This document shows, one piece after another, positions 1-37,933 of a stretch of DNA of 37,933 bases (position 1 is the stretch's first letter; each line of letters opens with the position of its first letter). Source of the stretch: a virus; the IMG/VR virus record IMGVR_UViG_3300013111_000348, positions 1 through 37,933 of that record; one strand, 5' to 3'. A program made the position numbers and the translations under genes. The notes under the pieces were generated by a model. That model was not told the origin of the DNA and did not search any database. It saw nothing but the letters and a program-made list of their open reading frames with translations.

Positions 1-52
1 CAGGCTCACCGTTAACTGCGTCCGCAAATCCTTGCTCAAATTCATCGTCCAT
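1..52 (-). CDS. Probable scaffold/head protein, first 17 codons only
   Basis: Only the N-terminus is inside the window (MDDEFEQGFADAVNGEP...). The ATG is at 52-50 on the minus strand, preceded by a good AGGAG ribosome binding site, 10 bases after the stop of the upstream 67-aa gene. Directly downstream of terminase and portal, the usual next gene in podovirus-like late operons is a scaffold or capsid assembly protein, and the acidic start fits. The identity rests on gene order alone. Confidence 0.5.
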   Translation of the reverse strand, partial: MDDEFEQGFADAVNGEP

Positions 53-61
53 CAATTTCTC

Positions 62-265
62 CTATTCGACATTCATTTTCTCTACTGCTGGGTACTTCAA
101 CACGCTCTTTAAAGCATGAACCTTTCCTCGGTAAAACTGCGTATCTTCATACGTAGTTTTAGGGTTCTCAAGCGCCCACTGTAACTTAGTTAATTCCCTA
201 TTCACGTACGTGAACACGGCGTTCCAAGTAGGTGAGTTCTCATCTATAAATGCTCCATCGCTCAT
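62..265 (-). CDS. Small head-region protein of unknown function (67 aa)
   Basis: A 67-residue protein whose ATG overlaps the portal stop in an ATGA junction (262-265), so it is probably translationally coupled to portal. It looks helical: residues 15-55 carry ELTKLQWALE and FYRGKVHALKSVL, with no Cys and no membrane segment. The position between portal and the presumed scaffold gene suggests a small head-assembly or accessory protein. No family is recognised. Confidence 0.75.
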   Translation of the reverse strand: MSDGAFIDENSPTWNAVFTYVNRELTKLQWALENPKTTYEDTQFYRGKVHALKSVLKYPAVEKMNVE

Positions 266-2310
266 ATTCCTTTACCTTCGTTCTTTTTCGCGTAGTCTAA
301 TTCTGACATATGGATATTAGCTTTGTTATCTTCCGCTAGCTGCGCCTTCGCCATATTAGACTCGACCTGGGCCATACTTGTATCCGTCTGCGCCGCTATC
401 CTTGCCATCTCTACCTGAGCATTCATCTGCGCAATTTGTAGCTTAACCTCGATCTCTTTTTCCTTAAGTAGTAACTCTGGATCCGGTTCTTCCGCTTGCT
501 GTGCGGCCTGAGCTTCCATGGCCTTAATTTCCTCGTCGGATACGATCACGTCATTAGGCGTAATATGCTGTGCCTGAGCTACTTTCCTGAACAACTCTGC
601 TGATTTAACGAGAGGTCCAAACACAGGAGATTCTGCTAGCTGCATCATCGTTATTAAGGCTTGCGTTTGAGTTTCCTTCACCAATAAAGTTGAACTACCC
701 CGTGCATCTACCTCGAAGTCACCCTTAATGCTCTGTTTAGGGTTAAACTGCATGTTCCAGTCGTAGAACCGCGTTATCAGTGGTGCCGTTACGTCATCAT
801 CGAAACTCTTCACAACTCGTCTAAGTACGACGTTCGATGAGTTGAGTAGCATGCTCATCCCGCTGGCTGTATCAGGCGCGCCGCCCATCTCACCCTGAGC
901 TAGCATTGGAAGCGTCGTCACGTCATCCGCCATGTTCCGCGCCATATTGTATATAGCTAAGAGCTCGTCTAAATGTGAGCTCGTCTCGTGGGTATGAAAT
1001 GCGGATCTCACATCTACAGTCGGATCAGTTACGTGCCATGTCTTACGTGGACGAATAGACCAGTTACCATCATCAGGTATGAGTACTTCCCTATTCAGTA
1101 CGATCTGCCCTCCAGTCGTAAGCGCCGCGTTATCTAGCGCCATGCGCCATGCGGCGTTCGCTATACGTTGCTCATGTCTAACTAAATGCGGAATCCCGAA
1201 CCCGAATAAACTAGTATCGTCCGTCTCGTAGTTAAACACCGAATACGGCCGATCTTTCGTCTCCATTGGGTTGATATCAGCCTTGATAACGATATTATTC
1301 ACGAACGTAACGACCGCCTCATTAACCGATAGCTCGTCCTCGTCCTCGTCCTCGTCCATCTCATAGCCGCAACAAGCCAAGTCATCCTTATCTAAAGGGC
1401 CATGGTATTCCCATAGCTCGTAGCGACCTTGCGTTAAATCAGTAGCGAGCCCTGATAACTGTCTTAACCTAGATACGTGTGTGGAGCCAGAACTGTCCTC
1501 TTTCGGTGTATTTCTGATCACCAGTCTGATCTGGTCAGCTAAATACCCTGGATTACCTGCTAGTTCAATCAACTGCTTCTTAGATATATAGCGCCGCTCG
1601 AATATAAAATTAGCCTCGTCTATATGCGTAGCGGCCATATCAGGGAAGAAATCCCATACATTTATCTTTTCTACACCCGGACGAAACTCTTCGACCATTT
1701 CCATGGCCTGAACCCCTTCGCCCATGTTCTTCCAGCTTTTACGCTGTCGGGCTAGGATAATCGGGGCTTTAATGATGCCTGTACCGAATACGCACCCATC
1801 GTGTATAACGTCGCGCATTATAGAGTGATACCTAGCCTCTACGAGCTGGTCATTAATCTCTTTCTCCATGGCGCGGCTACGCTCGTTAGCGTCGTCCATC
1901 GCATCGTTAGCTAAATCCATATTACTAACAGGGTTGCCCGCGTCATCGCTAACAGGGATTCCTTGGGAGCTATGCGCCTGGCTGGGATCCTGTGCCATTT
2001 TAGCTAACTCAGGTACGGGAGTAGGTTGAATACCCCAGTTCTTATCGTCACTCGGAAAGAGCATATCCGATAGTCTCGCTTCCGCCACCGCTGTTTTCGC
2101 CCGCGTTAAGTTAACGAACGCTTTACTCCCTCCCGTGGACGATAATCTAGAAGCTGTGGCAGCGTCGTACTGGCCCATATAGCGCTCCAGATCACTGAGC
2201 CATCTGTCTTCAACTACACGGCGTACTCCAATCTGCTCTTCCGCCAGTTTAGCTAAGCTGTATCCTAAGAGCTGTATACGCTCCATATCTTGTTCTGGTT
2301 GTTCCTGCAT
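262..2310 (-). CDS. Portal (head-tail connector) protein
   Basis: A 682-aa protein immediately after TerL (TAAATG junction). By size, gene order and sequence character it is a podovirus-type portal: the dodecameric ring at the capsid vertex through which DNA is packaged and ejected. The N-terminal VEDRWLSDLERYMGQYD helix region, the central mixed alpha/beta stem/clip region and the long charged C-terminal helix (about residues 600-675, rich in Glu/Lys/Gln/Met) fit P22-like portals with a C-terminal barrel or coiled coil. A run of alternating Asp/Glu near residues 317-325 is encoded by a simple tcgtcc-type repeat at about 1335-1357 and is probably a surface loop free to vary in length. A second in-frame Met at codon 9 is an alternative start. 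The exact portal family was not tested. Confidence 0.88.
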   Translation of the reverse strand: MQEQPEQDMERIQLLGYSLAKLAEEQIGVRRVVEDRWLSDLERYMGQYDAATASRLSSTGGSKAFVNLTRAKTAVAEARLSDMLFPSDDKNWGIQPTPVPELAKMAQDPSQAHSSQGIPVSDDAGNPVSNMDLANDAMDDANERSRAMEKEINDQLVEARYHSIMRDVIHDGCVFGTGIIKAPIILARQRKSWKNMGEGVQAMEMVEEFRPGVEKINVWDFFPDMAATHIDEANFIFERRYISKKQLIELAGNPGYLADQIRLVIRNTPKEDSSGSTHVSRLRQLSGLATDLTQGRYELWEYHGPLDKDDLACCGYEMDEDEDEDELSVNEAVVTFVNNIVIKADINPMETKDRPYSVFNYETDDTSLFGFGIPHLVRHEQRIANAAWRMALDNAALTTGGQIVLNREVLIPDDGNWSIRPRKTWHVTDPTVDVRSAFHTHETSSHLDELLAIYNMARNMADDVTTLPMLAQGEMGGAPDTASGMSMLLNSSNVVLRRVVKSFDDDVTAPLITRFYDWNMQFNPKQSIKGDFEVDARGSSTLLVKETQTQALITMMQLAESPVFGPLVKSAELFRKVAQAQHITPNDVIVSDEEIKAMEAQAAQQAEEPDPELLLKEKEIEVKLQIAQMNAQVEMARIAAQTDTSMAQVESNMAKAQLAEDNKANIHMSELDYAKKNEGKGI

Positions 2311-3747
2311 TTAGTAGCCTATAGTTGTATCTGCGATAATTTTAGGTGTAACTGGGTATCTTTGTTGCGGAGGCACGATCGGTTTCGCGTATCGAAGCAT
2401 CATAATCGCGTAGCGCGTAGCCGCCATTAGGTCATCCCTTTCCTTTACCACTATCCCGTCCTTGCGATGGTAGATACGAAACTCTTCCCACCAATCCGTC
2501 AAGGTACTGGAGACCTTAAATCGCCCAGTTTGCATGCGATCCAACATATCCATTAGCCCGGCTTCTACGCCGTAACTCTTATCTTCGTTCTGTGCTCGAT
2601 CGCGTAGCATATTCAACCCGCAATCCTTGTACTGTTCCGATAACTTCTTACCGGACCCCTTGTCATGCTGTAGCCCATCATGCGGCCACGAGAACGGTAC
2701 GTCTCCCCAATTCCTCACAGCGCCAGCAAACACAATCGGCGTCGCTTCCTTAGCTCGGTGGCAAGCATGGATGTGGACTATATCCTGTTCAGGGTCATGT
2801 AATACTAATACAGCCGCTGAGGGATGTTGCCAACCGAAGTCGATCCCTGCGATCTGTTTCCACCATCCTGGCAGGTCTTTCATCTGTAGTGGATCTTCTA
2901 TAATAGAAGACTCCGTGACCGGGAATACCCGACCCGACCCCATGATTGGAATCCCTTTAGCCCTAGCCTCGCGTTCATGCTCTAAGTACGACGCTACGAT
3001 CGATTCTCGCTCTTCCTGAGTGTAATGCCCTACATCATCGATCGTCATTTTCACTACGATCTGAGCTGGAGATGGGTTTTGGAGGAATTTAGCTACTACG
3101 TTACTCATCCCAAGTAATGGAGTAAAAGTTAATATAGCTCGCTGACCTAACTGACCTCTATTAGTCCTTGTTAGCCCTTCCGCATACAACTCTTCTGGCG
3201 GCTCTTCGTCAAACCAGACCATATCAATCGTTTCGCCCTGCCATTTCTGCCTTCCTTTAGCGTAAGCTTTAAAGTAGCAGTAGCTGATGCCTCCCGACAT
3301 GTGCCTTACCTTGACGTGGTCAAATAAATTGGGGGTCCCAAGCGCTGGCTTAGGATCCCCGACGATAATCCGTTTAGGGAGGATTCCTACGTAACTATCT
3401 TCTTGCAGCTTCCCTGGTCTATCTAGTAACAGGCGTTGAGTCGTATCCCTTATCGTCTCACCGGTGTCTCCACCAACCCATATAACCGGAGCTTTTTCAA
3501 ATTTAAGCCCTCTCCACCACTTAGGGTAATTACCACTTAAGTGGAAGTAGCATTCCATAGCACCGCTATATGTTTTACCTGTCTGATTCCCTGCCATGAG
3601 GCACCTCTCAGCGTTCTCGATCCCTATACTGTGAAACTCTTCCTGCCTTGCATAGGGCTCGTACGTATTCTGAGATTCCTTTTTCCGGGCCTCTAGCTCC
3701 TTGAGGACCCGTATCCGTTCGTGTAACTGTTCCAGTGTCTCAGCCAA
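2311..3747 (-). CDS. terL: Terminase large subunit (TerL)
   Basis: A 478-aa two-domain DNA-packaging motor. The ATPase half shows a Walker A-like motif MAGNQTGKT at residues 51-59, Walker B MVWFDEE ending at D180/E181, and a coupling-type segment LTFTPL at 206-211. The nuclease half starts with the RNase H-like strand AGIDFGW (D303), has a WPHDG segment further on, and ends with an acidic ERDDLMAATRYA helix carrying the last metal ligand. The start overlaps the end of the putative TerS gene by 8 bases, and portal follows at once. The protein would cut concatemeric DNA and pump it into proheads. The ATPase/nuclease motif set leaves little doubt about function. The packaging type (cos, pac or direct terminal repeats) cannot be told from this window. 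Confidence 0.95.
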   Translation of the reverse strand: MAETLEQLHERIRVLKELEARKKESQNTYEPYARQEEFHSIGIENAERCLMAGNQTGKTYSGAMECYFHLSGNYPKWWRGLKFEKAPVIWVGGDTGETIRDTTQRLLLDRPGKLQEDSYVGILPKRIIVGDPKPALGTPNLFDHVKVRHMSGGISYCYFKAYAKGRQKWQGETIDMVWFDEEPPEELYAEGLTRTNRGQLGQRAILTFTPLLGMSNVVAKFLQNPSPAQIVVKMTIDDVGHYTQEERESIVASYLEHEREARAKGIPIMGSGRVFPVTESSIIEDPLQMKDLPGWWKQIAGIDFGWQHPSAAVLVLHDPEQDIVHIHACHRAKEATPIVFAGAVRNWGDVPFSWPHDGLQHDKGSGKKLSEQYKDCGLNMLRDRAQNEDKSYGVEAGLMDMLDRMQTGRFKVSSTLTDWWEEFRIYHRKDGIVVKERDDLMAATRYAIMMLRYAKPIVPPQQRYPVTPKIIADTTIGY

Positions 3748-4393
3748 CGGATGACTCCAAGCGAGCTATTTCTTCCATTAGTTCCTCCTCGCTCATCGTC
3801 AGTAGGTTCTTATCCTTAACAACCTTTGGTTCAGCAGCTTTCCTTTTAGGGGCTGCGTACTGCGCCAATTCTTTATACAGATTAGAAGCGACCGTTAGTT
3901 CCCCTGCATTCTCAGCCCGCTCCGCTATAGCCGCCATTCTAGCGATAGGATCGCACTCCAAATCGACTAATAGCTGCTGTATTTCTTCTGGGGATTTCAT
4001 TACGCCGGTCTTAGCAATCTTCGCTCTCTGCTCTTTTTCTTTAGCTTCCATCTCTTCCCTTTTTACGATGCTTCCAGGTCCATGCGGGAGCCCTTTACGA
4101 GCCTTCTTGGCCAGCTTGCGCATGTTCTTCCTGTATCTGTAGTCGTTCTCTAACAACCGCTTGCGACGGGCTTCTTTCTTCTCCGCCACAAACTCCTCTG
4201 TTCTCTTTTCTGCGCGTTCTACTGTATCTGGTATTTTAACAAATCCATTACCTACTGAGGCCCTCTTAATACCGAATTTGGTGTACCCGGGCTTACCTGC
4301 GTTCTTCTTTCTTTCTTCTTCCGACCTGTTGGCCGCTTTCTCCGCTTTTATTTTCCGATAATTTATCTGGTCCTTAGTCAAATGCTTCGTCAT
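3740..4393 (-). CDS. terS: Probable terminase small subunit (217 aa)
   Basis: A 217-aa, Lys/Arg/Glu-rich helical protein directly upstream of TerL with an 8-base overlap. Its N-terminal half is strongly basic and coiled-coil-like (RKIKAEKAANRSEEERKKN, KRLLENDYRYRKNMRKLAKK). Residues about 140-190 (CDPIARMAAIAERAENA, then YKELAQYAAPKRK) resemble the segment common in phage small terminases, where a helical pair is followed by a 'La-Y-aPKRK' tail. Gene order supports TerS, which binds the packaging start site and regulates TerL. The Walker motifs of TerL are absent, as expected. An alternative would be an unrelated head-region protein. Confidence 0.65.
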   Translation of the reverse strand: MTKHLTKDQINYRKIKAEKAANRSEEERKKNAGKPGYTKFGIKRASVGNGFVKIPDTVERAEKRTEEFVAEKKEARRKRLLENDYRYRKNMRKLAKKARKGLPHGPGSIVKREEMEAKEKEQRAKIAKTGVMKSPEEIQQLLVDLECDPIARMAAIAERAENAGELTVASNLYKELAQYAAPKRKAAEPKVVKDKNLLTMSEEELMEEIARLESSVG

Positions 4394-4691
4394 CCGTGTT
4401 TAACTCCGCTACTAGTTCTTCATCTATATCTTCATAAGCTACGACTAGCTCAGCTACTAAACCAAAGTCGTTGTCGCTCATAGCTGCTTGCAAGTCCTTC
4501 ATTCCTACGAACACCTCGGGTGATACGTCTCGCACAAATCTATCTACCCAATCTCTTCTATTAGGACTTAATTCTAAAAACCAATCGTACCGTCCTAACC
4601 ATTGTTCTACGTCTTTTATCTCTACCATGTATTTATAAGTCGGGTCATCTCTGCTAGCGGGTCCTTTCAGCCCTATTCTAAGGTCATCCAT
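4374..4691 (-). CDS. Late-operon protein of unknown function (105 aa)
   Basis: An acidic 105-aa protein (MDDLRIGLKGPASRDDP...). Two in-frame ATGs are available: 4697, and 4691 two codons later. I choose 4691 because the GGGGAAG ribosome binding site runs almost into the first ATG and sits at a normal distance from the second. It overlaps the stop of the upstream gene by 8 bases and the start of the TerS candidate by 20. The C-terminal third is highly acidic (AYEDIDEELVAELNTDDEAFD region). No membrane segment and no recognised family. In this operon position it may assist packaging or lysis. Confidence 0.75.
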   Translation of the reverse strand: MDDLRIGLKGPASRDDPTYKYMVEIKDVEQWLGRYDWFLELSPNRRDWVDRFVRDVSPEVFVGMKDLQAAMSDNDFGLVAELVVAYEDIDEELVAELNTDDEAFD

Positions 4692-5316
4692 TACCATCTT
4701 CCCCTTTTGATCTACGTACCATCTCCCCTTTTAAGAATGGGATCATGTTATTTTCTATGTATTTTCTTTGTTTAGGATTAGTCCAGTTCTCTCCATTGTT
4801 ATCGGGAGCGATAACTGATCGAGGGTAAGCATCTTTCCTGTGGTACGTTTCGAACTGTGAAAGCGGGTAGCGCTCCATATCCCCACCGTACCGTTCTTTT
4901 ACCGCCCTTTTATACGCTTCCAGATCGATGTATTTTTGCTCCTCATCCCGGAGGCTATAAACATCGTTGGTCATTTTCGCCCACTCTGGGTTGCCACGTA
5001 TGGTGTGCAGCATGTCACCTAAAACGGCTTTATCTAGATTCCCTTTTATACGAGGGTCATCGAAGTCTCCGACATTTATAATCCAATTATTCGAATCATT
5101 TATCAACCTTCCTTCTTCGTCCCTTGCTCCTGGAGGCTGCGTTTCCAGGACGCCCCCGTGTAGCTTTATATTGGGGTCCATGTAGCGCCCCTCTACCTGT
5201 ATATTCTGGAGCGTAGGATACAACTTTTTATTGCGCGCAATCGACTCTTGGACGCGTTGCTGTCGCATCATAGGGACTGAATCCACTTGTCCTGCCAGTC
5301 CTTCGTACTTATTCAT
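4684..5316 (-). CDS. Late-operon protein of unknown function (210 aa)
   Basis: A soluble, charged 210-aa protein starting MNKYEGLAGQ. The ATG at 5316 forms a TAATG stop/start junction with the M15 peptidase gene, so I prefer it to the ATG six bases upstream. The sequence is polar with several Trp/Tyr and 'PxxR' segments (ETYHRKDAYPRSVIAPDN; NWTNPKQRKYIENNMIPFLKG) and has no signal peptide or membrane span. The RBS/start context GGGGAAGATGGTAATG is repeated exactly at the start of the next gene. I do not recognise the family. The position between the peptidoglycan hydrolase and terminase suggests a late function. Confidence 0.75.
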   Translation of the reverse strand: MNKYEGLAGQVDSVPMMRQQRVQESIARNKKLYPTLQNIQVEGRYMDPNIKLHGGVLETQPPGARDEEGRLINDSNNWIINVGDFDDPRIKGNLDKAVLGDMLHTIRGNPEWAKMTNDVYSLRDEEQKYIDLEAYKRAVKERYGGDMERYPLSQFETYHRKDAYPRSVIAPDNNGENWTNPKQRKYIENNMIPFLKGEMVRRSKGEDGNG

Positions 5317-5678
5317 TACCATCTTCCCCGCTTCTCTCTGCTATCTATGTGGGTGAATGTGCCGTACAAACCTACACCTAACGTATCGGGGTACTTAGAT
5401 TCTATGTAATCAACTACTTCTTGCGGTGAGCGCGATCGGACGATTATGTCTGCTGCGCGACCTAATAAATGCCTAGAATTAGGCCTCCCACCAACATTTT
5501 CGTTGTGTATGGGGCATCTGTAGCCACTTGTGACTAAGATGCTCTTATTAAAATATGTTCTGATATCTTCTAAGACCTCGATCAGTTTGTAGTCTACGAC
5601 TGGAGTGTCATTCGTCTCTTCGCATTCGGGTCCCTGGCATTTAAATTCTTCTCTGTGAAAATGAGGACTTAGCTTCAT
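5316..5678 (-). CDS. Peptidase M15-type endolysin / peptidoglycan endopeptidase
   Basis: A 120-aa protein matching the compact M15_3 (D-Ala-D-Ala carboxypeptidase / VanY-like, endolysin) fold along its whole length. Zinc ligands are clear: SRHLLGRAAD (H70, D77; family pattern SxHxxGxAxD) and THIDSR (H110, catalytic-region D112), with the typical terminal RGRW. The early segment YRCPIHNENVGG and its TSGYRC start are also characteristic. It would cleave peptide cross-links in peptidoglycan. There is no signal peptide, so it needs a holin/pinholin to reach the wall, or acts as a virion-associated hydrolase. It is the first gene of the leftward late operon, with a strong AGGAG site. Extra Cys (14, 19, 55) are unusual for a cytoplasmic M15 enzyme and could bind metal. 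Confidence 0.9.
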   Translation of the reverse strand: MKLSPHFHREEFKCQGPECEETNDTPVVDYKLIEVLEDIRTYFNKSILVTSGYRCPIHNENVGGRPNSRHLLGRAADIIVRSRSPQEVVDYIESKYPDTLGVGLYGTFTHIDSREKRGRW

Positions 5679-5690
5679 CCTATCTCCTTT

Positions 5691-5711
5691 AAGCTCTAGA
5701 AGCTAGAGCTT
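5691..5711. promoter_or_regulatory. Perfect 9-bp hairpin in the leader of the late operon
   Basis: AAGCTCTAG (5691-5699) and CTAGAGCTT (5703-5711) form a perfect inverted repeat with a 3-base loop, just upstream of the AGGAG site of the M15 gene. There is no T-run on either side, so it is more likely a leader hairpin or operator than a terminator. Confidence 0.6.
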
Positions 5712-5726
5712 AACAGATTCGCTAAT

Positions 5727-5761
5727 TGGGGCTGCTAGGGGTGGGGCTGCTTGGGGCTGCT
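5727..5761. repeat. Three direct repeats of TGGGGCTGCT
   Basis: TGGGGCTGCT occurs at 5727-5736, 5742-5751 and 5752-5761 in the divergent intergenic region between the late (leftward) and early (rightward) units. The reverse complement AGCAGCCCCA recurs just before the gene at 11080 and in the first codons of the gene at 23998, and a near copy lies at 10539. This could be a protein-binding site for regulation or replication. Confidence 0.6.
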
Positions 5762-5858
5762 AGTTTAAAAATGCTCCAACCGCGCGGACACCGCCGTCCC
5801 CCCTCTTCGTTCGCCAAGCTGTCGACGCCCCCCACCCCCTCGATATTGGTTTTACCGG

Positions 5859-5890
5859 CTCGAGCCAGCCAAAGAGCGGGCTGACTCGAG
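5859..5890. promoter_or_regulatory. 12-bp imperfect inverted repeat upstream of ssb
   Basis: CTCGAGCCAGCC (5859-5870) pairs with GGCTGACTCGAG (5879-5890) with one mismatch and an 8-base loop. It lies 44 bases upstream of the ssb start in a GC-rich stretch (5775-5890) of the divergent control region. It may be an operator or an untranslated-leader hairpin. No convincing sigma-70 promoter was identified by eye. Confidence 0.5.
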
Positions 5891-5933
5891 CTCGGCAATG
5901 TTAAGTGTCATTAACCAAAGAAGAGAGCAAATT

Positions 5934-6266
5934 ATGTCTATAAATTCAGTAACATTACTAGGTCACACAGGCGGTTCTCCCGAGTTCAAAGAGTTCGAGA
6001 GCGGCAGCATGAAGGTAACGATATCGTTGGCTACAAACTCAAAATACAAGAGCAAATCAGGCGAGCTTGTACAATCCACCCAGTGGCATAGAATAATAGC
6101 GTGGGGAAACCTCGCTAAGGCCTGCAAGGACTACGTTGGTAAGGGCGATAAGATCTGCGTGCAAGGCAGGTTAGAGACCAGAACCTACGAAGAAAAAGGT
6201 TCAAAGCGTTGGATTACAGAGGTCGTAGCGACTTCTGTAGAATTCTGTAGCTCGAAGAAAGACTAA
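5934..6266 (+). CDS. ssb: Single-stranded DNA-binding protein
   Basis: A 110-aa protein with the bacterial-type SSB OB fold: SINSVTLLGHTGGSPEFKEF at the start, KVTISLATNSKYKSKSGE, the hallmark TQWHRIIAWGNLAKAC segment, VGKGDKICVQGRLETRTYEEKG and a final VVATSVEF strand. It coats single-stranded DNA at the replication fork. I start it at the ATG at 5934, since alignment-like features begin at MSINSV; an ATG 36 bases upstream adds no SSB-like residues. It lacks the long disordered linker and acidic C-terminal tip of host SSBs (it ends CSSKKD), so it may not recruit the usual host partners. It is the first gene of the early unit and is followed at once by a strong terminator. Confidence 0.93.
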   Translation: MSINSVTLLGHTGGSPEFKEFESGSMKVTISLATNSKYKSKSGELVQSTQWHRIIAWGNLAKACKDYVGKGDKICVQGRLETRTYEEKGSKRWITEVVATSVEFCSSKKD

Positions 6267-6270
6267 TCCG

Positions 6271-6303
6271 AAGGCTCTGAGAACATCACTCAGAGCCTTT
6301 TTT
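6271..6303 (+). terminator. Rho-independent terminator after ssb
   Basis: AAGGCTCTGAG (6271-6281) and CTCAGAGCCTT (6289-6299) form an 11-bp perfect stem with a 7-base loop, followed by six T residues from 6298. It begins five bases after the ssb stop. It separates ssb from the rest of the early unit, implying a new promoter or antitermination downstream. Confidence 0.92.
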
Positions 6304-6409
6304 CATGGTTGACCTAGTTGGATAAGCATAATGGGATTCTCCGCTATTCTCTCTCTTCTCTCCAGCCCAGCAACAACGTTACATAACGCTTGACTCGGGG
6401 CTAACCAAG

Positions 6410-6511
6410 GCACATCTCAGCTTTATTTATCGCTCTTCATCGCATCTAAGCTACTAAGTCACTAAGCCTCTAAGCAACTAAGCCATCGCGATAAATAAAG
6501 CTGAGATGTGC
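6410..6511. repeat. 24-bp perfect inverted repeat around a tandem-repeat loop
   Basis: The left arm at 6410-6433 (GCACATCTCAG...TTTATCGC) is the exact reverse complement of the right arm at 6488-6511 (GCGATAAA...GAGATGTGC). The 54-base spacer contains five CTAAG-NNN octamers. No gene covers it. In RNA it would form a very stable stem with a structured or protein-binding loop; in DNA it could extrude as a cruciform. Confidence 0.9.
6446..6485. repeat. Five tandem CTAAGNNN octamers
   Basis: CTAAG begins at 6446, 6454, 6462, 6470 and 6478, an exact 8-base period, each followed by three variable bases (CTA, TCA, CCT, CAA, CCA). A fixed core with free trinucleotides suggests an ordered array of binding sites on one RNA or DNA strand rather than slippage, which would copy all eight bases. 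Confidence 0.85.
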
Positions 6512-6553
6512 TCGGCTATATGGTATGTGTTTAACTCAACTAAAGGTAAAAAC

Positions 6554-6679
6554 ATGGCTATACATAAGATAAATGAGTACTGGGCACTTGGTGCTTGGGT
6601 AGGAAGCGAGTTCATAGTGAAAGCGCTTTATAAAAACTACTGGTCAGCGGCAAAAGGGCTGCTGAAATCAGAAACTTAG
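6554..6679 (+). CDS. Small protein of unknown function (41 aa)
   Basis: The ORF MAIHKINEYW...LLKSET runs from the ATG at 6554 to TAG at 6677-6679, with AAAGG upstream. It is aromatic-rich (Trp, Tyr) and amphipathic, but not clearly a membrane protein. It lies between two large inverted repeats in a stretch otherwise without genes. It is probably a real small accessory gene, but coding is supported only by its ribosome binding site and context. Confidence 0.45.
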   Translation: MAIHKINEYWALGAWVGSEFIVKALYKNYWSAAKGLLKSET

Positions 6680-6685
6680 GTCTTA

Positions 6686-6738
6686 GCAAAGTCTGCTCGC
6701 TATCTAGGTACATAGTGCTTAGAGCGAGCAGACTTTGC
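6686..6738. repeat. 16-bp perfect inverted repeat, intergenic hairpin
   Basis: GCAAAGTCTGCTCGCT (6686-6701) and AGCGAGCAGACTTTGC (6723-6738) are perfect reverse complements with a 21-base loop. There is no T-run after it on the plus strand (ctacaaaaactgg follows), so it is not a classical terminator. It falls between the 41-aa and 28-aa small genes and may be a processing site, a partial terminator or a structured element. Confidence 0.85.
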
Positions 6739-6762
6739 CTACAAAAACTGGAGTGAGTACGT

Positions 6763-6849
6763 ATGAAAATTCCATGGTTAGTAATAGCTGAAACAGTTGT
6801 TGGGACGTTAGCGTTCCTAACAATAATATTCATTGATTACATTTTATAG
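6763..6849 (+). CDS. Very small membrane protein (28 aa)
   Basis: MKIPWLVIAE... to TAG at 6847-6849, preceded by GGAGTGAG at a good distance. Almost the whole chain (WLVIAETVVGTLAFLTIIFI) is one hydrophobic segment, so it would be a single-span inner-membrane peptide. Its stop lies eight bases before the next start. No family is recognised. It might be an early host-interference peptide. Confidence 0.55.
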   Translation: MKIPWLVIAETVVGTLAFLTIIFIDYIL

Positions 6850-6856
6850 GTTAATT

Positions 6857-7261
6857 ATGAACGAAATAAGAGTGATAAAAGAGACCGAAATAGCAGTGAT
6901 TGGAGGAAACTTAAACGCTGTATATTCCCAAGAAATGCGTAGATACTCACGTAGTTTAAAAAAACTAGACAGAGAATTGAGTATGAGGATACGCGAACTA
7001 CATAAAGTATCAAGCGAGCTACTCTTAGATGAAAATAGCAAGCCTTTAATTCACCACCTACAAGGAATTGTGCAGGAACTCCAAGTTTATAAACGAGGGC
7101 AAGATATTTTGACAAACCTAGAACCTGTTAATACCAACGTATTCAACGGTATTAACGTGGTCCGAAAAGCAGAGGAACTTCAAATACTGGTCGGACAACT
7201 AGAGAAGTTCGGACGGTACATGCGAAAAGAATTAGATAACGAGGATATAGGTCACATATGA
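6857..7261 (+). CDS. Early protein of unknown function (134 aa), coiled-coil
   Basis: A 134-aa soluble protein. I start at the ATG at 6857 (MNEIRVIKETEIAV) because the longer frame begins with a non-ATG codon inside the preceding membrane-peptide gene. Long helical, charged segments dominate (MRRYSRSLKKLDRELSMRI; HHLQGIVQELQVYKRGQDI), consistent with coiled coil. It ends in an ATGA junction with the next gene. No family recognised. Confidence 0.75.
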   Translation: MNEIRVIKETEIAVIGGNLNAVYSQEMRRYSRSLKKLDRELSMRIRELHKVSSELLLDENSKPLIHHLQGIVQELQVYKRGQDILTNLEPVNTNVFNGINVVRKAEELQILVGQLEKFGRYMRKELDNEDIGHI

Positions 7262-7464
7262 AATTAACTAAAGACAGAGCAGTAATGTTAGAAGCCGCAA
7301 CGAACGCTTTATACCAACTTACGGACTGCCTAATGGAACTTGAATTAGGTAGAAACCGTGAGGGTATGAATATCAATAGAGCAAACCTTGGTATCTGCTT
7401 ATGCAGTGCCAAAATCAAAAGACTGCTACGGGAGGAAAAAGAAGTAGCCACAAAAAGAGCATAA
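7258..7464 (+). CDS. Small early protein (68 aa), unknown
   Basis: Starts in an ATGA overlap with the stop of the preceding gene, suggesting coupled translation. Sixty-eight residues, helical, with MLEAATNALYQLTDCLMELELG in the N-terminal half and a basic tail (KIKRLLREEKEVATKRA). Two Cys (ICLC) lie near the C-terminus. No recognised domain. Confidence 0.7.
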   Translation: MKLTKDRAVMLEAATNALYQLTDCLMELELGRNREGMNINRANLGICLCSAKIKRLLREEKEVATKRA

Positions 7465-7499
7465 CAAACAATCAAACAAACCGCAAAGGAAAACAAAAA

Positions 7500-8183
7500 A
7501 TGAATACATTAAAAACCTTATTAGTAAAAAGAGCCGTATCAAGAGCCAGAAACTTCAGCGAAAGTTACAGAAATGCAACGGCAGTGTCCGCGATTCTTGA
7601 CGCATTCGATACAGCCGGCGAAAGCTGGCTAAAACAGGCCAATTCTGTAGCTCGCATGAAATCAAGCAGTCACTTTATCATTGGCTTTACCACCAACCTT
7701 GTATTTAGATGTATGGTGCTTGAAACGGTTGAAGCCTGTAAGAAAGGCGGCACAAGCAGTTCAGCCTTAATACAAAAGAAAAAAGACCTGGCTGAAGCGG
7801 AAGCTGACGGCGACACAGAACTATATAATCTCATAAGAGATGATATCGATTTCCTAGAAAAAGCGTCCGATCAGTATGATGGGGGCGAGTATGAAAGCGA
7901 CTCACTTCCCAACGATAAAGACGTACTCATAGCAAATATCGAGTCCTTCGAAAAAGGGGCTAGATACTTATTCCATAACCTAACTAACAGAGGTAAATCA
8001 TTAGAATTTGAAGTTTCATCACGGATCATAGAAGAACGTGAAGATGGCTCACGAAGCTATGCACCGATACACTCCATTACTGAAGCCATTGAGGTTGCAG
8101 AAAGCGATAGCAAAGAGTTTGCTAATCGGTCCGCACAGGACGCGATAGCAGCAGCCGCATTATTCAAACACATGGAAGCCTAA
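7500..8183 (+). CDS. Early protein of unknown function (227 aa)
   Basis: I choose the ATG at 7500 (MNTLKTLLVKRAVSR), preceded by AAAGGAAAAC; an upstream start would run through the previous gene. The protein is 227 aa, mixed charge and mostly helical. It has an acidic middle (KKKDLAEAEADGDTELY; DQYDGGEYESDSLPNDKD) and an Ala-rich C-terminus. No catalytic motif or membrane span. A rho-independent terminator follows 12 bases after its stop, so it ends the first early transcription unit after ssb. It could be abundant, given its dedicated terminator, but function is unknown. Confidence 0.75.
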   Translation: MNTLKTLLVKRAVSRARNFSESYRNATAVSAILDAFDTAGESWLKQANSVARMKSSSHFIIGFTTNLVFRCMVLETVEACKKGGTSSSALIQKKKDLAEAEADGDTELYNLIRDDIDFLEKASDQYDGGEYESDSLPNDKDVLIANIESFEKGARYLFHNLTNRGKSLEFEVSSRIIEEREDGSRSYAPIHSITEAIEVAESDSKEFANRSAQDAIAAAALFKHMEA

Positions 8184-8195
8184 TAACTAAACTGA

Positions 8196-8228
8196 CCCTC
8201 ATGACCTAATAAGTCGTGAGGGTTTTTT
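8196..8228 (+). terminator. Rho-independent terminator
   Basis: CCCTCATGAC (8196-8205) and GTCGTGAGGG (8213-8222) form a 10-bp stem with one T-G pair and a 7-base loop, followed by six T residues. It ends the 6.8-8.2 kb gene group. Confidence 0.92.
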
Positions 8229-8249
8229 ATTGACCGCCCTATTCACCCC

Positions 8250-8275
8250 GGGTGGACTTAATGGGGTGGACTTAA
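8250..8275. promoter_or_regulatory. Tandem 12-bp direct repeat upstream of the polymerase operon
   Basis: GGGTGGACTTAA occurs at 8250-8261 and 8264-8275 (14-base spacing), in the short gap between a terminator and the gene at 8294. The place where a new promoter is needed, and the near-helical-turn spacing, suggest an operator or activator site for the replication operon. Confidence 0.5.
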
Positions 8276-8293
8276 ACTTAGAGGAAAACTAAA

Positions 8294-8632
8294 TTGAAAA
8301 AACTAGCTTACATTTCAGAAACACCGATGACTCAAGCAATGAAAGACTTAGCGAGACAACGGTTAAACATGGACTTGGTAGAAGTACAAGGTATTGGTCC
8401 TTTCTCACCAGCCGAAGAAGCTGTACAAAAACTAAATGCGTTCGATAAAGAGTGTCGTGCTGTTGCATTGGATGACCCATCTCTAGTGAAAGATTTTAGT
8501 ACCGGTACAACTAAATTTTCTATCGCTATATTCAAAACCGAAAACATCGGGGGCGAAGGTGAAGAACCGGTTAAAAACTTAACGGGATTGCGCTTTTACA
8601 CGCGTGATGGTGACTCCTTAGACATGAGCTGA
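8294..8632 (+). CDS. Early protein of unknown function (112 aa), TTG start
   Basis: The frame opens at TTG (8294), seven bases after a GAGGA site. The first residues MKKLAYISETPMTQAM look genuinely coding, so TTG is preferred over the later ATGs. The protein is 112 aa: a helical N-terminal half, then a beta-rich half (TTKFSIAIFKTENIGGEGEEP, GLRFYTRDGDSLDMS). No motif recognised. It lies 83 bases upstream of DNA polymerase and downstream of the 12-bp repeats, so it probably shares the polymerase transcript. Confidence 0.65.
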   Translation: MKKLAYISETPMTQAMKDLARQRLNMDLVEVQGIGPFSPAEEAVQKLNAFDKECRAVALDDPSLVKDFSTGTTKFSIAIFKTENIGGEGEEPVKNLTGLRFYTRDGDSLDMS

Positions 8633-8715
8633 TAGTAATTAATGGGGTACACAAGGACGTGAACAGCCCCTATTTACCAATACGTTAATCTATACAATTA
8701 CTACGAGGATTATGC

Positions 8716-10491
8716 ATGGACAAAATATTTATAGATTTCGAAACTTACTACGATAAACAGTTTAGCTTATCTAAAATGACTACCATTGAATACGTAAGGG
8801 ATGAACGATTTAAAGTGTTAGGTATAGCTATACAAAAGAACGAAGAAGAACCCTACTACATCGAGGGTGATAAACTGCCTAACTACGACTGGTCGAATAG
8901 CGAAGTGATTGCCCATAATATGTTATTCGACGGCATGGTATTAACTCAACACTATGGTATTAAGGCTAAAAGGTGGACGTGTACCGTCGCATTAAGTAGG
9001 GCAATGGTTCCCGTAAAAGACCACAGACTAGGAAGATTAGCTACGTTATTAAACTTAGGTAAAAAAGGAAACGCACTAGTACAAGGTGCAACTCAATCAA
9101 GTGCTGAACTAGCTGAATACGCTATCAACGACGTAGTCATAGCAAAGAAATTATACGACCTTTTAATTGGTTCTATACCTGAGCGTGAACGAGAGGTAAT
9201 CCACATTACTCAACGTTGGGGTATAGAGCCTCTACTCCAAATTGATAAACATCGGATGGAAGCCTGCTTAATTGACGCTATCGACGAACGACAAGTGTTA
9301 ATTGAAGCTAGTGGGGTTGAAGAAAGTGTATTAGTCAGCAACCAAAAGTTCGAACGGATGTTAATAGACAAAGGTATAGAAGTTCCAACCAAGTTAAACC
9401 CCGACGGTTCATGGATAAAGACCGCATTAAGTAAAGGTGACCCTGAGTTCTGGGCATCTATGGCTAAACAACCGCAGTATTACCACATATTTGCTGGAAG
9501 ATTAGCTGCTAAATCAAATATATCTATTACTAGACCTAAAAAACTACTAGCCGTTGCTAAATGTAGCGACGATAGCCGATTACCGATGCCCTTAAAGTAT
9601 TATGGGGCCCATACCGGTCGATGGAGCGGCACGGATGGGTATAATGTACAGAACCTCCCCCGAGGATCTGAGATAAGAAAAAGTATAATCGCGCCAAAAG
9701 ACCATGTGATTATCGCGGTTGATAGCGCTCAAATCGAACTAAGGATAAACGCTTGGTGGAGTGACGAACTTGAAGCTCTAGAACTATTAAAAAACGGGAC
9801 GGATTTATACGTAGCTACGGCTGCTACCTATTTCGGCAAACCTCCTGAAGATATAAATGCAGATGGACGACAACTTGGAAAAGTAATGGTACTAGCCTGT
9901 GGGTACGGTATGGGGTGGAAGAAATTCCAAGGCTATATTGCTACAGGTCCGCTCAACATGGAACCTTTACTACTGAGTGATCAAGAGTCTCAAGATGTTA
10001 TAAAAGCGTACAGAACAAAATTCCCTTATATCGCATCGTCATGGCAACGTACTAATAACCATATACGAACCATGTACGCGATGATCGAGGGTAAATGCGA
10101 TTCATACAAGTGTATAGAATTTCACAAAGAACGATTACGTTTACCTAACGGTATGCACATCTGGTACCCCTGCTTAGACTCTAGTGACGAAGGGGGTCAA
10201 TGGTCTTTCGGATACGGCAAAACCAAATCCCATATTTACGGTGCCAGACTGCAAGAGAACATCGTTCAGGGCCTAGCACGGGTGGCGATTAGTGATCAGC
10301 TACTAGAGATAGAAAAGTACGGTATCAAGACTGTTGGTAGTACGCATGATGAGATCATTGCGGTAGCGCACGAGTCGGAAGCTGATGCAGCGCTCGATGT
10401 CATGCTCGGCGCCATGCGTGCTTCTCCCGACTGGGCGCCCGACCTACCTCTAGATGCTAAGGGCGACTACGACCGCTGTTACTCCAAGTAA
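8716..10491 (+). CDS. polA: Family A DNA polymerase with 3'-5' exonuclease
   Basis: A 591-aa replicative polymerase of the PolA/T7 type. The N-terminal DnaQ-like proofreading domain has D7/E9 (FIDFET), D72 (HNMLFDG) and the Exo III pair Y135/D139 (YAINDV). The polymerase half shows the AHTGRWSGT...VQNLPR segment (298-316), motif A DSAQIELR (D336), motif B/O-helix R385-x3-K389 followed by GYGMG, and motif C STHDE (H544-D545-E546). Counting from K389 (E. coli K758), the residue at the E. coli F762 site is Leu393, while Phe or Tyr is usual in cellular and T7 enzymes; leucine here is a known variant in marine viral PolA. There is no 5' nuclease domain. It starts the block of core replication genes and is directly followed by the origin-like repeat region. 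Confidence 0.96.
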   Translation: MDKIFIDFETYYDKQFSLSKMTTIEYVRDERFKVLGIAIQKNEEEPYYIEGDKLPNYDWSNSEVIAHNMLFDGMVLTQHYGIKAKRWTCTVALSRAMVPVKDHRLGRLATLLNLGKKGNALVQGATQSSAELAEYAINDVVIAKKLYDLLIGSIPEREREVIHITQRWGIEPLLQIDKHRMEACLIDAIDERQVLIEASGVEESVLVSNQKFERMLIDKGIEVPTKLNPDGSWIKTALSKGDPEFWASMAKQPQYYHIFAGRLAAKSNISITRPKKLLAVAKCSDDSRLPMPLKYYGAHTGRWSGTDGYNVQNLPRGSEIRKSIIAPKDHVIIAVDSAQIELRINAWWSDELEALELLKNGTDLYVATAATYFGKPPEDINADGRQLGKVMVLACGYGMGWKKFQGYIATGPLNMEPLLLSDQESQDVIKAYRTKFPYIASSWQRTNNHIRTMYAMIEGKCDSYKCIEFHKERLRLPNGMHIWYPCLDSSDEGGQWSFGYGKTKSHIYGARLQENIVQGLARVAISDQLLEIEKYGIKTVGSTHDEIIAVAHESEADAALDVMLGAMRASPDWAPDLPLDAKGDYDRCYSK

Positions 10492-10510
10492 TTACCAGCC
10501 CGAAACCTGG

Positions 10511-10568
10511 TCATTTGAAGCGGCACCAAAACCTAAATGGGGCTGCCAATTTGGTGCCGCTCAAATGA
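10511..10568. repeat. 19-bp inverted repeat with one bulge, downstream of polymerase
   Basis: 10511-10530 (TCATTTGAAGCGGCACCAAA) pairs with 10550-10568 (TTTGGTGCCGCTCAAATGA), leaving one unpaired A. The loop is 19 bases and contains TGGGGCTGCC. It starts 20 bases after the polymerase stop and could act as a transcript-ending or processing hairpin. It carries the GGCACC word of the origin-like block. Confidence 0.85.
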
Positions 10569-10714
10569 CACTTATTTTCATTTTGGCACCAAAAACCCAG
10601 AAAACGAAATTCTTGCCGTAAAAAGTGGGACGATTAGGGCAAAAGTGGGACGATCGTCCACCTTTCTGCCACCCAAAAAGCCGCTTTTTTGCCTTTAAAA
10701 ACAATCAGTTACAC

Positions 10715-10865
10715 GCAATCGTCCCGATCGTCCCACTTATTTCGATGTTAGCACAGGTAAATGGTGCCATGGTGCCTAGGCACCACAACCAAACAGGCAC
10801 CATGGTGCCTAGGCACCTTTTACTCCTTTAATACTTAAAATAAGTGGGACGATCGGGACGATTGC
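10715..10865. repeat. 28-bp perfect inverted repeat (inner shell)
   Basis: 10715-10742 (GCAATCGTCCCGATCG...TTATTT) is the exact reverse complement of 10838-10865. Each arm contains two copies of the ATCGTCCC/GGGACGAT word nine bases apart, like tandem iterons. Confidence 0.9.
10763..10817. repeat. Core of overlapping 14-bp palindromes
   Basis: GGTGCCTAGGCACC is a perfect palindrome present at 10771-10784 and 10804-10817. The second copy overlaps GGCACCATGGTGCC (another perfect palindrome, 10796-10809), and the first is preceded by GGTGCCAT. CCATGGTGCCTAGGCACC is thus directly repeated 33 bases apart, about three helical turns, so both would face the same side of the DNA. Confidence 0.9.
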
Positions 10866-11079
10866 ACATATTACCCATGTAAATCAAAGACTTATGACCC
10901 AAAAAAGAGTGGCAGAAAGGTGGCAGAAAGGTGGACGATCGGGACGATTTGCCCAAAAAACACCAAAAATCTAAGTTCTTGGTGCCAAAACGTAAAAATG
11001 TGGCATTTTAGCGGCACCAAAAATAGCAGCCCCAAATTGCCTATCTTATATAATAATTTTTAACCTCAACGGAGTAAAA

Positions 11080-11367
11080 ATGACCCAAACCACCAAGCAG
11101 ATTCAACGCAACATAGAGCTAAGAAAGAAAGAAGTTTTATGGGAAACAGAAGATAGATCGGAACGACTAAACTTACGCCTAGAGCCCACCCTCTTAACAC
11201 AGCTGCGTCACACTGCAGCAGAACAACAACGTTCGCTCAACTCACTCATAAGAGATTCCATAATCCACCTCATAAAAAGCCATAACGCGCAACCCTTACC
11301 CTCACCCGGAACACCGCCTCCGGCCACCTCACCACCCAAAGTGGCACCAACTGGGGGTAAAACATGA
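11080..11367 (+). CDS. Ribbon-helix-helix DNA-binding protein (95 aa)
   Basis: Residues about 27-67 (RLNLRLEPTLLTQLRHTAAE, SLNSLIRDSIIHLI) fit an Arc/MetJ/CopG-type ribbon-helix-helix: one beta strand of alternating residues followed by two helices, dimeric and inserting the strand into the major groove. A Pro/Thr-rich disordered tail (LPSPGTPPPATSPPKVAPTGG) ends the protein. A GGAG site lies at normal distance. It is the first gene after the origin-like repeat block, making that block its most likely target: autoregulation or origin binding. The exact fold is inferred from pattern, not searched. Confidence 0.7.
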   Translation: MTQTTKQIQRNIELRKKEVLWETEDRSERLNLRLEPTLLTQLRHTAAEQQRSLNSLIRDSIIHLIKSHNAQPLPSPGTPPPATSPPKVAPTGGKT

Positions 11368-11576
11368 CTGTAGAAATGCAAATAGCCCTATTAATTGTAT
11401 TAATAGCCCTAGTAATTATATGGGCTATAGGAAAACACTCAGGTTACGAGGAAGGATTCGAAGAAGGTTGCCGAGCCGCTATAAGCAAAGCAATCGATGA
11501 AGGATGGATAGTCGGAACCGTGAGCAAAGAAGGATTCAAATTATCATCAACGAAAAACAATGAACCTAATGACTAA
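11364..11576 (+). CDS. Single-span membrane protein (70 aa)
   Basis: An ATGA overlap joins it to the RHH gene. Residues about 6-23 (IALLIVLIALVIIWAIG) form one membrane segment, followed by a Gly/Glu-rich stretch (SGYEEGFEEGCRAAISKAI) and a polar tail. The orientation is probably N-out with the C-terminal domain in the cytoplasm (inference). Small membrane proteins of this kind are common in phage early regions, sometimes acting in exclusion or host takeover. No family recognised. Confidence 0.7.
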   Translation: MTVEMQIALLIVLIALVIIWAIGKHSGYEEGFEEGCRAAISKAIDEGWIVGTVSKEGFKLSSTKNNEPND

Positions 11577-11733
11577 CGAAACCTTTCAAGAGAAAAAACT
11601 ACGTAAACAAATTGAAGCGGACGACCGTGCGCGCATGCAGCGGCAGGACCAACGTGCCACGGCCGGCACCATGGCACCCACCCCCAAGCAAGGCAAAGAT
11701 AATGCAAGAAAAAAGAATAATATGGATTGTTGA
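11569..11733 (+). CDS. Small basic protein (54 aa) overlapping both neighbours
   Basis: ATG at 11569 (AATGACTAA junction with the previous stop), TGA at 11731-11733. MTNETFQEKKLRKQIEAD... is strongly charged: an Arg/Gln-rich middle (RARMQRQDQRA), then Pro/Lys-rich. Its DNA at about 11617-11695 is clearly more GC-rich than its surroundings and includes GGCACCATGG, the word repeated in the origin-like block. It overlaps the next gene by 32 bases. It may be genuine through stop/start coupling, or the stretch may be mainly a site. Confidence 0.45.
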   Translation: MTNETFQEKKLRKQIEADDRARMQRQDQRATAGTMAPTPKQGKDNARKKNNMDC

Positions 11734-11908
11734 ATGGGTAGTTTCTGATGAAGAACTACAGTTTATAACCGCACACTCAACTAAGCATCGAGCCCAACAA
11801 GCCGCCACACTCTACAAGAAACGAAAATACGGTAGCGAAATCGGGAAAGGAAAAGATAAATACCTAGTATCAGCAATAACATTAGACCCCACAATGGAGG
11901 AAATATGA
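11702..11908 (+). CDS. Small protein of unknown function (68 aa)
   Basis: I start it at the ATG at 11702 (MQEKRIIWIVEWVV). Upstream in-frame codons translate the GC-rich patch into an Arg/Pro string that looks non-coding in this frame. It has a beta-like N-terminus and a helical basic centre (STKHRAQQAATLYKKRKYG), in a layout seen in several small proteins of this phage (compare 26640 and 26958). It ends in an ATGA junction. Confidence 0.6.
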   Translation: MQEKRIIWIVEWVVSDEELQFITAHSTKHRAQQAATLYKKRKYGSEIGKGKDKYLVSAITLDPTMEEI

Positions 11909-11979
11909 AACAAGATACCATCGACACCATAATGATCGCATCATTCGTAGCCTTACTATATTGGCTATTCATACCGTGA
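11905..11979 (+). CDS. Tiny membrane peptide (24 aa)
   Basis: ATG at 11905 in an ATGA junction with the previous stop, and a TGA at 11977-11979 that overlaps the GTG start of the next gene. The peptide MKQDTIDTIMIASFVALLYW... is a short polar head plus one hydrophobic stretch. A GGAGG site (11897-11901) precedes it. The exact stop/start packing on both sides is the main support. Confidence 0.5.
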   Translation: MKQDTIDTIMIASFVALLYWLFIP

Positions 11980-12179
11980 ACCCCTACACACTAGAACCCG
12001 AACCTATAAGGTGGACAATCAGTTTCAAAAACGATAACGAATCCACGATACGTAACAAAATACACACAGTAATGTGTGACGAAAATCGAGACAAAGTCCT
12101 AAGCGCCGAACGTCTAGGGCTAACGATCGAACAATTAGACTACTGTATAGCGAGATACAACATATGGATACCGAAATAG
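11976..12179 (+). CDS. Small protein with HTH-like C-terminus (67 aa), GTG start
   Basis: GTG at 11976 overlaps the stop of the preceding peptide gene (GTGA), which is preferred over a TTG five codons upstream. The C-terminal segment (LSAERLGLTIEQLDYCIARY) reads like a helix-turn-helix recognition pair. The N-terminal half is beta-like (PIRWTISFKND). It overlaps the next gene by 16 bases. Regulatory function is an inference from the pattern. Confidence 0.55.
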   Translation: MNPYTLEPEPIRWTISFKNDNESTIRNKIHTVMCDENRDKVLSAERLGLTIEQLDYCIARYNIWIPK

Positions 12180-12355
12180 ATAAAACTGAATACGAAAGTA
12201 ACGCGAAGAACTACGACCTAAAAAACCCTATCTTCAGAGCTGGTTACAGATACGCCTTACTAGAAGTAGTAAATGCACTCGATAAAATGAAAAACGAATG
12301 CTTCACGATAAGCTATAACCACGAAAAAGGAAAGCTAAATGGCCCAAATAGCTGA
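12164..12355 (+). CDS. Small protein of unknown function (63 aa)
   Basis: Starts inside the end of the previous gene and ends 17 bases into the next one. The 63 residues are acidic at the start (MDTEIDKTEYESNAKNYD), then helical (FRAGYRYALLEVVNALDKM). No motif recognised. Overlapping position on both sides suggests a co-transcribed, coupled accessory gene. Confidence 0.6.
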   Translation: MDTEIDKTEYESNAKNYDLKNPIFRAGYRYALLEVVNALDKMKNECFTISYNHEKGKLNGPNS

Positions 12356-13130
12356 TACTACGCAAAACTTAGAACTACTGGTATTCCGTAAGCTAAAATT
12401 ATGGACCAGAGGGGAGCTAGCCGACGCCATAAACTCCAACGTAGCTACACTCAAGAAATACGAAACCTGCACAAAAGACGTTAACCCAATTGTCCGAGAC
12501 CGCATACAGCAAGCCCTAGGCGTTCAATTCCGTGGCAACCATATACCTGAATCGGAATGGATCGATATAAGTAACCCACCAAAGCCTCACGAAGGCGCGG
12601 AAGTAGGTTGGTTCCTACAAGAAGTATACAACGAGTTCGATGGCAAGAATGCCGGACATCACAAAGGTACAGCTAAAGAACGAAGAAACACAGCAAATTG
12701 GCGTCACCATAAATTAGGCACCGTTACAGGTATACCCCGCAAAACACTACAAATATGGTTCGAACGCTATTTAAATACAGGGCATACACGAGCCGCCTAC
12801 CAACGAGACGAGCAATACGTTAAAAAACTACGCCTATTCAAAGAAAACCATTACGTAAAAGGCAAAGAACACTGCAACGAGTTATACAAAAAGATTCATC
12901 TCGATAGAATAACACCTATCAAAGCTATACCTAACCAAACCCTACCTTTACCAGAGTCTACGACCGTTTACGCTGATCAAACGATACGCCTAATATCAGA
13001 TCTATCACGTTTAATTATAAGGTTAGAAAAAGCCCCAATCACAGAATATAAGATAATTGAAACTCACATAAACGAAATACATAACGAATTAACCGCCCAC
13101 AATAACCACTTACTAGGGAGTAATAAATGA
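12339..13130 (+). CDS. Two-HTH DNA-binding protein (263 aa)
   Basis: Residues about 14-60 (FRKLKLWTRGELADAINSNV, ATLKKYETC) resemble an XRE-type helix-turn-helix. A second HTH-like unit lies at about 122-145 (GTVTGIPRKTLQIWFERYL), followed by a basic helix (KKLRLFKENHYVKGKEHC). The C-terminal 60 residues are helical (IRLISDLSRLIIRLEKAPI) and could oligomerise. Two DNA-reading heads suit a repressor, an activator or an origin/partition-type binder of inverted repeats such as those at 10.5-11 kb. AAGGAAA precedes the start, and its stop overlaps the next start (ATGA). I do not recognise the full-length family. Confidence 0.6.
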   Translation: MAQIADTTQNLELLVFRKLKLWTRGELADAINSNVATLKKYETCTKDVNPIVRDRIQQALGVQFRGNHIPESEWIDISNPPKPHEGAEVGWFLQEVYNEFDGKNAGHHKGTAKERRNTANWRHHKLGTVTGIPRKTLQIWFERYLNTGHTRAAYQRDEQYVKKLRLFKENHYVKGKEHCNELYKKIHLDRITPIKAIPNQTLPLPESTTVYADQTIRLISDLSRLIIRLEKAPITEYKIIETHINEIHNELTAHNNHLLGSNK

Positions 13131-13435
13131 ATAGTCAATTCAGCTTTTCCATTTCATCGGATTTATTAACTAAGGCACACAACTACGCTAAAAAACACGG
13201 TCTCAGCCTCAGTCACATAATACGTGAGCACCTACTTTCAATTACGACCTTAGAAAAACTAATGGACAGTACTACTTTTGATCTGTACACATACTACGAC
13301 GAAAGTAAACCGATTACGTTAAAGCCTAACAGCTGGTGCCGCGTATGTGACGAAGCCGTCCAAGCTTACGTACTTCCAGACAACACCAACGACCCCAAAT
13401 GCACTAATTGCCACAACTACGTGATACATCCATGA
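13127..13435 (+). CDS. RHH-like protein with a C-terminal zinc ribbon (102 aa)
   Basis: Residues 5-40 (FSFSISSDLLTKAHNYAKK, LSLSHIIREHLLSI) fit a ribbon-helix-helix unit. The C-terminus carries two CxxC knuckles, C71-x2-C74 and C92-x2-C95, spaced 17 residues apart as in a zinc ribbon. A strong AGGGAG site sits upstream, and the start overlaps the previous stop by ATGA. Fusion of RHH with a zinc ribbon suggests a DNA- or RNA polymerase-contacting regulator (inference). Confidence 0.65.
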   Translation: MNSQFSFSISSDLLTKAHNYAKKHGLSLSHIIREHLLSITTLEKLMDSTTFDLYTYYDESKPITLKPNSWCRVCDEAVQAYVLPDNTNDPKCTNCHNYVIHP

Positions 13436-13635
13436 TCGAGGACACAGAATTGGACCAAGAAGAAATTGAAGTAAGAACAGATCGTTTACAAATCCAAATA
13501 GAACCTTCTTTACTAGACCTAACGCGCCAAGTAGCAGGTAACAGAAATATCAGTACCGGCGCATTCACCCGCTTCGCTCTTATACGTGCGATACACGACC
13601 TGAGCGGCACCATATGGAAACCTAAAAATGACTGA
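13432..13635 (+). CDS. Ribbon-helix-helix-like protein (67 aa)
   Basis: I start at ATG 13432 (MIEDTELDQEEIE), which overlaps the previous stop as ATGA; eight upstream codons belong to the preceding gene in another frame. An acidic leader is followed by RLQIQIEPSLLDLTRQVAG and STGAFTRFALIRAIHDL, a strand plus two helices typical of small RHH proteins. It is the third RHH-like protein within 2.6 kb. Confidence 0.65.
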   Translation: MIEDTELDQEEIEVRTDRLQIQIEPSLLDLTRQVAGNRNISTGAFTRFALIRAIHDLSGTIWKPKND

Positions 13636-13933
13636 ATCACCAGACCTAACAAAGTGTACCGATCTAACTAAATACCTACAATCCGCATACACAGATAATG
13701 ACACACTCATAGTGGATGTATGGGGCCCCGACATGGTAATGCATTATGCGAAACAAACATTTGAGACTAACTTCACCAGAGATGAGGCTAACAAGGTCCT
13801 AAACAGCATAGTAGCTCAATTCCCTGAGGGAGGATTCCTGCCTATTAACCCTGAGATACTAGCAATGGTCGATCAGGAAATCATAAAAATACCCGACACT
13901 GTAAATAACGAACTAAAACCCGCCAAGGATTAA
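13628..13933 (+). CDS. Small acidic protein (101 aa), unknown
   Basis: Begins eight bases before the preceding stop and ends three bases before the MoxR ATPase start, so it is probably co-translated with that pair. It is a 101-aa alpha/beta-looking chain (NDTLIVDVWGPDMVMHYAKQ; ANKVLNSIVAQFPEGGFLPI). No catalytic or metal motif. It could be an adaptor or immunity-like partner for the downstream MoxR/VWA genes, based on position only. Confidence 0.65.
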   Translation: MTESPDLTKCTDLTKYLQSAYTDNDTLIVDVWGPDMVMHYAKQTFETNFTRDEANKVLNSIVAQFPEGGFLPINPEILAMVDQEIIKIPDTVNNELKPAKD

Positions 13934-13936
13934 ATC

Positions 13937-14941
13937 ATGCAAATCGCTGACGTACCTACATACTTAAAAATAGCCCATAAAGCCGACCTAAGCGTCTTCC
14001 TAAAGGGGCCACCCGGAATGGGAAAAACGACCATAGCTAGAGATTACGCTAAAAAATCAGGTTTAAGGCTGATCAACGTACACGCCCCTTTAGTAGATTT
14101 ATTAGATATTAAGGGGGTAATATCCACACACGAAGATGTAGCTAAATTCTTACCTCTATCACTCTGGCCCAAAGAAGACGATGACCCAGTACTTGTACTA
14201 ATAGACGAATTTCCACAATGCGTTCCGGCAATTCAAAACGGCTTTAGTCAATTACTCATCGAAAAGATTATGGGGGATATAAAGTTACCTAAAGGCTCCT
14301 TCGTAGTAGCCACAGGTAACCGGAAAAAAGATAGAGCCGCCACGCACAATATAAACGCGCACGTAGTATCGAGAGTCATGCATTTTGAAATTGAGAAAGA
14401 CAACGACTCATTTTGGAACTGGGCAGCTAGTAATAAAGTTCACCCACACGTTATAGCCTACACCAAATTCAGTCCCGACGCCTTGATGACATTCGACCCA
14501 GCTAAGTCACAAGACCCCTACGCCACTTACCGCTCATGGGAATATGTATCGAATGTACTAAAAACTAACCCTGAAGAACGGTTTATCAGAGAATGCGTAG
14601 CCGGCTTAGTAGGTCAAGGTGTAGCTACAACATTCATGGCCTTCCGTGACACTTGCGCTAACTTACCTGACCCTAAATTAGCACTAGCTCAACCGCATTC
14701 ATTCGTACCTCCGGTAGACCCAGGTGTAATGAACGCTGTATGCATTAGCTTAAGTTACCAAGTAAGCGATACTACCGGTGATAACTTCATGATCATCGCT
14801 GACAAAATCCCAATCGAAAACGCTTTCATGATGCTCTCCTACGCCTCTAGGCACTGGACTGGTATGAAGAAAAACAAATCAGTTAAAGATTGGATTACAA
14901 AAAATGCCCAACTTATAGCTGATAGTACTTGGGACATCTAG
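13937..14941 (+). CDS. MoxR-type AAA+ ATPase
   Basis: A 334-aa AAA+ protein of the MoxR/RavA-like group. Walker A GPPGMGKT is at 24-31, Walker B LVLIDEF at 86-92 (D90/E91), and sensor 1 ATGN at 125-128. The NAHVVSRVMHFEI segment (140-152) is the 'R-finger/LxSRF' region typical of MoxR proteins. The C-terminal lid is present. MoxR ATPases act as chaperones that remodel or load metal into protein complexes together with a VWA-domain partner, and exactly such a gene follows. In phages this pair is widespread, but its target is not known. A 127-bp gap with a hairpin separates it from the partner gene. Confidence 0.9.
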   Translation: MQIADVPTYLKIAHKADLSVFLKGPPGMGKTTIARDYAKKSGLRLINVHAPLVDLLDIKGVISTHEDVAKFLPLSLWPKEDDDPVLVLIDEFPQCVPAIQNGFSQLLIEKIMGDIKLPKGSFVVATGNRKKDRAATHNINAHVVSRVMHFEIEKDNDSFWNWAASNKVHPHVIAYTKFSPDALMTFDPAKSQDPYATYRSWEYVSNVLKTNPEERFIRECVAGLVGQGVATTFMAFRDTCANLPDPKLALAQPHSFVPPVDPGVMNAVCISLSYQVSDTTGDNFMIIADKIPIENAFMMLSYASRHWTGMKKNKSVKDWITKNAQLIADSTWDI

Positions 14942-14998
14942 TAGGGAGCAACAAGTCCTTGCCCGACACTAAATAAACCGGCACCCACTAACACCTGG

Positions 14999-15022
14999 CT
15001 AAGGACCTGAGTACGTCCTTAG
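14999..15022 (+). promoter_or_regulatory. 8-bp hairpin between moxR and VWA genes
   Basis: CTAAGGAC (14999-15006) and GTCCTTAG (15015-15022) form a perfect stem with an 8-base loop in the 127-bp gap between the two partner genes. No T-run follows, so it is probably a processing or attenuation hairpin that sets the ratio of the two proteins. Confidence 0.5.
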
Positions 15023-15068
15023 TCTACCCCCATCGAGGTTTAAACTGCTCACCCAACAAGGAAAAACT

Positions 15069-16190
15069 ATGAACTTACTACCTCACGAACAAATAATCAA
15101 AGCACGCACAACATTACTGAGGAAATCCCCTTTCTTCGGCATTCTTACCCTCAAACTAATGGTCATGGAAGAGAGTCAAATAACTGACACCATGGCGACC
15201 GACGGATCCACGCTTTTTTATAATAAAGAATGGGTTAAAACCTTATCCCCACCCGAGACATTAGGCGTAGTATGCCACGAGATTCTACATTGCGCCCTAC
15301 TCCACCCTTACAGACGTGGCAAGAGAGATAAAGACAAATGGAACGCGGCTTGCGACTTCGCTATTAACTGGCCTTTAGTAAATGACTTCGGTTACACCTT
15401 ACCCGAAGGAGGGTTAATAGATTCCGATTACGCAAACATGCCTGCAGAACAAATATACAGACTCCTACCAGATTCATACAAATATAAAGGTACAAAACCT
15501 TGGGGAGAAGTGTTTGACGCTGTAGAGGTTAACACCGCCGGTAAAACCACAGCAGACCAAGAAAAAAGCTGGGAAGTTTTAACTGAAGAAGCTAAAGAAA
15601 GCGCCAGATCACGAGGGTTCAAAGGGGGCGGAACCTTAACTAGAATTGGACTAGGAAAACCACGCATAGATTGGAAAACCCAAACTGCAAATATCATTGG
15701 CAACATAACTAAAACTGATTATGCATGGATTCCTCCCGATCTAATTTACTTAACCAGAAATATCCACGTACCTACACTCCACGAACCTAATGTAGGACAT
15801 ATCGTATTCGCTGTAGATACTAGCGCTTCCGTACGAATGAAAGAGTTACAGCAATTCTGGGCTGAACTACGCCACTTATTATCTACCGTCAACTTGACCA
15901 AGGTCACAGTCATACAATGCGACACAAAAATACGAAGAGTCGATGAATACGAAACCAATGACTTACCTAAGTTAGAAGTAGTAGGCAGAGGCGGAACAGC
16001 ATTCATGCCTATATTCGAACGACTCGATGACCCTGAAGAGACTATAAACGCACTCATATACTTCACTGACATGGGTAGTTGGGATTTCCCAGAGCAAGAA
16101 CCTGAATACCCTGTGTTCTGGGCTAGAACAGAAAACTTAGATGCCCCATTCGGTCAACACATAGATTTATACCAAAATGAGGAGGATTGA
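15069..16190 (+). CDS. VWA-like metallopeptidase-fold partner of MoxR (DUF2201-type)
   Basis: A 373-aa protein with the layout of the DUF2201 family. The N-terminal putative metallopeptidase domain has VVCHEILHCALLH (HExxH, H70-E71-H74) and a WNAACDFAIN segment (D96) that would complete the zinc site. The C-terminal von Willebrand A-like domain has a MIDAS: DTSAS (D250, S252, S254), GRGGTAF (T310) and YFTDMG (D334). Together with the upstream AAA+ ATPase it forms the classical MoxR-VWA module. It would bind a client through the metal-dependent VWA site. Whether the zincin domain is proteolytic in phages is not established. Confidence 0.9.
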   Translation: MNLLPHEQIIKARTTLLRKSPFFGILTLKLMVMEESQITDTMATDGSTLFYNKEWVKTLSPPETLGVVCHEILHCALLHPYRRGKRDKDKWNAACDFAINWPLVNDFGYTLPEGGLIDSDYANMPAEQIYRLLPDSYKYKGTKPWGEVFDAVEVNTAGKTTADQEKSWEVLTEEAKESARSRGFKGGGTLTRIGLGKPRIDWKTQTANIIGNITKTDYAWIPPDLIYLTRNIHVPTLHEPNVGHIVFAVDTSASVRMKELQQFWAELRHLLSTVNLTKVTVIQCDTKIRRVDEYETNDLPKLEVVGRGGTAFMPIFERLDDPEETINALIYFTDMGSWDFPEQEPEYPVFWARTENLDAPFGQHIDLYQNEED

Positions 16191-17098
16191 TGCACCCACA
16201 ACGCTTTATAGATAGGGCCATAAAATGGTACGACGAGGTCAACCACGAATGGGTAAATGATGACATCCGTACCAAAGTCAGCTGGTTCATAGAGGCTATT
16301 CGATACAAGCAAGGAAATATCAAATGGAGTCGCGTCCCTAACCATATATTAGACGGATTTGAAATCCCTAAAGACATGCCTAAATTACACCCCTACCACG
16401 ATCACTCGTTGTGCTCACTAGCTAAAGAACGCGATAAATGTAATCAAGAGGATAACAAACTACGTAAACGAGCTTTAAAAGGTGCTAAACCTATCAAAGA
16501 TATTACAAAAATAGATAATAACATCCGTTACAACTTACTCACTCAAAACGGGCAATTACACGCTCTACCACGCAATTGGGACCAAAAACCTAAACTCATA
16601 AACGTATCAAGTAAACTACAGCTTAAACGAACCCAACTCGAAGAACGTGCAGAAAACTACAAAAGATTAGCCAGAGACCATTTTCAAGTACCTCGCATAT
16701 ACCCTAACGTAACCATAATCGGTAACCGATCAACCACCCCTACCTTCACTCGACTCAAAGATGCGACCAACCCCATGTTACTAGTACACCCTGGGTGGGA
16801 TAAGTTACAACAAAAATCCACAAACGACTACCTAATCGCAGCAAAACTAAATTACTTCGAACCCCCTGAAGAATTAGATGAAGTACAAGTAATGCCAATA
16901 CTAGCTTGGCCCAAAAAAGAAATACGTAAACGTTTCAAAACCTACTCAGCAAAAGAAAATGAAGAAATAGAACTAAGCCTTCTTTGGTTAGCGTGGACAG
17001 CTACCAATGCTTCTATATGTAGAAAACGCTCAACTGCAATACAAAGTGTACGAACCAAAGTTAGAAACAACGTAATGAAATCATTCGGGAGTATTTAA
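16190..17098 (+). CDS. Third gene of the MoxR/VWA operon, unknown (302 aa)
   Basis: I start at the ATG at 16190, which overlaps the VWA stop (TGATG) behind a GAGGAGG site. The TTG three bases upstream is less likely. The 302-aa protein is basic, Lys/Arg/Asn-rich, and mostly helical in the middle (LQLKRTQLEERAENYKRLAR). It has several Trp-containing segments (KWYDEVNHEWVNDD; LLVHPGWDKLQQK; ELSLLWLAWTATNAS). No catalytic motif is visible. Tight coupling to the VWA gene and matching length class suggest a client or adaptor of the MoxR/VWA pair, possibly nucleic-acid binding given its charge. Confidence 0.75.
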   Translation: MHPQRFIDRAIKWYDEVNHEWVNDDIRTKVSWFIEAIRYKQGNIKWSRVPNHILDGFEIPKDMPKLHPYHDHSLCSLAKERDKCNQEDNKLRKRALKGAKPIKDITKIDNNIRYNLLTQNGQLHALPRNWDQKPKLINVSSKLQLKRTQLEERAENYKRLARDHFQVPRIYPNVTIIGNRSTTPTFTRLKDATNPMLLVHPGWDKLQQKSTNDYLIAAKLNYFEPPEELDEVQVMPILAWPKKEIRKRFKTYSAKENEEIELSLLWLAWTATNASICRKRSTAIQSVRTKVRNNVMKSFGSI

Positions 17099-17284
17099 AT
17101 GAGTGACACGTACCTAATCCAATTAACTAAAGTTTTAACTGATCTACAGGACCGCTATGCCAAAGAATCCGAAGCCAGAGCAACCGAAAGGAATGAAATT
17201 CGACGAATCCAAACCGGATTGGAGTCTACTCCCGATGAAAGGTTTCGAACCCGTAGTGCGAGTCCTAACCTACGGCGCAACTAA
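17099..17284 (+). CDS. Doubtful overlapping small ORF (61 aa)
   Basis: The ATG follows the previous stop directly (TAAATG) and the first 20 residues (MSDTYLIQLTKVLTDLQDRY) look like a genuine helix. However, two thirds of the frame overlaps the well-supported DUF5664 gene and there reads as an Arg/Ser-rich string. It may be a short coupled gene with overlapping end, or a leader that carries ribosomes to the next start. Confidence 0.3.
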   Translation: MSDTYLIQLTKVLTDLQDRYAKESEARATERNEIRRIQTGLESTPDERFRTRSASPNLRRN

Positions 17285-17456
17285 ATACGAACGCGACAAC
17301 TGGAAATATGTACAGAATGGAGAGCATAGGTATCTGGCCGCCGCACTACGCCACCTAGCCGCCTACCAAAGTGGCGAACGCACAGACCAAGAAACTGGGG
17401 AGAGCCACCTTGCTCACGCAATATGCTGCCTCATATTCCTGCTAATACTCGATTAA
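17157..17456 (+). CDS. DUF5664 family protein (dATP/dGTP diphosphohydrolase N-terminal domain-like)
   Basis: A 99-aa protein with the family pattern in full: GMKFDESKPDWSLLP, then VVRVLTYGATKYERDNWKYV, RYLAAALRHLAAYQSGE and TGESHLAHAICCLIFLL. This all-alpha domain is related to MazG-type nucleotide pyrophosphohydrolases. Members annotated as dATP/dGTP diphosphohydrolases (MazZ-like) occur in phages that make unusual purine nucleotides, but this copy has only the single domain and no PurZ is seen in the window. The conserved HL-x2-A-x-C pattern carries the helix-end acids and histidines likely to bind metal or nucleotide. The start at 17157 has an AGGA site and family agreement. It probably trims the dNTP pool, with ThyX nearby. 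Confidence 0.85.
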   Translation: MPKNPKPEQPKGMKFDESKPDWSLLPMKGFEPVVRVLTYGATKYERDNWKYVQNGEHRYLAAALRHLAAYQSGERTDQETGESHLAHAICCLIFLLILD

Positions 17457-17692
17457 CCCCTAACTACCCCAGCCGGCGGTGGGGCTAATAACACCGGCAA
17501 CTAGAGGTACTACGGCTCTGAACCTAGCCAACTGGTTAAGTTTCATATTTTTCTTAACCGACTCCGGCTTTATCCGAGTATCGATCTAGTAGTCCTGAGT
17601 AAAACGCTGTGCTTAAACTATGGATAAGCGACCTCCTCAGTGTGCGACTCTAAACTACTCAACTATACGTTTAATTAAACATAAGGAACATC
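17457..17692 (+). other. 236-bp intergenic stretch with several hairpins
   Basis: No gene is supported here. Visible stems: CCCC-N10-GGGG inside AGCCGGCGGT (about 17466-17485), GGTTAAG (17534-17540) with CTTAACC (17553-17559), and an imperfect ACTCCGG/CCGAGT stem (about 17561-17578). None has a T-run. It may be a structured leader of the ligase mRNA, a small RNA or a promoter region. Confidence 0.4.
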
Positions 17693-18730
17693 ATGCAAAT
17701 CGATAAAACCCTGTATAAACGCGATTCTAAAGGAAAAATACGAGAGTGGTACGTGACAGTTAAAGGATCTACTTTCACCACACACCACGGCTTAAAAGAG
17801 GGTAAAACAGTTGAAAAGACCACACACTGTAAACCTAAAAACGTAGGACGCACTAACGCCACCACAGGCCCCGAACAGGCTTTAGCTGAAGCCACCGCTA
17901 AATACAAGAAACAGCTAGATAGAGAAGGCTACTCCGACGACGTAAACCAATTAGCCTACTCCTCCTTCACACGACCCATGCTCGCTAGAGATTACGTCAA
18001 AGTACCTCACCAAGTAAAATGGGAACATGGTGTATACGCTTCCCCAAAATTAGACGGCGTCCGAGCGATATGGATACAAGGAAAAGGGTTTCAAAGTCGT
18101 AAAGGTACATTCTACAAAGTACCCCATCTCGAAGAGCTCCTAAAAGAATGCCGAAGAAAATTAGATGGCGAACTATACATGCACGCTCGCCCCCTCAACG
18201 AGATAGTAGCCGCATGCAAAAAACCTAATGACGACACCCCTAAGCTCGAGTTTCGAATATTCGATGTAGTGGAATCGGGCGGATACAAACAGAGATTCCA
18301 AAACTACGTACTCAGCACAACAAAATCCATCAACTCCCAACTGATACAACCAGTCCCTTACGTAACGATAAACAGCGCCGCAGAAGTCGACTTCTGGCAC
18401 GACACATTCGTTGAACAAGGCTACGAAGGGTTAATGCTCCGGTTAGATGGGGCTTACAAGGAAGGTGAACGTAGCGCTAGCTTATTTAAGTACAAAAAAT
18501 TTAAGGAAGCAGAGTACAAAATAATCGGTATCGATAAAGATAAAGACGGAAACGGCGTAATTAAATGCGACGGATTTAGCGTTCGCATGAAGGGCACTGA
18601 CGAAGATAGAAAACACCAAGCTGACAACCCTGATGAATACATAGGTAAATACATTACAGTCCGCTACTTTACATTAACTCCGTACGGTAAACCTCAATTC
18701 CCTGTAGGAATCACCATCCGAGACTACTAA
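17693..18730 (+). CDS. ATP-dependent DNA ligase with N-terminal WGR-like domain
   Basis: A 345-aa ligase. Nucleotidyltransferase motifs are: I K119-L-D-G-V-R124 (adenylated lysine K119), III LDGELYMH (D158, E160), IIIa FRIFDV (187-192), IV EGLMLR (E245) and V LFKYKKFKE (K266/K268). A C-terminal OB-like domain follows (IGKYITVRYFTLTPYGKPQF). The first about 80 residues (RDSKGKIREWYVTVKGSTF, KNVGRTNATTGPEQALAEA) match a WGR-type domain, found in PARPs and in some phage/bacterial ligases, which may read DNA ends. It seals nicks from lagging-strand synthesis and repair. It starts after the hairpin-rich gap. Confidence 0.93.
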   Translation: MQIDKTLYKRDSKGKIREWYVTVKGSTFTTHHGLKEGKTVEKTTHCKPKNVGRTNATTGPEQALAEATAKYKKQLDREGYSDDVNQLAYSSFTRPMLARDYVKVPHQVKWEHGVYASPKLDGVRAIWIQGKGFQSRKGTFYKVPHLEELLKECRRKLDGELYMHARPLNEIVAACKKPNDDTPKLEFRIFDVVESGGYKQRFQNYVLSTTKSINSQLIQPVPYVTINSAAEVDFWHDTFVEQGYEGLMLRLDGAYKEGERSASLFKYKKFKEAEYKIIGIDKDKDGNGVIKCDGFSVRMKGTDEDRKHQADNPDEYIGKYITVRYFTLTPYGKPQFPVGITIRDY

Positions 18731-18781
18731 CAGCCCCAAAAATAAAAAGGAGTAAACTCCGGACTTCCTCAGGAGAATTAT

Positions 18782-21097
18782 ATGCAGACTACGTTCCTCG
18801 CCGCCTCCAATGGGCAGGCGTTAGCTAAGAATTTGATTACGGGTAATACCTACCCAAACGTAACTAACGTAACATCATTTACACATGATATACCCAACTT
18901 AACCACACTAATTGAAGTCTTCAAGATTCACGCAGAAGAAGGACACTGCCTAATTAAAGGTGAATTAGATAGACCTCTAATAAACGAATCTAGAGCCGGA
19001 CACACTAAACAAACTGCTACATATTTACTAATACTCGATATCGACCACGACGATTTACCATTCAAAGATAGAAACGACTTAGTAGACACACTAGGATTTA
19101 ACGACACTAGTTATATCTTCCAACATTCTGCTTCATCCAAAGACGAAAACAGTTTACGTGGACACTACTTCATACTATTGGATAAGCCTATACAAACTGA
19201 CGCTATCAAACAGTACGTTAAAAATATAAACTTCAAACATCTATACAATTACTTAAGTCTAAGTAACAACAAATTAAGCCTAAAGTGGCCTGTAGATATT
19301 ACAGTAAACGATAACGGTAAAATTATATACCTAGCAACTCCAATACAAGAACACGACCCAATTAAAGATCGGTTTTTACTCGTAGAACGGACTAACGCCA
19401 CTCACAGTTTTCAACCCACCAAAGAAGAATACAACGTACACGATGTCGTAAATCAATTACGGGACAACACAGGCTTAGTACCTAAAACCGCGCCTACCAA
19501 CGACCTCATCAAAATCGACCCTAATGAAGTTAAAATTACAGGGTTAGAAGAACGTGACAACAATTTTATATACCTAAACCTCAACGGTGGAGACAGCTGG
19601 GGATATTATTTCAATAGAGAAAGCCCTAACATAGTATATAACTTTAAGGGCGAACCTAATTTCTTCCTATCCGACCTCTGCCCCGAAACCTACAACAAAT
19701 TTAAACTAACAGAAGTTGATGGTGGGGGAGCCCTAAACATAACACCCGAAGGGGACTTAGAAATTAGTAAAGCTATAGGTTTTCGAGACCCAGTCTTAGA
19801 TCGATACTGGCAAGTAAAATATAACCCCGAAAACTTCCACGTAACCTATATGCACTCAACCTCATCTAAAGACCGAGTAAACGATTTCCTGATAACAAAC
19901 GGCGAAGAACGTCTAAAGCATATACCTGATTGGGATTTAGAATTTAACCCTACCGCTTTAGACCAAATAAGACCGCAGCAAAAATGGGTAAACACCTTTA
20001 AACCTACAGAATATATGACTCGCTCCGACCGGCAAACCTCCATGCCTAAACATTGCGAATTATTACTACGCCACCTAACAGTAGACGAACAATGCTTCAA
20101 CGCTTTCACAAACTGGTTAGCGTATATATTCCAATTCCGTAAGAAGACAGGAACCGCATGGGTACTACACGGGACTACAGGGACAGGGAAAGGTACGTTG
20201 TATGAAATACTAATACAGCCACTATTTGGTTACGACTACACACATATGGGAATCACCGATCAGGTAACCGAAGATAAAAACTTATTCATGGAACAAAATC
20301 TGATCTGCGTCGTTGATGAATTTGAGCTAAAGAACGATATACAGGGCTCTCAGCAATACGCTCGACTTCGATCTTATATAACAGAACCTATAGTAGCTAT
20401 ACGCGCCATGAGAATGAATGCAATTAAGCGAAAAAGCTACGCCAACTTTGTTATGGTCACGAATAGACCAACGTGTATGAAGGTAGAAGAAGAAGACAGG
20501 CGTATGAATTTCGCTCCACGCCAAACTTTACCTTTACCAGTAGCAGACCCTGACGCATTTCGAGAAGAACTAAAGAAAGAAATCACAGCCTTCGCTGACT
20601 ATTTACGGCAGTACAAGGTTAATAAAAGCGCCGTAAAAGTATCGCTAAAAAACGAAGCCAGAGCGAAGATGATCCAGCAATCTCGTACTTCCCACGAAGA
20701 ATTTTTCTTCTCTATAAAAACGGGCAATTTAGATTTCTTCACAGATCAATTCTTAGAAAAACCAGACCCAATGTATATTGCAGAATACCTGACCTACCAA
20801 AAAGAAGTCATGAAATGGGTAGAGAACGCGTCAGAAAACGACAACACAAAAATTACCAAAGAAACCCTACTATATATTTACACCTGGGTCACAGGTTCGA
20901 CACGAAAGAACATAACAATCAACAAATTCACGTCCATCTGCGCAAACAATGGACTAGATTTCCAAAGACGCGTAATAGATTCAGCTTCCGCTAAACGTAA
21001 GCAGCTCATAGAAGTAACATGGACCGGACAGACTGAAGGACTCTTAGCAACCGCCGCCCCCGAACCTTCCAACGTAATAAAGATAAATGACGCATAA
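18782..21097 (+). CDS. AEP-type primase fused to D5-like/SF3 helicase
   Basis: A 771-aa primase-helicase. The N-terminal archaeo-eukaryotic primase pattern has LDIDHD (D86, D88), a RGHYF histidine (H128) and PVDITVND (D172). The C-terminal helicase has a D5/SF3-like AAA+ core: Walker A HGTTGTGKGT (463-472), Walker B CVVDEFE (D512/E513), sensor MVTNRP (N561) and an arginine-finger-like EEDRRMNF (R573/R574). It would unwind DNA ahead of the family A polymerase and lay primers. The leader contains a small GGAGT-AA-ACTCC hairpin and an AGGAG site. No separate DnaB/T7 gp4-type helicase is seen, so this is the likely replicative helicase. Confidence 0.9.
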   Translation: MQTTFLAASNGQALAKNLITGNTYPNVTNVTSFTHDIPNLTTLIEVFKIHAEEGHCLIKGELDRPLINESRAGHTKQTATYLLILDIDHDDLPFKDRNDLVDTLGFNDTSYIFQHSASSKDENSLRGHYFILLDKPIQTDAIKQYVKNINFKHLYNYLSLSNNKLSLKWPVDITVNDNGKIIYLATPIQEHDPIKDRFLLVERTNATHSFQPTKEEYNVHDVVNQLRDNTGLVPKTAPTNDLIKIDPNEVKITGLEERDNNFIYLNLNGGDSWGYYFNRESPNIVYNFKGEPNFFLSDLCPETYNKFKLTEVDGGGALNITPEGDLEISKAIGFRDPVLDRYWQVKYNPENFHVTYMHSTSSKDRVNDFLITNGEERLKHIPDWDLEFNPTALDQIRPQQKWVNTFKPTEYMTRSDRQTSMPKHCELLLRHLTVDEQCFNAFTNWLAYIFQFRKKTGTAWVLHGTTGTGKGTLYEILIQPLFGYDYTHMGITDQVTEDKNLFMEQNLICVVDEFELKNDIQGSQQYARLRSYITEPIVAIRAMRMNAIKRKSYANFVMVTNRPTCMKVEEEDRRMNFAPRQTLPLPVADPDAFREELKKEITAFADYLRQYKVNKSAVKVSLKNEARAKMIQQSRTSHEEFFFSIKTGNLDFFTDQFLEKPDPMYIAEYLTYQKEVMKWVENASENDNTKITKETLLYIYTWVTGSTRKNITINKFTSICANNGLDFQRRVIDSASAKRKQLIEVTWTGQTEGLLATAAPEPSNVIKINDA

Positions 21098-21266
21098 CGA
21101 TACGATGAAAGCGGTCTTAGAGCAATTAGAACACATGGATCAAGCTCTATCCCGTCACGAAAATCAACTAAACGAACTACTAAAGCAAGCAGAGGCCACC
21201 AATGCAAAAAAGACCATGGAGCTTCAGCTCCCTAACTCTATACGAAGGGTGCCCCCAAAGGTATAA
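21087..21266 (+). CDS. Small coiled-coil protein (59 aa)
   Basis: ATG at 21087 lies inside the last codons of the primase-helicase gene, and TAA is at 21264-21266. Residues 7-42 (MKAVLEQLEHMDQALSRHEN, LNELLKQAEATNA) make a convincing heptad coiled coil. The last 17 residues overlap the Cas4-like nuclease gene by 65 bases. Its good heptads make coding likely; the overlap lowers confidence. Confidence 0.5.
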   Translation: MTHNDTMKAVLEQLEHMDQALSRHENQLNELLKQAEATNAKKTMELQLPNSIRRVPPKV

Positions 21267-21873
21267 GTTAAAGTATATAGATAAAGTAAAAGAACCCGAA
21301 CCCGACCCGGATAACCCAATGGTTCGAGGAAACCGTATACACAGCATAATTGAGAACTACCTATTACACGATACCCCACTAACCGCAGAAGCAAATGGGT
21401 TAGAAGATTATTGCCGCAATATAAAAATGACTAAGCCTACAGTTGAAGAAGATTGGGCCTATACAGATAACTGGGCAGTAACTAACTGGGATAGCAATGA
21501 CGTCGATTGCCGAATGAAATTAGACGCATTCATTAAAGACGGCAACCACTGCCAGATAATAGACTGGAAAACGGGTAAAGACTACCCAATCAAGCGCATA
21601 GCTCAAGGTCAACTATATGCCATAGGAGCTAGTAAACGTTACCCAGACCTAGAATCATTCCACGTCGCTTTCGGTTATATAGATCAAGGTATTCTACAAA
21701 CAACAGACTACACAATAAAACAAATACCTAAATTTGAAAAGAACTACAAACGACGTGTAGACAAGATGCGTAACGACGATAACTTCGCACCTATCAACAA
21801 TAAATGGAACTGCAAATGGTGTCCTTATGGACCTGATAACTTAAACAAATGTGAATGGGGAGTAACAGAATGA
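21202..21873 (+). CDS. Cas4/RecB-like PD-(D/E)XK nuclease with probable 4Fe-4S cluster
   Basis: A 223-aa nuclease of the RecB/AddB/Cas4 group. The pattern is: SFSSLTLYEGCPQRYKLKY at the start (C17), VRGNRIHSIIE (H47), RMKLDAF (D108), IIDWKTGK (D121-x-K123), and QGQLYAIG (Q137, Y139), followed by C204-x2-C207-x9-C217. One Cys at the N-terminus plus three near the C-terminus is the signature of iron-sulfur-stapled Cas4/AddB exonucleases. Such enzymes resect DNA ends. With SSB, a SNF2 helicase and a VRR-type nuclease nearby it suggests a recombination/repair set. No Cas1/Cas2 or CRISPR array is present, so a CRISPR role is not indicated. Confidence 0.88.
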   Translation: MQKRPWSFSSLTLYEGCPQRYKLKYIDKVKEPEPDPDNPMVRGNRIHSIIENYLLHDTPLTAEANGLEDYCRNIKMTKPTVEEDWAYTDNWAVTNWDSNDVDCRMKLDAFIKDGNHCQIIDWKTGKDYPIKRIAQGQLYAIGASKRYPDLESFHVAFGYIDQGILQTTDYTIKQIPKFEKNYKRRVDKMRNDDNFAPINNKWNCKWCPYGPDNLNKCEWGVTE

Positions 21874-22001
21874 AAGATAAGTACGATTTTATACACGGGT
21901 GCGACACGCATCGTAAAGGAAGCCCAACCAGTGACGAGATAACCGGTTGGATAGCGTGCTTCCTCATGGGTTTAATCGTCGGGTACGTGATCTCATTATG
22001 A
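21870..22001 (+). CDS. Small single-span membrane protein (43 aa)
   Basis: ATG at 21870 overlaps the nuclease stop (ATGA), and TGA at 21999-22001 overlaps the next start in the same way. The N-terminal half is polar (MKDKYDFIHGCDTHRKGSP). The C-terminal half is one membrane segment (GWIACFLMGLIVGYVISL). The double stop/start coupling argues that it is real. Function unknown. Confidence 0.6.
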   Translation: MKDKYDFIHGCDTHRKGSPTSDEITGWIACFLMGLIVGYVISL

Positions 22002-22360
22002 ATGATTTAGTAAGGATAAAAATAAGGTGGAACAATAGTGGCACAGAAGAATACCAATACGCCTACGCCAATTATGAAGGCAAGGCAATTCTTGAAGAGG
22101 AGGGCGATGATACTGAGATCTTTTATTTCTTTGATGTAGGTGAAGTAGTAATAGGCAAGCACACAGATTTTGAAGTATTAGAAATGAAGCCGATGGAAAA
22201 GGTCTTCTTCGCTGACTTCGGATCAACGACGATCACGGAGTCAGAGTTAACCAGATTAAAAACCCGTGAAAATTTCGAACAGTGGAAAGTTGATAACGTC
22301 ATTTACATCGACGTAGATACACACGTGTTCTCACATTGGCAGGAGATGAAGGATGAGTAA
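21998..22360 (+). CDS. Acidic protein of unknown function (120 aa)
   Basis: I start at ATG 21998 (MNDLVRIKIRW), in an ATGA junction; upstream in-frame codons belong to the membrane peptide. The chain is beta-rich and acidic (YANYEGKAILEEEGDDTEIF, YFFDVGEVVIGKHTDFEVLE). A negatively charged beta protein of this size could be a DNA mimic or a small regulatory partner, but no family is recognised. Confidence 0.65.
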   Translation: MNDLVRIKIRWNNSGTEEYQYAYANYEGKAILEEEGDDTEIFYFFDVGEVVIGKHTDFEVLEMKPMEKVFFADFGSTTITESELTRLKTRENFEQWKVDNVIYIDVDTHVFSHWQEMKDE

Positions 22361-22694
22361 CCCCGTAGATTTTCTAATAACGGATATAGAGAGCCTAAGT
22401 CCTAAAGCCCTCGATGAAGTAGTTAAAACTTTCGAACACATGATAAAGCTAGAAAGATTCCGCAGACAAGCAGATGAAGACATCGGAAAACTTAACTGCG
22501 GAGAATGGTTAGCTAAATACGGCAACTTCATGATGGGAACCTATCAACCAGACCTAGAAGACCGAGTAATACACACCTACGACCGTTCAGAAGAAGAGCT
22601 CATGGCGCAACTAGCCTTAATAGAGGATAAGAAGGCCTTACTATACGACGATATGGGTGACTTGATAAAGAGGAACACGAATGCAACTATTTGA
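22353..22694 (+). CDS. Early protein of unknown function (113 aa)
   Basis: Begins eight bases before the previous stop and ends 14 bases into the SNF2 gene. It is helical and acidic (LSPKALDEVVKTFEHMIKLE; SEEELMAQLALIEDKKALLY), with a single Trp-containing centre (GEWLAKYGNFM). It may be a partner of the downstream helicase by coupling. No motif recognised. Confidence 0.7.
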   Translation: MSNPVDFLITDIESLSPKALDEVVKTFEHMIKLERFRRQADEDIGKLNCGEWLAKYGNFMMGTYQPDLEDRVIHTYDRSEEELMAQLALIEDKKALLYDDMGDLIKRNTNATI

Positions 22695-23997
22695 GCACCA
22701 AACCGAGACTATAAATTTCTTAAAATCTAACGACAGAGCGTTCATTACATCCGACCCCGGAACAGGTAAAACAAGGTGCATACTAGAACATCTACGAACC
22801 GTAGAAGGACGTGCTTTAATATTCGCGCCTAAATCCATTTTATACCCCTCTTGGGCGCAAGATATACTCAAATTCACACCTGAACAAACCTACAGTATAT
22901 CTACCCCTAAATACAGACGCGAAGCCTTCACTGATAACGCAAAGATAGTACTAATAAACCATGACGCCGCTAGGTGGCTAGTAGATAATCTCGAGTTACT
23001 AAACGACTTCGAATTCCTATGCATAGACGAAAGCACGGCATACAAAAAACCTACTAGCCAACGCTCCAGAGCTATGGCAAAAATCGCTTCCGTATTCGGT
23101 AAACGTGTACTCATGACAGGTACACCTAACCCGAATGGCATCATAGATTTATGGCATCAAATGAAGCTCGTAGATGACGGAGTCCGTCTAGGCGATAGTT
23201 ACTGGAAATTCCGTTCCGCAACACACCAACCCATGTCTAGAGGACAATTTACAGAGTGGGTTGAAAAGGACGATATCCAAGAAGCCGTATACGGGTTAAT
23301 GCACGATATAAATCTGCGGCATAAGTTTGAAGATTGTATAGATATCCCAGAAAACCAAGTTCGTACAATTCAATTCGAGTTAACCCCTAAACACATGAAA
23401 GAGTACCAGCTGCTTAAAAACCAGTGCATGCTCGAATACACCCAAGGCGATGTAAAAGCTGTGAACGCAGCCTCCCTAGCCACCAAGCTTATGCAAGTGG
23501 CTTCCGGCTCTGTATACGGCGACGACCAAATATTTAAAATAGCAGGCGAACGCTACGAATTAATAATGGACCTCGTAGAAGAACGTTCGCAATCACTAGT
23601 AGCCTTCAACTGGACACACCAACGCGACGCTTTAATAGCCCTAGCTGAAAAACGGAAAATAAAATACGCAGTCATAGATGGTTCAGCAACCGTTTCCGAC
23701 CGGAATCAAGCTGTATCAGATTTTCAATCAGGGTTAATACAAGTGGTATTCGCCCACCCAGCTAGCGCCGCCCACGGGTTAACCTTAACAAAAGGCATAG
23801 CTACTATATGGGCTTCACCGACTTACAACGCTGAACAATATCAGCAGTTCAACAAACGTATTTACAGAGCTGGGCAATCCCAAAAAACTGAAACCTTACT
23901 AATAGCCGCCAAAGGAACCATAGATGTGAAAGCGTACAACAAACTAGAAACAAAGTTAGACAAAATGAGTAATTTATTAGAATTATTGGAGGATTAA
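22681..23997 (+). CDS. SNF2-family (SF2) DNA helicase/translocase
   Basis: A 438-aa SF2 ATPase of the Snf2/Rad54-like, phage-type kind. Motif I is SDPGTGKT (24-31), motif Ia RALIFAPKS (44-52), motif II DEST (116-119), motif III TGTPNPN (146-152). The second RecA lobe ends with motif V-like AHPASAAHGLTL and motif VI NKRIYRAGQSQKTE. It is at the short end for the family: no extra protrusion or DNA-binding domains. Such proteins occur in phage recombination/replication clusters and may move along DNA to clear proteins or drive branch migration. Flanking Cas4-like and VRR-NUC nucleases fit this. Confidence 0.9.
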   Translation: MQLFEHQTETINFLKSNDRAFITSDPGTGKTRCILEHLRTVEGRALIFAPKSILYPSWAQDILKFTPEQTYSISTPKYRREAFTDNAKIVLINHDAARWLVDNLELLNDFEFLCIDESTAYKKPTSQRSRAMAKIASVFGKRVLMTGTPNPNGIIDLWHQMKLVDDGVRLGDSYWKFRSATHQPMSRGQFTEWVEKDDIQEAVYGLMHDINLRHKFEDCIDIPENQVRTIQFELTPKHMKEYQLLKNQCMLEYTQGDVKAVNAASLATKLMQVASGSVYGDDQIFKIAGERYELIMDLVEERSQSLVAFNWTHQRDALIALAEKRKIKYAVIDGSATVSDRNQAVSDFQSGLIQVVFAHPASAAHGLTLTKGIATIWASPTYNAEQYQQFNKRIYRAGQSQKTETLLIAAKGTIDVKAYNKLETKLDKMSNLLELLED

Positions 23998-24402
23998 ATG
24001 ACCGAACAGCCCCCAGCAGCCCCAAAATTAAGTCTTGGTAAAATGGTCGACGAGATGTACGCATTACGTAACCAAAAACTTGACCTAAACAAACAAGTAA
24101 AGGACATAAATGCCCGCATCAGCGATCTTCAAGAATTAGTATTAGACCGAATGGACGGAGAAGATATGGAAGTATCCGCAGGACACGACGCTACCGCACG
24201 AAGAGCCACAACAATCGTACCCGTAGTGCAAGACTGGACCGCATTCGAAAAATACATAATGGATAACGATGCGCTATATATGCTCGAACGCCGATGCGCT
24301 TCTAACTCATTCCGCGAGCTCAACGCCCAAGGTGTAGAAATACCTGGGGTAAAACCCTTTAACAGAGTCACCATCTCTTTAACTAAAAAATCCAAAGGAT
24401 AG
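23998..24402 (+). CDS. Conserved-looking phage protein (134 aa), recombination cluster
   Basis: Starts directly after the SNF2 stop (TAAATG). The N-terminal region holds a coiled coil (MVDEMYALRNQKLDLNKQVK, NARISDLQELVLDRM). The centre and C-terminus follow a pattern I associate with small phage proteins next to recombination genes: VVQDWTAFEKYI, LERRCASNSFRE, EIPGVKPFNRVTISLTKK. Function unknown; it may be an adaptor to the next, cysteine-containing protein. Its first codons include AGCAGCCCCA, the reverse complement of the 10-mer repeated at 5.73-5.76 kb. Confidence 0.7.
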   Translation: MTEQPPAAPKLSLGKMVDEMYALRNQKLDLNKQVKDINARISDLQELVLDRMDGEDMEVSAGHDATARRATTIVPVVQDWTAFEKYIMDNDALYMLERRCASNSFRELNAQGVEIPGVKPFNRVTISLTKKSKG

Positions 24403-24404
24403 AC

Positions 24405-25073
24405 ATGACCTTACCAATAAGCCTACAAGACCAACTACGCAAAGAATTAGACATACAAAGAGACGCCCTGCAATCAAGCGCCGGCGCTTTAGACGCCTCA
24501 ACTATAGTAACAAAGAACAAGCTATTTGAATTGCCTGACGGGGAACGCAACGACGGCCCTCTACGATGCATCATCCTAGATTGGCGGTACGTCTATTCCT
24601 ACTTCCCTAACGCGTTTGATGAGGCTAACATCAAGCCTCCAATCTGCTCGGCCAAAGGAAAAGCCGAAGCTGAACTAAGTCCTTCCGAACGCTCCGATGA
24701 ACCCCAAAACGAAGACTGCCCCACATGCACACAGAATCAATTCGGATCTAAATTCCCTAATGACAAAAACAACCACGCTAAAGCCTGTAAAAACGAAATA
24801 CTAATCGCCCTAATTAAAGACGAAAAACCTAATAGCTCCACCACACCGCTACTTATCAAGTTAACACCGGGGGCTATAACAAACTTCCGTAATTTCGTAA
24901 AAGGGTTACAAAACACAAAATCTTTACTACCTTGCCAAGTAGCAGTCGACCTTGATTTCGACCCTAAAGTATCGAAATGGGCTAAATTAACGTACTCCAA
25001 CCCTAAACAACACACATGGATGGAAGACGTGCTAAAAATCAGAACCGAAGCACAAACTGCGCTCGACATCTAA
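24405..25073 (+). CDS. Phage protein with a Cys metal site (222 aa)
   Basis: Residues 81-128 hold four cysteines in the order PPICSA (C81), EDCPTCTQNQFGS (C105, C108) and KACKN (C128), probably a zinc or Fe-S site. The beta-rich flanks (PLRCIILDWRYVYSYF; LLIKLTPGAITNFRNFVKGL; CQVAVDLDFDPKVSKWAKLT) repeat a layout I recall from a widespread, uncharacterised phage family ('C-x2-C-x-N-x-[FW]GS'). Its place between SNF2 and VRR-NUC genes suggests single-strand DNA binding or recombination support, which is inference. Confidence 0.7.
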   Translation: MTLPISLQDQLRKELDIQRDALQSSAGALDASTIVTKNKLFELPDGERNDGPLRCIILDWRYVYSYFPNAFDEANIKPPICSAKGKAEAELSPSERSDEPQNEDCPTCTQNQFGSKFPNDKNNHAKACKNEILIALIKDEKPNSSTTPLLIKLTPGAITNFRNFVKGLQNTKSLLPCQVAVDLDFDPKVSKWAKLTYSNPKQHTWMEDVLKIRTEAQTALDI

Positions 25074-25447
25074 TGAATGAATCGGCCTTTATACAGTCGA
25101 TACACCACAAACTCCCGAAGGAAATCTACCGCTGGAAAATATCGGATAGGTTTTCTTCAGGCGTAGCAGACGCGTACTACTCTACATCCAAGATAGACAT
25201 TTGGATCGAGTATAAATATTACCCACGAAAACTCCCAACTCAAATAAAACCAAAACTATCCAAACTGCAATTAAAATGGCTAAAAGACCGGCACGCTGAA
25301 GGCAGAACGGTTTACGTTATAGTGGGTTCCCCCGAAGGGTGCCTGATATATGAAAACTTAGAATGGACAACGGCAAAATGTAAGACGCACAAAATAAATA
25401 AGGAAGACTTAATCGACTGGTTAAAAGGGATACTATGTACCGACTAA
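25073..25447 (+). CDS. VRR-NUC-like PD-(D/E)XK nuclease (124 aa)
   Basis: I start at ATG 25073, overlapping the previous stop (TAATG). The compact nuclease core is visible: helix with FIQSIHHKLP, SSGVADAYY (G30, D33), IDIWIEYKYY (E46-x-K48) and KLSKLQLKWLKDRHAEGRTV (Q66), then a YVIVGSPEGCLIYE strand pair. This is the single-domain VRR_NUC/Holliday-junction-resolvase-like type used by phages to cut branched DNA. A Lys-to-product role in recombination fits its neighbours (SNF2, Cas4-like). Confidence 0.82.
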   Translation: MNESAFIQSIHHKLPKEIYRWKISDRFSSGVADAYYSTSKIDIWIEYKYYPRKLPTQIKPKLSKLQLKWLKDRHAEGRTVYVIVGSPEGCLIYENLEWTTAKCKTHKINKEDLIDWLKGILCTD

Positions 25448-25830
25448 AAGGAAATGGCTGTGTAAAATTTAAAATAATAGAAGCTATTATCAAATTAAAA
25501 GGCATTAAATACAAAACAGAGGAATACCAAAATGTAGAACTAATTACTAGGGAAAACGTATTTTCAAACGTCCCTACTATCATCTTATACCTAGATAGCC
25601 GATACCCCGTACCTGAGCTAATATCCGGCACACCCATTGAACGCGCTCAACTATGTCAAGCCGCTACCTTCATACACCAGTTACCATCCGAAGCCAACGG
25701 ACTAGCTAAAAATGCTAATCCTTTCGTATTCGGGAGCAAATTAACCTTAATAGACATTTTGGTATGGGCTTACACCACCGACAAATCCTATAAAGCCTTC
25801 ATGGACGGAGTCATAAATGCAAAAAACTAA
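25435..25830 (+). CDS. GST/SspA-like protein, shortened (131 aa)
   Basis: The start resembles the thioredoxin-like half of glutathione transferases (MYRLKGNGCVKFKIIEAIIK, then LKGIKYKTEEY; C9 at the usual Cys/Ser site). Residues 46-72 (VPTIILYLDSRYPVPELISG, PIERAQL) strongly resemble stringent starvation protein A ('EYLDERFP-PPLxP-xPxxRAxxR'). The helical domain ends with FVFGSKLTLIDILVWAY (97-113), the N-capping box found in GSTs and SspA. At 131 aa it is far shorter than SspA (about 210). The cis-Pro segment is compressed and much of the helical domain is missing. Host SspA binds RNA polymerase and helps phage P1 late transcription; a phage copy could retune the host polymerase. This is inference. 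Confidence 0.6.
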   Translation: MYRLKGNGCVKFKIIEAIIKLKGIKYKTEEYQNVELITRENVFSNVPTIILYLDSRYPVPELISGTPIERAQLCQAATFIHQLPSEANGLAKNANPFVFGSKLTLIDILVWAYTTDKSYKAFMDGVINAKN

Positions 25831-26035
25831 ACCTGGCATCTGGTACGAAGAAGCTAGAAAAAGATATCGCGTAAGACTATATAAGGGTAAAAAGGTATTC
25901 CACCTAAGTTACCACGCTGATTACGACAAAGCCTTATCTACATATAACAAAGTTAAAACTCTACCAGATAAAGCTGGCACCCTAGATACCCTATGCCAAC
26001 AACTAGATATACACTTTAACAAGAGGACAAAATGA
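25817..26035 (+). CDS. AP2/integrase-arm-like small DNA-binding protein (72 aa)
   Basis: Residues 7-47 (GIWYEEARKRYRVRLYKGKK, VFHLSYHADYDKALSTYNKV) form the three-strand plus helix pattern of AP2/ERF-like or lambda-integrase-arm (MrpA-like) DNA-binding domains common in phages. There is no catalytic domain. It overlaps the GST-like gene and thyX on each side (14 and 4 bases). Probably a small DNA-binding regulator or the DNA-reading part of a lost nuclease. Confidence 0.6.
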   Translation: MQKTKPGIWYEEARKRYRVRLYKGKKVFHLSYHADYDKALSTYNKVKTLPDKAGTLDTLCQQLDIHFNKRTK

Positions 26036-26652
26036 CCGCCAAGTTAATATCCATAACACCTAACGCCGAACAAATAATAGCCTACTGCGCTCGCGTATCA
26101 TCAGATAACCAAAACAACCCCGACACCGCCAAACTATTAAGCTACTGCCTTAAGCACAAGCACTGGAGCCCATTCGAACACGCGTCAATGACTATACAAA
26201 TAGATACAAGCAGAGCTATAGCCCGCCAAATTCTACGGCACAGATCATTCTGCTTCCAAGAATTTAGCCAACGATATAACTCAAGGCTCGCATTCGAGTC
26301 TATAAACCCACGAAAACAAGCCGAAAAGAATAGGCAAAGTTCCACAGGTAACTGCGATACCGCAACACAATCCTACTTTAACGAAGCTGCTAAGGACATA
26401 GAGGAACTAGCAACCAAGCACTACCAAGAATGTATAAACATGGGTATAGCCCGAGAATCTGCCAGATTCCTACTCCCCGAATCCACCCTATCTAAGTTAT
26501 ACATGACGGGAAACATACGATCTTGGATACACTACATTAATTTACGTACAGAACCTGAAACTCAGCTTGAGCATAGAGTAATAGCAGACGAAATAAAATC
26601 AATACTAAAAGAACAACTACCCGTACTAGAGGAAATATTATGGCAGCAATAA
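26032..26652 (+). CDS. thyX: Flavin-dependent thymidylate synthase
   Basis: A 206-aa ThyX. The signature RHR-x7-S-x-R is present: RHRSFCFQEFSQRY at 69-82, with R69/H70/R71, S79, R81. Other family features: HWSPFEHASMTIQI (44-57), ARESARFLLPEST and RSWIHYINLRTEPETQLEHR (the substrate arginine and FAD/dUMP contacts). It methylates dUMP to dTMP using methylene-tetrahydrofolate, FAD and NADPH. It supplies dTTP for replication and belongs with the DUF5664 protein to nucleotide metabolism. The start overlaps the previous stop as ATGA. Confidence 0.95.
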   Translation: MTAKLISITPNAEQIIAYCARVSSDNQNNPDTAKLLSYCLKHKHWSPFEHASMTIQIDTSRAIARQILRHRSFCFQEFSQRYNSRLAFESINPRKQAEKNRQSSTGNCDTATQSYFNEAAKDIEELATKHYQECINMGIARESARFLLPESTLSKLYMTGNIRSWIHYINLRTEPETQLEHRVIADEIKSILKEQLPVLEEILWQQ

Positions 26653-26834
26653 AAACTGGTAATTACCGCATTCACTTCTATGATAAATATGGTACGAAAG
26701 TAAAGCTGGACAAAAAGGTAAAAGCTAATACACTACACTCCGCGTTAAAAAAAGGTAGACGGTACACCCAAATAGGAGGACACTCTTCGTACTGTATAGA
26801 TCGCCGAATTTATAATTCCATAGACACAATATAG
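26640..26834 (+). CDS. Small basic protein (64 aa), unknown
   Basis: Starts 13 bases before the thyX stop. Basic, with a short beta pair (NYRIHFYDKYGTKVKLDKKV) and a helix (NTLHSALKKGRRYTQI). The pattern strand-strand-'A-x-[NT]-L-x-S-A-[LV]-[KR]'-helix-aromatic resembles the 58-aa product at 26958, suggesting these two small genes are distant paralogues. No further function seen. Confidence 0.65.
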   Translation: MAAIKTGNYRIHFYDKYGTKVKLDKKVKANTLHSALKKGRRYTQIGGHSSYCIDRRIYNSIDTI

Positions 26835-26838
26835 ACAG

Positions 26839-26883
26839 ATGCTCTATAAGCGTAAAGACTCTAACAACTGAGCTACGCTCACC
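26839..26883 (-). other. Degenerate tRNA 5'-half (pseudo-tRNA relic)
   Basis: Read on the minus strand it starts GGTGAGCGTAGCTCAGTTGT and continues TAGAGTCTTTACG, that is a tRNA acceptor 5' strand, U8-A9, a D-stem GCTC...GAGT and a D-loop AGTTGTTA that has lost one of the GG pair. The anticodon-stem side is disturbed (CTTTA/TAGAG around a 6-base loop) and no T-arm (GGTTCGA) follows. It cannot make a working tRNA. Confidence 0.4.
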
Positions 26884-26957
26884 ATAAAATCAAAACAAGA
26901 ACTTATACCCATTAATAACTGGGTTTTATCACATTTTTATCACGCCAAGGAACCGCC

Positions 26958-27134
26958 ATGAACCGAGAATATATAGCATATTTCAAGAGTAGCACTATCA
27001 CCTTAACAGCACCTAACCTGTACAGCGCTGTACGCAGCGCTCGTAAAATATTTAAACCATCTAAACGAGATCAGAACTTAATAGCCGTACAAGTACTGTC
27101 CGACCAGCCCCAAACGTCGATTCATCTACAATAG
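26958..27134 (+). CDS. Small protein (58 aa), unknown
   Basis: ATG at 26958 after AAGGAACC, TAG at 27132-27134. MNREYIAYFKSSTITLTAPN..., then LYSAVRSARKIFKPSKRDQN and a strand LIAVQVL. A small alpha/beta protein resembling the 64-aa product at 26640. It ends exactly where the first copy of a 29-bp direct repeat begins. Confidence 0.6.
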   Translation: MNREYIAYFKSSTITLTAPNLYSAVRSARKIFKPSKRDQNLIAVQVLSDQPQTSIHLQ

Positions 27135-27162
27135 ACGTAATACAAATAATGGAGCAACAATG
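27134..27162. repeat. 29-bp direct repeat, copy 1 (upstream of gene 27160)
   Basis: Positions 27134-27162 (GACGTAATACAA...CAACAATG) are identical to 27343-27371. This copy lies between genes and supplies the GGAG ribosome binding site and ATG of the gene at 27160. Spacing between copies is 209 bases. Confidence 0.95.
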
Positions 27163-27372
27163 GATAGAAATCAGTTAACTCAACGCCTATCAGGACACTT
27201 TTTATCTGAGAACTTGCCGGATGACTGGCACGAAATGTCGGAAGAAGATCTAACCACTTTTATAGAAGAAAATACATGGGAACCCCTAGAGCGGTACGGG
27301 AATGGAGATGAAATATTCACGCTGATCGAGTCTCTAGTTGACGACGTAATACAAATAATGGAGCAACAATGA
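27160..27372 (+). CDS. Small acidic protein (70 aa) framed by direct repeats
   Basis: Seventy residues, Glu/Asp-rich and helical (LPDDWHEMSEEDLTTFIEEN; EIFTLIESLVDDVIQIMEQQ). The start and ribosome binding site lie in copy 1 of a 29-bp repeat, and its last ten codons lie in copy 2. Recombination between the copies would remove the gene and leave intact signals for the next gene. The strong negative charge would suit a small inhibitor or DNA mimic, which is speculation. Its last bases overlap the next start as ATGA. Confidence 0.7.
   Translation: MDRNQLTQRLSGHFLSENLPDDWHEMSEEDLTTFIEENTWEPLERYGNGDEIFTLIESLVDDVIQIMEQQ
27343..27371. repeat. 29-bp direct repeat, copy 2 (end of gene 27160, start of gene 27369)
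   Basis: Identical to 27134-27162. Here it encodes the C-terminal DVIQIMEQQ of the 70-aa protein and at the same time gives the ribosome binding site and ATG of the next gene. Coding use here and non-coding use in copy 1 indicate that copy 1 derives from a gene end. Confidence 0.95.
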
Positions 27373-27572
27373 ACATTGCTATACGAGCCGCAGAAGTACG
27401 CAAAGCTAACGAGAGGTTTTACGGTAGTCTACAATCAACTAACAAGCAACACCGCTTAGTCGCCGCCGACAACTTAGTACAACAACTAAATGCGTACGTA
27501 AGTGCGGTAAATGAATTCCCCGAAGAACTTAAATCCTTAGAACAAGAACAACGAAAGCGAGGGATCATATGA
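27369..27572 (+). CDS. Small helical protein (67 aa), unknown
   Basis: Begins in the ATGA overlap in copy 2 of the 29-bp repeat and ends in another ATGA overlap with the wHTH gene. Helical throughout (MNIAIRAAEVRKANERFYGS; AADNLVQQLNAYVSAVNEFP). No motif recognised. Confidence 0.65.
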   Translation: MNIAIRAAEVRKANERFYGSLQSTNKQHRLVAADNLVQQLNAYVSAVNEFPEELKSLEQEQRKRGII

Positions 27573-27982
27573 GTAACCCTTTATACATACTAGACTGCTT
27601 ACACGAAAAAGATTCTCTATCAGCATTCGAAATTAAGCAAGCCACCCGATTACGGCCTCACCAATTTAAATTAAGTATAGCCAAACTGCTAAAAAACGGA
27701 TACGTAAACGACTTAGGAGAAGCTCCTCCAGACAGTAAACCAGGACAAAGAGGAGTAAATAAACTATACAGTATTACCCCAAAAGGTATTCTACACTTAG
27801 AGTATCAGTTTAGCTCAGGTATACCTATCGCTTCTAACCCTAATATACCGGATTACAACCGTATCAGGAAAATACTCAAAGCACCTAGAACAATGTCTAA
27901 TACAAAAGCAGTAGAGCAATGGAACATAGAAACGAATTACTACCTACCTTACGGTGACGACCCTTTAAGAGAGATTGTATAA
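27569..27982 (+). CDS. Winged-helix transcription regulator-like protein (137 aa)
   Basis: Residues 1-78 follow a PadR/MarR-like winged helix: SNPLYILDCLHEKDSLSAFE, IKQATRLRPHQFKLSIAKLL (recognition helix), KNGYVNDLGEAPP, then the wing QRGVNKLYSITPKGILHLE with the common 'YxITPKG' ending. The C-terminal 50 residues are polar and unassigned. It is the last gene of the rightward unit. It may turn early transcription down or late transcription on. A terminator hairpin follows it. Confidence 0.72.
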   Translation: MSNPLYILDCLHEKDSLSAFEIKQATRLRPHQFKLSIAKLLKNGYVNDLGEAPPDSKPGQRGVNKLYSITPKGILHLEYQFSSGIPIASNPNIPDYNRIRKILKAPRTMSNTKAVEQWNIETNYYLPYGDDPLREIV

Positions 27983-27989
27983 ACATAAA

Positions 27990-28030
27990 AGCCCTCTAAC
28001 ATAGAGCCTGGCGACTAATATTAGAGGGCT
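27990..28030 (-). terminator. Terminator hairpin between convergent units
   Basis: AGCCCTCTAA (27990-27999) and TTAGAGGGCT (28021-28030) form a perfect 10-bp stem with a 21-base loop. On the minus strand the stem is followed by a TTTT-containing tract, so it best serves the giant leftward gene ending at 28075. It probably also blocks read-through from the rightward genes. Confidence 0.75.
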
Positions 28031-28074
28031 AAGGCCAAACCGCCAAGGATAGCCTAAATAAATTATACCAAGTT

Positions 28075-31000
28075 TTAACTACCTATAGCAGCTTTTAATG
28101 TAGAACTTTGATTTAAAACTGGCGTAAATTTCCATACATCTTCTGGCCTATCTAACATCTTAACCAACACACCAAACGGTACACCCATAAAATTAGCTAA
28201 AGCCCTGTTACCACGTTCCATATCCGTATTAGCATCATCTATGAGTTGCAATGGTCCATACAATCCAGCTCTCCGAGCCACTTCACTCAAGTAATCTAAC
28301 CCGTGATAATCCCTCGTAGTATCCTTCAAGTCCAATGCTTCCGCAGGCAGCTTACCAAATAATAGCTTACGTAACTCATACCCAACAGCAGCTAACGGCA
28401 TGACCGTCGCCCCAAGGACTATAAGCGGTAATACCTTAGCCGCCCCTTTAGCATCTCCCATATTCACCATCGTCTGATGCCAGATAGTCTCATAAAACGA
28501 CCACATGAACCCCCGTAAATAGAAAAACATAGCCATTCTATGATCCGACCCATAATAAGGACGTGTCTGCGCGTCAGGCCGCATTATCGCCTCATCCACC
28601 CATCGATTAATCGCAGTACGGATTTCTATCGATATATCCCCTACTCGAGAAGAATCTATAGTATTCTGATCTAACCCTGCATCAACCCAATCCTGTACCA
28701 GCTTCTTCGTTAACCCCAATCGCGCTAACTTCTCAGCTGACTTCGCATCATTCTGCTTAGCCAAGTACCGGATATCATCCTTAGCCACTTGCACCGCAGC
28801 AATCCTCGTAAAATCCGTCCACCTCTTCAACCCGATCGCCCTAAAGAACTTATCATTTATACGTTTAAAAGCAGTTGGCATATAGCCTATTTCCATCGAC
28901 GATGCCAACGTATGATCTACCATCCCATCATAAATGGTCAATAACATACTAGCGTATGACTTAGCTTCTTCCGCATATTTCGGATCCTTCAGATACCGCA
29001 TAGTATCCTGCAATCCCTTCCAACTACGTTTAAACCCGTCTGTCTCCCCTAGCCTAATATAAATACCAGCCAAATCAGGTAATGACGTTAACGACGCCCC
29101 ACTCAACAAGCTAGTATTAAGACCCGTTAAAACCCCCGCCTGAGCCTTCCGCACAGTCGGATTCATATCCGCCCCGAGTGACCCTTTGTAAGCCTCCAAC
29201 GCTTTGAACCTTATCCAATTAGCCTGCTTAGCCGTTAAAGGATCGTTTACCGATCGCACAGCATAATTTAGCTGAAATTCTAACTTAGCTGTAGGATGCC
29301 ATCTATGCCTTAACTCTCCACCTACACCTAATTCCATGATAGGTCTACCATAGGCATCAAATGCGTACCCGCCATACTGCCTTTGCCAAGCCAACCTTTT
29401 AGCCAACGCATCGGTATAACCTATTACTAGAGTATTGATGTCATCTACATAATATCCAGCTAAAGCCTTACTTAATTCAGGGGTAAATACACGTCGATAC
29501 TTAGCTCTAAAAGAGGACGTAACGAACGCATCCACGTCAACCCCCGGATCAACTTGCCCATCGTGGCTAGCAATCTCCTGCCACAACTGCTCAGCCTCAA
29601 CCTCGGTCATAGTAGGCTTACTATTAACCCTTCTATCCTCCGCTAGAAAGATCTCGATGATCTTCTCCTTCGCTCCCTCAGCTATCCACTTACCCTGAGT
29701 ATCTAAGACCAATGGAAAGTAATTTTTAGTCCCTTCCATACGTAAATCCTGCCCATACCTCCCATATACAGCTTTGAAATACGTTCTAACGGCTGTAACT
29801 TCTTCTCGTATATTACGCGGTACACTTGAAATTGGGGTGTGCCTAACCAAGTGCAGTGATATAGATTTAAGTTTAGACTCAGTCCTACGGGCCTTATCGG
29901 GGTCCCGCTTCTTGTCGAACCATGTAGGCATGTCAGGAATCTTTTTCAATGTCTCGATCATCCCAACCTTAGTGGTCCCATTAGAGCCGTGAACCCGCAT
30001 ATCCAGGTAAAGCCGTTGCTGATACCCTTTAATTATCTCAGGAATGGTAGGGACGCCAGTTTCATGCCCTTGTACACGGAAGTTCTTAGCTATAGCTGTT
30101 GCGGTGGGCGACCCCATCGCTCTAAGAACCCTGTCCACCGACTTATACAATGGGTCAAACATACTCAACTTATCTACCAATTTCTCAGTATGCTCCAGTG
30201 TAGCTTTACCTACCCTAGAGTCTCGGGCACTAGAAACAACGCGTTCACCTATAAAGAAGTCCTGCGGCGCTGACTTGACTCCCGAAACGTCCCCTCTACG
30301 GTGCATTGTAGTAGAAACGCTAAGACTCCTAGCAGCCTCCACGTATTTATCTGGATGCCCCACTATATGCCTGTTAACCATAGCGTCTAAAAAGGCGTTG
30401 AAGCTAATTTGAGGGTCCATAGATTTAGGCTTAACCTTGAGCTGAGCCCTCAAATCGCTAATACGCTCCCTAATACCCTTAAGCTCACTCTCGAGCATTG
30501 CCTCTTCATGGTTAAGTAGGCTTAATCTACCTTTATACCTATCTCGCGCATCTATCTCCGCCGCCATTCTCTCCGCTACCGCGCCTAACGAGTAACCTTG
30601 TACGAAGCGGGAGTCCCCCTTCGAGACTTTAGTACTACCCTCCATAGGTTTACCGGCTTCTAACCATTCGTAAACGCTTTGTGCGGGGTACTTTCCTTTA
30701 ACGCCTACATCTTTAGGCGCTTCCTCCCACCACCTAGAGTCTAATACTACCTTCTTACCTTTTCCTTCGGCTTCCGCCACAGGCGTATAGTTAGGGGTCA
30801 ACTTATTAAACGTCTTACTCAACTTAGGGTTACCTATACCGATCTCGGTATCTGCATTAACCCCAGCTATTTTCCATATATGGCTTAGTATCCCTTGCAG
30901 TACGTTTATATCCTCGTCATGATTCTTAATAAGGCGGGCTAATTTATCCCGTTCTTCAGCCCTTTTATCCTTAGCAGCGCGTAAGTTCCCCTTTTCAAAG

Positions 31001-34000
31001 TGTTCTTTTACTATCTCATCTCGACGCTTCTCTAGCTCCTTTAGTTCTACCTTCCGTTCCTGGTTACCACGCTCTCCGACCTTAATGATAACCGACTTAA
31101 GCGACTGAACTAACCTCTTGAGTTTTTCTAGTATACCTTTAAAGAATGTATTAACTGCGTCACTAGCCTCTGGACGCCCGTCCACCCAGTGAATAAACAT
31201 GTCTGCGAAGCGCTCTCTAGCAGCGGTGGCTTCTTTATCGTCCGCCCAGTTCACCTCACCGAATATCTCCCGAAGTATAACCTGCGAATCTTTATCCGTC
31301 CGCCCTAAAAGCTGATCCAACGAAACGCGTTGTACTAAGTGGCCGAATTCATGAGCCAATGCTTTCACTATATCGACGTCGATCTGCGCTGACTTAATCC
31401 CCGCTAACTGAGCTTCCAGATTCTGCAAGTCCTTACGGGCTTTAATCTTATCCCCTGGTTTTAATTTACCCCGTTGACCGGCTATACGCTCGATTTGAGC
31501 TTTCAGCTCCTTTATTTTAGCTTTATTATTGGCTTTAAGCTGCTTAGCCGAGGGGACGTAAATTACGGGTACTCGCAACTTTGAATACTTGTATTTATCC
31601 ATATACACGACGCGAGAGGAGAGGATACCTTTATCCTCCGCTCCGTCGACGACTATACTATTAAGCATTTTAATAGCGTCATCAAACTCAGCTAAATTAC
31701 CCTCCGTTACCAGTTTCTGGTTTAACCCTCGCAACTCTTCGTGTTCTTCATCCGTTCGCTTCTTCTTTTCTAACGTCTCCTTCCGCGCGTCCCTCTTCTT
31801 CTGGGCTTTGATGAGTCTAGCTTTCTCAGCTTTTAACTCATCTATGTACTTCAGTATACCCTCCATATCGGCCATCACTACTTGCGTATCGATACCTAGT
31901 AGTTTCTTCCAAGAGTCTACGAGCTTAACTGCCCGTTTATCGCTAGTATAATCATGCGTTTTCTTTAGTTTGTTAAGGTCTCTCTTACCTATTTTAGCGG
32001 GGTCGGCGTCCGCTCCAAACTTAACAGTCCGCTGTATAGTACCATCCCGATCAGGGTGCTTAAGAGGCGGATTAGCTGAGGTCAAGCGTGAACCTGAATC
32101 TAGAGCGCTGGCTGGATCGTTAGTACCGCCCTCTAACCTAGTTTCATAGTCTGCGTTCTCCCTATGCATTTTAAGTAATCCTAACTTACTCATAATATCA
32201 TGGGTGTCCCCTCCATTCTCCAACTCCTCTTCTAGTATCTCTATAGCCCTCTCTTCCACCTCGCCATATGGCCCGTCTATATCAATACCTGCTAAATACC
32301 GCTTACCTATAGCTCGGCTCTTAGACGCCTCCTTATTTATTAAACGAGGTAACCAATAAGGTATATCGACTCCCTTAATGGCTTTATCTGATACCTCCTC
32401 ATTTAGCGCCGTAGTAAACAGATCAGCAGCCGTATCAACGTAATACATCTCAAGTCCATCTAGGTAAAGATAATCATCGACACCAAGGTATTCTTGCACG
32501 CCCTTCTCTACACCGTGTTTTTCTACACTCTTCAGTAACTGCTTCCTAGCTTTTACAGCATCCTTGTTCTTAAATGACTTATTAACTAAAAGTTTTATGT
32601 TCTTATATGCGCTCGAGAGCCGCTCCGCCTCTAGTAAATACCTTTTAGCCACAACCTCGTCGGTAGCCCGTTCACTACGTATTCCCATGTAACCACTTTC
32701 GAACATAGGCTCCTTCGAACTAGCGACAAACAGGTCCGTAAGTATCGTCGCTTCCTCCTCAACGGTCAAAGGCGAGAATGGGCGCGAGCTGCCACCCAAT
32801 GAAGCTAAGGGGATATCGTTTACTTTAACCCACTGATCAATGAACGAAACCCTCTGCGACCGAAGTTTACTTGGATCAGGCGCGTTATCTCTATAGTCGA
32901 TTGATATATCGTACGTAACCGTCTCATTCCGCCCTCCTACATCCGTAGAACTTAATACTGTAAGTCCTGTTAGTAGAGCTTCCTTCTTATCTGAAACAGA
33001 CGCTACCCCCATTACACCGTTTAAATCCAGCCCTAGCCGCATAATCTTGTACCCATCAAACGCTACTTTGGCCCCGCGTTCTCCGTTTACTATCTTATCG
33101 AGCATGATTTTATTTTTCCGATAACTTCGACCTGCCTCTTTCATGAGCTCAAACCGCTTCAGTAGCTTAGAGGCGTTGATCTCCGCATCCCTGGTATCGT
33201 TACGATGCGCTACAACCCACGAAGATCCGGTTTTTGAGTCCGCTGCTTTTTCTATAGTAACTTGCTGCGATAACTCCATGAACTGGTCGTATCGCATACT
33301 GGCAAACATGTTGGACAATGTTTTAGCGTTCCCTACACCCTTATACTTGTATCTAACAGTATCTGATAAACTGGTATTCGGGACTATCATAATCGTCCTA
33401 GGATCGTCTGCAAAGGCAGGCTTGGCCTTATTAGCCTCATCCGTAACGTCTATATATTCACCTATAGCACCCTTCGCACGTCTGATAAATAATAAGTCAT
33501 CCGTCCCATAAGCTACTTTAGCGATGGTGATTGCCCGGTCTAGCAAGGTTTTGGTCCCCTTAACTGACTTAAACCCAGCAGTTTTCAGCATAATAGGCTC
33601 GCCTTCCCTGAACTGCTCCCAGTTAGTTTCCGGCCCTTCGCCGTTAACTCGGAAATTAACTAAACGAGGGTCAACTTGCTGACTATCCGTATCACCAGAA
33701 ACTACCTCTCCGTCCTCGTCGTACCCCGCATTCTGATGCGCCTGTCCCTGCGTCGCATTAAGGATATCCGCTTCAACGGATCCTTCGGTCACATCGGCCC
33801 TATCAGGCATAAACCTATTGTAATCCCAGATATCTTTGAGCCGCCCGAACGCTAGTTTAGCTTCGAACCCTCTCCCGAAGTGTGATAATTTCACGTTCTC
33901 CACTTTGCCTTCGTCGGTATTAAACGCGAAATCTATAGATCTAGGGTTACGTATATCATGGAAAAAATCAACGAACACGGCTTCAACGCCTGTCTTCGTT

Positions 34001-37000
34001 TCGGTATAGTCCTCAGGGTTGACGTCATAGGTGCCTACTACTTTATCGCCTTTCATGACTTCGAAACTCATAACCTTAGTCATGGTATCAGGTGTTTCTT
34101 TACCTGTAGTGACCTGATTAAGTACTTTATCCCAATCTAAAGTCTTACTATACTCGTTCAATACCTCCTTGATATAATCGCCGTGACACGCCTTAGGTGA
34201 ACAGAAGCATCCTAAAATTAGTTCATCTTTAGACTTGGCTACATTATATAGTCGTTCTAACTCCGTTATAACCGGAGGGTATTGCTTGGCAATTTTGTCA
34301 TTCAACCAACCACGAAACTTGGCAATGACCTCCTCACGTTGACTTTCCCCCTTCATTGGGAAGGGGTTACCTAGTGGTGATCCGCGCCCAATGTACTGGG
34401 CTTTAGGGTCGCCTTTTCTACCCACTTTTATGGGTAGGGTGGGCTCCACCCTACGCTTGATCTCCGTTATAGTGTGCCCTTTCGGGGGGACTATATACGT
34501 CATAGTATTCTTACCGCCTTCAGTAAAGTCATAAGCAAGCTCAGATGACTCGAACTGACCCTTTATCAGCGATTCGGATTCGGCTCTAGTACCGTCGAAT
34601 ATAAAGTCGAGATCATGCACCTCCGATCCTTGCGGACGGTACATAGGACCCTGCGGTGCGTAAGCTATACTACCAGTAAGTACGGCCCTAGGATCGGTAC
34701 CTATACTAGACATAATACTATGCGCTAACTTATTTCCGTTAAACGATTCCTGCAAATCTACTAAAGCATATCCTTCTTTTTCCGTCGCGCGGATGAAGTT
34801 AACATCGTCCCCTTCAAACGTATTATCTACGATATTCTTTATTTGAGCTTTTACTTCCGGCCACTCTGGACTCCCTGTAAACTCTTCGAGCAACGCTTTT
34901 ACATCAGCTATGAATTTAAGTATCTTGGCTTTTAACGTCGCGGTAATGTTGTAGTCTTTAGATAGCTTATCGCTAATGCCGTCTTCCAGTAAACGCTGGA
35001 AAACCTCCTTAGTAACCGTGCGCTGTGCTTTATCTTCCGCCCTCTTTGCATTAGAATCAGTATTGGATTCTAACAATGCGGCCACCTCTTTCTTGAACTG
35101 CTCGGTTTCAGTTATAGCACGGCGAACCGCAGTAAATTCATGCGACCTACTCATCATGGTGGCTAGTGGTTCAGCTAGAGCCTTCGCTAGTTGAACCGGG
35201 TCTCTAAGGTCAGCCTCTATCTCCTTGTGAGCCATATTTACAAGTAACCGCTCCGCATAGCTAACCTCAAACCCGTAGTGGTTTAAAAACTTCACAGTAC
35301 GGTCAACCGCATCACCATAACTTCGCGACTTACCTGTAGTAGCCTCCACTTCCCTTTTCGGTTTAGTCTTACTAGGCGTCTTTTCCCCTTTCTTAAGCCC
35401 TTCGACGAGGAACTCTTGTATGATCTTTTCCAGCTCGGCTTGACTATCCGCGCCCACTTTCCCGAAGTCGCGTCCTCTAATACCAGCGATATTAAGTGAA
35501 TGAACGTTCTCGTTAGTCGCTAAAAATTCGGCAAACCCTGCGACATACTCTTCCCATTCCTTCCCTTTCTCTTTATAAGCAGGTACTAAGCCCTCTAACA
35601 TGATAACGTGGTGTGGCATCCCGTGCCGTTTCGCTATATCAATAGTAGAGATCGTACCAATCGACTCTACGCGATTAAAAGCGATAGTCGCGCCCGCTTT
35701 CAGCACGTTTCTCTTAGTTCTAGGAGGGTACTTATCAGATTCATCCTCGGTAAATATGTGTTGGTCCACTTTAGCTACAGATCCATCCTCGGTTCTATAC
35801 CCCTTCGGCACTACTCCGCCTAGTTCTATGTCCCATCCCTCGCGCTTAAGCTGCTGACCCGCCCTTATACCTGCAATATCACCACCGGTCTGCCCACCAG
35901 ATATAATAGTAGTAACACTATTATGACCTGTAGTGACTGGAGGATACTCAGGCTTAGCTTTAGCTTCTGCGAACTGTCTTTCTATTAAGGCCGCAACCGA
36001 TGGGGCGACTTCTTTATCCGCTACCCCTAGCTCCCTCATAAGATTATTATAGAACTCTATTATGGAGTCCGCGATACGCTCTATGACCCCTTTAGATTCA
36101 GCGCTAAGGTCTAGTCCATGCTTGCCAGTTAGCAAATAATGGCCTACTTGATCAGCGAACCATTCATCCATCTTAGTTTTACTCGGGTCCTCCGCTAAGG
36201 AAGCATCCGCTCTAGTCTGACCTATAGGGCTACGTCGATTATCGTAAGCTTGCGCCGCATCAGCTGAATCTTGCGCCGCATCAGCTGAATCTTGCGCCGC
36301 ATCAGCTGAATCTTGCGCCGCATCAGCTGAATCTTTCCACTTTTTAAAGTCCTGTTTTAAGTTCTTAAGTTCTTCGCTAGTATAACCCGCGTTCTTAGGT
36401 AACTGCTTCCATTTGCCTTCATCAACGAGGGTATGCTCTGAATCTAACCTCAGCGCATGGGACAAGGCGTGCCCTACTTCGTGTGCAAACACGTCCATGG
36501 CTTGAGCGCGTTCTAAAGGCGTACTATCCGTACTTTGTATTTTACGAAGCTCCGAATCCGAGAGCTTTATTTGCCTCCGTCCTGGGTTAAACTCACCCTG
36601 ATTGTTTAGGTTAGGATCGCTCACTATAGTAGGAGCGTCCTTCTCCCTCCCTATGCTACTGAACCACTTAGTAGTTACCTCTTGTAGTTTCTTTACGGTT
36701 TCACTGTAGTCACCAGTGTCTTTAGCCCTGGACTTATCCTGCGGTATACCCCCATACTCAGATCTTATTTCAGTTAATATCGCAGGGAATTCATTAGTCC
36801 AATAATCTGCCTTGCCACCTGTATGAGTTAGTTTAGACTTACCTGTAGCTAGTAAGGCTGCTTTGGCTTCAGGGTTAGCCTCGAATGACGCCTTCATTAA
36901 GGTCTTCATCAGATCCCTATTAGTGGCTTGGTTCGCCTTTTTACGGCCCCTAACCTTATCCTTCTCTTCCCACTCTTTGTCTTTAAATGTGGCCTCGTCA

Positions 37001-37933
37001 AACTTACCGCTCTTTAACGTCTGGTAAGCGTGCTCCACAGACTTGTATTCACGCCCTTCATACGTAAAAGCTCTGGGTGCCAAATTACTGAGGATAGCGT
37101 TTTCGCCACTGCCGTGCCGTACGTTTACGGGGGTATCGTCCTCTTCCTCTGTATCCCGCCCTTGCTCCTTCTCGAACGCCTCTTTAGCCTCGTGCACAAG
37201 CTGATCGTCGCCACCATCTGGCACCCCACTGAAATCAATAGGCCCACTCATGGTGTTGAAGGGGATCCCATCACCGTCAGATGCGCCGTCTTCGTTAGCT
37301 ATAATTTCGTTATCAACTGTTTCAGTTGGGGTGTGGGTTTCGTTCGGCACCCCATCATCGCTATTAAAATTGAAATTACCTACTGAACCTTGACCTGTAG
37401 TACTCTGTCCTTGATCTGCACCGTCTACTGAACCTTGACCTGTAGTACTCTGTCCTTGATAAGCCTCGTAAGACTCTTTTCCTCCGGGTTTCCACTTAAT
37501 ATCAGCTCCACTGACGTCAAACCATTGATCTAAGTCCGCGTGTATACTAGGGTCGACTGAACGTAACGTGTCGTACGCCTCTCTAGCAGCCGCTGAGTTA
37601 TTCGATCGGATGTTATCAGCTATGCTACTGAGCATATTGTCACGGAAATCTATATCTGGATTACCTCCGTCACTCGGAGGTGCCGGAGCGGGCGGCTCCT
37701 CACCTGGTCTCGGTGGCGCCGTCCCTGGGCCGGGCTCTCCGCCTAACGAACCCACGCCGCCGCTAATGGCACCAAGGGATCCTCCGGTTACCCCTCCGGC
37801 AACTGCCGCCTCTTTAAATTCTTGAATCGCTTCAGGCCCAAGGGGGTCGAAACTCGGATCCTGTATACCTCGTAATACAATATCGACAGCGGTTTGCATA
37901 GTCTCAGTCACTGACTCAGTTGCTCCCGATACC
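28075..37933 (-). CDS. Giant polyvalent virion protein, N-terminus outside the window
   Basis: The frame is open to the right edge; I number residues from the first usable codon (GTG at 37911), giving 3,278 aa, but the true start is probably upstream. Domains: Gly/Pro-rich region (about 35-85); NADAR (about 262-392: SNLAPRAFTYEGREYKSVEH); zincin 1 (HEVGH 477-481 with EWFAD 583-587); putative molybdenum-carrier/SLOG domain (666-835: IISGGQTGGD, INxAG-type end); nucleotidyltransferase-like (GSIAYAP 1080-1086, HDLDFIF with D1100/D1102); DUF4326 (1160-1255: YIGRGSPLGNPF, CFCSPKACHGDY); zincin 2 (HEFGH 2187-2191, ERFAD 2233-2237); long helical Lys/Glu segments; and an about 700-aa C-terminal region (2560-3278) of the large-polyvalent-protein type with a hydrophobic stretch at 3161-3178. 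Such proteins are thought to be packaged and injected to protect phage DNA. Confidence 0.85.
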   Translation of the reverse strand, partial: VSGATESVTETMQTAVDIVLRGIQDPSFDPLGPEAIQEFKEAAVAGGVTGGSLGAISGGVGSLGGEPGPGTAPPRPGEEPPAPAPPSDGGNPDIDFRDNMLSSIADNIRSNNSAAAREAYDTLRSVDPSIHADLDQWFDVSGADIKWKPGGKESYEAYQGQSTTGQGSVDGADQGQSTTGQGSVGNFNFNSDDGVPNETHTPTETVDNEIIANEDGASDGDGIPFNTMSGPIDFSGVPDGGDDQLVHEAKEAFEKEQGRDTEEEDDTPVNVRHGSGENAILSNLAPRAFTYEGREYKSVEHAYQTLKSGKFDEATFKDKEWEEKDKVRGRKKANQATNRDLMKTLMKASFEANPEAKAALLATGKSKLTHTGGKADYWTNEFPAILTEIRSEYGGIPQDKSRAKDTGDYSETVKKLQEVTTKWFSSIGREKDAPTIVSDPNLNNQGEFNPGRRQIKLSDSELRKIQSTDSTPLERAQAMDVFAHEVGHALSHALRLDSEHTLVDEGKWKQLPKNAGYTSEELKNLKQDFKKWKDSADAAQDSADAAQDSADAAQDSADAAQAYDNRRSPIGQTRADASLAEDPSKTKMDEWFADQVGHYLLTGKHGLDLSAESKGVIERIADSIIEFYNNLMRELGVADKEVAPSVAALIERQFAEAKAKPEYPPVTTGHNSVTTIISGGQTGGDIAGIRAGQQLKREGWDIELGGVVPKGYRTEDGSVAKVDQHIFTEDESDKYPPRTKRNVLKAGATIAFNRVESIGTISTIDIAKRHGMPHHVIMLEGLVPAYKEKGKEWEEYVAGFAEFLATNENVHSLNIAGIRGRDFGKVGADSQAELEKIIQEFLVEGLKKGEKTPSKTKPKREVEATTGKSRSYGDAVDRTVKFLNHYGFEVSYAERLLVNMAHKEIEADLRDPVQLAKALAEPLATMMSRSHEFTAVRRAITETEQFKKEVAALLESNTDSNAKRAEDKAQRTVTKEVFQRLLEDGISDKLSKDYNITATLKAKILKFIADVKALLEEFTGSPEWPEVKAQIKNIVDNTFEGDDVNFIRATEKEGYALVDLQESFNGNKLAHSIMSSIGTDPRAVLTGSIAYAPQGPMYRPQGSEVHDLDFIFDGTRAESESLIKGQFESSELAYDFTEGGKNTMTYIVPPKGHTITEIKRRVEPTLPIKVGRKGDPKAQYIGRGSPLGNPFPMKGESQREEVIAKFRGWLNDKIAKQYPPVITELERLYNVAKSKDELILGCFCSPKACHGDYIKEVLNEYSKTLDWDKVLNQVTTGKETPDTMTKVMSFEVMKGDKVVGTYDVNPEDYTETKTGVEAVFVDFFHDIRNPRSIDFAFNTDEGKVENVKLSHFGRGFEAKLAFGRLKDIWDYNRFMPDRADVTEGSVEADILNATQGQAHQNAGYDEDGEVVSGDTDSQQVDPRLVNFRVNGEGPETNWEQFREGEPIMLKTAGFKSVKGTKTLLDRAITIAKVAYGTDDLLFIRRAKGAIGEYIDVTDEANKAKPAFADDPRTIMIVPNTSLSDTVRYKYKGVGNAKTLSNMFASMRYDQFMELSQQVTIEKAADSKTGSSWVVAHRNDTRDAEINASKLLKRFELMKEAGRSYRKNKIMLDKIVNGERGAKVAFDGYKIMRLGLDLNGVMGVASVSDKKEALLTGLTVLSSTDVGGRNETVTYDISIDYRDNAPDPSKLRSQRVSFIDQWVKVNDIPLASLGGSSRPFSPLTVEEEATILTDLFVASSKEPMFESGYMGIRSERATDEVVAKRYLLEAERLSSAYKNIKLLVNKSFKNKDAVKARKQLLKSVEKHGVEKGVQEYLGVDDYLYLDGLEMYYVDTAADLFTTALNEEVSDKAIKGVDIPYWLPRLINKEASKSRAIGKRYLAGIDIDGPYGEVEERAIEILEEELENGGDTHDIMSKLGLLKMHRENADYETRLEGGTNDPASALDSGSRLTSANPPLKHPDRDGTIQRTVKFGADADPAKIGKRDLNKLKKTHDYTSDKRAVKLVDSWKKLLGIDTQVVMADMEGILKYIDELKAEKARLIKAQKKRDARKETLEKKKRTDEEHEELRGLNQKLVTEGNLAEFDDAIKMLNSIVVDGAEDKGILSSRVVYMDKYKYSKLRVPVIYVPSAKQLKANNKAKIKELKAQIERIAGQRGKLKPGDKIKARKDLQNLEAQLAGIKSAQIDVDIVKALAHEFGHLVQRVSLDQLLGRTDKDSQVILREIFGEVNWADDKEATAARERFADMFIHWVDGRPEASDAVNTFFKGILEKLKRLVQSLKSVIIKVGERGNQERKVELKELEKRRDEIVKEHFEKGNLRAAKDKRAEERDKLARLIKNHDEDINVLQGILSHIWKIAGVNADTEIGIGNPKLSKTFNKLTPNYTPVAEAEGKGKKVVLDSRWWEEAPKDVGVKGKYPAQSVYEWLEAGKPMEGSTKVSKGDSRFVQGYSLGAVAERMAAEIDARDRYKGRLSLLNHEEAMLESELKGIRERISDLRAQLKVKPKSMDPQISFNAFLDAMVNRHIVGHPDKYVEAARSLSVSTTMHRRGDVSGVKSAPQDFFIGERVVSSARDSRVGKATLEHTEKLVDKLSMFDPLYKSVDRVLRAMGSPTATAIAKNFRVQGHETGVPTIPEIIKGYQQRLYLDMRVHGSNGTTKVGMIETLKKIPDMPTWFDKKRDPDKARRTESKLKSISLHLVRHTPISSVPRNIREEVTAVRTYFKAVYGRYGQDLRMEGTKNYFPLVLDTQGKWIAEGAKEKIIEIFLAEDRRVNSKPTMTEVEAEQLWQEIASHDGQVDPGVDVDAFVTSSFRAKYRRVFTPELSKALAGYYVDDINTLVIGYTDALAKRLAWQRQYGGYAFDAYGRPIMELGVGGELRHRWHPTAKLEFQLNYAVRSVNDPLTAKQANWIRFKALEAYKGSLGADMNPTVRKAQAGVLTGLNTSLLSGASLTSLPDLAGIYIRLGETDGFKRSWKGLQDTMRYLKDPKYAEEAKSYASMLLTIYDGMVDHTLASSMEIGYMPTAFKRINDKFFRAIGLKRWTDFTRIAAVQVAKDDIRYLAKQNDAKSAEKLARLGLTKKLVQDWVDAGLDQNTIDSSRVGDISIEIRTAINRWVDEAIMRPDAQTRPYYGSDHRMAMFFYLRGFMWSFYETIWHQTMVNMGDAKGAAKVLPLIVLGATVMPLAAVGYELRKLLFGKLPAEALDLKDTTRDYHGLDYLSEVARRAGLYGPLQLIDDANTDMERGNRALANFMGVPFGVLVKMLDRPEDVWKFTPVLNQSSTLKAAIGS
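36250..36333 (-). repeat. Four perfect 21-bp tandem repeats inside the giant gene
   Basis: Four identical units at 36250-36270, 36271-36291, 36292-36312 and 36313-36333 encode (DSADAAQ)x4 at residues 527-554, between the HEVGH and EWFAD halves of zincin 1. Base-identical copies indicate recent expansion. The heptad should form a helical spacer of variable length. Confidence 0.95.
37380..37460 (-). repeat. Two 36-bp direct repeats (45-bp period) in the giant gene
   Basis: 37380-37415 and 37425-37460 are identical and in frame, encoding QGQSTTGQGSV twice in a Gly/Ser/Thr/Gln-rich linker (residues about 151-178). They lie between the N-terminal region and NADAR. A flexible linker that has grown by duplication. 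Confidence 0.92.

What the first reader, a model, noticed from the sequence alone, without database searches (positions are those of the whole stretch)
28075..37933. Giant injected protein carrying several possible anti-defence modules
One leftward gene of more than 9.8 kb encodes, in order, NADAR, zincin 1, a SLOG/YpsA-like putative molybdenum-carrier domain, a nucleotidyltransferase-like core, DUF4326, zincin 2 and a large C-terminal region. NADAR enzymes are known to remove ADP-ribose from guanine in DNA. SLOG-type domains sense or process nucleotide ligands. Such polyvalent proteins are proposed to enter the cell with the DNA. The set looks aimed at NAD/ADP-ribose-based host defence (DarT-type toxins, NAD-linked signalling). 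Domain identities are from visible motifs; the defence role is inference.
Basis: partly seen in the sequence, partly recalled or inferred. Interest (0 to 1): 0.88.

Follow-up and report, generated by a model that had tools for sequence, protein, structure and literature searches.

The report
Giant phage protein with ADP-ribose enzymes
An uncultured bacterial virus carries one huge protein, probably packed in the virus particle and injected with its DNA, that strings together several enzymes thought to disarm bacterial alarm signals and toxins made from NAD; the enzyme set is known, but this arrangement on an injected giant protein is an unusual variant.

Summary
One minus-strand ORF (28075-37932) runs off the window's right end, giving at least 3,285 aa; homology suggests roughly 230-370 aa are missing from its N-terminus. 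It carries a NADAR domain, a zincin, a cpYpsA-type SLOG domain, a probable nucleotidyltransferase (NTase), DUF4326, a second zincin and a long C-terminal region. DUF4326 appears to be inserted inside the NTase domain: a related viral protein has both NTase halves without it. The C-terminus is homologous to proteins annotated as virion structural proteins (KPP25 ORF088; PHROG 30152). The late-gene order also matches KPP25, so this is a polyvalent ejection-type protein by homology; no virion proteomics exists. The NADAR has all three catalytic residues, but the third is His (phage gp30.3 class). T4 phage NADAR, of that class, removes ADP-ribose from guanosine in vitro yet does not rescue cells from DarT1, so the DarT reading is only partly supported; soluble ADP-ribose signals or other guanine-ADP-ribosylation are at least as likely. 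The prediction that NADAR, SLOG and DUF4326 fusions counter NAD/ADPr defences is already published. New here: the trio with an NTase on a virion-type scaffold, and a NADAR clade largely lodged in giant phage ORFs. New variant of a known kind.

The parts
28075..37932 (-). Giant ORF, at least 3,285 aa, 5'-truncated by the window end
   Evidence: no stop upstream; residues 9-59 align to internal residues 368-418 of phiA008 (E=1e-5), with weaker matches to L009 332-378 and L006 229-269
37756..37908 (-). Residues 9-59: Gly-rich hydrophobic segment shared with the N-terminal third of related phage giants
36757..37125 (-). NADAR domain, residues 270-392; catalytic-type E300, K307, H370 (phage gp30.3 class)
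36013..36570 (-). Zincin 1, residues 455-640 (HEVGH 484-488, E590)
   Evidence: motif plus weak similarity to the phiA008 zincin (hhalign probability 44%, E=2e-4)
36249..36335 (-). Perfect 21-base tandem repeat, 4.1 copies (QDSADAA repeats), between the two zinc-ligand motifs of zincin 1
35353..35919 (-). cpYpsA-type SLOG domain, residues 672-860 (GGQTGGD 679-685, RT..N 738-742)
34441..34890 (-). Probable NTase domain, first half, residues 1015-1164 (LTGSIAYA 1085-, YR 1098-, HDLDF 1106-1110)
34141..34440 (-). DUF4326, residues 1165-1264 (YIGRG, CFC 1242-1244, CHG 1249-1251), inserted in the NTase domain
33763..34065 (-). Probable NTase domain, second half, residues 1290-1390 (candidate third acidic residue in VFVDFF, about 1322)
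31513..33762 (-). Unassigned region, residues 1391-2140; no Pfam or phage tblastn match
31153..31380 (-). Zincin 2, residues 2185-2260 (HEFGH 2194-2198, E2240)
   Evidence: motif only
28213..30135 (-). Conserved mostly helical C-terminal scaffold, about residues 2600-3240, homologous to phage virion proteins
2311..3747 (-). Large terminase (context: start of the late operon)
262..2310 (-). Portal protein (context)

Best explanation
This is the 5'-truncated gene of a polyvalent virion (ejection) protein. The conserved C-terminal scaffold and N-terminal segment place it in the particle, and it enters the cell with the DNA. Its zincin domains cut the chain into pieces, or act on host proteins. 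The cargo then acts before any phage gene is expressed: NADAR hydrolyses N-glycosidic ADP-ribose links (on guanine in DNA or RNA, or in soluble ADPr derivatives), SLOG binds or cleaves a related NAD-derived nucleotide, DUF4326 probably processes the phosphates, and the NTase modifies a nucleotide or a protein. Together these pre-empt NAD/ADP-ribose-based host defence. Shown here: domain identities, catalytic residues of NADAR, homology of the scaffold to annotated virion proteins, operon position, and recurrent association of these domains. Inferred: packaging and injection of this protein, proteolytic processing, substrates, and the anti-defence role.
For: C-terminus: PHROG 30152 'virion structural protein' E=3e-19; KPP25/R18/CRPAP1904 'structural protein' and Aeromonas phage phiA008. 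Gene order terminase-portal-...-giant matches KPP25. Homologues sharing the C-terminus carry curated polyvalent domains: LPD1, ddrB-ParB, ART-PolyVal; one has SNase, and 9 of 10 giants compared, window included, carry an HExxH motif. Domain matches. Catalytic residues E300/K307/H370. The same modules recur fused in other phages: NADAR+DUF4326 in UCB24 and L115, DUF4326+DprA/SLOG-like in Ebordelon, NADAR+SLOG in 12 ORFs of one scan, NADAR+DUF4326 in a 2,281-aa protein on an unrelated scaffold. At one position in otherwise 65-88% identical giants, NADAR (L156), nothing (L157) or DUF7831 (L158, L159) is found, as expected of exchangeable cargo. Published predictions: PMC9503650, PMC7824862, PMC5512222.
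Against: No virion proteomics and no biochemistry for this protein. The 5' end and all genes between portal and giant are missing from the window. The zincins rest on motifs. NTase support is weak and there was no fold match. The C-terminal structure model is unusable (mean pLDDT 39). About 750 residues have no assignment. NADAR and SLOG families also include members with other roles (riboflavin-intermediate N-glycosidase; ligand sensors).
Confidence: 0.6

Rival explanations
1. The NADAR module specifically reverses DarT1-type guanine ADP-ribosylation of the incoming phage DNA; the other modules serve other targets.
For: All NADARs tested in PMC11125620, phage-encoded included, hydrolyse guanosine-ADPr DNA; E300 and K307 are conserved. 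DarTG is a phage defence (PMC9250638, cited within PMC11833690).
Against: His370 is the phage gp30.3-class residue, not the Asp of DarT1-linked NADARs (PMC11543638). Phage NADAR did not rescue DarT1 toxicity (PMC11125620) and T4 NADAR was weaker than the C7 enzyme on RNA (PMC11833690).
Confidence: 0.2
2. The enzyme modules deal with NAD-derived nucleotides or damaged nucleic acids in general (RNA or DNA repair, nucleotide salvage) rather than with a defence system.
For: NADARs act on riboflavin intermediates and were linked to RNA repair (PMC9503650). Other giants carry AlkB-like 2OG-Fe(II) oxygenase domains next to NADAR. PMC7824862 links DUF4326 to replication and restriction-modification components.
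Against: The modules lie in a late-operon protein with a virion-type scaffold rather than in the repair/replication block at 5.9-26.7 kb; swap-in/swap-out of modules between close relatives looks more like conflict than housekeeping.
Confidence: 0.2
3. The protein is mainly a structural/ejection component and the N-terminal domains are degenerate passengers.
For: The NADAR scores below Pfam's cut-off; DUF4326 in relative L163 has lost its CxC/CHG cysteines (sequence); a large unassigned region.
Against: In the window E/K/H of NADAR, GGQTGGD and RTxxN of SLOG, and all invariant residues of DUF4326 (G,R,N,R,CxC,P,CH) are kept; both zincins keep HExxH and Glu.
Confidence: 0.1

Closest known systems
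Phage-type polyvalent proteins (Iyer et al. 2017, PMC5512222)
   Same: Very large, many disparate enzyme domains, interspersed zincin MPTases, late-gene position, homologous C-termini with proteins bearing LPD1, ddrB-ParB and ART-PolyVal
KPP25/R18 (Kochitakasuvirus) giant virion structural protein; Aeromonas phage phiA008 UIS74281
   Same: C-terminal scaffold, upstream zincin motif, end-of-late-operon position (KPP25)
   Different: 22-26% identity in the C-terminus; no NADAR, cpYpsA or DUF4326 motif; phiA008 has an SNase domain instead
Viral NADAR/SLOG/Macro/DUF4326 network (PMC9503650, PMC7824862)
   Same: Same domain set, fused in pairs, predicted to act on NAD-derived signals
   Different: Described as typically stand-alone proteins; here three together on a virion-type giant with an NTase interrupted by DUF4326
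T4/KVP40 gp30.3 (phage NADAR)
   Same: His-type active site; E and K conserved; tblastn match to KVP40 30.3
   Different: gp30.3 is a stand-alone protein of about 150 aa (0 of 80 loci in ORFs of 1,000 aa or more)
crAss-like phage giants cr126_1 (2,402 aa, next to an RNAP subunit) and cr130_1 (5,801 aa)
   Same: Same His-type NADAR embedded in a giant gene
   Different: Different scaffold; no cpYpsA or DUF4326 motif found

Membership tests
Phage polyvalent protein | Several disparate enzymatic domains in one polypeptide | tested here: met
Phage polyvalent protein | Zincin-like MPTase (HEXXH plus Glu in a later helix) | tested here: met
   two HExGH motifs with EWFAD/ERFAD downstream; motif level, fold not confirmed
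Phage polyvalent protein | Shared architecture with curated polyvalent domains (LPD, ddrB-ParB, ART-PolyVal) | tested here: met
   homologues by C-terminus carry them; the window protein itself has no LPD hit
Phage polyvalent protein | Encoded among late/virion genes | tested here: met
   same strand as terminase and portal; order as in KPP25; direct neighbours lie outside the window
Phage polyvalent protein | Present in the particle and injected | not testable with these tools
   only homology to annotated structural proteins
NADAR, phage gp30.3 class | Conserved Glu and Lys seven residues apart, third catalytic residue His | tested here: met
   E300, K307, H370
NADAR, DarT1-linked (BC4488) class | Third catalytic residue Asp; linked DarT1 | tested here: not met
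   His370; domain lies in a giant protein with no ART domain hit
cpYpsA SLOG | Pfam PF12694 above cut-off with GGQTG motif | tested here: met
   69 bits against cut-off 26.2
DUF4326 | Pfam PF14216 above cut-off; invariant G,R,N,R,CxC,P,CH | tested here: met
   61 bits against 25
Pol-beta-type nucleotidyltransferase | GS motif, DxD, third acidic residue, NTase fold | tested here: inconclusive
   GS and DxD conserved with L162; NTP_transf_5 E=0.009 in L162, below cut-off; no fold match

The most novel reading that the evidence does not exclude
Giant virion proteins are exchangeable cargo platforms that pre-deliver a matched set of NAD/ADP-ribose-processing enzymes. A distinct clade of His-type NADARs is specialised for this virion-borne use, and in the window's protein NADAR, SLOG, DUF4326 and an NTase act in sequence on one NAD-derived defence signal.
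Probability: 0.3. Interest if true: 0.82.

Novelty: new variant of a known kind. Interest (0 to 1): 0.6.

Why it matters
Most known phage counter-measures to NAD-based defence are made after infection starts; a virion-delivered set would act first. The recurrence of the same NADAR type inside giant ORFs, and its replacement by another domain or by nothing at the same position in close relatives, gives a concrete, testable rule for finding injected anti-defence cargo. It also supplies isolated modules (NADAR, SLOG, DUF4326) whose substrates are open questions.

Tried and rejected
Near relatives of the whole protein in IMG/VR: none found. Terminase neighbours at 82-90% identity exist, but all are fragments; the larger ones searched lack the giant gene. 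Prophage homologues of the C-terminus in bacterial genomes: none by this pattern search. Structure of the C-terminus: confidence too low, not searched. Structure of the NTase half plus DUF4326: DUF4326 well modelled, no PDB match; the slice later proved to cut the NTase in two. The reading that LPD38 is the C-terminal domain was considered from memory; no Pfam hit, so not claimed. SLOG-like and macro-like segments in L163 are by eye only; a PDB search of the SLOG-like one was empty. The 62-of-80 figure for NADAR in ORFs of 1,000 aa or more comes from seeds that were all giants; a control scan with three other phage NADARs (two stand-alone, one from the small UCB24 NADAR-DUF4326 fusion) gave 0 of 80. 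The two numbers describe two sub-clades, not the whole superfamily. A paper on KPP25 virion proteins was not in the library.

Full report
WHAT IS THERE. The ORF at 28075-37932 on the minus strand has no stop up to the window end. The window is a linear IMG/VR record of 37,933 bases, so the gene is cut at its 5' end. The first residues of the readable part (9-59) align to residues 368-418 of Aeromonas phage phiA008's giant protein (E=1e-5) and more weakly to internal stretches of L009 and L006. Roughly 230-370 residues are therefore probably missing, and the GTG at 37911 is probably not the start. Terminase and portal lie on the same strand at the other end of the window. In KPP25 the order is terminase, portal, capsid and tail genes, then the giant gene, all in one direction. 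The window fits that order with the middle of the late operon missing.

DOMAINS. Pfam gives cpYpsA (676-837, E=5e-19), DUF4326 (1173-1256, 2e-16) and NADAR (277-379, 1.4e-5, below cut-off). A small NADAR profile matches the YbiA and NADAR structures at 5e-23 and 2e-17. SLOG matches 3imk. Two zincin motifs are present with the downstream Glu that PMC5512222 describes. The first lies near the NADAR, and its EWFAD motif resembles that of phiA008. The NTase core is not seen by Pfam in the window. However, locus L162 encodes NADAR followed by a region matching window residues 1015-1154 (LTGSVAYADQVPVYRKKDAPLHDIDLL against LTGSIAYAPQGPMYRPQGSEVHDLDFI, E=6e-11) and then window residues 1297-1384 (E=4e-8), with only about 40 residues between them. 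In the window about 140 residues containing DUF4326 lie there instead. DUF4326 is thus most simply read as an insertion in an NTase domain, although loss in L162 is not excluded. L162's region matches NTP_transf_5 at E=0.009, below the curated cut-off, so the NTase is probable, not proven.

SCAFFOLD. The C-terminal region (about 2600-3240) matches PHROG 30152 and 6958, both 'virion structural protein', and KPP25-type and phiA008 proteins. Eight IMG/VR loci share it. Their N-terminal parts differ, and Pfam finds LPD1, ddrB-ParB, ART-PolyVal or (phiA008) SNase. Nine of the ten giants compared, window included, carry an HExxH motif. This is the phage polyvalent-protein architecture of PMC5512222, established by homology; packaging and injection are inferred.

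WHICH NADAR. PMC11543638 defines three catalytic positions: Glu, Lys seven residues later, and a third residue that is Glu in YbiA, Asp in DarT1-linked NADARs and His in phage gp30.3 proteins. The window has E300, K307 and H370. In a scan seeded with the window, cr126_1 and L156 NADARs, 62 of 80 loci have the domain inside an ORF of at least 1,000 aa, and 56 of 57 of these unique NADARs (window included) have His. The seeds were giants, so this fraction is biased. A control scan with KVP40 30.3, Lu11 and UCB24 gave 0 of 80 in such ORFs, with His in 74 of 74 unique sequences. So His marks the gp30.3 class as a whole, and one sub-clade of it sits largely in giant ORFs, many of them like the crAss-like phage genes cr126_1 and cr130_1. 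T4 NADAR, of this class, hydrolyses guanosine-ADPr in DNA and RNA in vitro, but phage NADAR does not rescue DarT1 toxicity (PMC11125620, PMC11833690).

ASSOCIATIONS. NADAR is fused to DUF4326 in Erwinia phage UCB24 and L115, DUF4326 to a DprA/SLOG-like domain in Pseudomonas phage Ebordelon, NADAR and SLOG share an ORF in 12 loci, and L163, a 2,281-aa protein without the window's C-terminus, has NADAR plus a degenerate DUF4326, with a SLOG-like segment seen by eye. cpYpsA is found in other giants of 3,000-4,500 aa. In four of these, otherwise 65-88% identical, the same position holds NADAR (L156), nothing (L157) or DUF7831 (L158, L159). This is what exchangeable cargo would look like. PMC9503650 and PMC7824862 already predicted that NADAR, SLOG and DUF4326 jointly process NAD-derived signals.

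MECHANISM. Most likely the protein is packaged, ejected with the genome and perhaps cut by its zincins, after which the modules remove or alter ADP-ribose-containing signals or modifications before phage genes are expressed. Steps shown: sequence identities, intact catalytic residues, scaffold homology, gene order, recurrent fusions. Steps inferred: packaging, injection, cleavage, substrates, defence role.

VERDICT. Observation confirmed; interpretation partly supported. It is a new variant of a known kind: a polyvalent virion-type protein carrying NADAR, cpYpsA, DUF4326 and an NTase, with DUF4326 apparently nested in the NTase.

Noticed in passing
L156-L159 (L156:1470-14714 and relatives): Giant phage ORFs of 4,200-4,500 aa, 65-88% identical, differ at one position: NADAR, nothing, or DUF7831. 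They also carry cpYpsA and (L156) an AlkB-like 2OG-Fe(II) oxygenase.
   Followed up: partly
L110:6778-24183 and L106:5509-12717: crAss-like phages cr130_1 and cr126_1 carry a His-type NADAR in giant genes of 5,801 and 2,402 aa; the second lies next to a putative RNA polymerase subunit.
   Followed up: partly
window 36249-36335: Perfect 21-base repeat (4.1 copies, QDSADAA) inside zincin 1, between HEVGH and EWFAD; likely length-variable linker.
   Followed up: no
window 13937-16190: AAA ATPase gene followed by a DUF2201 metallopeptidase-like/VWA gene, a MoxR-VWA-like pair in a phage.
   Followed up: no
window 17157-17456 and 26032-26652: A dATP/dGTP diphosphohydrolase N-terminal domain protein and a Thy1 thymidylate synthase; nucleotide-pool genes, no PurZ recognised among the proteins scanned.
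   Followed up: no
L163:4813-11655: 2,281-aa protein with NADAR, degenerate DUF4326, an HExxH motif and, by eye, SLOG-like and macro-like segments, on a scaffold unrelated to the window's.
   Followed up: partly
L111, L112, L113: Stand-alone DUF4326 proteins 60-61% identical to the window's DUF4326, closer than N4 gp12, suggesting recent exchange.
   Followed up: no
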